Shown: positions 1-64,000 of the stretch, piece by piece
Layout: the number at the start of each line of letters is the position of its first letter
Position numbering within the stretch: the stretch's first letter is position 1
NCBI RefSeq assembly: GCF_018812025.1
Contig: NC_063044.1
Span: 70,154,847 to 70,218,846 of the forward strand
DNA length: 64,000 bases
From: Megalobrama amblycephala
Lineage: Eukaryota > Chordata > Actinopteri > Cypriniformes > Xenocyprididae
Direction: 5' to 3'
Translations under genes and position numbers: made by a program
Notes under the pieces: generated by a model
What the model was told of the DNA's origin: nothing
The model's input: the letters and a program-made list of their open reading frames with translations, nothing else
Database searches by the model: none

Positions 1-767
1 CTGATGATTCAGCTGTGCACAGATACAGACGTTAATACTGGCTGCCCTTGTCTAATGCCTTTTATAATGTTGGGAACATGGCATATGCAAATATTGGGGG
101 CGTACACCCCAACTGTTACGTAACAGTCGGTGTTATGTTGAGATTCGCCTGTTCTTTGGAGGTCTTTTAAACAAATGAGATTTATATAAGGAGGAGGAAA
201 CAATGGAGTTTGAGACTCACTGTATGTCATTTCCATGTACTGAACTCTTGTTATTCAACTATGCCGAGGTAAATTAAATTTTTCATTCGAGGGCACCTTT
301 AATTTTTTTTTTTCTTTGTTTCTCTGTCGATATCCTCATCCCCTGCCTAGTTCCTCTTCTTGCCCCCAGAAATCTGTCCCAACCACTGCCGCATTTAGTT
401 TAATCTTAACTTTTTCCTTTACTAGCTAACTCCCTCCTCTTTCAGTCTATACTCCCTGCTCTTGCTCCGTTCGTTCTTTTTCTTCCTTGTGTTTTCTGAT
501 GGACACTCCGTTCGTTTCTCGTGCTGGTTTCACTGCAAACTGCGCACCGCCAATGGCCGTATGAAACGTCATTGTGTAGCATTACGGCACAGTGTTAATG
601 GGAAATGTAGGAAGTGCTGCCAGGGGGATAAATGACCGAGAACAGAGCCTCATGAATCACCGGCCAAATGTTTTTATTAACACCCACCAAAATGAATTTT
701 AACACGCATTTGGCGGGTGTTAATTTAGAACCCTGACTGCAGTTCTGACTCCTGAATGTTCTTCCAG
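1..767. other. Non-coding; presumably intron upstream of the SPRY exons
   Basis: I see no exon with both splice sites and a recognisable product. A short imperfect hairpin lies at 677-723 (arms begin TTAACACCC and end GGGTGTTAA), which looks like the tip of a dispersed repeat. The rest is plain AT-rich sequence. The ORF on the minus strand near 9-236 resembles nothing I know. Confidence 0.5.
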
Positions 768-981
768 AGTCCAGAGCTCACAGCCGGATCCACAGATGGC
801 TTCTGGAGCTTTGATTAATGTGTCACGTTACTTGGGCAACCTGCCGTTCAGAGTCTGGAAGAAGATGGAGGACATCGTCCAAAACAGTGAGTCTGACTGC
901 AGAAGATCTGAGCTCTCACACATACACTGGAAATGATGGAGGGGTGGAGAGTTAAAGGTGCTTCATGACACAAACTGATAG

Positions 982-1013
<32 letters not shown>

Positions 1014-2129
1014 TCTGTCTGTTTAAATGTGATTTTTTGTCATTTGGAGTTTGAACAGTTTTGGCTCATTTGAACATTCCGTCAATGACAGTCTGTGGGA
1101 TTTTTGATTGAGTCCGATCAGTTATAAAAGATAAAGCAACCCGAACCAGAACAGTCTCAAGGTCTGAGCCGGGTTTGGTGGTTGTTAGGAGGAGTTACAA
1201 ATATACATTTAGTCTCCGAATAATAATTTCACAAGCCAACATAATTAGATAGTTAATTATAGTTAATAATTCAAACACAACAGACAGTAAGAATAAACTA
1301 TTGTAAGCCAATACCCAGAAAATAAGAGGCAATAAATGAAGATGATCAGATGCTGCTGAAGATCAGACACACACTTACAGGTTTTCATCTACAGCATAAA
1401 TCTCATCAGATCTCATTGATTTATTAATTTAACTTTCCCAATGTATTAGTTTCTCTTGATGGACACAAATGTCTGAATCACACATTTAATGTTTGTAGTT
1501 GATGATAAAATGAGTGTGAAACTAATAACTGCACTGACGGTGATCAGAGGAACGTGTGTTTGATCAACAGTGTCATAATTCATAATAATCTGTGTTGGGT
1601 CACTCTTGATCATTATATGAACATCAGAATAAAATCATCTGTTGATTGTGTCTCATCAGCCCCTGTGATTCTGGATCCAAACACTGCGAATCCACGTCTC
1701 GTCCTGTCTGATGATCTGACCAGTGTGAGAAATAACGGGGATAGACAACCTCTTCCTGATAATCCAGAGAGATTCGACGAGTGTCTCTCTGTTCTGGGTT
1801 CAGAGGGGTTTAACTCAGGAACACACTGCTGGGATGTGGAGGTTAAAGAGAGTTTTTTCTGGATTCTTGGAGTAATTACACCATCAAAAAAGAGGAAGGG
1901 GCGTATTTTCATTGACGGTGATATCTGGAGTGTGTCGTGCAATCAGATTGGTCAGGATGTTGATCGTGTGAGAGTGTATCTGGACTATGACAAAGGAATG
2001 GTGTCATTCTCTGATCCTGTAACTGACACACATATACGCACATTCACAACCACCTTCACTCACACACTCTTTCCATTCTTCTGGTGTCCTGACGTGTGTC
2101 TGAGGATCTTACCGTTCGATAGTCAGTAA
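768..2129 (+). CDS. C-terminal exons of a TRIM/NLR-type protein ending in a PRY-SPRY (B30.2) domain
   Basis: Two exons join in frame. The first (about 768-886, acceptor TTCCAG, donor GTGAGT) encodes a linker with the fish motif GALINVSRYLGNLPFRVWKKM. The second (1660-2129, acceptor CATCAG) encodes about 156 residues and ends at TAA. The split codon (A from exon one, CC from exon two) restores TPVILDP, the usual PRY start. All three B30.2 signatures are present: LDPNT, WDVEV and LDYDKG. The SPRY domain is a ligand-binding beta-sandwich used in immune sensing by TRIM ubiquitin ligases and fish NLR proteins. N-terminal RING/B-box or NACHT exons would lie left of the window, so parent type cannot be decided. 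No frame break is seen, so the gene may be functional. Confidence 0.85.
985..1013. repeat. (GA)n microsatellite
   Basis: Perfect GA dinucleotide run in the intron between the linker exon and the SPRY exon. Confidence 0.9.
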
Positions 2130-2951
2130 ATGTTACTGGGAGCCATGAATGTGTTTTGTATGCTGGCATGAAGCCCTAACCCTAACCCATTATTGTGTTT
2201 CATATGCTGAATGTTGATGTATAAATGGTAAAAAAACCATGCTTTGAACAGAAAAATTATAACAGCATTGTTATTTATACACTCATACACTCACAGATGT
2301 TAACATTCAGCATCTGAAATGCAACAATGATGTTACAAATGATCTTAAAACATCGGTTGAGTTTAATACTTCTTTTTAATAATGCTTCAGTAAGTTTACA
2401 TTTACATTTACATTTATTCATTTGGCAGACGCTTTTATCCAAAGCGACTTACAAGTGAGGAATACAACAAGCGAGTCGTCATGACGAGGCAAATAGACAA
2501 GAAGTGCTCATAATACAAGTTATAGGCAGTGCTCAGATTATCCTAAAATACAATAGAGAGGGATTAGAGGAAGTGAAAGGAAAGGAATAAGAATTTTTTT
2601 TTTTTTTTTTTTTTTGCGAAGTTACAGAAAAAGCTACAGAAAAATCAGTTGTTTAAACCACTTTAATGCAGTCATTTGACCATTAAAGCAGACATGTTGA
2701 GCTCCTTTATCAATGCAGAAATTATTTCTGAAAAATAAATAAATGAACAAGTCAAGAGCCCAACTAAAGCAAACACCGATCAACATGATGGTGAACTCAA
2801 ATAAAAAATGTCAACCAAACATCAACATCTAAACGTCTAATTCTAGATAAGAGTTTCCGTAGACATCTGACAGAAAAAAAAGTCAATCTGGTTACTAATT
2901 TGGCTATTGTTTTGTTTCACGTTTGTGTGCATGTTTGTCCTCGGGTTTCAT
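2130..2951. other. 3' flank of the SPRY gene; non-coding
   Basis: Downstream of the SPRY stop there is a short run of CCCTAA units (about 2172-2188), a dispersed repeat at 2396-2475 and a poly-T stretch at 2597-2615. No coding signal is seen. Confidence 0.5.
2396..2475 (+). repeat. Dispersed teleost repeat (GGCAGACGCTTTTATCC type)
   Basis: After a TTTACA tandem there is the phrase GGCAGACGCTTTTATCCAAA followed by GCGACTTACA. I recognise it as a very common dispersed sequence in bony fish genomes, often at the tail of short mobile elements. The exact family was not determined. Confidence 0.65.
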
Positions 2952-5110
2952 GACTTTATATCTCAGAATTCTGACTTTTTAACACGCAATTGTGACTTTA
3001 TATCTCAGAATTCTGACTTTATATCACGCAATTGTGACTTTATATCTCAGAATTCTGACTTTTTATCACGCAATTGTGACTTTATATCTCAGAATTCTGA
3101 CTTTTTAACATGCAATTGTGACTTTATATCTCAGAATTCTGACTTTTTAACATGCAATTGCGACTTTATATCTCAGAATTCTGACTTTATATCACGCAAT
3201 TGTGACTTTATATCTCAGAATTCTGACTTTTTATCACGCAATTGTGACTTTATATCTCAGAATTCTGACTTTTTAACATGCAATTGTGACTTTATATCTC
3301 AGAATTCTGACTTTTTAACATGCAATTGCGACTTTATATCTCAGAATTCTGACTTTATATCACGCAATTGTGACTTTATATCTCAGAATTCTGACTTTAT
3401 ATCACGCAATTGTGACTTTATATCTCAGAATTCTGACTTTATATCACGCAATTGTGACTTTATATCTCAGAATTCTGACTTTTTATCACGCAATTGTGAC
3501 TTTATATCTCAGAATTCTGACTTTTTAACATGCAATTGTGACTTTATATCTCAGAATTCTGACTTTTTAACATGCAATTGCGACTTTATATCTCAGAATT
3601 CTGACTTTATATCACGCAATTGTGACTTTATATCTCAGAATTCTGACTTTTTAACATGCAATTGCGACTTTATATCTCAGAATTCTGACTTTTTATCACG
3701 CAATTGCGACTTTATATCTCAGAATTCTGACTTTTTAACATGCAATTGCGACTTTATATCTCAGAATTCTGACTTTTTATCACGCAATTGCGACTTTATA
3801 TCTCAGAATTCTGACTTTATATCACGCAATTGCGACTTTATATCTCAGAATTCTGACTTTTTAACACGCAATTGCGACTTTATATCTCAGAATTCTGACT
3901 TTATAACTCGCAATTGTGACTTTATATCTCAGAATTCTGACTTTTTAACATGCAATTGCGACTTTATATCTCAGAATTCTGACTTTTTATCACGCAATTG
4001 CGACTTTATATCTCAGAATTCTGACTTTATATCACGCAATTGCGACTTTATATCTCAGAATTCTGACTTTTTAACACGCAATTGCGACTTTATATCTCAG
4101 AATTCTGACTTTTTATCACGCAATTGTGACTTTATATCTCAGAATTCTGACTTTTTATCACGCAATTGCGACTTTATATCTCAGAATTCTGACTTTTTAT
4201 CACGCAATTGCGACTTTATATCTCAGAATTCTGACTTTATATCACGCAATTGTGACTTTATATCTCAGAATTCTGACTTTTTAACACGCAATTGCGACTT
4301 TATATCTCAGAATTCTGACTTTATATCACGCAATTGTGACTTTATATCTCAGAATTCTGACTTTTTAACACGCAATTGCGACTTTATATCTCAGAATTCT
4401 GACTTTATATCACGCAATTGTGACTTTATATCTCAGAATTCTGACTTTTAACACGCAATTGCGACTTTATATCTCAGAATTCTGACTTTATATCACGCAA
4501 TTGCGACTTTATATCTCAGAATTCTGACTTTTTAACACGCAATTGCGACTTTATATCTCAGAATTCTGACTTTTTATCACGCAATTGTGACTTTATATCT
4601 CAGAATTCTGACTTTTTATCACGCAATTGCGACTTTATATCTCAGAATTCTGACTTTATATCACGCAATTGTGACTTTATATCTCAGAATTCTGACTTTT
4701 TAACACGCAATTGCGACTTTATATCTCAGAATTCTGACTTTATATCACGCAATTGTGACTTTATATCTCAGAATTCTGACTTTTTAACACGCAATTGCGA
4801 CTTTATATCTCAGAATTCTGACTTTTTAACACGCAATTGCGACTTTATATCTCAGAATTCTGACTTTTTATCACGCAATTGCGACTTTATATCTCAGAAT
4901 TATGACTTTTTAACACGCAATTGCGACTTTATATCTCAGAATTCTGACTTTTTAACACGCAATTGCGACTTTATATCTCAGAATTCTGACTTTTTATCAC
5001 GCAATTGTGACTTTATATCTCAGAATTCTGACTTTATAACTCGCAATTGTGAGATATAAACTCGCAATTGCGAGTTAAAAAGTCAGAATTCTGAGATAAA
5101 AAGTCGCAAT
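2952..5110. repeat. 42-bp satellite of alternating palindromes, about 50 units
   Basis: The unit is two half-units. One is centred on the 10-bp palindrome CAGAATTCTG and the other on GCAATTGC (or GCAATTGT), separated by GACTTTATATCT or GACTTTTTA spacers. EcoRI and MfeI sites therefore recur every 42 bp. Half-unit variants (TATATCACG, TTTATCACG, TTTAACACG, TTTAACATG) are shuffled along the array. Because 42 is a multiple of three and one frame lacks stops, a spurious ORF of about 500 codons runs from 2907 to 4451. At about 5040-5110 the array turns round: the reverse-complement phrase AAGTCAGAATTCTGAGATA appears just before a poly-T run and the phrase AGTGGCGGAAATGGGCTTCC. Confidence 0.95.
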
Positions 5111-5390
5111 TCAGTTTTTTTTTTTTTTTTTTAGTGGCGGAAATGGGCTTCCATAGTCCTGCTTTTAATGCAAGTAGAAATCATTTATAAGTAAGCTCAC
5201 TTAAGGACTTAAGATTTATCTTTATAATTTTTTATCATATATTATGTCAATTTTAAAAAAAAATCTTATATAATATTAACTTCTGCTTTGTTTGTTTGCT
5301 TGGTTTTAATTTGAATTGTATTTATGTTACTGTTAAATAATTTCTTATTTCTTCACTTTTTGACTTTCTCTGTGTCTTGGGATTTTTCCA

Positions 5391-5729
5391 TTGTGCACAT
5401 CATGTACCTACCTAGACAAAACAACAAGAAGTAGTAGTCCTTGGACACACTGACACTCTCACACGCAACCAGAAGTTGAAGACACACACACATTTACGCA
5501 CATACATTTCTTATTTGTTATTATATTTCTTGAAACACCATACATGGTAAGGTTTGATTCTTAAGACGTATGATTCGATGCTCATGCCATCCTGGAGATT
5601 CTTGTTTGACCTATGTCTATAAATATGACCCTTCTTCCTGAATAAATCTGAGAATGCTTTGTACCACACTTGATCTGTGTCTGCTTGGTCATTCTCCCGA
5701 GATCTCGCGCTGCTGCCGCCACACATCAC
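5391..5729 (+). mobile_element. Possible solo LTR of a retroelement
   Basis: This stretch has the order expected of the 3' part of an LTR: TATAAATA at 5618, AATAAA at 5641, then a GT-rich and TC-rich stretch ending in CACATCACA. No second copy, primer-binding site or target duplication could be placed, so this is a weak call. It could instead be the promoter/terminator of some other repeat. Confidence 0.3.
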
Positions 5730-5759
5730 AGGGGTTGAGGCGCCTGTTTCTAAACTGAT

Positions 5760-7011
5760 GACTGAGACTACAAATATTCTACCAATTATTGAGATTTTAA
5801 TCTTATCCTGTTAAACCTACTTCAAACTTTTTTCCAGGCTTTGATATACAACTTTAAGAAAGACAATACAACTTTATCAGTAAATCTGAATGTACATGTG
5901 CAGAAGTGTTTGAATCTTTCTATCATGAATGTTGTTCAGCATCATGAATGAATGAAGAATAAACACCAACCTCTTTGTTCTTCAGTATCTTCAGTGTGTT
6001 TCATTCTGCAGGGTTCTGGATCACTCGTGTTCTCAATAGTGATGCTACAGCTGATACCAAAACTTAGAAGTTTGTGTCGAGAACATCAGGTCTTTCCCAC
6101 GGGAGCTCCATATTGAGGCTTGTATCATTTTAGTGAAATGACGTCATCGGTGACGTTCAAAGTTTTGTTGGAGTGCAGTGCTTCAAGAAGTGGTTTATGG
6201 CGGGTCGATCGTACCATGGATAACCTACCGAAGAAGACAGTTGTGTACTTTTATGTGAGAGAAGGGGTATGTCACCACCACAGACACGTGACACCAACGT
6301 CAAAGTACATCGCAGCCACAATAAATTAATATCTTACTCTTGTGTGTTTTTTTCCAAGCTTTTCTTATCTTTCCTTAATCTTTCTTATCAATCATTGTTA
6401 ACTTTTACTTTCCTGTGTTCTGATGACATTGATTATATTCTTGATACATATTGTAATGACCCAGCGATCAGCGCCAGCAGGCAGTTGCATTATGGGTATT
6501 TATTTGTTTGAGTTGATTTATATGGAATTCCAAGTCTGCCACAATTAAAAATAAATAAATATGTAAATAGACATAGATTATAGAATTAGAAATAGACAAT
6601 ATACATAGAAAAGCAAATTATATATATGTATATATATATATATATATTATATATATATATATATATATATTTCCATATGAATTTCCACATTTATTCATGT
6701 CTACATTTCTTTAATTCTACATTTCTTTTTTTTTTTACATTTATGTATTTTTACATTTCTTTGTCCGTAGGGTAATGAGAAGAGCGTGGTTTACCTCAGA
6801 CATAGCAATCGAGCTCAGAGTAGGCGAGAGTGAAGCGAGGCCACAGTGACACCTTGTGGTGTGCCTGAAATACAAGAAGTGTAGCTACTGACATTGATAC
6901 TGTCTGTGATGAATGACTTGGATAGACCAATTTGGTGTTTGCAAACAGCGATGACGTTTTTTGTGGGCGGAGCCTAGCTGGTTGCAGAAAATGAAAGTTG
7001 AGCAGTAGAAG
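5760..7011. other. Non-coding, repeat-rich
   Basis: Short ORFs here (6120-6329, 6269-6511) overlap without similarity to anything I recognise. A TA microsatellite occupies about 6622-6672. Nothing else is supported. Confidence 0.4.
6622..6672. repeat. (TA)n microsatellite
   Basis: Interrupted TA dinucleotide run. Confidence 0.85.
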
Positions 7012-7325
7012 TCTATGGAAGCCACGAAATAAAAGAATAAAAAAAGTTAATTTCGAGTTTATATCTCACAATTCTGACTTTTATTTCTCGCAAATCTGAG
7101 TTTACATATCACATTTCTTACAAAATAAAACAGAATTGTGAGATATACTCGTTATTCTGTCTTTTCTGAATTGCAATTTATCCCGCAATTCTGACTTTTC
7201 CCCCCTCAGAATTGTGAAATAAACTCACTATTGCGAGTTATAAAGTCCGAACTGGGAGTAATAAACACGCAAATGCAAGAGAAAAAAAAAGTCAGAATTG
7301 TGAAATAAAAATTATTATGTTTAAA
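7012..7325 (-). repeat. Degenerate copy of the 42-bp palindromic satellite family
   Basis: After TCTATGGAAGCC, the reverse complement of the phrase that closes the 2952-5110 array, come worn copies of the same half-units: ATATCTCACAATTCTGACTT, CGCAATTCTGACTTTTCC and AGTCAGAATTGTGA. The locus thus looks like a second member of the same repeat family, inserted in opposite orientation and not amplified. Confidence 0.7.
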
Positions 7326-9000
7326 AGTTATCTATGTAAAATATTATAGGTTTAAATTATTTTAATTATAATTGTTTCATGCTGTATGTATGTATGTCCT
7401 CTGAACTGCATATGTGAATTTTATGTAGAGACTTACTGTTTACATCAAATTCCTGCTTTAATAGTAGACTAATCCTTGCAGGTGTCATCAATCCAGTCTG
7501 TGAAACGTCTCTGTTTATCTTCAAATTACGTTTTCAACGATGGTTTTCTTTAAAAATGAAGACTATATTTTTTGCATTCCGATTCCAACATCCAGAGGCA
7601 CAACAAAACATTTTTCTCTTATTCTGTGGATTTTTTCACATTTTTCTTCAATAGCTTCAACTATTTTTCTGCAACCAGTATGCGCGCGCAGCTGCAAGTG
7701 ACGTAATTGTGACGTCTGCTCGAAAGTGGTCTATAGGCAGGGGCGCCGTTGGCACGGGGGACAGGGTGGTCAGGACCCCCGCAGTTTTGAAAAGACAGAA
7801 ATCGACCCCCGCACTTTTGATAAGGGCTGCTTCAATCAGTCACAATATATCATCTTTTAGCTTAGGATATTTTCTTTCAAATGAGACCATTTTCACGTTT
7901 CTGTGAGCTTTCGTTCGTAAATAATCAGCTGTTTTGTCGCGGATGTGAACAGGAAATGCGCTCTCGAATGGAGAAACACACGATCTCCAAACCATCGATC
8001 AAAGCGTGTTAACGTTTTAGGACAGGTCGATGGTATATAAATCATGCCGGAACGTTAGCGTTTGTCAATCAGGCCAAACCGTTCATTCAGAAACCGAGAA
8101 ATTTGACACTTTAAGGTAAGGAGGCTGATCTCTCAGGTTGACGCGCAAGCTGGCTTGACTTAAGTTTTCGTGAGGATTTATAGTTTATGGACTGTTTTGA
8201 TTTCGGTAATTACATCTTGAAAGGCAAAAGCATTGATGACATCTATAAAAGAGATATCTGAAATAGAAACAAAAGTGATATTGCCTCATCCAGTGGAGGA
8301 CGCACGAGAGGAGATCTGTGCGTTTAATTGGTATGTGTATACTGTAATAGTGCATTTACAATGCATGCACTTTTATCGTGAAAGTGAAAGTGCCTTTTGC
8401 AGTCGCATCGCGGTGCTCCCGTGTTTCCCAATGTGAACGTGAGCTCCAGTCCATTACAATTTAGAGTGATTAATGCCCGGGTATACTTCATTTCACGCGT
8501 CCTGTGCTGGCAAACATGAATAGCAACATCTTCAACATTTCTAATCACAGGCATTTTAAAAAATGGAAGTGCTTGTTATTTCCCATTATTAATCATTTGA
8601 ATGAATGGGCTTGTGTTTGACTGAGATTTGGACAACACGGAAAGGATCGAACCAGCGCACATATCAGTGAAGTTGACACAAGCATATGATCAATGCATTT
8701 GAAACTAGACCACAAATTCACTTAACGTTCATATTTACTTCTTTTTACATGCACAACATGTGATAAACGCTTAAAATATGACACATATTTCAAAGATCCA
8801 AAATAGAACGAGGCATCGGTTACAGTAGAACAATTTATCCCGCCGTGGGGACATTCTAAAATGCTTAACGTGAAAAATGCTTAACGTGGCTTAATGTACT
8901 AAGACAGTGATATTAACAGACCAAACTCACTAAACATCACCATAATAAAGTGTACTATGTACAAAAAGCATTTAATAACTGCGGGGGTTATGCAGAAAGG
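7326..9000. other. Non-coding; one orphan hAT-like terminus at 7738
   Basis: At 7738 the sequence CAGGGGCGCCGTTGGCACGG resembles the hAT terminus at 42345, followed by two GACCCCCGCA phrases. A possible inverted partner for the inner phrase (CTGCGGGGGT) occurs at about 8980, but no CGCCCCTG end or 8-bp duplication was found. No coding exon is seen. Confidence 0.4.
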
Positions 9001-9095
9001 ACCTGCATCAAGTCAAGTCATCTTCATTTATATAGCACTTTTCACAATGCATATTGTTTCAAAGCAGCTTCACAGTGACAATAGGAAATTTCTTA
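9001..9095 (+). repeat. Dispersed teleost repeat (TTTATATAGCACTTTTCAC type)
   Basis: The phrase TTCATTTATATAGCACTTTT followed by TTTCAAAGCAGCTTCACAG is a widespread fish repeat. A related copy lies at about 35868-35945, and a cousin begins at 63664. Confidence 0.65.
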
Positions 9096-9314
9096 TCGAG
9101 CTAAAGTTGGTTTTTGATTGAATCACTTCTGTTGTAAAAATTGTTAATTATTACTTTAGGGGCCGCTTAAATGACACCTTTCCTGCTAAAAAACGGAATA
9201 CCCCTAATGCATTCTTGCCGTTCTTTTATGCGTTTAGTCTATAGGTTTGCGTGTTTGAGTGTGTGTGTGCTAAACCCAGCTCTCTCCACCCACCTTCACC
9301 TGTCACCAGCTAAA

Positions 9315-9535
9315 TGACAGACTAGTGAGAATGGGGAAATTGACATCCAATGTGTTCTGTCCTCGCTGCACTTCTCCCTGTACTAAAGACCCTTCTGTTA
9401 AACTCCTGAAGTTTGCAGATGACACCACTATCATCGGCCTCATACACAATGGAGATGAGTCTGCATACAGACAGGAAGTTGAACAGCTGGTGCAGTTCTA
9501 ACAAACTGGAACTGTGCAATGTGATCATGGATACT
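9315..9535 (+). pseudogene. Fragment of a LINE (L2/CR1-like) reverse transcriptase
   Basis: Three short blocks in different frames add up to a reverse-transcriptase palm fragment. They are CVLSSLHFSLY-like residues (stop within the block), SVKLLKFADDTTIIGLI carrying the catalytic FADD box, and WCSSNKLEL. The frame changes between blocks and the fragment is only about 220 bp, so this is a dead 5'-truncated or rearranged copy. Family assignment (L2-like) rests on recognition of the FADDTTIIG...ESAYRQEV style only. Confidence 0.75.
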
Positions 9536-9649
9536 GGTTAATCGATTTCCATGTTGTAGTCACACAGTCTAAACAGAATAAACACAAAAGCAGGAACTGA
9601 CGTTCTCTCAATGTCTCTCTATCTTCATACCATCTTAATATTTTTGTGT

Positions 9650-9895
9650 AAACTATGATACAGTTTTTTTCAGGATTCTTTGATGAATACAAAGTTTTAA
9701 AAGTTAAAAACTGTCATTTTTTATCAATTTAATGCATCCTTGCTAAATAAATGTATTCATGTCCTCAAAATAAAATAAAATAAGCATCTCGCTGATATCT
9801 TTTAAACAGTTGTGAACACAAAAATGTTTTCAATATTGATAAAAAGAAATGTTTCTTGAGCAGCAAATCAGCATATTAGAATTATTTAATAAAAA
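9650..9895. repeat. Dispersed fish repeat fragment
   Basis: Phrases such as AATTTAATGCATCCTTGCTA and GAGCAGCAAATCAGCATATT recur widely in cyprinid DNA as I recall, usually in one element. Here the order and spacing are disturbed. No coding capacity. Confidence 0.45.
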
Positions 9896-10189
9896 TCAGA
9901 GAGACAATACTTCTGCTGTTGTTTATAAATACATTAACAAGTCGCCGGAAATAGTTATTAGTGTCTCAATAATGTGCTTCACTGTCCATACCAGTGCCCA
10001 AATTCATGTATTTGATATAGGCTACTGAATCACAACTGAGACGCACCCTTCATTAATGCAGCCACATTGAGCTGCTTCTTTTCCTTTTAATGGTGGTTAG
10101 CAAACTCACTTGAAGGTGCACACTGCCACCTACTGCATGACACCTGCATAACAGCTGACTTAAAATAATAGATCAGGCTCGGGATAGCT

Positions 10190-10311
10190 GATAATATAAT
10201 ATAATATAATATAATATAATATAATATAATATATATATATAATATAATATAATATAAGGTAATATAATATAATATAATATAATATAATATAGTTTTTGAT
10301 AGAATGTTGTG

Positions 10312-10380
<69 letters not shown>
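10190..10380. repeat. AT-rich low-complexity tract, (ATAAT)n then (TA)n
   Basis: A pentanucleotide ATAAT run (about 10190-10290) is followed by about 29 TA units at 10320-10379. It lies directly left of the TIR element at 10415. Confidence 0.9.
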
Positions 10381-10382
<2 letters not shown>

Positions 10383-10414
10383 GAAAGAGTTTACCTTAGT
10401 TTCCTTAGAGAATA

Positions 10415-11689
10415 GGGGAGAGTGGGGTAAAATGAGCCATTTTTTTACTTTTTATTTTTACTTACTTTTTAACTTTTTTTCTCAAGATAAGGGAAAATGA
10501 GGCAGAAGTACAATGAAAGTATTTAAAGTAATTTCAAGATGTTTCCTATAATTTCAAATGATCAGAATACATCTATGACAAAGGGTTCAAAAAATATGGC
10601 TTCTTATAAAAAAGTGTTCCTCTGGCTCAATATACCTTAGGTTAGGGGTAAGTTGAGCCGAGTCAGTAGGTAGGTGTAAACTGGCCATCTAACTGAATCT
10701 GAATCAAACCCATGTGAAATTTTAAAGATAATGTACCTATTTTAAAAACTAATTTAATAATCAAATTTCCTTTTACAAATATTTATTTTTTAAAGCTAAA
10801 TGAAACATTGTTTAATATTTAATAATAATAATATTTAATAATTGTTTGCATTTCTGAAACAATATGTTGAACACCAAAGTTGTAATCTTCCATATGATTA
10901 AACATCTTCCGGTTCGTATCAGAGAAGGATTTGGTGTACTTGTACATTATTCCTATCAAATAAACTCGAAAATAAAGATAAACTAAACCAGTTGCGTAAT
11001 ATTACATTGAAATGACACCAGTTCATACTTCAGATTTAACTTTAAAAAACTGGCTCAATTTACCCCATAGCATTTGGCTCACTTTGCCCCATAGCTTCCA
11101 TTTTAGGAAAAGCTAGCTAGCTTACCAGTTCAGGCTAATATTTAGCTAAATAATTTGCATGGTTTTATATGTTTCTAAATCACCAATATGCGTCACAAAT
11201 AGCTTTAGACCTGCTCTGGGGCCAACTTAATCACTATATTAAGACTGTGTCTTAAAAACTAGTTTGACCAACTTGCAGTTAACCAAGGGGTAATCATTGT
11301 TATTTTTCCAATTCCAGTTACACCAATCTACCTTTTTATGTAACAGACTTTAAAAAAATTAGGACCACTCTTCAAGAAAAAAATAGTGACTTAACTTTTA
11401 AGACTAGTCTAAATGGTTTATGCAACTGGCCCCAGGACAAATTTGCTTTGATGAAACAGCATTACATCTGTTATGTTACAATTTTTCTTTTGACAAGCCA
11501 AAAAAAAAAAAGGTTTTTAAAGTAAATAAGTGACTTCCACTCCTCCCATGTGCTTCTCCTTTTTCTCAGTCTGGCAGAAATGACAGGTGGTTCGAAAAAA
11601 TATGGTCACATGACAATAAAATGGTACGGTTGCCAACATACAGGGGGTGGGCCAACTTACCCACTGGCTCATCTTACCCCACTCTCCCC
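10415..11689. mobile_element. TIR-bounded non-autonomous DNA transposon with internal copies of the terminal motif
   Basis: The left end reads GGGGAGAGTGGGGTAAAATG and the right end is its near-perfect inverted partner (GGCTCATCTTACCCC then ACTCTCCCC), giving TIRs of about 24 bp. TA lies outside both ends. No transposase frame is visible in 1.27 kb. The core motif GGGGTAARTTGAGCC recurs inside in both orientations (about 10622-10660, 11050-11095), as expected for transposase-binding sites. The superfamily is not assigned. Confidence 0.75.
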
Positions 11690-11692
11690 CTA

Positions 11693-12131
11693 CTATTGCA
11701 GAAGCTCAAGTAGTATGTTTTAGTAAAAATATGAAGGCAGAATCCATGCAAATAATCAGTTGAATTTTAAAACTATTATTTTCTGTGGTCTGTTTAATAC
11801 CATTCAATTGTTCTTCCCTCTGTTTTTTAACAAATCATGTGTTGAAATTAAATACTTTACATTGATCCATGTAATGCATTTTTCTCAGTTTGTCCCACTG
11901 TCTCTTAAAACATTTGAGAACAGCATTTATTGGCACTGCAAACATTTGACTTTATGCACAGGTTTATGACCTCTGCCCTGGAGTGCATGTGGACAACTGA
12001 CTGCTTACAAAATGCTTTTAGAAATGAAGGAAATCCACTCCGCTCATATACATTACTCTGCCTACTAGAGGGGCAACACATACTGTGGTAGGGTGCAAAA
12101 TCATTTTGTACAAGAGGATTTTGTCTTTTTT

Positions 12132-12176
<45 letters not shown>

Positions 12177-12266
12177 AATGAGTGTGTGGTTTTGCTTTCC
12201 ATTAAGCCGCCGCTGCTGTTGATAATTTGAGTGAGCAAGTTTGAGGATGCATCAGTTGTTCGGAGT
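11693..12266. other. Non-coding spacer with a TA microsatellite
   Basis: A (TA)n run occupies about 12134-12171. No splice-consistent coding exon or known repeat is recognised in the rest. Confidence 0.5.
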
Positions 12267-13305
12267 GGGGCATATTCTTCGTACCTCGCTTAATACATCT
12301 GAGATGATTTGACAGATGCCAGATCTTCTAATGGTGATAACTGAACTCTGGCTAATTTGGTTCTTCAAACGAATTTGCAGATTGGATTAAAATATCTGGA
12401 TTAAGTTGTCTAAGATTACTGCGTGTTCTCGTGTTCCATGAAAAGGGCAGATGTATCGATACACGAAACCACGATCAGCAATGCAGCGATTGGCTGGAGT
12501 CAAGACGGCAACGTAATGACATCACAGAATGAGAAAAGACACCTGACGAAAAACTTGACGAATTTCTAGACATTTATAAGGAAACAGCCAAGCAATAAAT
12601 GACAGAAGAACAACATAAATGTTATAATAGATTTATAATTTTTTTTTTTTTTTACATGATTACCCAATTATTTAGGCTATATTCACAATTTCTAGTATTT
12701 GTACAGGCAATTTTTTATTTCAATGTTGTAATTAGCAACTAATTTACCTTTGAAGCATATTTGACAGCATTAATTAAAGTTTCTTAAGGGTCAAGATCAA
12801 GTTATCTGCATCTCCTGCGCTTCATCAAGCCACTCCCATAATATCTGTCGCGGTTCAAATGCACAAATGCATGTACGGCATAGACATCTGTACATCATGT
12901 GTGTGAGACTCCAATAAAAAATATTACGTAATTATTCCCTCATGAATGAATCTCTCACAGAGTAAAACTGTCGGTGTCTATATTATGACACTACACGGCA
13001 TTATAGTATTATTTGCAAATGTATTTTTAAATCATTATTATTGTCCCTGGTTTACATTAGGGTACTCTTGTGGGAAAGTAGCAGTGGCTGGGACAGACTT
13101 TAAACATCACCTCCGCTTAAAAAGATGCAATCTAATCTTGTTTACATGAAATAAGCTGCTCCCGAGCAGGTTTGAGCTTACGGACCTGTTGCTATGACAG
13201 TAAGTCCAGGATGAGCGTCGAAGAACCAAACGATCCAAGATCATGCCAAATCGTCAACAATCAAATCCAGCTAACTGAGTTAGCCACGTACGAAGAATAT
13301 GCCCC
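12267..13305. mobile_element. TIR element with GGGGCATATTCTTCGTAC ends
   Basis: The left end starts GGGGCATATTCTTCGTACCT and the right end closes with the inverse (GTACGAAGAATATGCCCC), separated by 1.0 kb. TIRs agree over about 25 bp with two or three mismatches. Flanks GGAGT and TGAGT are similar but not identical, so target-duplication length is uncertain. Internal ORFs are short and unrecognised, so this is presumably a non-autonomous copy, perhaps Harbinger-like. Confidence 0.65.
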
Positions 13306-14649
13306 TGAGTATCAGTCCATAACAAGGGCATTTGTTTTTTATCTCTTCTTCTGGTTGGACTGAATGCATTTCCCATATCCAACAGTAGATGATACAACTG
13401 AGTAAACCCTACCAGTGTTATCAAAACCTGTTACAGGCCAATGCAAGTGGAAGCATCAGTGGCTTTTTCCATTACAGTGATAGTTTGATGGCAGCAGCTT
13501 GAACGACAAGATGAGAACAGCTCCAGTTTTTCACTGTTACTGTGAAATTTTAATGGCCAAGAAAACTATGATTAGAAGACATTAATGTTGGCTAAATGCC
13601 TGTTGGCCCTGTTAATTGTTCAGATAAAATTTAAATCAATTTAAAGCTCATATTGTATGTGGTTCTGTATTACTAAGAATTATTTACTGTGCGTCTTGAT
13701 ATTAATCATTAATTTTAAGTTTAGTCATGTAATTCACATTAATGTCTATTTTTTAAAAAACAAATTACACTCTGTCCTATAATATATACTCATCACAGTG
13801 ATCTTGTGCCCTTTCTCTTGATTTCACAACCTGCCCCTAAAATATCTACGCATGGCCATTGATCTGGGATGTGTTTCCCAAAAGCTTTGTGAGTTTAGTT
13901 GATCGTAATGGTCTTCCCGATCAACTTGGGCTCACGATGCTTTTGGGAAACACAGCCCTGCATGTTGACACGGATAACAAGATTAATAATAAGCAGAAAA
14001 TGAGCTACATATTAACAGCAAAACAAACTCTGTCAAAGATAAGTTTCTGTAAATTCAGCATAAGTAGGAATGCATAATGTCCACATTAGAAACGAAAGGA
14101 GATTTTACAGTTTACTCAAAGGGTTTGTTCACCCTGATGTTTTTCAACTGAGCTTTATTTTGGTCTCATCTGACGATCAAACCCATCCCTCTGAAAGTTC
14201 CAGTAATGTCTGGCAAACATGAGATTGTTTGAGGTCATGGCTGTCACCATATCAGATTTTTCACACAATGAGGCCAAAATAATAACAGTAATGATATATC
14301 GCAATATCTATAGAAACTTTGAACAAAAAAGCAATGCTATCAGTCAAATTCATCTGTACTTTGATTATTTTGTTTTTTGTTCTCTTTTTTAGCCAATGAA
14401 TCACACATCTCATCCAACAATTACAATAACTGAGACTCTCCCTTATGAAAAAGAAAAGAGAGAAGACCTAAATGCAGTTCACAGCTACATTTCTCATTTG
14501 TACTACATCTGTACTACAAGCAAACTTATAAGATTATAAGTAGGCTATACTAGTAGTTTACTATTTTTTTTTAAGTATATATAATGAAACTACACTGATA
14601 TATTCTCAGTAAACTACTAGTTTAGTGCAAGTATACTTGTAAGTTCTCA
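13306..14649. other. Non-coding, with one hairpin repeat
   Basis: Besides the hairpin at 13865-13959, a stretch near 14140-14240 (TTTTGGTCTCATCTGAC) resembles a fragment of a fish transposon. Nothing else is supported. Confidence 0.4.
13865..13959. repeat. Hairpin MITE (GTGTTTCCCAAAAGC arms)
   Basis: The arms GTGTTTCCCAAAAGC and GCTTTTGGGAAACAC flank a short loop, and pairing extends through the GTGAG...TTGATCG section. I recognise it as an abundant short palindromic repeat of bony fishes. A half-copy (TGATCAACTTAGGCTTACAA) occurs at about 35396-35440. Confidence 0.75.
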
Positions 14650-14653
14650 TTAA

Positions 14654-16036
14654 AGGGTTAGTTCACCAAAAAAATGATAATTCTGTCATTAATTACTCAC
14701 CCTCATGTCGTTCCACACCCGTAAGATCTTCATTAATCTTCAGAACACAAATTAAGATATTTTTGTTGAAATCCGATGGCTCCGTGAGGCCTTCATAGGA
14801 AGCAATGACATTTCCTCTCTCAAGATCCATTAATGCACTAAAAACATATTTAAATCAGTTCATGTGAGTACAGTGGTTCAATATTAATATTATAAAGCGA
14901 CGAGAATATTTTTGGTGCGTCAAAAAAACAAAATAATGACTTATATAGTGATGGCCAATTTCAAAACACTGCTTCAGGAAGCTTCAGAGCGTTATGAATC
15001 AGTGTGTCGAATCAGCTGTCCGATCCGATCCGAATCACGCGATCCGAATCATGATTCGACACACTGATTCATAACGCTCCGATGTATATTACTATGTTCC
15101 TATTTAGGATTTTTTTATATACTTGAAATAAACCTTTAATTGTAATTTAACTCTTTCCATTTTTAAAACATATAAAACACAATGGTGTGTTCATTTTTTT
15201 CACGTTTAATCAGTCAAAACGTCTGTCTGCATTATTCAGCTGCAGCAATCCATATTAGGGATTTCCTGGAATGCCATTTTTAGTACTTCTATGGGTCTCA
15301 CTTGTGGACGCATTCCAAGGTAAAAAGTCATCCTAAAGATGAAAGAAGGTAAAAAGATGAATCCTTCACTGCCTTGATATCCTGCAATCCTGTGCTTTCC
15401 ACTCGGTGACAGTGGGGCTAAAAAATCAAGATGCCGTCTGTCTGAAATCAGTCTTGTGAGTTATACCTTCATGCGCAAACACTGCCTGCAGAGTCATTGC
15501 CTGGAAGGGCAGCAAGGCAACAAGTCAGATGCAGCCATGGACTTTCTGCACGAGGGCGCCCTCCAGCAACATGATTTTGCAGGACATTAGTAGCTGCACA
15601 CGCTGCGTCTTCTGCGTCTTTCACGCTGCGTCTTTATGACACATGGCAGCGTTAAGGTGCAATGCCGCCACATATTGTACATTGTGATGTCAACCAGATA
15701 CTGGAGCTAAATTATTTTTATGTCGTATTATCATATGTGTAGTATTCCTTTTAAATATTACGGTTATTGTTAATACCAGTATATTGTCACATCCTTAATT
15801 AACATGAAATTGACATTTCATGTGTTGAATATCAAGTCAATACGGTTATATTGTGACACCCCTAAATGTCACCAAATTTACCAAACAAACTGTAAAGGTG
15901 AGGTCCGGTCATAGTTGATATAAACATTGACCATCACACATAATCAGTGTTTGTATGTTATTGATGATATGTTTATATGTTATATAGAACGACATGAGGA
16001 TGAGTAAATTATTTTAATTTTTGGTGAACTATCCCT
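14654..16036. mobile_element. TTAA-flanked non-autonomous DNA transposon
   Basis: TTAA at 14650-14653 and 16037-16040 brackets the inverted ends AGGGTTAGTTCACC and GGTGAACTATCCCT. The second-tier phrase TACTCACCCTCATGTCGTTC near the left end has its inverse (GAACGACATGAGGATGAGTA) at the right, so the inverted repeats extend about 65 bp. TTAA targets are typical of piggyBac and Kolobok elements; which one is not decided. No transposase frame is seen. A hAT-type end (TAGTGATGGCC at about 14947) and a perfect 28-bp-arm hairpin (14987-15079) sit inside, so the element is composite. Confidence 0.85.
14987..15079. repeat. Perfect inverted repeat, 28-bp arms
   Basis: Arm one starts GAGCGTTATGAATCAGTGTG (14987-15014). 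Arm two is its exact reverse complement (15052-15079). The 37-nt loop holds two copies of GATCCGAATCA. The phrase upstream (GGCCAATTTCAAAACACTGC) matches the right end of the hAT copy at 29095-29747 in inverse orientation. Confidence 0.9.
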
Positions 16037-16286
16037 TTAATCTTCTATAACTTCTCAAATCTGTTTTAACTTCACTTATATTGTCATTGCTTTCTTCCAC
16101 TTCTTTGCCACAAAGAAAACCAGTTGTTTGCAGTCTTAAACCACAAAAACTTTGTCTTTTTGGCACAGACATGAATGACAGTAAGCTCACAATGCTGCGA
16201 TGCTGTGATGATGTGCCAATCTCAAATCTCATCTCGGGGGCAAGCAGAGTCTGGGTCCATGAGGGTAAAGGACAGTTTTTTCTGAG

Positions 16287-16293
16287 TATAAAT
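16287..16293 (+). promoter_or_regulatory. TATA box of the lectin gene
   Basis: TATAAAT lies about 30 bp before the inferred transcript start near 16317. The first exon that follows ends in a good donor (CTCCAG|GTAATT at 16388). Position relative to the downstream signal-peptide exon supports this as the lectin promoter; not proven without a transcript. Confidence 0.55.
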
Positions 16294-16316
16294 ATCACTA
16301 CAGAAGTCCAGTGAGC

Positions 16317-16388
16317 TTCAGACTTCAGTTGAAGACTTTAGCAGAAGATTTCATCTCTGAACTTCCCACAGACACACAGAGACTCCAG
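16317..16388 (+). other. Inferred non-coding first exon of the lectin gene
   Basis: A short exon-like block between the TATA box and a consensus donor contains no ATG-led coding frame. Its 2.5-kb intron to the signal-peptide exon holds several repeats. The exon is an inference from promoter position and donor quality only. Confidence 0.45.
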
Positions 16389-17320
16389 GTAATTCATCAT
16401 TTCAATCAATATGAACAGGAGATGTTAGTGTGAATGTGCTGTTTAGAGCTCAGATGTGATCACAGGGGAATCATAGACATGTTTTTATTCAAATTAAAAA
16501 TCATCACTAGATTGCAAAGTAACTGAAGGATTTTTTTTTTTTAATAATATAGGATTTGAAACAATTGATAACCATCCTTCTTGATAAGGAAATTGAAAAT
16601 ATTGCGATAATTAATGAAATGACTAAAGTTATTTGTATTGAATTATAAAGTACGTTTTTCCCCTATGAAACCTGCGGTACGGTGAATAAAGCCAGAAGGT
16701 CAAACTCATTAGTCCAAAAACAGCTTGTATGGAGATTAAGCTGCCAAAAACCCCTATTTTGACAATTTCATATCTTGTCTCAGTATGACATCTGCAGAAG
16801 ATCAACGCCCACTTCTACATTATTGCCTCTGAACTGTCATTGAGGACCTGAAGCGTATGCGCACTGGAGCGGCACTAAAAAAAAAAGTGCACTTCAGTAT
16901 ACTTTTATAAAGTGCACTTATTACGCAAATAATATACTTTATTAAAGAACACTTAAGTGTGAATTAAATGTAATGTTTTCAACCACATAAAAGTATACTA
17001 TTATCATTTATTTTTCAATTTATATTAAATACCACTGAGAAACTTTGCAGTGTAAATTTTCAATAATTACCTGAAAAGAAAAAACATTTTTAAAAAATGT
17101 TTGCATTTTTCTACATTCGATAAGAAGTTTGTATGTGTTAAATAAGAAGAGATCTTTCCGCTAGAACGTGTTGTTTCTGAAATCATGGCCAGTGCTCGTT
17201 GCTGCGTTTCATTCTGGAAAAAGCACAAAACAAAATGCACACAACGTGTCCTTGCTCTTGATGTACAATCACTGATGAACACCTTTGGTTTTAATGAGAA
17301 AAAAAAAAAAGAAATACAAC

Positions 17321-17391
17321 ATGCGACCGGATTAGAACCCAGAACCTCAGAAACGCTTGCCAAAAATTCTACCACTAGACCATTACAGTAC
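17321..17391 (-). pseudogene. tRNA-like remnant (tRNA pseudogene or tRNA-derived SINE head)
   Basis: Read on the minus strand, an A box TGGTCTAGTGG (17372-17382) is followed at tRNA-like distance by a B box GGTTCTAATCC, then CGGTCGCATG and a T-rich tract that could terminate RNA polymerase III. The A-box form suits a Glu/Gly/Asp-type tRNA. The acceptor stem pairs at only about two positions and the T-stem is weak, so it is not a working tRNA. Confidence 0.6.
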
Positions 17392-17586
17392 ACAAGTAAA
17401 TTAGGCGAATTTATGTATTTATTCACTGCTGTGAAAAATCTCGGCACTAATTATATTGTTTTATTAATATTTAGATTTATCTCAATATTTATATTAATAT
17501 AGTCACTTTGTCACATTTTGTGATGTGGCAGGGCACACGTGCGTTGCGGGCCCCCCTGCCTCATGAGCTTGCAGTTACACCACTGT

Positions 17587-18500
17587 AATGAAACCTCGTT
17601 TACTAAAATCACATGACTTTGGCAGTTTGATACACTCTAAAAAATAAAACATTGGTTCAACAAAAAAAAATATGTTAAGGTTTTCCACTAGAATTTTTAA
17701 CTTAAGCCAATTGGAAGAATTACATTAATTCAAAGCAATATTTTGAGTTGATCCAACATAATGTTTTAAGTAAGGTGAAGACTTTTTTTGCCAAAATAAA
17801 AACACACTTCTAAGTAACATGAATTTAATAATTATCAACATGAATGCAACTATTTAAGTTGATCCAACACAATGTTTTAAGTAAAGTGAAAACACTTTTT
17901 GGACACAATAAAACTGCATTGCTAAGTAACATGAACTTACCAAGCACCGCTTGTCACCATGATGGTAAATCTCCAAAAACCCACATTAACACATTAACTC
18001 TTCTAAATTAGCATAACAAAACATTAATTACTGCTAAATCTCCCTTACCATTAATCTTGTGCAAAAAACATTATATAACACTTAATTTTAGCATTTACTC
18101 TCCCTTTCAAGTGCCATGGGCAAAGCATGATGGGAAATATAAATCCCAGCCCAGTTAAAAGAAGTGTTCATACAACTCAAAACAATGAAACACGTTTACA
18201 CGTCATCAGAATGCATTTTACATTAACAGAACATAAAATTAAATACATTTTTGATTAACTGAAAATTTTAAACTATGACAAGTCATGATAGTATATCGAA
18301 TCATTAGGCATAATTTGTGTGTCATCCAAGCTAAATAAAATAACAATTACAAGTAAAAAGTCTAGCAGCATTTCAGAACTTGATTTTTTATTTCACTACA
18401 ATATATATATATATATATATATATTTAAGTAATGACTAAAGGTCCCCTGAATTAGTTTTTAGAGTGTACACGCTCCGATTCACTGATTCGAAAACAGGAT
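17587..18500. mobile_element. hAT fragment split by a TA-flanked MITE
   Basis: The sequence TGAAACCTCGTTTACTAAAA...GGCAGTTTGATACAC at 17587-17634 continues at 18467 (TACACGCTCCGATTCACTGA). The intact order of these two parts is found at about 29618-29690 inside another hAT copy. The intervening 17633-18466 segment is the insert. Confidence 0.75.
17633..18466. mobile_element. TA-flanked MITE with CACTCTAAAAA ends
   Basis: Ends CACTCTAAAAAATAA and TTAGTTTTTAGAGTG are inverted, with TA on both sides (17631-17632, 18467-18468). The same terminal sequence recurs in the elements at 45024 and 45236. Internally a block of about 110 bp (AGTTGATCCAACATAATGTT and the variant at about 17850) is directly repeated. 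No protein is encoded. Confidence 0.85.
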
Positions 18501-18511
18501 TATTTCACTTC

Positions 18512-18800
18512 AGAATTAAAATTTCCTGTTAATTTACTCACCCCCATGTCATCCAAGATGTTTATGTCCTTCTTTCTTCAGTTGAAAAGAAATTATAGTT
18601 TTTGAGGAAAACATTCCAGGATTTTTCTCCATATAGTGGACTTGAAGGTCCAAATTGCACTTTAAATGCAGTTTCAAAGAGCTCCACATGATCCCAGACG
18701 AGGAATAAGGGTCTTATCTAGCGAGACTATTGCTCATTTCCTAAAAAAATAAAAATCTACTCTTTAACCACAAATGCTCATCTTGCACTGGTTCTGTGAT
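18512..18800. repeat. Dispersed cyprinid repeat fragment in lectin intron 1
   Basis: Phrases such as TTACTCACCCCCATGTCATC and CCATATAGTGGACTTGAAGG are recognised from abundant fish non-autonomous DNA elements. Only a one-ended fragment is present. Confidence 0.5.
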
Positions 18801-18944
18801 CCACCAAGTACAAACTATATTAAAATATTGTTTGTACACATTGATCTACTGGTTCTTGTCACAAAAATACAAATCTTTGTAATAATTATTTATGTATAAT
18901 TGTGTTTTAAATCTATGCAGAGTCCCAGTGTTCTCTGAGAAACG

Positions 18945-21933
18945 ATGGCGGTCTGGACTGTCTATCTGTCTCTCTGTCTTCTGGTCGCTTTGAATGCTTC
19001 AGGTAAAACTATTATTCCACGTCTCACATCATAACTGTTATTTTAACATGAATTGAAGCACATCTGGGACTCTGTAATGACTGATCAGAAGCAGGAATGA
19101 TCTAATACAGTATGTGCACCTGAGTTTGTCTCTGAATTATTATGATAATATTAAGACAATAAAACAACAATAATTATATCATTATATCAGCTAAAGTTGT
19201 TGATTCTTATGAATGATATTATATTCTTAATTTTGACAATAATATACAACACCAAAATATTCCTGTTAATTTGCAGTATATATTCATTAGTAGTTGTAGT
19301 AGCACTACTGCTAGCAGTTCTGTGTTAAAAATGTGTATTTCTTTCTTTTTAAGTGGAAACGCTTCCTGTTGGAGGTAAACCTTGTAGCGGTAAGTCTTCT
19401 CTTGTCTTCTTCTCTTGTCAGTGTGTATGTCTAGTACAGTACAAAAGTCCAAAACCTGTGCATTTCTCCACCTTAACAAGTGTGTGTAACACCTGATGAT
19501 CATGTTCTCCAGCATGCTTTAAAATGATCTAAAGAGCATCTTGGAAGCTATTTTAAATCCTTTGTTTATTTAAGGTACACTATGTAGCTTTTTTTTTGTT
19601 TGTTTTTTCAAAAAAAAAAAAAGTCAATACATCATCAATCCTTCCTGCCAAACATGATTCACTGATTCACTATGGTAAGTCTATTAGAAGTGTTTATATT
19701 TTAGACCTGTCACTCACCTGTGCATGTCTCGTCACATCCGTAAATAGAGAAAAGTTGTTGTCTGGTGTGGGAGTGGCACAGGTTTGCTGTCACAAGAGCA
19801 GGAAAAGAAGAGATGGAGCAGCTGAATCTCCAACCTCTGGAGAATCGCCTGTTTTAAACAAACACTGAACAGAATAGAGAGGAGAGTCTGCTGGAGAAAA
19901 GAGAACACAACAGAGCTAGTAATAAAACAAGAACCAACATTAGCTCGGCTTTAGGAGATGAGGAGAACTGAGGGATTTGAAATGTTGTAAAAGCAACACA
20001 GTGATTAAGGAATTTTTGAGGTATTTAATTCCAGGACCAGATTGACTGCCATATGTAGCTCTCTAACAGAGTTCACTGTACAGCATCTTTTGTGAAGCGT
20101 CACCTTCATCTCCACAGTCATGCGAAGCCAAAGCACAACTGAAACAATGCTGCATGTCATTTTGTTTTTAACTGGTAAAGGGCCAAAAGTTACATAGTGT
20201 ACCTTTAAATGAATGGTATTAATTTAATTACATGAAAGGTCATTAATGGTAATAACATAATAACAAACAAAACTTCATTTTAACAGCCTGTGCTTCAGGA
20301 TGGTCTGCCTATGGATGCAGATGCTTCAAGTTTTTCAATAAGTATAAAACATGGTCTGTAGCCGAGGTATGATACATTAAGCTTCTGATATGACATAAAA
20401 TCATAAGAATATTCTTGGATTAACTCTGTAAACATCTGTGACACCTGTCAGTTATCATAGGAAAGTCATTTCAACTTGTTCCTCAGGTTAAAATCAAAAT
20501 ATATGTTAACAGTAAAGAAATGACAGTGGAGCTCCAGGATGTGAACAAACATCACTGTGATAATACTGAAACATCATAATGGTCTGAAAATACAGACACA
20601 ACACATTTCATGTTATCATGAGAGGATCACTTAAAAACTTTATCTATGTGAAGTTATATCTAATCTATATACAGTATAACCAGAACCTTTTCTAGAAAAG
20701 TAGTCCCTCCTCAAATGGCAGATTTTATATTTCACGGGTAAAATAATAAACAAAAAATAAACAGCACAGTGAGTAAACATTATTTCGATGATAACTGAAG
20801 GCATGTCACAGATTTTGGCAGATTAATTTAAAATAACATTGTGTTTGCTCATGTCTCTGCCTCTACAGAATCTGTGTTTGTCCTATGGTGGGAACCTTGC
20901 TTCTATACACAGCCATGATGAGTACATTTTCATACAGAACCTGATTAGACGCGAAACTCATGCAACAACACGTACCTGGATCGGAGGCCGTTATGCTGTA
21001 TGCAATCATTTTTTTCATCATTCTTTCTGTGCTACTGGGCATTTACCATTACATTTACATTAAAACTCATTTAATACATTTTTTTAATACAAAACGCATG
21101 CACATAGATGTGTTTTTATCATTTATTTTTGCTCCTCAGAACAGTTAGTTTAGTGCATTGGCAGCCATGAGAGGCACCGCTCACCATGATGATGTCATAC
21201 TCCAGTGTTTGTATCGTGAAACTCGATGTGAAATAGTGTGGCTGATAGAGATAACTGAGTGATTTAACCCTTTCTTACACAGTTTTCACATATTCTTTAC
21301 TGATACCCTTTCTGTGAAATAAGTTCTGTTTAGATTTCTGACATGTTTAAAGTGGGGTTAGGGTTCATGAGGAATCATCTTTTAGATAAATAAAGATAAA
21401 ACAAAGCCATGTAAAGCTGTGGTCATAAACACAATGCTGATTTTTCTCTTCTGTTCACAGGAGGGACATTGGCTCTGGAGTGATGGAACCGAAATGACCT
21501 ATCAAATATGGTCGCCTGGAGAACCCAATGACCATATTTATGAGCTCTGCGTTGAGATGAACTCTTTCCGTAAGTAACTTCTGTTAATGCTCATGAAATA
21601 ACATGATAAATGATCCGTCAATCTGAATTGTGTTAGACCATCAGAAGATTAGCAGAAACTGCTTCATGTCATACTGTATATCCAGAAGCTAGAAAATAAC
21701 TTTTTCATCACAGTTAAAAATGTTTTGTGAACATTCATCACAAACAACATGTTGCTGATTGTTTTCTAGACATCAAATCCTAATATTTCTGTGTCTACCA
21801 TACTAAATAAACAGTATTTATTTTTTCATAATACACAAATGATAAAAACAACTGTTTTTTCTGTCTTTCAACAGATGGCAACTGGAATGATGTGAAATGT
21901 CATTACAACAGGCCCTATGTGTGTGTGAAATGA
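18945..21933 (+). CDS. Secreted C-type lectin, complete, six coding exons
   Basis: Coding exons are 18945-19002, 19354-19389, 20287-20366, 20869-20997, 21461-21569 and 21875-21933, all with GT-AG borders and matching phases (1,1,0,0,1). They give about 156 residues. Residues 1-19 (MAVWTVYLSLCLLVALNAS) form a signal peptide. One carbohydrate-recognition domain follows: CASGWSAYGCRCFKF, then NLASIHSHDEYIFI, WIGG, WLWSDGT, the ligand motif EPN in WSPGEPND, WND, and YVCVK at the end. EPN plus WND predicts Ca2+-dependent mannose-type binding. Size and layout match small fish serum/mucus lectins of the ladderlectin/nattectin sort, which are immune proteins. The donor after WIGGRYA (GTATGC) is weaker than the others. 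No frame break is seen. Confidence 0.9.
19574..20204. mobile_element. TTAA-flanked non-autonomous element in lectin intron 3
   Basis: Inverted ends GGTACACTATGTAGC and GTTACATAGTGTACC are each flanked by TTAA (19570-19573, 20205-20208). The inner block 19795-20015 (CTCCAACCTCTGGAGAATCG; AACATTAGCTCGGCTTTAG) recurs at about 30096-30297. Intronic and probably spliced out without effect. Confidence 0.8.
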
Positions 21934-22014
21934 ACCAGCATGTGAAGAATCAATGTAGAAGAAACAAGCTTCTTTGATTCATTTACTTTCCATTAGAAGT
22001 GTTTAATGGAGGCT

Positions 22015-22020
22015 AATAAA
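22015..22020 (+). terminator. Polyadenylation signal of the lectin gene
   Basis: AATAAA lies 82 bp after the lectin stop codon, in a short 3' UTR. Confidence 0.7.
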
Positions 22021-22464
22021 TGTGTTAAACAGTTTAATTATGTTTGTTTGATTTTGATTTTTATTCATTTATTTGTGAATGATAACTTAATTACTCAGTT
22101 ACACCTGTGAAACATCATTTTATAATTATCACTCCACGGTCTCTCTCTTTTCACACCAGGAGCGTCGCACGTGCCCCAGTAAAATCTTTGTACCCCAGAA
22201 AATGTTCCTAATAAATAATTTTTCTGATCAGGTAGATTACAGTAAATGTCTGAAAATAGGCTTTCTGATTCATAAAACGTTATCATTTACATTAGTTTAA
22301 TTATTTAAAATATGAAGGCTGTTTGCGTCGCTGAAGCGAAAACATCCAGTGTGTCCTCTCACGCCTTGTCCCCTCGCTGAGCTCCTCCTCATACCTTTAC
22401 TTTTCACCACAGAATCCTGGAGAAAACCTGTAGAAATTAAAAATGAATAAATGAATGAATAAAT

Positions 22465-22840
22465 AATTTAATAGGTAAATTAATGTGATAATAGGAAAAT
22501 AAATAAATGTGGTGTTTGTTCTGAGAGTCGTGTGATTTAGAGAGATCAGACAGTAACATGCAGATCCTTTCTGATTGGCTGACACTCATCTTACGTAACA
22601 CGAGTACACTTATTTAAGCCCACAATATAGTGGAAAAAGAATACATCAAGAGTTCAAGAAAACAAGACACATCTCTGATATACTATCCAGCAGAAACACA
22701 CAGTTTGCTGTTCGGAGCACATTTCCTGAGGTTTGACTTTTCTACATTTACATTTATTTCACGTTTAGCCGACTAAAACCCATTTAGTCATTTTTGATTT
22801 GTGGGGCATTCTGGGAATGTTAGTTCTGTTGGATCATTCC
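22465..22840 (+). promoter_or_regulatory. Promoter and first exon of an unidentified gene, copy 1
   Basis: This block is more than 90 percent identical by eye to 58066-58440. It has an inverted CCAAT box (GATTGGCTG at about 22573), a TATA-like TATTTAAG at 22611, a purine-rich leader, and a donor-like CCTGAG|GTTTGA at about 22730. Such a block fits a 5' UTR exon. The downstream coding exons are not recognised in the window. The conserved unit begins and ends abruptly, showing it was duplicated as a segment. Confidence 0.55.
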
Positions 22841-23529
22841 AGGAAAATGTAAATTTCAAGAGTTTTGACCACTTCAAAGACTCCTAACCAGCCGCGACAC
22901 GACAAAGGATTCTATTTTTGAAAAATTGTTTCTATATTTCTGAGATTTTGCAGCTATTGAGGGAACAAGGACATAAATGCACAATGACAAGAATTTATTA
23001 CTTACAGTTTAAACATTGTTGTTTCCTTTCATTTCTTTTCAAAATCTCTAGGTAAATTATCCGTTGTTGCTCTCATCATGGTTATTAAAGTCATGCAAAA
23101 TGATATTCAAGCTCAAACCATTTTAGTATTATGCAAAGCTCAAACAAGTGTTTTTTTTTTTTTTTTATGACAAGATTGTATAAGTCACTGAGTATATATT
23201 TTGAATAATGTTTTAAGGTTTAATTTTGTTTTGTTTAATTTCGTTTGTTTAGCTGCGAACAGAGTCCGCCCACACACTGGCTGTGATTTATGATTGATTT
23301 TGTCTTCTGGTAGCTTTGTCACGTCTGGTTAGGACACGGTAAGCTTTTTTAAAAAAGGAGACTAAAGCTGCCTTTTCACTGCACACGACATTAGGATATG
23401 ATTGTCGAATTTCGCCCCCTAATGGCAGTCGCACAGAATTTTCAAATTGGCCGTGCGTAGCACATTCATCTAGAGAAGCCTTTTGCCTCAGACTTTCTCT
23501 CTCTTCTAGCCTCATTCGATCTCAGTCGG
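22841..23529. other. Non-coding
   Basis: AT-rich sequence with a poly-T run near 23150, and a stretch at about 23355-23470 (GCTGCCTTTTCACTGCACAC) that resembles a fish dispersed element. No exon is recognised. Confidence 0.4.
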
Positions 23530-23895
23530 CTCATCACCACAAGTACACACAAATCTGGCAACCAACTTGACCTCATTTACATGCGCAACTGCATCACTGA
23601 CAACATTTTAGTAAACCTCTGCACATTTCCGATCATTTCTTCATTACTTTTAATCTACAACTCCCCATTTGTTCACCACCAACACCTCTACCAGTTACCT
23701 TCAGACGAAACCTACGCTTTCTTTCTTCTTCTGATCTTTTCTCTGCTGTATCATCCTCCCTGCCCTCACCCACACAATTCTCATCTCTGGATGTGAATAC
23801 AGCAACAGACACTTTATGTTCCACCTTAACTTCATCTCTAGACAGAATCTGTCCTCTGTCATCCAGGCCTGCATGTGCTACTCCCTCTAATCCCT
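23530..23895 (+). pseudogene. LINE ORF2 fragment (endonuclease-to-RT linker)
   Basis: One frame reads STHKSGNQLDLIYMRNC, the typical end of an APE-type endonuclease domain of fish non-LTR elements (THxAGNQLDLIYTRN). Related residues continue in other frames to about 23895 (ending near ATPSNPWFPF), so at least two frameshifts occurred. It abuts the DIRS-like sequence starting at about 23897. Confidence 0.6.
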
Positions 23896-23896
23896 G

Positions 23897-26485
23897 GTTC
23901 CCTTTCGATAGGGAACTCAACTCTGCGCTGATTGCGCTATGGGGATCCGTCACTCGTGACAGGTGTTCGAAATGCCAAGAATCACAACACTCCAATCCTA
24001 TTGGCCGGCGACAGCCTATGACGTCGAATGGCGTGAACCGTGACGTATAAAGGGAGCGCCTGAGGAAGCAATCAACATCTTCTCATCTTTTTGGGACTGT
24101 TTTGTTCGTGCCGTTATTTCACAAACTCCGGTAGGAAATTACTCCTTTTATGTCTGCAAACGTTCAGGAGAATGTGTTCATCCGTGTGCCAGGGGTTTGA
24201 CACGCGTTTTTCTGTCTGGAGAGGAGCGAACGCATGGACGGTGCTTGAGGGCGCCTTCTATGTGTGTTTATCTATGGTTCACTGTGAGCGTCTCTCCTGT
24301 TGGGACGCTCCATTCTCGTTTGACACTCTTCCCGAGGGAGGAGGTGTCTGCATCTGCGGCTGTGATTGTTGCCCTGTGTGTGCTGAGGCAATACGGCGGC
24401 TGCAATCATAGGGCTCGCAGGTGAGCTCGTTGGGAAGTCTGAGAAAATTATATTTCTCTCAGCTTCCCCGGGGCTACGTGGATGAGTAGATGATGGTGAC
24501 GTCCGTGTTTGATGTCTCCGCATCCGATAGTGAGCGCTCCTCTGGCTGCTGGGGTATGTAGAGCTGCTGTGTTTTTGGGACGCACTTTTCGGCGGGCTGC
24601 GGCTTCCGTGAGGGCGCGTTAAGAAAGGGGCCGCGTGCGGACGGCTCAACGAACGGTTCCTTTCTGTCCATGAATGTTGCAGCTCCCATAGACTTTCCAT
24701 TCTCTCCTGATCTCCGCGTTTGAGATTGGGATAGCATGGAAAACCCCCTGGCCATTCAGATTTGGATCTGAGCCAGACAGACGGGAGGAGGAAGAAGCGA
24801 GTGTGCATGTGAATATATACATATATAGGATGTATGCATTTATATGCATGTGTATATGTATTTTATATCATGCTCAGATACTTCTTATGGTCAGACTGAT
24901 GGCTTGGCCCATAGTAATTATTTTTGTCAGCCCGCTTTTTCGGTTTGATAGTGAGAGGATCTTTTAGGTTTTAAAGAACCCTAGATTCTATCCTTTTTTA
25001 TGTAAAAAAGAGTTTTGGGATCTTCGGTCTTTTAGCTGCAGGAATATGAGGTGGGTCTATTTTATGTTTTTAAAATAAGACCTTGGGCCCTATTTTAACA
25101 ATCTAAACGCAAAGTGTAAAGCGCACGGCGCAGGTGCACTCAGGGCGTGTCCAAATCCACTTTTGCTATTTTAACGATGGAAAAACGGTCCGTGCGCCGG
25201 GGCGCATTTTTGAAATGGGTTGTCCCTATTCTCTTAATGAGTAATGGGCGTAACGTTCAATAAACCAATCAGAGTGTCATCTCCCATTCCCTTTAAGAGC
25301 GAGATGCGCTCGCGGCAGGGCGGATTGCTATTTACATGGCGTACATGCGATGAGTCAGTTAATATATATGTGTGTGTATTGGCACGATTGTTCAATTAAT
25401 TAGCCAATTTCGTTCATCATTATAAGTAGTAATAGGCTGAATTGAAAATAGGTAGCCTAATTCTAATACACGCAATGACTATTCATCATTACATTTTTAT
25501 ATTTATGTAGCCTACACAATAATATTCTTTTACACTGTAATCCTTTTGTTTTTAATATTTGGCATGTTTGTGTGATGCGCATCCCTGTGTGTAATGAGCA
25601 AAGTCAACACGCACTGTGGACGCGCCCAGAGGTGCAGTTTCTATCTACCAACGCGCTCTAACAAAAAAATATTGTGCCATTGACTTTAGACTTTAGACTT
25701 TAGACCAGGTTTGAGTTGGTCTATAGCGCAGTCTATTTTCAGCTCCTTAAAATAGCAATGCGCCGGCAATGCGCCTGAACACACCTCTTTTTTAGACCAG
25801 CACGCCCATGGGTGCACTAACTGGCGCAAATGCATTTACTAATTTAAGGACGTGGCGCTGAACGGGGAAACGCGAACGGCGCCAGACGCAAACTAGCAAA
25901 CTCACTTGCGCTGCGCCTTGCGTCGCATTGCGCCGGGTGTATTATAGGGCCCCTTGTTTTCCTGTATAGTTTTTCTGAGCATGTAGTTTATCAGGAGGCT
26001 GGCCCATCTTGAGCTGAGGCTCTGAGACAGGGCCAGAGGTCCAGTATGGCCACTCAAGCACCTCCTCTTTTCAGGGCAGGCGCAGAGACGGCTGGACTCG
26101 AGGAGGAAGAAGCAGGTTTGAGGAGGTGATTGATCACGTACACCAATAGCGTCTGTGATCGATTCCCTCTCATTGCGGGGGCAACATTGCATTTGCCCTT
26201 GCCCCTTCTTCCTCCACCTCCTGAGTTTGAATTTGAGTTCTTTCTACTTGCTAAGGGGCTTCTTTTACAGTTGGGCTGTCGGCTGGCCTTTTGATAATAT
26301 TTTTTCTAAAGGCTGCCTTCTGGCTTGATAGTGAAAGTGCTTTTAGGCTTAAAAGAACTTTTGATTTCATCCTTCTGCATGCATTAAAATAAGGAGGGAA
26401 AATCTTCATTCTGCGAGCCGCAGGAAAGTAAACTGGGTCTATATTTTTAGGTTTTTAAAAAGTGTAGACCTTGTTTTTCCTGTAA
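23897..26485 (+). mobile_element. Decayed DIRS-like retroelement (leader and ORF1 relics)
   Basis: It begins TTCCCTTTCGATAGGGAACT, followed by a TATAAAG-containing leader. Scattered frames between 24160 and 24790 resemble the ORF1 (gag-like) protein of fish DIRS elements: a Cys/His-rich stretch with SRLTLFPREEVSASAA, and further on AWKTPWPFRFGS. All are interrupted by stops. From about 24930 a segment of roughly 180 bp is repeated at 26300-26485. The first repeat is broken by a Harbinger-like insertion (25085-25952). The DIRS assignment is from recalled resemblance; a Gypsy-type leader is the alternative. Confidence 0.45.
25085..25952. mobile_element. PIF/Harbinger-like non-autonomous element
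   Basis: Ends GGGCCCTATTTTAAC and the inverse ATTATAGGGCCC are flanked by the 3-bp duplication CTT (25082-25084 and 25953-25955). Sub-terminal GC-rich phrases (GCGCACGGCGCAGG; CTGCGCCTTGCGTCGC) are characteristic of a common cyprinid Harbinger family. No transposase or Myb-like frame is present. Confidence 0.85.
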
Positions 26486-28904
26486 GGATGGATTACCAAG
26501 ACTGAATTCAAGATTCCTATCCTGTAATAAAACAATAAAACTCTCCAATCTCAAGTGAGGATCTGCGAGAAAGAGCTCAGGACAAGCTGAGTTCCTGACT
26601 CCTCACACCGCTCCTTCTCCTCAGGCCATGCAAACCTCACAAATCTACTATCTTAGTTGTTTTAAGTGACATCAATGTAATTACCTCTGGTGTGACTGGC
26701 AAGATGGTTTCACTCCCACATCAATAGAACAGACAAGAATAAAGACAACAAAACCTGTTCTCCTGGTGTGGGAGATGCCCCAATAAAGATCTTTATTAAC
26801 CATTTGTTTGTTCCCCAAAGCCAGGCGTGTGACCCTCTGGGGCACTAGAAAGGGTCCAACAAAAGTTGCATAAATATTTGGGTGCTAAATGTTTACTGTC
26901 CTTTTGTTAAGATTTGGGTATTTAAAGGGATTTGGCAACCCACTCAAGGAAGAATCTGTAGTCAGAGCTTCCCGCACCACTGCTGTATGTATCTCTCTAT
27001 TTGCCAGGTATGCTGACTCTTTGAAATTCTTTTTAATATCTTGTTTTGAATTGTATTTTGTATTTTATGCTGATCAGTTGTGTGATGTATTCTTTTTAAT
27101 TATTTTTATTGATGTTTTATCCTGCCTGGCAAATTAATAAATGTTAATCTTGATTTATCTTGGATTCCTCTAAAATCATTATGACTAGTAGATTATTAGA
27201 GTCCATATTTCCACAAATCTGCGTCAGGATAGATTAAAACTAAAAGCTCAATGAAAGGAGCATGTGGGCACATCATTTGACTTTTTGATTTTTGTCTATC
27301 ATCTGACTTTGCAAGTTGCAGTACCGTGACTAAGAAAACTGTGTTTTTGTATGAACAAGCATGTGGCGGTTCGACTCAAATGCATTAGTAAACTCTGCAC
27401 CCTCTGACTAAGACCAGAACTGGCGAATTTGTGATCATGAAAAGAACTAAAACGGCCGAAGTGACTTTTCTAAGCGATATGGGTCTGTAATGAACGGATA
27501 ATTGAAATTATGAGATCCAGACTAATCAAAGATCTAAATTAAAGCACAACTAACCTTATGATCAGCTGATACATCAGAGAATTGTGAAACTTAGAGTCAT
27601 TTATAAATTGGAGTCAGATCAAATTAATCACGAAGTCAAAATTGAATTAGAAATCAACGTTGTATTAAATTAAGATGATTTTTACAGAAGTGCCAGAGGA
27701 CCTACACGTGAAATTCCTTCGACCAGACCACTAGATACCGTCGTTGGGCTAGTGGGTGGAAACTTACATTCCTGTACAGATCATTATCCGCTAATGCGGC
27801 CACGCCCACGGAGCCAGCGCTATTCAGAGGCAAATTCTGAGGCAACACATGCATACATCGTCTCAATCATGTATTTATTGTCGTGAAAAGTGTTTATCTG
27901 TATGTAAAAGCCATGGTTAGCGACCTCTGGAAGACATACATGCCGTTAGTTCCTGAAATGTTCTCTTCTCTCTGTGCACATTTGTGGACTAAATGTGCAC
28001 AGAGCGCCCTCCGGCTGCAAGTATGAATTGAAAACACCAGTGCTCATTGTGATGACATTGAATATTAAATAAATATAACTCCTCTGTATAGAAATTGACA
28101 TAAACATATGAGAATCCAATATTTCTCCAAATGTGCATGCTTTTAAACTAAAAGCCTATATTCAGATTCTTTGCATCACAGAAATACATTATATTTTAAA
28201 ATGTATAATATAAAACCATTATTTTATATTGTAATAATATTTTTCTGTATGTTTCATATACACCATGATGAGCTTGAGACATCACAGAAGTTTTTTTTCA
28301 CAGCCTACCTGACTGAAAGGCCTCATTATTATGCAGCACCATTAGAAGTTCTTTATGCGAATCTTTTGTCTTCTCAGGTGTAAATGACCCATTATTCATG
28401 ATGATTCACGCCTCCACGCATACTGTGTTTCTTGACAAAAAGTGTCTTACAAAAACTAAATCAATATATTGTTTTATATGAACAAGTAGGAAGGATAATT
28501 TTTTTACATAATTTTGAAGCAAAACTCTAGCCTACAACCTCAAATACCCAGAAGTCTTGTAAACACAGATTTAATATATTTATTGGCCTTATTTCAGTGA
28601 CTTAAGTTTTTTGTTTTTTCAATAACCACGCATAAACGTTATTCCTTCAAAAATACAAACATGTACATACATGTTCCTCACATATTGTGGTAGCCTAGTT
28701 TGTGCTGAATACAGTGTAATGACACTTTTGTCATTAATATGTTTATTAACAACTGAAAAAAGCACAAATGTCAGAGCATGTCAAAACTTCTCCAGGCCCC
28801 AAATCAGCCTCAGACTCCAGAGGGTTAAGCTCCCAATGTGGACAAGTGAAAGCCAGATGTTTGTATCTAATAATATTCCTACTATGCATGCTTATCAGCC
28901 ACCA
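26486..28904. other. Non-coding; scattered repeat fragments
   Basis: A block at about 27125-27200 (CTTGGATTCCTC; ATCATTATGACTAGTAG) recurs at 57050-57125. The surroundings look like the LTR or tail of an old retroelement. ORFs (26889-27137, 28171-28383, 28671-28949) are AT-rich and unlike known proteins. Confidence 0.4.
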
Positions 28905-30005
28905 GCTCAGTCACCTTCCCCACAGTACATTTCCCAGCATCCCTCCTGATCCACACCTGCACATCATTACCTGCACTCTCCATAAAGACTCTCTTCTCCT
29001 GCACTCCCTTGTCTGGTCCTGTCGATGTGTATCAGTATGTCTAGTGTCTGTCAACTTGTGTGATAATATTCACGACCCTACCTGTTACTCTAGCTAGTGA
29101 TGGGCAGATCGAGGCTTCGTGAAACACTGAAGCAGTTGAAGCAAATGTGTCGTAATGTGTCGAGGCTTCAAAACAATCTGACACCTGTCTCCACGGTGAC
29201 CCCTAGTGGTCAGAACAGTGTAAATGCAACAAAACTCAGGCCAAACATGCATAAAAACACCTTTTACAAATGTATTGCAAATGTTTTATTGAAAGTAAAA
29301 TCTATCAAATGCAATTAACTAATCATCTAATAAGATTAAATATAGATTGTGTGTGTAATATGTGTTCTTTTATCAATTTTCAAGGCTTGTTTCTCTGTTC
29401 AATGGCTCAAGATAAACAGGCAAATAAGAGATTAATAACTATACCATTATTCATTTTAATTATTCTAATGTCTAATTAAAACATCTACAAATGTATAAAA
29501 CTGATCAGAGATCAGGTAAAGCCCACAGAAACTTGTTCAATAGTTCTCTTTTCACTTTCACTTTATCATCGCCCTCTACCGATGAACCAATTTCAATCTG
29601 TTGACGTGATGACGCAATGAAGCCTCGTTTACTGAAATCACATGACTTTGGCAGTTTGATACACGCTCTGAATCACTGATTCGAAACAAAAGATTCATAA
29701 AGATTCTGAGCTTCATGAAGCAGTGTTTTGAAATCGGCCATCACTACTTACCAGTGATCCTGATTTATCTCCTGTCTTCTGTTCCTTGTGTCGTTTCCCT
29801 GGATTCTCCACTCAGCCTGCATCACCGTCTTCACTGCAATACATGGACTGTATTACCACCAGCTAAGTTCACCATCTGCCATTCAGTGACTGTTTCCTCT
29901 TACCTGTTCACTTTTAGCCTGCTCTCTAATACCTCCAATAAAGCACTGTTTGTTTGCTGCTCACCTCATCTGTCCTCTTCTGTGTTTGTGACAATGCTGT
30001 GTTAA
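28905..30005 (+). mobile_element. Probable retroelement terminal sequence interrupted by a hAT copy
   Basis: The left part (28905-29094: CCTGATCCACACCTGCACAT) and right part (29748-30005: GTCGTTTCCCTGGATTC; CCAATAAAGCACTG) look like two halves of one dispersed sequence with a polyadenylation signal, such as an LTR. The hAT copy at 29095-29747 separates them. Confidence 0.45.
29095..29747. mobile_element. hAT-like non-autonomous element (TAGTGATGG ends)
   Basis: The left end is TAGTGATGGGCAGATCGAGG and the right end is the inverse of TAGTGATGGCCGATTTC. Further in, both ends carry AACACTG(A/C)(A/T)GC-type phrases. No 8-bp duplication is visible, so the flanks have diverged. There is no transposase frame in 653 bp. 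Confidence 0.7.
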
Positions 30006-30095
30006 GGAAATATATGTATAATTTCATGTTGTCACAATACTGGAATTTCTAACTTTGACACTATACCTACGATACTGATATTGATATTCAATACC

Positions 30096-30297
30096 ACAGG
30101 GAAATAGGAGCAGGAGCAGCTAAATCTCCAACCTCTGGAGAATCGCCTGTTTTAAACAAACACAGTGGAGAGTCTGCTAGAGAAAAGAGAACGCGACAGA
30201 GCTCGTAATAAAACAAGAACCAACATTAGCTCGGCTTTAGATGGCGAGAACTGATGGATTTGAAATGTAAAAGCGTTGCGGTGATTAAGGAGTTTTT
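30096..30297. repeat. Second copy of the inner block of the 19574-20204 element
   Basis: GCTAAATCTCCAACCTCTGG and CAAGAACCAACATTAGCTCG match 19820-19960 with few differences. The terminal inverted repeats are not seen here, so this is a fragment. Confidence 0.8.
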
Positions 30298-31005
30298 ATT
30301 ACTCGACAGATGAGTGTAGCGATAAGTACAGTTACTTAATCAATTTATGGGTATATAATTAATCATAAAGCTTTATGTCTAATTATTATGCATATAACAA
30401 CCCAAGGGGGAATTAAACATATATTGTGAATTAATTACAACGAATTATAATCAATTACATATATGATTAGTTCTGCTTTAATTGTTTAGAGAAACTGGAG
30501 AATCTGCGGTTTTTGGTTTCCTCCTCTGAAGACAGCTGAATACTCGTTTGATGGTCTTGTTTTCTATGTATTTCAACTTGTTTTTATGCCACTTCAGATG
30601 CTTGGGAACATGAGTTAGTCTAAACTCATTATACAGTAGAATATTCTGGTATATTCGTGTGACTTCTGCAGATGTGTGTACCATGAAAGAGTGCTTATTA
30701 ATGATTTTTTTAAACATAATTTTAAAATTGATTATTAATATATACACTCATGGCAGGACATATTGAGAAAGCAAGAGAGAATGAGAATAAATAAAGTTAA
30801 GCATCTGTGTGTTGTAAAGTCAAATGTGTAGCTGTGGGTGAAAGATTGGCTAGTTTAGTTTTCCTCACACGACAAAATTACAGATAACGTCTCAAAATGA
30901 GTTCTAAAACAGCTAAACTCGACTGAAACATTTGCAAAAATACCTAAGACTATTGTGCTTGGAGAAACGAATCCTCTTAAATGTGCTCTCTGATGGTTCT
31001 GGTCT
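30298..31005. other. Non-coding left flank of the large transposon
   Basis: AT-rich, no recognised repeat or exon. It ends at the GGGTTC target duplication (31006-31011). Confidence 0.5.
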
Positions 31006-31126
31006 GGGTTCTACGGAGCCCCTAAAGGGACATGGTGATAGAAAAAAAAATGGGAAGGGAGGAAATTTTACGTGGTGGTGGAAAAAAAATTGGGATGGGA
31101 GGAATTTTTTTTTTTCAAATCTTTTG

Positions 31127-31425
31127 CGTTCCCTCGCAAAGATTGCGTTCCCTCGCAAAGATTGCGTTCTCTCGCAAAGATGTTTTGCGTTCCCTCGCAA
31201 AGATGTTTTGCGTTCCCTCGCAAAGATTGCGTTCCCTCGCAAAGATGTTTTGCGTTCCCTCGCAAAGATGTTTTGCGTTCCCTCGCAAAGATGTTTTGCG
31301 TTCCCTCGCAAAGATGTTTTGCGTTCCTTCGCAAAGATTGCGTTCCCTCGCAAAGATTGCGTTCCCTCGCAAAGATGTTTTGCGTTCCCTCGCAAAGATG
31401 TTTTGCGTTCCCACGCAAAGTTGCT
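31127..31425. repeat. Left subterminal array of a hairpin repeat, 14 units
   Basis: Each unit is GCGTTCCCTCGCAAAGAT, alone or with GTTTT added. The core TTTGCG-TTCCCT-CGCAAA is a 6-bp-arm inverted repeat, a plausible dimer-binding site. Units 3, 10 and 14 carry single changes. The right end of the transposon has the same motif in inverse orientation. Long ORFs in several frames here (for example leading into the transposase from 30932) are by-products of the repeat. Confidence 0.9.
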
Positions 31426-31501
31426 TGTGTTCCCTTGTTATGAGTTCGGCGAAACACTTCCTGTTTCCCGCTGGTCGTGGTTCAGACAGCTCACGTTCAT
31501 A

Positions 31502-32350
31502 ATGGAGAGGTTCATAGAGTTTTATTTTGAACTTGGACTCAAATATAAAGAAATGCGGTCAGTGCTTAGTTCGAGGCACAGTTATGACGTAAGTGAAAGA
31601 CACCTGAAAAGGATTTTACGCGAAAGAGGATTGTCTCGACGCAAAAATTACTCGAGCTTAGTGGACCTTGTTGATTTTATCCGTAATCAGCTGCAGTCTT
31701 CTGGGCAGCTTCATGGGTATCGATGGATGTACGCCAAATGCAGGGAGAAGGGTCTGCGTGTGAGAAAAGAGGATGTGCGCGTGGCACTTAAGGAGCTGGA
31801 CCCTACAGGAGTTTCAATGAGGAGAGCCAGACGTCTCAGACGGCGCAACTACTTTGCGAAGGGACCAAACTTCATTTGGCATTTGGATTCATACGATAAG
31901 TTAAAACCATATGGCATTTGTATCAATGGTTGCATTGACGGCTTTTCGAGGAAGATTATCTGGCTTAACACATACACAACTAGTAGCGATCCAAAGCTTA
32001 TAGGCGGTTACTATATTGAAGCGGTGGAGCGTTTGGGAGGATGCCCAAGAGTTGTTAGGGGGATCTTGGAACTGAAAATGGTCATGTTAGAGACTTTCAG
32101 CGTTTTTTTCACATCAATCACGCAGATGAATCTCTTGACAGCTATTTGGATGGTGCAAGTACTGCCAATCAAAGGATCGAGTACTGGTGGGGGTTTCTGC
32201 GCAAGGAATGCATGGAATTCTGGATTTGCCTGTTTGCTGAGCTCAGAGACAACGGATACTTCGATGGAGGATTCTTGGACAAAAGTTTGCTCCAGTTCTG
32301 CTGCATGGGACTCATCCAGGTGAGTTAAATGGAAATTATGTTGTGATGCT

Positions 32351-32397
<47 letters not shown>

Positions 32398-32980
32398 TCC
32401 AAATAAAACAAATTGTCATTACTCACGTCACATTGTTCCAAACAGTACACATACAACGCATATTACTTTTTTGTTTGTTTGTTTGTTTGTTTTTGTGGAT
32501 ATTCAGTGCAGAGGCCACCATCTTTTGTTTTCCACATTATGTCTGTAAGTTTGAAACAATGAGACACTGGGTAAATGAGGGCATAATGTTATTTTTTGAG
32601 TAATTCAGTTAAAGGTTTTGCCTAATTTCTTTTATTATTGTATTGTTTTGCAGGATGAGCTGGATGACACTGCACAGGTTTGGAATACACACACCATTAG
32701 GCCATCAAAGAACATCAGCAACCCCAGTGGTCGGCCCAGTGTGATGTATGGACTGCCTGAACTCTACCTCACCAGAGACTTCCTCACCTCAGCTGACACT
32801 GAAAGTATTCAATTTTGCAAGAATGAGTGCACTTTCCGACGCCCCATACCATGTGATCCAGATGTAAATGAACTGTGCAACACTATAATTTCTGAGTCTC
32901 ATTTGAGCCTTCCAAAAGACCCGTATCAAGCTGTGAACTTATACATGCATTTAAGAGATGTGATCAGGTCATTACTGTAA
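31502..32980 (+). CDS. IS3/integrase-like DDE transposase, two exons, one apparent frameshift
   Basis: Exons are 31502-32319 (donor GTGAGT) and 32654-32980 (acceptor TTTGCAG), joined in phase 0, about 381 codons. The start at 31502 (MERFIEFYFEL) follows the repeat array. Residues 1-45 look like a helix-turn-helix (MRSVLSSRHSYDVSERHLKR). Residues 65-105 (LHGYRWMYAKCREKGL) match the helix segment preceding the core in IS3-type transposases. The catalytic core has the first Asp in WHLDSYDKL (D129), then IDGFSRKIIWL, a second Asp in a GDLGTEN box, and Glu in NQRIEYWWG 39 residues later, a DDE layout. At about 32058 the frame slips by one inside a run of five G just before the second Asp; six G would keep it open. 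The C-terminal exon (DELDDTAQVWN...) is intact. Confidence 0.85.
32350..32398. repeat. (TC)n(TG)n(AG)n compound microsatellite in the transposase intron
   Basis: TC, TG and AG runs follow each other, so the outer parts can pair. It lies 25 bp after the donor. Confidence 0.9.
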
Positions 32981-33269
32981 GAACTGCAAGGTCCTTTTTA
33001 TCTGAAATGTGTTTAAATTGTCGGACTTGCATTATATTGTGCTTACATTGTAGACTATACTGTCCACCTGGGGGATCCTACAATATTTTAGAAAGTTTTT
33101 ATAAAGAATTACAATACATGAACATCATTAAAAATGAAATCATCATGTGCAAAAGAGTTTGTTTACAAAGTTGTTTATAAATGCACAGAAAAGCCACAGA
33201 GGAAATATGTTTATTTCTGACAAATCTGAACCTGTAACACCATGTAAACTATGTGTTTAAACTTGATGG

Positions 33270-33275
33270 AATAAA
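33270..33275 (+). terminator. Likely polyadenylation signal of the transposase transcript
   Basis: AATAAA stands 290 bp after the transposase stop. A minus-strand AATAAA equivalent lies near 33209, so the two convergent transcripts may overlap at their 3' ends. Confidence 0.45.
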
Positions 33276-33900
33276 CAAAGTTAAAGATTCTGAGAACTTT
33301 CCTAAAATTTTAACTTTGAGAAGTTATTGAGACATTATTTTCTGTGTAAACACAATACACATAACACATGAATAACATAAGAACCAAATAACAACTTATC
33401 AGTATAACACTGTCTGTGGTTTATGTAATTAACAAAAAAAGTTGATTGTTCAGAGTAATTTCTGTACTAACAACAAAAGTGATATTGCTTAAGATGAAAA
33501 TCAGCTCAGCCATCTGTTCAACACTTTGCAGCTGTAGAGTATATTTCAAAAATATTGTGTAAACAAAATGAATACAACAAATAACACTTAAACTGTACTA
33601 ACAGCTCTGGTGATGTGCTTTGAATGACCTGACCACTTATTGGAAAACTCCAAACCTATTTGAAAGTAAATTCCATGTTATGAAAATCAAATGTAAAACA
33701 AATCATTAGTTATAGGGGCCATTTAAATGAAATGTTATCTAAAGACTGCTGTCGAATGTAGCATGCTGTACTTTAACCCATGAAACACAAAAAAGAATCT
33801 TCATGTAGATTGTTGCCAACAAGTTTATAATAACTACAGACTGTCAAGTTCCAAAAGAGTGATTATGATGACTATGAACTATTCCTGAGCAGCATCAAAT

Positions 33901-36900
33901 TCACAGGATGTCCATTTCAAAGTAATCACTGGACAGAATGTTATCAAACTCTGTGCGGAGGTCTGGGTAAGAACTATAGGTATATGGTAAATCAAGAGTT
34001 GCTCCACAAGTATGAGCAACTGGTCTTCTGCAGAGGCCAGATTCTGCATTGAAGCTTACCTTGATTTGGTCAACACATATGACAGAAGAACCAGTACAGA
34101 AGCGTAGAAATTTTTCTGCTTTGCCTTGATCAGCATTTCTGACATACCGTTGCAGATGATTGAATACCATCTGTTCTTTCTGAGATCGAATCTCTTGTGT
34201 TGTTTGAAGTAGCTGTGCCACTTTTTTACCAGTGGCCTTCTTTGTGTCATAGAGAGACAGTAGACTGTCCTGGTCTGGTACTTTCAGCAGTGCAAATATC
34301 ATGGTTTTGGAGAAGCAATCTATTATATATTTGGGCTCTTGAAGAATTGCTTTATGAGCCATTGTTTGGATGGCAACTTCCATGGTGTTTTTTGGAGGGA
34401 TGCAATGAGAACCCATTCTTGTGAAGAGGTCAAGCAAATCTTCTTCATCACATTCCTCGAGTGTGCCTTGACGGACCTTTGCAACAGCAGATCGTTCAGT
34501 CGAAGAGAGGTAGTTTTGGAAAGATGACATCAGGACATCATCACTGACGGAGTCAATTCCATGTATGCATGCTACAATGAAAGCACTGGAAAGCCTCACT
34601 GGCAGTACACCAAGGTCAAGTAATCCTTTTACCCAGATCCTTCCTACTGCCTCCCATTCAACTTCAGAGAAGTCTGGTCTCAGTCTAGGAACACGCTCAT
34701 CTTCCCCTTCACACTGTTCAAGGAACTGATCCCAGAATGCAGTGTAAACTTCTCTGGACACTCCAGCATCATCTACAGCACTCTCATTTACAAATTCCAT
34801 CTTCAGAGTTGATTGAATTATGCTGCTATCCATGAACACAGCCAGAAGATCTTCTACAACCTTCACCCTGTGTATTAAAGCATGCACATCTTTTGAATTT
34901 TCTGAGTTTCCAGATGAAATTGTAGGAGAAAGGTGGTTTCTTGAATGTGATGGCAAATCTTCTGGTGCGGAAAGCATTTCGTTACCCATCTAGAAAAAGG
35001 TAAAAACCATTTAGAACTGTTTTTTACAATGTGTGTTCAAATTAAAAAATTCAAACAATTAGTTCAGTAAAAATAATTTTCCTACCCTCATATTGTTGTC
35101 TAATCTGAATAAGATTTTATTTTGTGTCACTGTAAAGTGGCATTTATTTATAAAAAAAAAATAACTATACTTGTTCTCAATCACTTCTCAATTCTTTAAA
35201 GTTTAAACTGTAAATTCAATTGTCATAACTGTTTGCTGGATCATCAGAACTCTATTGCATGTATTGCAAAATGTAGTAACTCTTAAGTAAATGTAGTAAC
35301 CATATACATAAATATTTTATTATATTTTATTTAATTTTTTTCTATTTTTTGTTTAGATTGACTGCTTTCTATACTATACAATAATGTCATGTAATGATCA
35401 ACTTAGGCTTACAATGCTTTTGGAAAACTACCCAGTTCATTTATTTTTGCAGAAATGTGTTGCGCATGTAAACTGAACATTCACAGTTGCTTTTTCATTT
35501 TACACACTCTATTATGTCTTTCTTTTCAATGGCAAGCAACTGAGTATTTTCAGTTAACATACAACACATTTTGACAAAAATTACTGTACTGTATAAAGAC
35601 ATGCATTTATACAGTTAAGGGATGTGATGTTCCCCCAGACATTACAAGCATTCTCAAAAATATTTTTGGAATATAGCATGATAACTTTTGATAACTGAAT
35701 GGATTATTTTTGCATGTGATGGGTTTGCAAAAAAAGAATGTGTATAAGTTGTGAAGAGTTTGATAGTTTTCATTAAGAATCAACTTATAGTTTTGATCAA
35801 CAGGCCATGTGCATTTAGTTATTGTGCAAATTGCAGATCATTGTACTAACTCTTCATTTCAATTCAATTCACATTTATTTGTATAGCACTTTTCACGGTA
35901 CATATCATTTCAAAGCAGCTTTACAGAGAACGCATGTCAACGTTACAATTAAGTGAATGCAGTTAGCTAATAATGTAATAATTTAGGCAATTAATTTACA
36001 ATCACTTTTAGCAGTTTAATTGAAGGTAGAAGCAATGAGCTCCTGGAAAAATGACTTACATATTAACAATAGTTAGGTTATATAGAAATTTGGGAATGTG
36101 CATTTAGATCCAGACGTCATCTGAAGTCCTTGCAGGAGTTCCTTGAAAGGTGTTGGTTGTGTGCCAAAGCACATGCAATTTGCTTATGTAAGTAATTCAA
36201 ATATGATATGAACAAGAAACTAATTGTTCTGAGATCTGAACTTTTTGTTGTGAGAGAAAAAAAGTTCCAAATTCCAATTTGCAATTGAGAAAAACTAAAA
36301 TAACCTTTTGATCATTTACAGTGCATCCGGAAAATATTCACTTCACTTTTTCCACATTATGTTATGTTACAGCCTTATTTCAAAAGGGATTAAATTCATT
36401 ATTTTTTCCTCAAAATTCTAAAAACAATACCCCATAATGACAATGTGAAAGAATTTTTTTTTTTAAATCTTTGCAAATTTAAAAAAAAACAAACAAAAAA
36501 AAACCACATACATAATTATTCACTGCCTTTGCCATGACACTCAAGTGCATCCTGATTGCACTGATCATCCTTGAGATGTTTCTACAACTTGATAGGAGTC
36601 CATCTGTGCTAAATTCAGGTGATTGGACATGATTTGTCTAAATAAGGTCCCACAGTTAACAGTGCATGTCAGAGCACAAACCAAGCCATGAAGTCCAAGA
36701 AATTGTCTGTAGACCTTCAAGACAGGATTGTATCGAGGCACAGATCTGGGGAAGGGTGCAGAAACATTTCTGCAGCATTGAAGGTCCCAATGAGCACAGT
36801 GGCCTCCATCATCCGTAAAAGGAATAAGTTTGGAACCACCAGGACACTTCCTAGAGATGGCAGCCTGACCAAACTGAGCAATTGGGGAAGAAGGGCCTTA

Positions 36901-39900
36901 GTCTGGGAGGCGACCAATGGTCACTCTGACAGAGCTCCAGCATTTCTCTGTGGAGAGAGAAGAATCTTCCAGAAGAACAACCATCTCTGCAATCAGGCCT
37001 GTATCGTAGAGTGGCCAGACGGAAGCAACTCCTTAGTAAAAAGCACATGACAGCCCACCTGAAGGACTCTCAGACCATGAGAAACAAAATTCTCTGGTCT
37101 GATGAAACAAAGATTGAACTCTTTGGCCTGAATAGCAAGCGTCATGTCTGGAGGAAATCAGGCACCACTCATCACCTGGCCAATACCATCCCTACAGTGA
37201 AGCATGGTGGTCGCAGCATCATGCTGTGGGGATGTTTTTCAGCAGCAGGAACTGAGACTAGTCAGGATCAAGGGAAAGATGAATGCAGCAATGTACAGAG
37301 ACATCCTTGATAAAAACCTGCTCCAGAACACTCTGGAATTCAGACTGGGATGAAGGTTAATCTCCCAACAGGACAACGACCCTAAACACACAGCTATGAT
37401 AAAAAAAGAGTGGCTATGGGACAACTCTGTGAATGTCCTTGAGTGGCCCAGCCAGAGCCCAGACTTGAACCCGACTGAACATCTCTGGAGAGATCTGAAA
37501 ATGGCTGTGCACCGATGCTCCCCATCCAACCTGATGGAGCTTGAGAGGTCCTACAAAGAAGAATGGGAGAAACTACCCAAAAATAGGTGTGCCAAGCTTG
37601 TAGCATCATACTCAAAAAGACTTGAGGTTGTAATTGGTGCCAAAGGTGCTTCAACAAAGTATTGAGCAAAGGCTGTGAATAATTATGAATACAAATAAAT
37701 TAATAAAAAGATATAAATGATTTCAAACAAACTTCTTTCACATTGTCATTATGGGTTTTTTTTTTTTGTAGAATTTTGAGGAAAATAATTAATTTAATCT
37801 ATTTTGGAATAAGGCTGTAACAAAACAAAATGTAGAAAAAAGTAAACCGCTGAATACTTTATGGATGCACTGTATTTTAGTTAGTTTTGGAGTAGTTTGG
37901 TTCCAAGTTTTCCAGATTTGATACTTTTATTATACACAACTGTGCAAAAGTCATGTTAGAATCAGTTACAACATATTGTATACATTGAGTATGTAAATGT
38001 AAATCATTTTTTTTCATGTAACTATTATTTTTTTGTTTGCTTGTTTACAATTAATGGCAAAAGGAATGTTTGGAAATGTAAAATGATATTTTGTAATGAC
38101 ACACTACAGAAAAGATTTAAATAACTGGCTTAAATCCATTTTTGGGGGGTGAAAATACTAACATTTTTGCACAGTAATGTATATAATAAAAAAAATCATG
38201 TAGTTTCTAACAACTGTATACTGGAGTTAACAATGGAGTAATAACTTAAGATATATTTTCCTGACACAGTCCAGTCCCCATTCTTTGTAATTGCATGGAA
38301 AAAATATTTTGCAAGCTCTCATTTTGTATTCCACATAGGAAAGAAAGTCATACAGGATTATGTATATGATCTATAAAGTTTTTGTAGTTTCTTTATTCCT
38401 TATTGTATAATCTGTTAAATAGTTTTCTTTTCTAAAGAAACAAAAGATAAATCTTACAAAAATATGCAATTCTGTGTTTTTGGATTCTATTATCTAAAGG
38501 GCTCTCTTACCTAGCAGTACAGGATTACTTGAGGGTGGGGATGGTACCTCAGTTTCAGCTTCTTTCATCTCTGCATTCTGGGGGATCAATAAACATGCAG
38601 AACAATAAAAAGAAAAAGAAAAAAGTAGTATCACTTGATAATGTAACAGCTGATCTAAAGGACCTCCACATGCAAAACACATTTTTGGTCTCTCTTACCA
38701 GCAGTACAGCATTGCTATTACTTGAGAGTGGTGATGGTACCTCAGTTACAGCTTCATTCAGCTCTGCATTCTGGATGATCAATACACATACAGAGCATGA
38801 AAGTCAAACACATTGTTACAAAAACATAAAAAAGTGTCACTGTTGATAATGTAACAGTTGCCTAGTGATGAGGTAGATGCACAAAGCCCCCTGAATTTGT
38901 TTTCTATTATAATTAGGATGTACATTGTAGTTTTAAAGTTATTTTATAATTCCCATTTAATGTTTATAGTCTGAATATTTTATTTTTAACATGTATGGTG
39001 AACCATTTGGTCCATTAGGACCACATTACCAGATTCAATGTTATCACAGTTGTTTGGTCTTCATCTGTTTGTCCAAGTTCATCATCTTCATTCCACTCAA
39101 CTGTGTCATCATCTCCATCGGTTTCAAATATATTGTTGTGATGTGTAGGAATCTGATTGGTCAAGTCAATTAATTCATAGCCTCTTTGAACATTACAGAG
39201 CTCATGTGAATGCTGTGGACTGTTCGGTTGCTGCACACTTTGATTCCACAATTCACAATTCTCCTCGTCGTCACTTGAGGTGCTTGAGAGTGTTTGGACT
39301 CTGCGTGCTCTTTTGGTATTTTTAGGTGATGAAAGGGAGCTGTGTGAAGTGCTGGGTGTCTCTATCCCCGTGTTCTCGAAGGTCAAACCACTCTGTGGAA
39401 CACCCTCCATTCCTCTTGTTCTCTGTGCTCTAATGCTTTCTTGTCTCTGAAGAGCATGCAATATTCAATGATTAACTCAGCCATTCAACTGAATTAATGA
39501 TATTAATAGCCACTCAGCTAAATTAAATGTTAATTTACAACACATCTGTAACTATATTAAAAAAATAAGCCCAAAATACATTTAAATAAACTTTTAGTGA
39601 TTTTACTAACCTTCCTCTTGGTGTCTCTGTTAGATGAAAGTCTGTCATCCAATAAATGTATGCTTGAATCCTCAGAATCACTGTCACGTCCATGTGATAA
39701 CAGTTTTGCAGCAGGTCTCTCAGTATCACTGTCTACTCCATCCTGTAGTAATGAGTGTTCATTACATTCCTCTTTTTCTCCATCAGATAAAGATTCTACA
39801 TCTGTGAGACACACCTCCTGTTTAGTGCAAACGTAAAATCTCAACATTTTCAGTTTTGTTTGTTCATACAGATTTCCAACAGTGCTATCCAAGGGAATTT

Positions 39901-41173
39901 GGTTTCTTTTAAAATCACAAACATGAAAAGTGAAGTCTGTCTCTGGACCTTTTGGTGACTGGCCATTTGGGAAAAAAAGATTCTTTCCCATTTCCATGAT
40001 TTGTAAAACAGTTGTTTTTTTTTTTAACTGTCACATGTCTAGTGCCACCACCATTACTGGTCCTCACTTGTTGGTATCCATTACGGCAGAAGTGAAGCCA
40101 TCCAATTTCAATTCTTCTGGAGGTTTTTTCTGCAGACACATTTTTGGGTCTTGACAATGCATTCTTTTCCTTGGGGAAGACACATGCTTTAACATTCAAA
40201 GTTTTAGCTGACTTTGATCCCAGTTTCCTTGCTTCAATTTTATCTCTCAAATTCTGTAACAGAGATTCTTTATCAGTGCAGGCTGCTGTTCGTTGACAGA
40301 AGGAGACCACAGCCAGTCGGTCACCATATGAATGAATATACTTTGCTATTTGCTGATCAGTCATAACAGAGAGCACAGACTTGTCAATCTGAAAGTGCAG
40401 AGAAGATCTAATTTAATAGATTGGTTCTAAAAGGACGTAAATGCACTAATGAATTAATAATATGTTAACACGGTGTAGATTTATTTATTTGTTTTTTTAA
40501 CAATAAAGTTTATCTGCATGCCACCCTGGTTCTAAAATGGGGCTCAATATTAACATTCAGGGTACAGTTAATCTAACCTCACTAAAAGAGCCCTCATGAA
40601 CTCACCAAAAATACAGTCAATGATCATGCAGGAATTTAAACATCATAACAATCAATTTTTTGAACAGGCCTATTTGTCATATTTAAGTTATTGTGGAATA
40701 AACGCAAGTATATTCTGTTACGTAAAGCAGCTTCATCAGGACAGTTACTATATAAAAACATTGCAATTGTAATTATTCCTCTTATTTTTGCAAGGGAGTG
40801 CAAACTTACACTCAACTATAGGTCTTTTACCATTACTAGTGAACCAGTTAACTGTACATCAATTCTGATTCAACAACAAAGGTGAGATGTCTGTGGTGAT
40901 ATTCTGACAAAAATAATTCAAACATAGCTTATGTGTATACATACGTGGCTATGGTTTTTAAGGATAATATTACATGTTTACACATACAGAGATGTCAATG
41001 TCCACACCTTTGGTCGCTTCACTAAAAGTAGCCTAGCTATCATTTGCATATTAGTTAAACATATGCCCATTGATCTTGAATGATACACTACCCACCTTGT
41101 CTCTTTTCATGTGAATGATGTCCTCTTCTGGAACATCTCGTGACTTTAAAAACTGCTGCAGATCGTCCTCCAT
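33901..41173 (-). CDS. HECT-domain E3 ubiquitin ligase carried by the transposon, multi-exon, one frameshift
   Basis: Inferred exons, in transcript order: 41173-41096, 40388-39611, 39446-39030, 38770-38699, (38577-38511), 34989-33901; about 810 residues. Exons 1-2 encode a SAM-like head ([19 protein letters not shown] then [14 protein letters not shown]). [21 protein letters not shown] block and a ubiquitin-like-looking stretch ([10 protein letters not shown]...[14 protein letters not shown]) follow, then an acidic, Ser-rich region. The last exon holds the HECT fold: [24 protein letters not shown], and the catalytic Cys in [15 protein letters not shown], 34 residues from the end as in true HECT ligases. 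The frame slips within an 11-A run (40015-40025). HECT enzymes form a thioester with ubiquitin and pass it to targets. It starts about 350 bp inside the right terminus, so it belongs to the element. Confidence 0.8.
35868..35945 (+). repeat. Dispersed teleost repeat in the HECT-gene intron
   Basis: TTTGTATAGCACTTTTCACG and TTTCAAAGCAGCTTTACAG match the type found at 9001-9095. Confidence 0.6.
36319..37872 (+). mobile_element. Tc1-like transposon nested in the HECT-gene intron
   Basis: Ends CAGTGCATCCGGAAAATATT and the inverse (GGATGCACTG) are flanked by TA (36317-36318, 37873-37874). The inverted arms extend about 120 bp (CACTTTTTCCACATTATGTT; GGCTGTAACA). The size, 1.55 kb, is right for a complete Tc1 element. 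It is inserted in the opposite reading sense to the HECT gene, within the 38510-34990 intron. Confidence 0.92.
36688..37665 (+). pseudogene. Tc1-family transposase, broken by frameshifts
   Basis: The N-terminal paired-type helix-turn-helix is readable ([18 protein letters not shown]...[12 protein letters not shown]), then the frame shifts at least twice. All three acidic residues of the DDE triad are still present: [21 protein letters not shown] and [11 protein letters not shown]. They lie in different frames, so no active enzyme is made. Full-length Tc1 transposases are about 340 residues and the span fits. Confidence 0.9.
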
Positions 41174-41274
41174 CGCAGAGCTGCAACAGTTGTTCCAGCT
41201 TTGTGCCGATCCAGATCTCACGTCGTAAGTGATGCTGTGAAGATTCAAGCGCAAACCTCCGTGACCGCGCAGAA

Positions 41275-41385
41275 GTCTCTCGCGAGAACACAGGTTGCGC
41301 GAGAGAACACAACAGATAGTTTTGCGAGGGAACGCAAAACATCTTTGCGAGGGAACGCAAAGTTTCTCGGGGGAACGCAAAAGAA
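41275..41385. repeat. Right subterminal hairpin repeats, inverse of the left array
   Basis: Two clear units (TTTGCGAGGGAACGCAAA) and about three decayed ones (TTGCGCGAGAGAACACAA; CGCGAGAACACAG; TCTCGGGGGAACGCAAA) point inwards from the right terminus, mirroring the 14-unit left array. They lie just upstream of the HECT gene start, as the left array does for the transposase. Confidence 0.85.
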
Positions 41386-41530
41386 AATTCCTCCCAAAAA
41401 GCTTAAAAAAAAAAAGCATTAAAAAAAAAATCCTCCCATCCAAAAAAATTTTCCACCACCACGTAAAATTTTCTCCTATTCCAATTTTTTTTTTTCACCA
41501 CCATGTCCCTTTAGGGGCTCCGTAGGGTTC

Positions 41531-42336
41531 AAACATGCCGACTCGTAAAGTGAAACATTCGTGAACTGAAAGTGAAAATATGCGCTCGGGGACAAATATG
41601 CTCAGTGACTGGAGAAAAAAATAAATAAATAAAATAAAATAGCCACGAAACGTCTATCTAAACAATTACGTGCATCAGATTGTGTGGGTACAGGAAAGAG
41701 ACAGTAGATTTGTACACAATTAGATCGTTCCCACCAAAACTACAGAACGCACATCAGTGCAATCGTTTATTTCGTTTTTCTGTGCGTATCCTGAGATAAA
41801 ATCCTGCAGACGCCTCTGCTTGTGTTTGATAGTCAGACACACTGCAGATGGCTAAAACACTTAATCACACAAATAATTACTGCTCAAGGAAAGGCAAACA
41901 CTTGAGGTCTGTCAGTGACTTTGCATTTGCATAAAATCGCCTGTGTTTGTAGGTTGCAAGCACGCGCATCAGTGGCGCGCGGCGCGTAACCTGTTGCGTT
42001 CTGACACTTGTGAGTGAATCGAGACTGCCCTGAGCAGAAACATGTCCATATATGACTGATGATGTAGTGGATTATCGCTGTCCAATCACGTGTCAGACTC
42101 CTCTCTCTCTGTTTACTGAATAATTCCGCTCACAGCAGCGCATCATCATCAGCTCTTGAGATCTTGAGCAAATGTAAAATATCTAAAATATCTCAGATAT
42201 GATTTTCTCAGCAGTAGCCTAATGTATGCAATTCTTCCTTTAATTTATACCTAACGAATTAATGCGCAATCCAGTCATACAAATGGATTTTGTTCTGATT
42301 AACGCGGTAAAAATAACTATTATTATTATTAAAGCA
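41531..42336. other. Non-coding spacer between two transposons
   Basis: I recognise no repeat or exon between the right end of the large element and the hAT copy starting at 42345. Confidence 0.5.
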
Positions 42337-42344
42337 GGATATGT

Positions 42345-43806
42345 CAGGGGCGCAGATAGGAATTTGTAACTGGGGGGGACCAAGCTGTCAGCAAATGATT
42401 CAAACTCAATTAGTTATTTGGCGTAATTTGGGCTTTAACTTGTGCTCAAGTAGTTACTTTGCAAAATTTGGGCTAATGCTTTGCACTTAAAAGCCATTGG
42501 GGGATTCTTATTTGGAATCACGGATAAACAACAATGAACAAAGGTAAACAAAGGCCTACCTGATCACCACTAGCAATGCATGATCAGACTGTTATTTACT
42601 AGTATGCCAATCACCCACCAAAACTTAATTTGTCTTTAGCAAAGTATGTTTTATTTAAACATTTGCTTATCTCAGCATAGAAAGGCTATCATTATGAACA
42701 AAAAAGCAAAGAACAGCCGAAGTTATAATTTCATAATTTTTCTATACCTCTATAGAATTTCACAACAATGTGAAATACAACATATTCCTGAGAATGAATG
42801 GCTAAAACTACTATTTCAAATGTCTAAGAATAACTAAACATTTGAAATTTAAGTGTTAATTACAAGTTTGTTGCAATTTACAGAAATATCTTTCAAACGA
42901 TTTTTTTTTTCATCCTAGCCCATAATTTAAGAATCTATATCCTCCGTTGCTCCATACAAAAAACAAAAAAAAACATGATTTCCTGCTATAAGAGGATGTC
43001 AAAAGTTTATGTAGGCCTTTATTTGTTGTTTGCATAAACCTTGCACCACACACATTTACTTATTATAATTATTTTTATAGTGGCTTGCATGACAGTGAAC
43101 TCAATTTATACAGTACAATGGGTTAAATGATCAGATAAAACATTATTTCCATTATGTTTGGCTAATTGACTACCATTCATATAACCACAGTTTTACCACA
43201 AATACCATGGTTAAACTCGGTTAGAGTAGCAAAACCATGGTTAATTTGTGGTTACCATGGTTTAACTATGGTTTAACTACATGGTTTGACTACATTTTTT
43301 TGGTTTTATTTGTAGTAAAACCATATGGTTCATTTTCGTAAGGGCATTATTGTCAAACTAGCTATTCTCCTTCAAAAAAATCTAACCTGCCACATATGGG
43401 AAAGTCAACAGGCACAGGATACTTACATTGTTTGTTTTTTTTAAAAACGAGGTGATTGTTTTTTGTCTCTTCATTCCGAAATCACCGACTCAGTCGGTGT
43501 CAGCTCAGTCATAGTATATGATCACTATGGTTACCGCTCTAAGTCCTACAGGCCAGCTCCTCATAGGACCCCGCGTTGCCAAGTCCGCGGTTTTCCATAT
43601 GGGTTTTTCCGCAGAATTGGGCTACTTCATCACTATTTCCGCGGGCTGTTTTTCATGTCGCGGGTTGAAGCAACACCAAATGTGATTTTTACCGGGGAAG
43701 CAGTCCCCCTGAAACGCGACTGGGCTTGTTTTGAGTAGCAATTGGGTGGGTTTTGTTGTAACCTGGCAACCCTCCCGGCGTCACTCAGGAGTCGTAGCAA
43801 GCCAAG

Positions 43807-43849
<43 letters not shown>

Positions 43850-44047
43850 CGTAAACGTCAGGTATCGTGTGTTTATTGACAGCAGAACAGCGTGTAGTGA
43901 GAACGTGACTACAAAGTAATAGTGACCGGTGTAGATTATTATTGTGTGTCACCTTGCTCTGCCCCGTTCGTAGGGGGGGACGGATCGGGTCACTATGAAT
44001 CTGGGGGGGACATGTCCCCCCCGTCCCCAGTGCCATCTGCGCGCCTG
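42345..44047. mobile_element. hAT-family non-autonomous element, 1.7 kb
   Basis: The 8-bp duplication GGATATGT (42337-42344 and 44048-44055) brackets ends CAGGGGCGCAGAT and ATCTGCGCGCCTG. Sub-terminal GGGGGGAC and GTCCCCCC runs follow. The interior has an ORF of 91 codons that is not a transposase, a cluster of ACCATGGTT motifs (43190-43350) and a CA microsatellite (43814-43846). Confidence 0.93.
43190..43350. repeat. Cluster of ACCATGGTT palindromes inside the hAT element
   Basis: Direct and inverted CCATGGTT, AACCATGG and TGGTTTAACTA phrases recur several times, ending near TTTTCGTAAGGG. I recognise it as part of an abundant fish MITE; its other end is not clear, so this is probably a truncated nested copy. 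Confidence 0.55.
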
Positions 44048-45023
44048 GGATATGTCATGGAATGAAAAGGCATATTTTGATACTCTTACTGTTTTGGATA
44101 CATAAATTGTCTATAGTGTGCTGATGCAGCTCCATTGATTATATCTTGAAGTGTAAAATACCGAGTCGCGGTCAGTTTCGTCTCTCAGTTGGTGCGCACG
44201 CGCGCACGCGCACACACACACACACACAAAATGTTTCGATGCAGAGCGAGGATCTCTCGCGCCAACAAGCTCTAAAAGAAGGTGTGGCAGTCAGAGTGAC
44301 AGTTTGCTCTTCCAATGTCTTGTCTGATATCGTCAGTAATTTGCATATTTCCGTCCCGCCCCTCCTGCGGTTGAATCTGCATGTCACTCAAAAAACTCCT
44401 GTATTCTGATCAGGGCCGGTTCTAGACATTTGGAGGCCCTAAGCAAACTTTATGTTGGAGGCCCCCGGTCCACACCCCTCCTAATAAAAAGCACTTTATT
44501 CCTTACCTTTTATTCTTTACCTTTTTATTTAACATCTGTTATTAAAACATCTGTTATTAAAATTAAAAAAAATTATATAGCTACACATTTATATATATTT
44601 GTTTTATTTTTATATGTCCATATTAATCAAACTTTAACTAAGGTAATCTCTTGTTTGTTGAGGATGCTATCTTTTTTTTTTTTTTTTTTTTTTTTTTGGT
44701 AGTAATTTTTTCAGTAATTTATTTACAGTAGCCTAACAGACCTACCCACTATTTGGGATAACAAACTGTAGGCCTACAGTAAAATGAAAGAAAAGGAAAA
44801 TCACTTAAGTAAATGAACATCATGCCTTAATCATTTTTTGGACAGGATTTTCCCCTCCTGTTGAGCCAATTTAAACTATATTATCATATGTATTGCAATG
44901 CAATACTTCAAATATGCACTACACACTCTTAAAAATAAAGGTTCCAAAAGGGAGTTTTTACACAGTGATACCATAAAAGAACCACTTTTGGTTCCCCAAA
45001 GAACCTTTCAGTAAACGGTAGTG

Positions 45024-45527
45024 CACTCTAAAAAAATGCTGAGTTAAAAAAAAAAAACCCAATTTAGGTTGAAAAGGGACAAACCCAGCAATTGGGGTGT
45101 TTTAAACCAGCGGTTGGGTTAAATGTTTTTTTTAACTCAACTATTGTGTAAAAATGACTGTATTGCTTACTTAAAATAAACCCAAAGTATGCTGAAAATT
45201 AACATGTATTAATATGTTTAATAAATGAACATTTACACTCTAAAAAAAATGCTGGGTTAAAAACAACCCAAGTTGGGTTAAATATGGACAAACCCAGCAG
45301 GTTGGGTTAAAGGGCACATATTATGCCCTCTTTCACAAGATGCAATATAACTCACTGGTCTGGTCAAGTTTCAGCTTAAAATACCCCACAAATTTGCCCC
45401 TATTTGGGGATGAGCAAAAACATGCCTTTTACTATATTGCTGGCTAAAAAAATAAATCCAAAATTGGTTGAAAAAAATGGCTGGGTGAAAACAACCCAAT
45501 CCCTGGGTTTGTCCATATTTAACCCAG

Positions 45528-45558
<31 letters not shown>

Positions 45559-45812
45559 GAGTGTATTAACAAGTTTAATGAATAATAATTAAACAATAAA
45601 CATTTAAGTTGCTTATTAATAAATGTTCCCCTTTTGATTATTGTTGCCTCTAGTAATTAGACTGATTTTTAATTTTTGGTTCATTTTAAGCCAGCCATAT
45701 AGTCATTTTTAAACAGTTGGGTTAAAAAAAAAAACTGCCCAGCAGCACGTTGGGCAAACATTTAACCCAGCCGCTGGCTTTGTCCATTTTCAACCCAGCA
45801 TTTTTTAGAGTG
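45024..45812. mobile_element. Nested MITE with CACTCTAAAAAAATGCTG ends, itself interrupted
   Basis: CACTCTAAAAAAATGCTG at the left and CAGCATTTTTTAGAGTG at the right pair, and AACCCA/TGGGTT blocks continue the arms. Flanking TA is not adjacent, so target-site evidence is weak. Confidence 0.65.
45236..45563. mobile_element. Innermost TA-flanked MITE
   Basis: TA at 45234-45235 and 45564-45565 encloses CACTCTAAAAAAAATGCTGG and the inverse, with a long T run of about 26 at the right arm. A piece beginning AAAGGGCACATATTATGCCC (about 45309) looks like one end of still another repeat. Confidence 0.8.
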
Positions 45813-46745
45813 TGGAACCATTTTTTTTCCCACAGTAAATAACCTTTTGTGTTATGTGTAAAGGTTCCGTGGATTTTAAATGTTCATGTAACCACAGAAG
45901 AGTGTAGGCTACACAAATCAACTACTATATGGTAAAAGTGAAAGAGATAAAAAGAAAAATTCTAAGCATAAATACTTAATTACTTTATAAAATTGTACGC
46001 TGATTTTTCAGTAAACATAACAACAATATGTATGTTTTGAAAACCGAAAGTAAGTATTGCGTTAGAAAAATAATGTAAACAGCAGAATTTAAAAGATACA
46101 GACAGTTGAGATACTGTTTTTGAAACATTAAAAAAAGTACTCTAGTGCTGTAATGGCATATTCTAGCTCTTTGACTTTGAATACGAACTTTGCTTTTACT
46201 TCAGTATGTAGTCTGCTCCCGATGCGATGTCATTCATTAAGCACAAATTTAAAGTGTCGCAGTCTGGACGCGTCGACGGCGCTCGTGCTCTTTTAAACTC
46301 ATAAACCGGCAAATGATCTATCCAGAAATAACGCCGATCGACAGAACACGTTTATTTTTAGAATAGAGATGACGACAACTCGCACACCTACATTACGAAC
46401 TGCACTTATTTGCGTCCCTGTTTTGGCGTTTTGCTTTGCACCTCACGAAGGATGTTCATTTCGGCGCAATCATAATTCAATGACTTAAAGCCAGTCAGCT
46501 GCAGAAAAGTTGCATTTTCGTAACTTTTTTTCATGTGTTTAGAAGGTGAGACCCACTTTGATACGGTGACAATAGTTGGTTTCATTACAAGTGAGAATCA
46601 CTGTGAATTCATTTATATCCAATGGAAAAAGAGCCTTTTGCTAGGGGGATCTTACGGCAGTGGAGGCAGGAGGCCCCTCCTCCATGCCCGAGGCCCTAGG
46701 CAACTGCCTGCTCTGCCTATAGGTAGCGCCGGCCCTGATTCTGAT

Positions 46746-49216
46746 CTGCATCGGAGCCTATGATAGTGTTGCGCAATATAGGCCTACTAATATTAAAAAA
46801 ATAAAATAAATAATGAGTAAGTTATAGGCTATTGGGAAGACGAATACATTAATCTTGGTTAAAATATAAAAATGACAAAATGATTTGCTAACTTCAGCAT
46901 ATAATTAAACATGGGTCTTATTTTACTATGCAAAAAATGCATAGAAAAAAAGCTCACTAGAAATAAAGCATACAGTGACAATGTGTCCAGTCATCTCATC
47001 TAGTCAAGTCTTTCTCGGTTTGTGTCAGTAACATCCTTTGAATGAACGAATGTGAACTTCGAACAGGGAAAGTCCCTAAAAGTGTGCAGCTCTACCACAG
47101 TGTGTGTGTGTATGTGTGTGTGTGTGTGTGTGTGTGATCATAACAGAGTGAGAAACACACGCTTCAGTCCAACAGATCTGAATTACGGAGGAGTTTGTTA
47201 TAAAATTCAGTGTTTCATGAAGATGCAAAGATGGAGAAGAAGGTTTGTGGGGTTTGAGAACCAGAACCAAAGCTGAGCAATAAAGGTTTAGGAGGTGAAG
47301 AAAAATACAAATATTGTCAAATTCACTCAGTATTACTTGATCTAATTCACTACTGTAGTGGAGCCAGGATTGTTTTCATAGGGAAAAATGAGTGACTATA
47401 AAGTACTGGACTGTTTTCGTGCCTGTAACACAACTGAATACAAATAATTTGTACTTTATCTTAATTAAGATACAGTTAAATACACATCAATTGTATTCAG
47501 TTGTGCTGCAGGCACTAAAACAGTCCAGTTCATTAGTCAAAATCATTTTCATGTTGAACTAATGCAGATTTCTGTGCCACCCTGTGTTGATTCCAGCTTT
47601 ATATATATTATATAATTACTATATAATATAATAATATATATATTGTGTGCATCAGTAACACAAACAAACTTCAAATCTCAAAAACTGCTTGCAGCCTTGC
47701 ACACTCACATTTAAATCACATATTTCAAATAATTAACAAAATCTGTGATGAACTATCACATGGTCCTCAAAATGCATTTAAAAGCTTATGTTTCAGGTTG
47801 CTCCAGCTAAAACGCATGTGCAGTCTTTTCGAGCACACTTTCTTTCTCCTATTTTTATAATAATATCATGAATGAACCATTTTATCTAAAGTTTTGGTCA
47901 GACTTCAGAGTTCAAAAGGGCAAACAGTCAAAGTTATTTTATAATATGAGTTGTCTTGAGATACAACAAAATGCAAAACTGCGAAGTCGTTGACTTTGCA
48001 AGTGGACTTTTAAAGCTGGAATAATGAGTGGATTAAGCATTGTCTGACTCCTCTCTAAAATATGCATTCTTACAGCCATCTAAAACATAGTCATAATTCA
48101 TCAACATTAGCTTATAAGCAATCGCTTGGCATAAATGTGCGCTGTTCATTGATTTCTAAGTGCTGCTGGGCAAGGATGTTTTCCCGCGGTTAGATCAGCA
48201 CGTTACACTTAAAATCTTCCACACAGGATAGCGGTCCTGACTGAATATCTTCCCAAATCGTCCCTCTCTATCATTTTCATCTCGTTTTTATTCGTTGACG
48301 AAAATGAGAGTTTTTTTTTTTTTTTTCATAGTTTTAGTCATTGCCTTGTTTTCGTACGTAAAAAAAAAAAAAAAAAAAAAAAAAAATGCTGATGAAAATT
48401 ATGACGAAATTAACACTGATGTGAATTAGTAACCATAAATCGACACCCATCTGAACCTCTACTCTATAATATGTCCATATCTAAATAGCCTACAGTTTGC
48501 CGCCCGTCTGTATTTTTACTACAAATGCTCTACGAAGGCATCATTTATGTCGTTTGGAATGCAGTGGATTTATATATTTAAAATATGAAACTCGCTTACA
48601 GAAGGCTGCTCTCAATTTCATACTTTCAAATGCTGACGCTTTGTTTGTGAGTGTTTAATGCGTCTCAAAATGGTTTTATGACGCAAAATTAATGTAAACA
48701 CAGCCAGTTTCTTAAGGGATTAAATGGACAGGACAACCGCATTACTTATTATATTCCAAAAGAGATCCGTGCGTGAATGCAATTTATTAGATCTCCCGCT
48801 GTCTGTGATGTAACAATCAAACGACGTGAGAAAGAAAACGTTCAGATAATCTTAAATACTGAAAGCACTCTTTGTTTGCTTGTAATATGTTTCGTCACTC
48901 CTCTTTATTATTTGATACTTGCTTCTATGTTTTTAAGTTAGTGTAAAATTCTTAACATGGCCATTGTTTAAAAATCATTGTTTAATTCAATTATACAATT
49001 AGTCCTACATTTTTGTCAATTTGTAATATTTTTAAAAAGTATCCCTACTTATGTAAGCATATGTAAATGTAAGGATTTTTTTAATTAATAGGAATAATAA
49101 AGGGACTAATTAATTAATAAGTAAAAAAAGTGGATCAAGAATTGTTTTAGAATCGGATCATGACTCCCAAAATCGAAATCGGATCGTTAGGTGACTAAAG
49201 ATTCCCACCCCTACTT
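46746..49216. other. Non-coding; hairpin, microsatellites and repeat ends
   Basis: It contains a TG microsatellite at 47099-47136, a long hairpin at 47391-47538, a TA-rich patch near 47605-47640, a poly-T/poly-A dispersed repeat (GTTGACGAAAATGAGA; GACGAAATTAACACTGATG) at about 48290-48420 and, at 49150-49214, a right-hand end of hAT type (GATTCCCACCCCTA) whose left end was not found. No exon is recognised. Confidence 0.5.
47391..47538. repeat. Long imperfect inverted repeat (hairpin)
   Basis: The arm CTGGACTGTTTTCGTGCCTG (from 47406) pairs with CAGGCACTAAAACAGTCCAG (ending 47528). Pairing goes on through ACAACTGAATACA and TGTATTCAGTTGT to a TTAATTAA centre, and outward to TGACTA/TAGTCA. Stem length is near 50 bp. 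It may be a MITE or a source of small RNA. Confidence 0.85.
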
Positions 49217-49639
49217 TATAATAACTATTAATTAAAGTAATTTGATCATTAATGTATGTACAGAAACTGACAAAGATCATAAAACTCTTAGCGTTTCATG
49301 TGTCAAACTTCATTGATATTTATCTATTTATTACCCACGTTCATCATTACAGGGACAATATGATTTTTAATGTGAATCATCAGCCTTCACAGAAGCACAA
49401 CGCACCATTTTCTTTGAAAGAATTAGTCAGTTACCCGTGATATCATTTCTAATCTAAAGACATGTTTATTATATCAAACCTAATATAACAGAGTAAACAG
49501 CACAAAAGCACACAGAGGTCCTTAAAATACTAAACATTCTTCAGTTACATTAATTATGCCATGACAAAACAGTTTAATTAGTACATAGGATGCCTTTAAC
49601 CCTCAGAAAATGAGTCATTTTGAAGTTCGTAAATAACAG

Positions 49640-52600
49640 TTAAAGGCCTCTGAATTCAAGTAATGTGGGATATCTCCAAAATGCTGCAGTAAAATGTACT
49701 CATATGAAGTATGCATACTCTATGGGATGTCCCCTATAGACACAGACCATTCGTTTTTCTACTTATTTGAAATGAGGTGTTTATAGGCCTTTGAAGTTGA
49801 ATAATGTGGCATATCTCCAAAATGCTGCAGTAAAATGTACTCATATGAAGGTATGCATACTCTATGGAACGTCCCCTATAGAAACAGACCGTTTTTTTTC
49901 TACTTATTTGAAATTAGGTGTTTATAGGCCTTTGAATGTCAAATAATGTGGCATATCTCCAAAATGCTGCAGTAAAATGTACTTATATGAGCTATGCGTA
50001 CTCGATGGGACGTCCCCTATAGACACAGACCACTCGTTTTTTCTACTTATCTGAAATGAGGTGTTTAAAGGCCTCTGAATTCAAGTAATGTGGGATATCT
50101 CCAAAATGTTGCAGTAAAATGTACTCATATGAGGTATGCATACTCTATGGGATGTCCCCTATAGACACAGAGCACTTAGTTTTTTCTACTTATTTGAAAT
50201 GAGGTGTTTATAGGCCTCTGAAGTCAAATAATGTGGGATATCTCCAAAATGCTGCAGTAAAATGTGTTCATATGAGGTATGCATACTCTATAGGATGTCC
50301 CCTATAGAAACTTACCTTTCTTTACTTCTACTTATTTGAAATGAGGTGTTTATAGGCCTCTGAAGTCAAATAATGTGGTATATCTCCAAAATGCTGCAGT
50401 AAAATGTACTCATATGAGGTATGCATACTCTATAGGATGTCCCCTATAGAAACTTACCTTTCTTTACTTCTACTTATTTGAAATGAGGTGTTTATAGGCC
50501 TCTGAATTCAAATAATGTGGGATATCTCCAAAATGCTGCAGTAAAATGTACTCATATGAAGTATGCATACTCTATGGGATGTCCCCAATAGACACAGAGC
50601 ACTAGTTTTTTTTTTTACTTATTTGAAATGAGGTGTTTATAGGACTCTATGTTTTTTTTTTCTACTTATTAAAAATGAGGTCTTTATAGGCCTCCAAAGT
50701 CAAATAATGTGGCATATCTCCAAAATGCTGCAGTAAAATGTACTCATATGAGGTATGCATACTCTATGGGATGTCCCCTATAGAAACAGACCATTCGTTT
50801 TTTCTACTTATTTGAAATGAGGACCTTTATAGGCCTCTGAAGTCAAATAATGTGGCATATCTCCAAAATGCTGCAGTAAAATGTACTCATATGAGGTATG
50901 CATACTCTATGGGATGTCCCCTATAGAAACAGACCATTCGTTTTTTCTACTTATTTGAAATGAGGTGTTTATAGGCCTCTGAATTCAAATAATGTGGCAT
51001 ATCTCCAAAATGCTGCAGTAAAATGTACTCATATGAGGTATGCATATGCTATGGGATGTCCCCTATAGAAACAGACCATTACTTTTTTTCTACTTATTTG
51101 AAATGAGGTGTTTATAGGCCTCTGAAGTCAAATAATGTGGTATATCTCCAAAATGCTGCAGTAAAATGTACTCATATGAGGTATGCATACTCTATGGGAC
51201 GTCCCCTATAGAAACAGACCTTTTTTTTCTACTTATTTGAAATGAGGTGTTTATAGGCCTCTGAAGTCAAATAATGTGGCATATCTCCAAAATGCTGCAG
51301 TAAAATGTACTCATATGAGGTATGCATACTCTATGGGACGTCCCCTATAGAAACAGACCATTTTTTTTCTACTTATTTGAAATGAGGTGTTTATAGGCCT
51401 CTGAAGTCAAATAATGTGGGATATCTCCAAAATGCTGCAGTAAAATGTACTCATATGAGGTATGCATACTCTATAGGATGTCCCCTATAGAAACAGACAC
51501 TAGTTTTTTTCTACTTATTTGAAATGAGGTGTTTATAGGCCTCTGAAGTCAAATAATGTGGGATATCTCCAAAATGCTGCAGTAAAATGTACTCATATGA
51601 GGTATGCATACTCTATGGGATGTCCCCTATAGAAACAGACCATTTTTTTTTCTACTTATTTGAAATGAGGTGTTTATAGGCCTCTGAAGTCAAATAATGT
51701 GGGATATCTCCAAAATGCTGCAGTAAAATGTACTCATATGAGGTATGCATACTCTATAGGATGTCCCCTATAGAAACTTACCTTTTTTTTCTACTTATTT
51801 GAAATGAGGTGTTTATAGGCCTCTGAAGTCAAATAATGTGGCATATCTCCAAAATGCTGCAGTAAAATGTACTCATATGAGGTATGCATACTCTATGGAT
51901 GTCCCCTATAGAAACTTACCTTTTTTTTCTACTTATTTGAAATGAGGTGTTTATAGGCCTCTGAAGTCAAATAATGTGGGATATCTCCAAAATGCTGCAG
52001 TAAAATGTACTCATATGAGGTATGCATACTCTATGGGATGTCCCCTATAGAAAAGCACCTAGTTTTTTTTCTACTTATTTGAAATGAGGTGTTTATAGGC
52101 CTCTGAAGTCAAATAATGTGGTATATCTCCAAAATGCTGCAGTAAAATGTACTCATATGAGGTATGCATACTCTATGGGACGTCCCCTATAGAAACAGAC
52201 CATTTTTTTTCTACTTATTTGAAATGAGGTGTTTATAGGCCTCTGAAGTCAAATAATGTGGCATATCTCCAAAATGCTGCAGTAAAATGTACTCATATGA
52301 GGTATGCATACTCTATGGGATGTCCCCTATAGAAACAGACCATTTTTTTTCTACTTATTTGAAATGAGGTGTTTATAGGCCTCTGAAGTCAAATAATGTG
52401 GCATATCTCCAAAATGCTGCAGTAAAATGTACTCATATGAGGTATGCATACTCTATGGGACGTCCCCTATAGAAACAGACCTGTTTTTTTTTCTACTTAT
52501 TTGAAATGAGGTGTTTATAGGCCTCTGAAGTCAAATAATGTGGTATATCTCCAAAATGCTGCAGTAAAATGTACTCATATGAGGTATGCATACTCTATAG

Positions 52601-55600
52601 GATGTCCCCTATAGAAACTTACCTTTTTTTTCTACTTATTTGAAATGAGGTGTTTATAGGCCTCTGAAGTCAAATAATGTGGTATATCTCCAAAATGCTG
52701 CAGTAAAATGTACTCATATGAGGTATGCATACTCTATGGGATGTCCCCTATAGAAACAGACCTTAGTTTTTTCTACTTATTTGAAATGAGGTGTTTATAG
52801 GCCTCTGAAGTCAAATAATGTGGTATATCTCCAAAATGCTGCAGTAAAATGTACTCATATGAGGTATGCATACTCTATGGGACGTCCCCTATAGAAACAG
52901 ACCATTTTTTTTCTACTTATTTGAAATGAGGTGTTTATAGGCCTCTGAAGTCAAATAATGTGGCATATCTCCAAAATGCTGCAGTAAAATGTACTCATAT
53001 GAGGTATGCATACTCTATGGGATGTCCCCTATAGAAACAGACCATTAGTTTTTTCTACTTATTTGAAATGAGGTGTTTATAGGCCTCTGAAGTCAAATAA
53101 TGTGGATATCTCCAAAATGCTGCAGTAAAATGTACTCATATGAGGTATGCATACTCTATGGATGTCCCCTATAGAAACAGACCATTTTTTTTCTACTTAT
53201 TTGAAATGAGGTGTTTATAGGCCTCTGAAGTCAAATAATGTGGTATATCTCCAAAATGCTGCAGTAAAATGTACTCATATGAGGTATGCATACTCTATGG
53301 GATGTCCCCTATAGAAACTTACCTTTTTTTTCTACTTATTTGAAATGAGGTGTTTATAGGCCTCTGAAGTCAAATAATGTGGGATATCTCCAAAATGCTG
53401 CAGTAAAATGTACTCATATGAGGTATGCATACTCTATAGGATGTCCCCTATAGAAACTTACCTTTTTTTTCTACTTATTTGAAATGAGGTGTTTATAGGC
53501 CTCTGAAGTCAAATAATGTGGTATATCTCCAAAATGCTGCAGTAAAATGTACTCATATGAGGTATGCATACTCTATGGGATGTCCCCTATAGAAACAGAC
53601 CTTAGTTTTTTCTACTTATTTGAAATGAGGTGTTTATAGGCCTCTGAAGTCAAATAATGTGGTATATCTCCAAAATGCTGCAGTAAAATGTACTCATATG
53701 AGGTATGCATACTCTATGGGATGTCCCCTATAGAAACTTACCTTTTTTTTTCTACTTATTTGAAATGAGGTGTTTATAGGCCTCTGAAGTCAAATAATGT
53801 GGCATATCTCCAAAATGCTGCAGTAAAATGTACTCATATGAGGTATGCATACTCTATGGGATGTCCCCTATAGAACAGACCATTAGTTTTTTCTACTTAT
53901 TTGAAATGAGGTGTTTATAGGCCTCTGAAGTCAAATAATGTGGATATCTCCAAAATGCTGCAGTAAAATGTACTCATATGAGGTATGCATACTCTATGGA
54001 CGTCCCCTATAGAAACAGACCATTTTTTTTTCTACTTATTTGAAATGAGGTGTTTATAGGCCTCTGAAGTCAAATAATGTGGTATATCTCCAAAATGCTG
54101 CAGTAAAATGTACTCATATGAGGTATGCATACTCTATGGGATGTCCCCTATAGAAACTTACCTTTTTTTTCTACTTATTTGAAATGAGGTGTTTATAGGC
54201 CTCTGAAGTCAAATAATGTGGTATATCTCCAAAATGCTGCAGTAAAATGTACTCATATGAGGTATGCATACTCTATGGGATGTCCCCTATAGAAACAGAC
54301 CATTTTTTTTCTACTTATTTGAAATGAGGTGTTTATAGGCCTTGAAGTCAAATAATGTGGCATATCTCCAAAATGCTGCAGTAAAATGTACTCATATGAG
54401 GTATGCATACTCTATGGGACGTCCCCTATAGAAACAGACCTTTGTTTTTTTTCTACTTATTTGAAATGAGGTGTTTATAGGCCTCCTGAAGTCAAATAAT
54501 GTGGCATATCTCCAAAATGCTGCAGTAAAATGTACTCATATGAGGTATGCATACTCTATGGGATGTCCCCTATAGAAACAGACCATTAGTTTTTTCTACT
54601 TATTTGAAATGAGGTGTTTATAGGCCTCTGAAGTCAAATAATGTGGCATATCTCCAAAATGCTGCAGTAAAATGTACTCATATGAGGTATGCATACTCTA
54701 TAGGATGTCCCCTATAGAAACAGACCATTTTTTTTCTACTTATTTGAAATGAGGTGTTTATAGGCCTCTGAAGTCAAATAATGTGGTATATCTCCAAAAT
54801 GCTGCAGTAAAATGTACTCATATGAGGTATGCATACTCTATGGATGTCCCCTATAGAAACTTACCTTTCTTTACTTCTACTTATTTGAAATGAGGTGTTT
54901 ATAGGCCTCTGAAGTCAAATAATGTGGTATATCTCCAAAATGCTGCAGTAAAATGTACTCATATGAGGTATGCATACTCTATGGGATGTCCCCTATAGAA
55001 ACAGACCATTGTTTTTTCTACTTATTTGAAATGAGGTGTTTATAGGCCTCCTGAAGTCAAATAATGTGGCATATCTCCAAAATGCTGCAGTAAAATGTAC
55101 TCATATGAGGTATGCATACTCTATGGGACGTCCCCTATAGAAACAGACCATTAGTTTTTTTTCTACTTATTTGAAATGAGGTGTTTATAGGCCTCTGAAG
55201 TCAAATAATGTGGCATATCTCCAAAATGCTGCAGTAAAATGTACTCATATGAGGTATGCATACTCTATGGGATGTCCCCTATAGAAACAGACCATTAGTT
55301 TTTTCTACTTATTTGAAATGAGGTGTTTATAGGCCTCTGAAGTCAAATAATGTGGTATATCTCCAAAATGCTGCAGTAAAATGTACTCATATGAGGTATG
55401 CATACTCTATGGGATGTCCCCTATAGAAACAGACCATTAGTTTTTTCTACTTATTTGAAATGAGGTGTTTATAGGCCTCTGAAGTCAAATAATGTGGTAT
55501 ATCTCCAAAATGCTGCAGTAAAATGTACTCATATGAGGTATGCATACTCTATAGGATGTCCCCTATAGAAACAGACCATTCGTTTTTTCTACTTATTTGA

Positions 55601-56330
55601 AATGAGGTGTTTATAGGCCTCTGAAGTCAAATAATGTGGTATATCTCCAAAATGCTGCAGTAAAATGTACTCATATGAGGTATGCATACTCTATGGGACG
55701 TCCCCTATAGAACAGACCATTTTTTTTCTACTTATTTGAAATGAGGTGTTTATAGGCCTCTGAAGTCAAATAATGTGGTATATCTCCAAAATGCTGCAGT
55801 AAAATGTACTTATATGAAATATGCATACTCTATGGGACGTCCCCTATAGACACAGACCATTCATTTTTTCTACTTATTTGAAATGAGGTGTTTATAGGCC
55901 TCTGAAGTCAAATAATGTGGCATATCTCCAAAATGCTGCAGTAAAATGTACTCATATGAGGTATGCATACTCTATGGGATGTCCCCTATAGAAACAGACC
56001 TTTGTTTTTTTCTACTTATTTAAAATGAGGTCTTTATAGGCCTCCAAAGTCAAATAATGTGGCATATCTCCAAAATGCTGCAGTAAAATGTACTCATAAG
56101 AGGTATGCATAGTCTATGGGACATCCCCTATAGACACAGACCATACTTTTTTCTACTTATTTGAAATGAGGTGTTTATAGACCTTTCAAGTCGAATAATG
56201 TGGCATATCTCCAAAATGCTGCAGTAAAATGTACTCATATGAGGTATGCATACTGTATGGGATGTATAGAAACAGACCATTGGTATTTTCTACTTATTTG
56301 AAATGAGGTCTTTATAAGCCTAATCAGACA
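49640..56330. repeat. Satellite array, about 48 copies of a 140-bp monomer
   Basis: The monomer runs from GGCCTCTGAAGTCAAATAAT through ATATCTCCAAAATGCTGCAG, ATGTACTCATATGAGG, TATGCATACTCTATGGGATG, TCCCCTATAGAAACAGACC, a variable T run, and CTACTTATTTGAAATGAGG. Intervals between successive CTGCAG sites are 139-142 bp. Copies in the centre are nearly identical. Those at both edges (49640-50700, 55800-56330) are diverged, as unequal exchange predicts. Variation is concentrated in three places: GGxATATC, GGGAyGTCC, and the 3-11 bases before the T run (CAGACCATTAG, ACTTACC and others). No ORF of note. Confidence 0.97.
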
Positions 56331-56429
56331 GTAATCCTTATGTAGGAAGACAGTAACACACACACACACACACACATACATATAATACCTATATAATCTC
56401 TAACAATTATAGGCAAATAATAACAGAGA

Positions 56430-56769
<340 letters not shown>

Positions 56770-56848
56770 GCTGTTCCTTAAATTACCGTATTTATAGTAA
56801 TAGGCGCGCACACTTTTTTTTTTTGCCGGCTGGCTTGACCGTGTATTT

Positions 56849-57056
56849 TCAAACCGCGGCTGGCTTGACCGCAGTTACAGACTGCGGGCGATAAACAGCA
56901 GCTTCTGCTTTTAAAGTGGGAACTGCTTCATCTTTCAGTAAAAGCCTTTTTGCAAATCCAGCATTGAACTCTTGTAGATTCTGGAAGCTGTCTTCAGCAC
57001 CGCATCCAGTGTAGACAATATTTGTGTAATTGACATCATACACTTTTACCTGACAA
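56849..57056 (-). pseudogene. THAP zinc-finger C-terminal half, degenerate
   Basis: Downstream of a splice-acceptor-like TTTGTCAG, the minus frame reads DSFQNLQEFNAGFAKRLLLK then DEAVPTL, closely resembling the end of a fish THAP domain (CSxHF-DSFxNL-QF-GFAxRLxLK-AVPTL). The zinc-binding His after the Cys is replaced (CGAEDSF), so metal binding should be lost. THAP domains bind DNA and occur in transposases (P, Kolobok) and in derived host genes. Whether this piece came from a transposon or from a host gene is not clear. Confidence 0.55.
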
Positions 57057-57125
57057 ATAAATGTTACATTTCGATTTATTCTGGATTCTCCTGAAATCAT
57101 TATGACCAGTAGATTATGGAAGGCT
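57050..57125. repeat. Dispersed block shared with 27125-27200
   Basis: CTGGATTCTCCTGAAATCAT and ATGACCAGTAGATTATGG match CTTGGATTCCTCTAAAATCA and ATGACTAGTAGATTATTAG at the left locus. About 75 bp align, then both diverge. Confidence 0.7.
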
Positions 57126-57179
57126 AAAGGCTGATTTATACTTCTGCGCCGAGTGTAAGCCGTCACTATGGCCGTTATG

Positions 57180-58065
57180 TGCTATTTACCTGTTGCAAAG
57201 AAATGTTATTTGCTTGCTTTTAAGTTAAAGCCATATAAAGATGATTGAACGCTGCTTATAAAGTACCTGCAATACTTAAAATGGTGTTAATGTAGAAACA
57301 AATGTATTTGACTTGACTCAGCATGAGATGAGCAAAAGTTGTGAAAGTTAGGTTCCTGAATTTAATGTTTTGTAACCAAGAACAGAGCTTATCGAGAGGA
57401 TACATGGGGTGAAGAAAACATGTTGAAATCACCAGCAGAGATGAGATAAACGAAGACTACAGTGAAGAAGAGCAAGAGTTCTAGAAGAAGACAGAACATG
57501 GGTAAAAAAAAATGATAACCCAACAAATTTTAGAGAGTTAAAGGCACGTATTATTGTGTAAATGGTGCTGCTGCTGCTTCATTGACAGCTTTTGTACCAT
57601 CTTCAGAGACCTCAGTTTGTCCTACTTTAAACTAAAAGCCTTAGTGTAGCTTCATCAGATGAGAAATACAATTTAGATGAACTTTATGCATCAGCATTAT
57701 TTCAGTGGCTGACATTCATGTGAACATTTACTTTATGGAACCACAGATGAATCTGAAATCTGATCATTTGCACCTCTTCTCTTGAACCTTGTGCAGTTTT
57801 AATCTGATTCACTTTCCATTTATCATTTTACTAAAGTTTCAAGACTGTCCTCATGAAAACCCCTTAAATGAAATTACTAGCAAGGGCATATTGACGTTGT
57901 AAGTGTCAATGCCACAGTCAACTATGAATACCACAAAAGTTTAATAATCATGTTACCAAAATCTCCTGTAGGCATTAAAAACTGCATGTCATGTTTGCAA
58001 TTGGTTCAAGCCACATTTACCTCCAGAGCTTTATTTGTTAAAGAGACTGCATGTCCTGATCAATA
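57180..58065. other. Non-coding upstream of promoter copy 2
   Basis: No exon or recognised repeat is seen. Sequence here is not similar to the region upstream of copy 1. Confidence 0.45.
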
Positions 58066-58440
58066 AATGAATAGGTAAATTAATGTGATAATAGGAAAAT
58101 AAATAAATGTGGTGTTTGTTCGGAGAGTCATGTGATTTAGCGAGATCAGACATCTCAGTAACATGCAGATCCTTTCTGATTGGCTGACACACATCTTACG
58201 TAACATGAGTACACTTATTTAAACCCACAATATAGTGGAAAAAGAATACATCAAGAGTTCAAGAAAACAAGACACATCTCTGATATACTATCCAGCAGAA
58301 ACACTCAGTTTGCTGTTCGGAGCACATTTCCTGAGGTTTGACTTTTCTACATTTACATTTATCTCACTTTTAGCCTACTAAAACCCATTTAGTCATTTTT
58401 GATTTGTGGGGCATTCTGGGAATATTAGTTCTGTCGGAAC
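58066..58440 (+). promoter_or_regulatory. Promoter and first exon of an unidentified gene, copy 2
   Basis: It matches 22465-22840 nearly base for base, with a 5-bp insertion (ATCTC) and a few substitutions. The inverted CCAAT (GATTGGCTG), TATTTAAA (58216), leader and CCTGAG|GTTTGA donor are all kept. Conservation of these sites in both copies supports a real promoter. Coding exons are not seen before a hAT element starts at 58677; they may lie past the window or have been lost. Confidence 0.55.
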
Positions 58441-58676
58441 ATTCCCAGAACAGAGCTTAGATTTATTTTATTATTATTATTTGGTTATTCAGAATGTAGA
58501 TTATGTTTTATGTTGTTTGGTGAATTAATGATTCTAAATGCTTAGTTAACATGTTTAACATGTTAAGTGCTTAACATGCTAAGTGCTTAACATGTTTTAA
58601 TGCATTCAATAGTAGCTAATGTTGGAGGATACACCTCATCGATGATGCAGGCAGATGAGTCCAGAACATGATTAAG

Positions 58677-59960
58677 TAGGGGTTTAACGATATGCTCAGG
58701 TCACGATACGGTACGTATCTCGATACGGAGTTCACAATACGATACATATCACGATATTTTGAACAAAATGAAACTGAAATTCATATAAGATTTATTTAAA
58801 AAACATTAACAAATTTCAATAATTTTTCTTGTTGTACATACAAGATCGCATTTCAAGGTTTAATAAAAACCTTCTGTATTCAAATAAACAGCTGAATAGG
58901 TCTGTCTGTCACTGAAAAAAAATCTTTAAAATTAACAAACTTAGAATTAAGAATCCTAGGAGTTAATTAGTTAATTAATTAAGGGACGTTCACATATTGC
59001 GTCTAAAAATAAGTGGAAGGCGCGGCCGCACCGCTTCTCCTCCTTTCCAATGCACTTTCGCTCCCGTGGCGTCTGTCGTTGCTATGCAACCATGAACTGC
59101 GCTCGCCAAGAGGATCAGGAAATTTCAGGAAAAGAAAAAATTTATTTCTAGCCCTTGCATTAGCTTTACTACTAGATATATTTATGGAGATAAGATATAA
59201 AAACCACCCTGTACAGCTATGATCAGTTGTTCGACTGAGATTTCGATGCTTTGTTACGGAAAGGCCATAGCTGATCGGTTGGTTTTTGTCACATGGCCTG
59301 CGGTGCACTTGCGGCATTCTGAAAAGTTGAGAATTTTTCATCTTGATGCACCTGGAAAATGCACCGCATACGCGCCGCTTCACTAAAGATTGGCGCCTCG
59401 CCTATTTTTGACGGACGCCGCGTCCAAGACGCGCAGCTCAAATACAAAATAAAGTCAAAATAATCACCCTGAGTAAACTCCAGCTCATATTTCACATCAC
59501 TAGGAGGTCATAAACTGAAGACGAGATTCAAAGTTGAAAAACTTGAAATTTCTTTGTTTTTGTTGTCCATAACTGGAATTTTAAGTGTATTAACTTCATC
59601 TGTATGGCTACAGCAAAATAAAATATGGCATAGCAATAAACACAATTAAACCGGGCAAAATATAACCATTTAGCCATTAAAAACATGAAAAAAATCAACG
59701 AAAACAACGTCAGACAGGTAAATCTAGTGGTCTCGCGAATCCAGCCGCTTCGCTTCTGAAACACTTCTGGTGTGAGTTGACACCGCGCAGAGGATGGAAC
59801 AAAACCTTGCCGGAGCCGTAACGTGCTGCACACGCGTGCAGTGTAAACGAGGCTTTAGATTGCCATCATATCGTAAAAGTATCGACATCACTCTGCGATA
59901 CATATCGTAACATTTTTGCATTGCAAAATATCGTACTGCGATTTTATCGTTACACCCCTA
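58677..59960. mobile_element. hAT-family element with TAGGGGTGTAACGATA-type ends
   Basis: The 8-bp duplication TGATTAAG (58669-58676, 59961-59968) flanks ends TAGGGGTTTAACGATA and TATCGTTACACCCCTA-like sequence. Sub-terminal ACGATAC/GTATCG phrases are repeated at both sides. The interior (58985-59410) has GC-rich ends (GGGACGTTCACATATTGCG) suggestive of a further nested element. No transposase. Confidence 0.9.
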
Positions 59961-59968
59961 TGATTAAG

Positions 59969-60866
59969 TCATTTTTAAAAGTGATTATTTTTGGAAGTTT
60001 TTTATTTTTGACAGGTGTTGAGGCTGTTGCACATAGAAGTGTGTGTTTAGTCATGGGCTTAAGTCGGTTAAAGGATGGAATCACTGTTTTTGTGAACTTT
60101 GACCTGTGTTTCACAGTTTAAGATGTTTTTTTCTTCGTATTGCTTTTTCCCGTGGATTGCATTAGCTGCTGGAGTGACGCTCATGTTATGAATGTAACAC
60201 GAGAACTGTTAGTGCATATAAAGTACAAATCTGTTTGATTAGAGACAATTGAAAATATTTGTTAATTTTTTTTTGTACTTCTTACATTTTGATTGAGAAG
60301 CAGTTATGGATTAATTAAATGCAGGCAATTATCTTGGCCGATTGCAATGTTTTTTTTTTGTAAGTGTGATCTTCCAGTGCTGATTTTTGCCAATTCTGAT
60401 TTTCTCTCTAAGAACTATTATTGACAGCATAACAAAAATCTTCTTTTCTTCAATACAAAATACAATTTTCATAAAATGTTATTAAATATTACAATGTTCT
60501 ACAGTATGTGCGTTGTAAATCTGTTAATCATTCAGATGAGGGAACATTGTGCACACGATTTAGCGAATGATCTTGTGCGGGGCTCCATACGTTATTGCCT
60601 GTGTGAATGTATTCAATGTTATTGCATGAATGTCATCAGTGTTGGTCAGTGCAGTGAATCAATGCCATTGAAACTGGTAATAATACAGCTCAGTTGAACC
60701 TTGTAAAGTGGAGATGAAAGTTAAAATAATCAACACCTTGTTTCATTATGTGATGTATGGTAATTGTGTTATTACTCCTTACCTGTTGAGGGCGCTCTCC
60801 ATCTGTAAATGTGTGGGTGGATACAACCTGTGGTAACAAGAACAAGAGATGAGTAAAAAAGAGATT
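59969..60866. other. Non-coding
   Basis: AT-rich sequence with short unrecognised ORFs (59921-60121, 60476-60697). Nothing supported. Confidence 0.4.
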
Positions 60867-61386
60867 GGCTGCGTCCGAAAACCTAGGTAGCTGTCTTGCT
60901 GCATCGCTATCTTATAAGAGAATGACTTGTATGGCAGCGTTTGTGCATGAAGGTACCTCACGAAATTGATTTAGGACAGACTTCTGAGGCAGCGTAACAG
61001 TTTAATGATCTACAGCAATATAGCGCGAGTTTTGGTGAGAACTAAATAAATATTTAATTACTACAGTAGTAATTTCTCGATAGAAATGATATCAAAATTG
61101 AAATGTTGATCAAAATCGTACATTTATACACAAACTGAGCAGCAAACGCAACCTTCGGACGCCATCTTTATTTTTCTAGCTCAACTGTCACAGAATGGAA
61201 AGCACAGGATTGTGGGATATCAAAGGCAGCTAAGGATACATCTATGCTTCCTTCAAAAATCGATCTGAGGAAGGTATCTCATGAGACAGGAAGTGAAGCT
61301 AACATTGGATTCGGACGCGCCTTGATGCCTTCTTACCTTGAAATGTGTCCTCGGAAGGCAGCATTTTTCAGTTTTCGGACGCAGCC
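60867..61386. mobile_element. MITE with GGCTGCGTCCGAAAAC ends
   Basis: GGCTGCGTCCGAAAAC at the left pairs with GTTTTCGGACGCAGCC at the right, 520 bp apart. Next to the termini, CTAGGTAGCTGTCTTGCTGC and CGGAAGGCAGCATTTTTC also partly correspond. No clear target duplication. Confidence 0.75.
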
Positions 61387-61464
61387 ATAGTCACGTTCAT
61401 CTGGTGTCTCTGTAAATTATTAAAATATACACACAACAAATATTACAATATCACATGGTGTCAA

Positions 61465-63655
61465 AAAAAACGATGGAGCAGTTGAAGCCTCCTAACAGTT
61501 TGTTTTGAAGGAAATCTGGCAGAAAACTGTTGAACGTGGATTCAAAAGTTTGACCTGTATCTCGTTGCAACTGGCAATGCAGAGAAGAGTGACAAAGTAA
61601 AGTGTGCAACATTTTTTTCACGTGGCTGAAGATGATGCTATAAGGGTATTTAATACCATTGATTTTGATGATGATGTGGATGATTTTGATGTGCTCAAAG
61701 AAAAGTTTAGAGATTACTGTGAGCCAAGAAAGAACATTACGTATCTGAGGCATATCTTTTTCACGAGAGCATAGGGACCGAACGAAACCATTGATGCATA
61801 CATGACCGACTTGAAAAATAAGGCAAAATATTGTGAATTTAGACTATTAACTGATGACTTGATTAAAGATCACATTGTCTGTGTTGTTAACAATGACACC
61901 ATGAGAGCTAGGCTTCTTAGGGAAGTGGATTTGAACCTAGCGAAGGCTACTTGGGTAAAGTTGGTTTTATATTCACACATTCGGACTTCTGATAAATTCA
62001 GACTTTTCAATAAATGTGCAATAAATTAATGTTTGCGAATTTTAACCAGCAACATGATATTGACAACCAACGATTGTCAACTTACAACATTTTTCACGAA
62101 ACTGAACAAAGTCAACAGACAGCTAGCAAATGGCTGGCACAAATGAATACAGTCTCTACCTTGGAAAGTGAAAACAAGAAATGGATGCAGGAAGTCAGAA
62201 TAAACAAGTGCATACTAACCTTTAAGCTAGACACAGGAGCAGAGTGTAACGTGTTGTCCTATAAAGACTTTGAGAAAACCTCTAACAAGACAACATCACT
62301 GAAGAAGTCAAACTGCTCGTTAGTTACATATTCAGGCCACACGATGGAGCCAAAGGTCAAGGTAATGCTCAAATGTGGTTACAAAGAAGATGAGTTTGAG
62401 CTAGAATTCCAAATTGTAGATGAGGATTCACCAGCTATCCAGGAAGAGAAGCATGCTCCAAACTCGGACTGATTAAAAGAATTTACAAAGAAGAGAACAA
62501 AGACCAAACTGACATTCTGAATGAATACAAAGATGTGTTTACTGGTTAAGAATGTGTACCAGGACTGCACCATATACAGCTCAACCCATATGTCGCCAAA
62601 GTATTCTCAGTGCTTGATGCCAGTCATGGGTTTGGCAAGTACAGCTGGATGAAGATAGCTTCAAACTATATACTTTCAACACTTTTTTGGGAGATACCGG
62701 TTCTTGAGACTTCCCTTTGGCATAGTGTCAGCTGCAGAAGTGTTTCAAAAGTGCATTGCACAAAGACTAGAAGACTCAGATGGAGTTATGAACATAGTAG
62801 ATGACATTCTGGTGTGGGGTGAAGACATGGAACAACATGACAAGAGACTATGACAACTGCTAGATAGAATTAGAAGCATTAATCTAGAAGTTGAACAAAG
62901 ACAAATGCAAGATCAGGATGACTGAAGTCAGCAATGTTTGACACATTCTGACTGCAGGGTTGAAGCCAGACAAAGAGAAAGTCAGAGCGATACAGAACAT
63001 GCCAGAGCCTGTGGACAAAGCTGCACTAATGAGGTTCTTAGGCCTGCTGCAGTATCTGGCCAAGTTTGTTCCAAACATGTCAGACATCAGTGCTCCGCTG
63101 AGGAAACTTCTAGAGAGTAATATAGCTTGGCATTGGGAGTCAGAACAACAAAAGAGCTTTGAAAAATTGAAGTCACTTGTGAGCAACGCCCCAGTGTTGA
63201 AGTACTTCAATTTCAACAAAAATGTAATGCTGTCAGTGGATGCAAGTGCTGAAGGTCTGGGAGCAGTGTTGCTCCAAGAAGGCCAACCAGTGGCATTTGG
63301 CTCAAGTTCTCTTACTGAGTGTCAGAAAAGATATGCCCAAATAGAAAAAGAGCTCTTGGCGATTGTCTATGGATGCGAGAGGTTCCACCAGTATGTCTAT
63401 GGGAAGACAGTACAAGTGGAGACGGATCATAAGCCCCTGGAGACAGTATTCAAAAAGTCTCTCCAAAAAGCTCCTCTGAGACTCCAGAGAATGCTGATGA
63501 GATTGCAGCTCTATGATTTACGTATCAGCTACAAGTCTGGCAAAGAGTTGTATAAAAGAACTATCTGAGCCACTCTTGGAAGATGAGTTACAAGTTCATT
63601 CTGTTGCAGTTTGCCAATTTCAAAAGAGAAGCTGAACACATTCAGAACTGCAACA
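61465..63655 (+). pseudogene. Gypsy-type LTR retrotransposon, gag-pol remnant
   Basis: The order is gag, protease, reverse transcriptase, RNase H. Gag-like residues (DDFDVLKEKFRDYCEPRKN) run to about 61990. A protease frame (62014-62472) has the active-site LDTGAECN. The RT region (62500-62940) is broken by several shifts, yet keeps VDDILVWGEDMEQHDKR in one frame. The RT-end and RNase H frame (62960-63568) is open, with RFLGLLQYLAKFVPNMS, SVDASAEGLGAVLLQ and ETDHKPLETVFKK. The copy is dead. No LTR, integrase or envelope is visible; it is cut at about 63660 by a dispersed repeat. Confidence 0.9.
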
Positions 63656-63663
63656 GCAGAAGA

Positions 63664-64000
63664 TGAAGAGGCAAGGCAAGGCAATTTTATTTGTATAGCA
63701 CATTTCATACACAGTGGTAATTCAAAGTGCTTTACATAAAAAAGAATAATTAAAATAGAACATAAGGAATAGAAATAACAGTATGCATTAAAAGCAGAAT
63801 AACAAGATGATACATAAAAGATATAAAATACATCAAAAATGAAATAAAAACAGGAAAAGGAATTAAAAGAATAAAAAGATAATACGTATAAAATAAAGTG
63901 CAAACAGTTTGGACATAGCACAGTGCTCAATCAGCAAATGCATAGATAAAAAGATGTGTTTTGAGTCTGGATTTGAATGTGGCTACAGTTGGAGCACATC
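63664..64000 (+). repeat. Dispersed teleost repeat interrupting the Gypsy remnant
   Basis: GGCAAGGCAATTTTATTTGT, TTCAAAGTGCTTTACATAAA and GATGTGTTTTGAGTCTGGAT are phrases of a very common fish repeat. It runs off the window end. Confidence 0.7.

Follow-up and report, generated by a model that had tools for sequence, protein, structure and literature searches.

The DNA transposon of IS3EU type with TACGG..CCGTA ends that lies at 31,012-41,524 of the window (the 64,000-nucleotide stretch of Megalobrama amblycephala NC_063044.1 analysed here) is, we judge with good confidence, a damaged copy of a two-gene element in which a convergent HECT ligase gene has stayed with the transposase gene while both diversified, and the ligase most likely targets a host protein that limits transposition. 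The anatomy of the element, the linkage of its genes and their shared history are supported by data, and our preferred reading of the HECT gene is as a second gene that these transposons have long carried, not a stray passenger.

A sequence-only reading of this DNA had proposed the unit 31,012-41,524 with both ends and a 6-bp GGGTTC duplication, and this delimitation proved correct. An end scan over 30,001-42,500 required TA..TA termini separated by 3 kb or more, the same 6 bp flanking both, and no more than 3 mismatches in 14; it returned two pairs, namely 31,012/41,524, which has no mismatch, and another that is internal to the same terminal repeats. The duplication is perfect and is read from the sequence, unstranded, at 31,006-31,011 on the left and 41,525-41,530 on the right. 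The terminal inverted repeats, with 93% complementarity over 40 nt and 85% over 72 nt, occupy 31,012-31,120 (+ strand, starting TACGGAGCCCCTAAAGGGACATGG; inverted-repeat search and genome matches) and 41,416-41,524 (- strand, finishing GGGGCTCCGTA; inverted-repeat search). On the left, 14 short palindromes (TTTGCG..CGCAAA) form a subterminal array at 31,122-31,435 (+ strand; pattern count, and TRF, which gives 14.6 copies of 23 bp), and two units lie on the right at 41,321-41,365 (- strand; inverted-repeat search and pattern count). The palindromes, of the TTGCGTTCCCTCGCAAAG type, were counted with up to 2 mismatches on the left and up to 3 on the right; at up to 2 mismatches none was found in the window outside 31,000-41,530, and 20 shuffles of the left stretch gave none. 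The hairpin arrays had been described as mirror images, and they are indeed inverted relative to each other, but their sizes are very unequal.

Between these ends the two genes converge, as had been claimed, with PF24764 on the + strand and PF00632 on the - strand. Exon 1 of the transposase (31,502-32,319, +; gene model and Pfam) carries the DDE integrase core, the first transposase piece matching PF24764 (rva_4) at 6.6e-11, and exon 2 (32,654-32,980, +; gene model) includes the stop codon, the second piece reaching 0.0002 against the same family, under the cut-off. Read through as a whole, the transposase is 98% identical to P0121. A regular-expression search recovered all three DDE motifs in 97 of the 120 transposase homologues among the matches listed, and four of five sampled homologues have the spacing D-58-D-38..40-E, the fifth being without one motif. 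Ahead of the core there are only weak helix-turn-helix-like Pfam matches below the cut-off (Clr5, 0.0018; HTH_12, 0.74).

The HECT gene, entirely on the - strand, begins 351 bp inward of the right end of the element, in agreement with the earlier estimate of about 350 bp. Its gene model comprises exon 1 with the start codon (41,096-41,173), exon 2 with the N-terminal region (39,611-40,388), exon 3 with an acidic spacer (39,030-39,446), a small exon (38,699-38,770) and a second, duplicated small exon (38,511-38,577); the last exon (33,901-34,989; open reading frame and PF00632) is open and encodes the HECT domain in 362 aa. The match to PF00632 is above the cut-off (6e-10), and an AlphaFold2 model of the domain (mean pLDDT 87.5) has HUWE1 (6xz1) as its best Foldseek match, at E 3.2e-11, in keeping with a HECT fold made of an N-lobe and a C-lobe. 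The motif VAHTCGATL had been taken to hold an intact catalytic cysteine, and the alignments confirm this: HMMER places residue 328 (codon 34,006-34,008), in the C-lobe, on the active-site cysteine of TOM1 and HUWE1, and this residue is invariant across 31 selected sequences. The cysteine is also kept in all 12 extracted HECT loci, the window included. By a rough regular-expression count it is present in 98 of the 104 sequences with the motif found, from 182 HECT matches; the six exceptions are, by our reading, three false motif matches (P0017, P0020 and P0086) and three with Tyr or His (P0021, P0072 and P0102), and the remaining 78 matches are truncated or show a variant motif, several retaining the cysteine by eye.

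Outside the HECT domain, one of nine relatives scanned has a THAP domain and there is otherwise no Pfam match above the cut-off. The N-terminal region of the HECT protein P0045 gave a poor AlphaFold2 model (mean pLDDT 51.1), for which Foldseek returned nothing below E 0.38; the insignificant matches include the ubiquitin-like folds of GABARAP (0.55), UFM1 (0.98), UBX (2.0) and LC3A (2.1), and a Pfam scan of P0045 gave no match. Because of the quality of the model, the insignificance of these matches and the lack of a Pfam match, the arrangement that we read by eye, a possible SAM-like helix bundle followed by a possible ubiquitin-like fold, is only a lead.

The window copy is damaged, with a frame break in each of its two genes and a TA-flanked Tc1/mariner-like element nested inside the final intron of the HECT gene (36,319-37,872, no strand assigned; inverted repeats I2, I12 and I23 plus boundaries). 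None of this damage was mentioned in the earlier reading. The transposase break, near 32,060 in exon 1, is absent in two other copies, A and B; the HECT break lies in exon 2 at a run of 11 T (40,015-40,025), which has equal length in copy B, and the duplicated small exon joins the last HECT exon out of phase in the window copy. Copy B is 99.66% identical over 32,478-41,524 of the window, the nested Tc1-like element included, and ends exactly at the right end of the element, with a different flank there.

In copies A and B, both at new sites, the HECT gene comes with one exact end or more. A second HECT lineage (type II) is represented in a young family of four copies on three contigs, which are 100% identical in a 267-aa transposase exon and a 96-aa HECT exon and all have TATGGG..CCCATA ends; three of the four enclose the HECT gene within perfect 6-bp duplications (GAATTG, TTTTTA and TAAAAG). 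The ends of the L046 element are TATGG..CCATA. A clean duplication was absent at the inner right end of copy B, at the L046 element and at one of the four type II copies. Although no transposase match lies within 10 kb of 8 of the 28 type I HECT loci, it is scarcely credible that HECT belongs to the host and stands beside or around the transposon by coincidence: in the window it lies between ends with a perfect duplication, as had been argued in placing it inside the element and not next to it, and both the copies at new sites and the three enclosed type II copies speak against such an accident. An assembly join, or a neighbouring host gene, was rejected on the basis of the dispersed copies.

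A search with the left end of the window element gave 752 candidates, of which 40 were scored, and the first 99 bases of the left terminal inverted repeat match at 95-98% at 39 other places among the matches listed. All 39 are without a HECT match and without a transposase match within 15 kb. The refuting conditions set by the earlier reading thus give a mixed outcome: these 39 copies of the left end have no HECT near but no transposase either, and HECT homologues are spread over many loci (below). One left-end copy read at both ends measures 1,589 bp and has the 6-bp duplication AATTCT. The DDE transposase family would move DNA bounded by TACGG..CCGTA ends and leave 6-bp duplications, and the short copies that share these ends but lack genes were probably mobilised in trans.

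Linkage of the two genes extends across the genome. In the first count a HECT match lay within 10 kb of the transposase at 36 of 68 loci, all 36 pairs being convergent, and random placement gave a mean of 0.145 linked loci and a maximum of 2 in 200 runs. Where the transposase locus covers at least 60% of the query, a HECT match adjoins it in 22 of 25 cases; counting every fragment from two queries gives 147 transposase-like loci, of which 46 have a HECT match no more than 10 kb away, convergent in 44 cases and not in 2. Many of the unlinked loci are short fragments. A HECT ligase had been considered unusual cargo, a view that these counts do not support: well-preserved transposases of this type in the genome usually have HECT as their convergent partner, and it comes in two lineages. 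Nor is it confined to a single conserved locus without the termini: of the 28 type I HECT loci, 20 have a transposase match at a distance of 10 kb or less. No transposase was detected within 10 kb at 21 of 48 type II HECT loci. At the transposase locus C14:42.98 Mb, neither HECT nor its N-terminus was found in the 8 kb read, and HECT-free IS3EU elements may exist in this genome. In other fishes, linkage was judged from identifier numbers and not from DNA, consecutive gene identifiers being found in Leuciscus (PO909_034017/034018), Channa (Q5P01_006012/006013) and Scatophagus (LOC124069480/124069481). Searches of viral contigs by tblastn with HECT and transposase gave no relatives.

Over 12 linked pairs, transposase distances correlate with HECT distances (Mantel r 0.85; 0 of 9,999 permutations), which speaks for the shared history that the earlier reading had proposed to look for. 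HECT dN/dS is 0.13-0.16 between the window type and the 59%-type, at a dS of 1.8-2.1 that is near saturation, and 0.13-0.22 inside a second family. In very young pairs, with few changes, it is 0.65-1.70; such values are expected after insertion, yet they provide no support for constraint. These data bear on passive capture of the HECT gene from the host as a one-off passenger. Transposons do pick up genes, PF00632 has 135 matches in the genome with host HECT genes among them by our own reading, and none of the 39 left-end places has a HECT match near. We nevertheless regard capture of this kind as very improbable, since those places are without a transposase as well, linkage recurs across numerous diverged families and was convergent throughout the first count, the distances match, HECT shows constraint, and relatives of the window-type HECT occur in sea anemone, firefly, sea cucumber and oyster. 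A single one-off capture was rejected on genome-wide linkage together with distance agreement. The ligase could also have worked once and be dispensable now in this lineage, a relic persisting only through the youth of its copies; the T-run break common to the window copy and copy B, the dN/dS of the young pairs and the numerous gene-less copies with the same ends fit this, but dN/dS at larger divergence and the active-site cysteine in every extracted locus, the window among them, make it improbable.

Because the active-site cysteine is conserved, constraint is seen at larger divergence and the two genes share a history, the activity of the ligase is predicted to benefit the element. Our leading inference is that it ubiquitinates a host protein limiting transposition, in silencing, chromatin or end-repair, and that the divergent N-terminal region would choose this target. 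The earlier reading had suggested that the ligase may tag silencing or repair factors or keep down the level of transposase. A less favoured possibility, though the strongest of the alternatives, is that its target would be the transposase of the element itself, the ligase limiting the level of transposase or clearing it from the finished joint for repair, much as ClpX removes transposase from the Mu transpososome. The co-history of ligase and transposase and the adjoining HECT match at 22 of 25 well-covered transposase loci would suit such partners, but co-history is expected for any two genes between the same ends.

We lean slightly towards a broader reading, in which animal IS3EU transposons inherited HECT from their ancestor as a second gene, near-standard among them and belonging to two or more HECT lineages. 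Tagging with ubiquitin would then be built into their life cycle, and many multi-copy predicted fish HECT genes, those named 'G2/M phase-specific E3-like', would be transposon genes. If true, an animal transposon superfamily manipulates the host ubiquitin system with a ligase of its own, which would provide a testable handle on element survival in vertebrate germ cells and a naturally occurring collection of highly divergent HECT ligases that co-evolve, as well as a warning for the annotation of many fish HECT genes.

The IS3EU superfamily (a Repbase name) is characterized, in passages of Kojima (2023; PMC10045372), by TA..TA ends, usually 6-bp duplications and a DDE integrase-type transposase without HHCC. 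The window element has TA..TA ends of the TAYGG..CCRTA form, a 6-bp duplication and an integrase-core transposase, which upholds its earlier assignment to this superfamily. The words 'HECT' and 'ubiquitin' each occur 0 times in the main text of that paper, and neither is in the main text of Kojima (2025; PMC12730594). The pairing of IS3EU with HECT was not found in the open-licence literature covered and may already be known to Repbase curators. According to passages of Kojima (2025), IS3EU elements of rust fungi with TAYGG..CCRTA ends and 6-bp duplications carry TET/JBP and alpha-kinase genes. As described there, they resemble the window element in having an enzyme gene opposite in orientation to the transposase, whereas that gene is an alpha-kinase in the fungi, with the TET/JBP gene between, and a HECT ligase here. 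Helitrons, as parts of PMC9741609 describe them, encode VTD and OTU deubiquitinases with a conserved active site, and on that description they share with the window element a transposon-borne enzyme of the ubiquitin system whose active site is conserved; they differ in transposon class and in removing ubiquitin, where the ligase here is predicted to attach it. With the cellular HECT ligases HUWE1, TOM1 and NEDD4 the window protein has in common the fold (Foldseek E 3.2e-11 to HUWE1) and the HTC active-site motif; identity is 12-18% among the 50 Foldseek matches listed.

The element occupies 31012–41524 of the window, where a GGGTTC duplication flanks both sides and two convergent genes lie within one unit, as the sequence-only reading had described. 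Inward of its termini, TACGGAGCCCC and GGGGCTCCGTA, are inverted repeats of 40 nt at 93% and 72 nt at 85%, and short palindromes occur 14 times inside the left end and twice inside the right end, with none in the rest of the window (outside 31000–41530); these arrays are likely to be binding sites for the transposase. The latter is encoded on the forward strand in two exons (31502–32319 and 32654–32980), of which the first piece matches the Pfam integrase core rva_4 at 6.6e-11 and the second at 0.0002, below the cut-off. The HECT gene, on the reverse strand with about six predicted exons, starts 351 bp inward of the right end (about 350 bp had been proposed), and its last exon (33901–34989) encodes a HECT domain of 362 residues (PF00632, 6e-10). 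Exon borders of both genes are predicted from splice-site motifs. The predicted HECT structure is confident (mean pLDDT 87.5), its top Foldseek matches are HUWE1, NEDD4 and TOM1, and alignment places the active site at Cys 328. This copy is damaged: a single frame break is present in the transposase near 32060 and another in HECT exon 2 at a run of 11 T (40015–40025), while a Tc1-like element (36319–37872) is nested in the last HECT intron.

A search of the genome assembly (1.11 Gb) with the window HECT exon gave 37 matches, three of them at near-identical loci: the window itself and copies A and B, both on contig C15. Copy A (2.54 Mb; 97% identical) holds the left end, the transposase and HECT, carries three stop codons and shows nothing matching past window position 36480 within the 18 kb read. 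Copy B (31.56–31.59 Mb) is 99.66% identical across window 32478–41524, nested Tc1 included; the similarity ends exactly at the right terminus and the flank differs from that of the window, so a recent copying event carried HECT, the right end and Tc1 together into another site. Its left piece is equivalent to window 31119–32482 (96.8% identical; left end at 31561390), and an insert of 13,157 bp within the intron of the transposase splits it from the remainder. Neither copy has the transposase frame break; the 11-T run is of equal length in copy B and may be a shared old indel or a slippage site. No matching duplication was found at the inner right end of copy B. An outer inverted left end lies nearby at 31586777, flanked by CTAGTG and TTAGTG (5/6 equal), and G000:C15:31561390–31586777 (loci L040–L042 and L049) is possibly a composite, running from left end through both genes with the insertion, right end and ~0.7 kb of other DNA to the inverted left end.

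A 99-base stretch of the left end has matches of 95% or better at 40 listed places, window included (40 of 752 candidates scored); copies A and B, whose left ends are less similar (81% and 89%), are absent among the matches listed. The sequence-only reading took termini that never hold HECT as evidence against it. Literally, this is what the listed places show, as all 39 others lack a HECT match within 15 kb, and the window termini thus mostly serve copies without either gene; but the same copies have no transposase match over that distance, so we regard them as non-autonomous derivatives and not as evidence against HECT as partner. One, on C20 at 17.21 Mb, spans 1,589 bp with the duplication AATTCT.

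Elsewhere in the window, a 42-bp minisatellite of 50 copies (2952–5155) is a subterminal array that has expanded: it closes at 5155 with GGCGGAAATGGGCTTCCATA, a terminus of the kind seen in another IS3EU family (locus L046). We found no forward end within the window to pair with it. The window also contains a 142-bp satellite (~47 copies, 49640–56321) and two open frames, one with a PRY/SPRY domain (1509–2129) and one for a retrotransposon reverse transcriptase/RNase H (62942–63568).

HECT is the usual partner of such transposases in the M. amblycephala genome. A Culter alburnus transposase (P0121, 98% identical to that of the window) gave 110 matches clustered into 68 loci, two neighbours on C1 at 21.80 Mb being fused into one. 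A HECT match lay within 10 kb in 36 of these, convergent in every case, against a random expectation of 0.145 (maximum 2 in 200 runs). The idea that HECT is unusual cargo was not borne out, since 22 of 25 loci with at least 60% transposase coverage are linked, compared with 14/43 below 60%. Among the exceptions, C13 at 5.29 Mb has an N-terminal part of the HECT gene at the expected place, the HECT match on C67 lies 30 kb off in the expected orientation, and the 8 kb read at C14, 42.98 Mb, contains no HECT. With all fragments from two transposase queries included, 46/147 loci show linkage, 44 of them in convergent orientation; random placement gave 0.34 on average and at most 3. Read from the HECT side, five loci (L044–L048) chosen among the nine next-best window-HECT matches all hold both genes convergently, L045, L047 and L048 with the second transposase exon only within the stretch read.

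A second HECT lineage (type II) accompanies the same kind of transposase. Loci L056 and L057 (transposase PF24764, 2.7e-79 and 2.4e-22) carry a HECT whose C-lobe differs from the window type (PF00632, 2e-13 and 1e-8). Four type II copies (C1, C5 twice, C18) share the termini TATGGG..CCCATA and are 100% identical over a 267-residue transposase exon and a 96-residue HECT exon; three have ends ~9.03 kb apart and clean duplications (GAATTG, TTTTTA and TAAAAG), and the flanks of the fourth, the second on C5, do not match. The type II HECT exon matched 48 loci, and at 27 of them a transposase match lies no more than 10 kb away; 24 of these scored convergent, two are truly not, and the remaining score (C1:21806577) is an artefact of locus merging.

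The pair has a common history, and its HECT gene is under constraint. In 12 linked pairs (nine M. amblycephala loci and three named pairs with consecutive identifiers from other fishes), transposase and HECT distances correlate with r 0.85, equalled in 0/9,999 permutations. Both trees recover the same close groups (window, copy A and Channa; C14:30, Leuciscus and Scatophagus; C2:5.1 and C1:8.3). The deeper branching is weak or discordant, and some of the HECT sequences are partial. HECT dN/dS is 0.13–0.16 between the window type and the 59% type (dS 1.8–2.1, near saturation), 0.13–0.22 inside another family (dS 0.03–0.23) and 0.65–1.70 in four very young pairs with few changes. The active-site Cys is retained in 12/12 extracted loci, window included (the best 12 of the 37 HECT-exon matches).

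HECT relatives occur in many ray-finned fishes (best 120 of 147 matches) and, in a search with 83 matches, in Actinostola, Photinus, Holothuria and Saccostrea. The transposase likewise has a wide spread of relatives, Photinus and Holothuria among them (best 120 of 1,637). Linkage beyond M. amblycephala is based on consecutive identifiers and one predicted fusion, P0102. A predicted tuna protein (P0246, Thunnus albacares) joins a THAP DNA-binding domain to HECT, and predicted proteins P0079, P0108 and P0019 have ubiquitin-specific protease sequence ahead of the same HECT domain, either a real fusion or a gene-prediction join.

Shared ends, duplications, the convergent gene pair, its common history and the constraint are established features of the element; we propose that its transposase would move the whole two-gene unit and mobilise the gene-less copies in trans, and that the ligase would ubiquitinate a protein, the element profiting when that protein is removed or marked. 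IS3EU elements and ubiquitin-system genes in transposons are already known. In the open literature we found no paper joining IS3EU with HECT, nor HECT described as its standing second gene, Repbase being outside the comparison. The target could be the element's own transposase, which we consider rather unlikely, and the remaining probability falls to other roles. A host factor is the reading we prefer, at somewhat less than even odds, by analogy with known systems: fungal IS3EU elements carry an alpha-kinase opposite the transposase, plus TET/JBP, which may act on the host (PMC12730594), and Helitrons carry deubiquitinases (PMC9741609).
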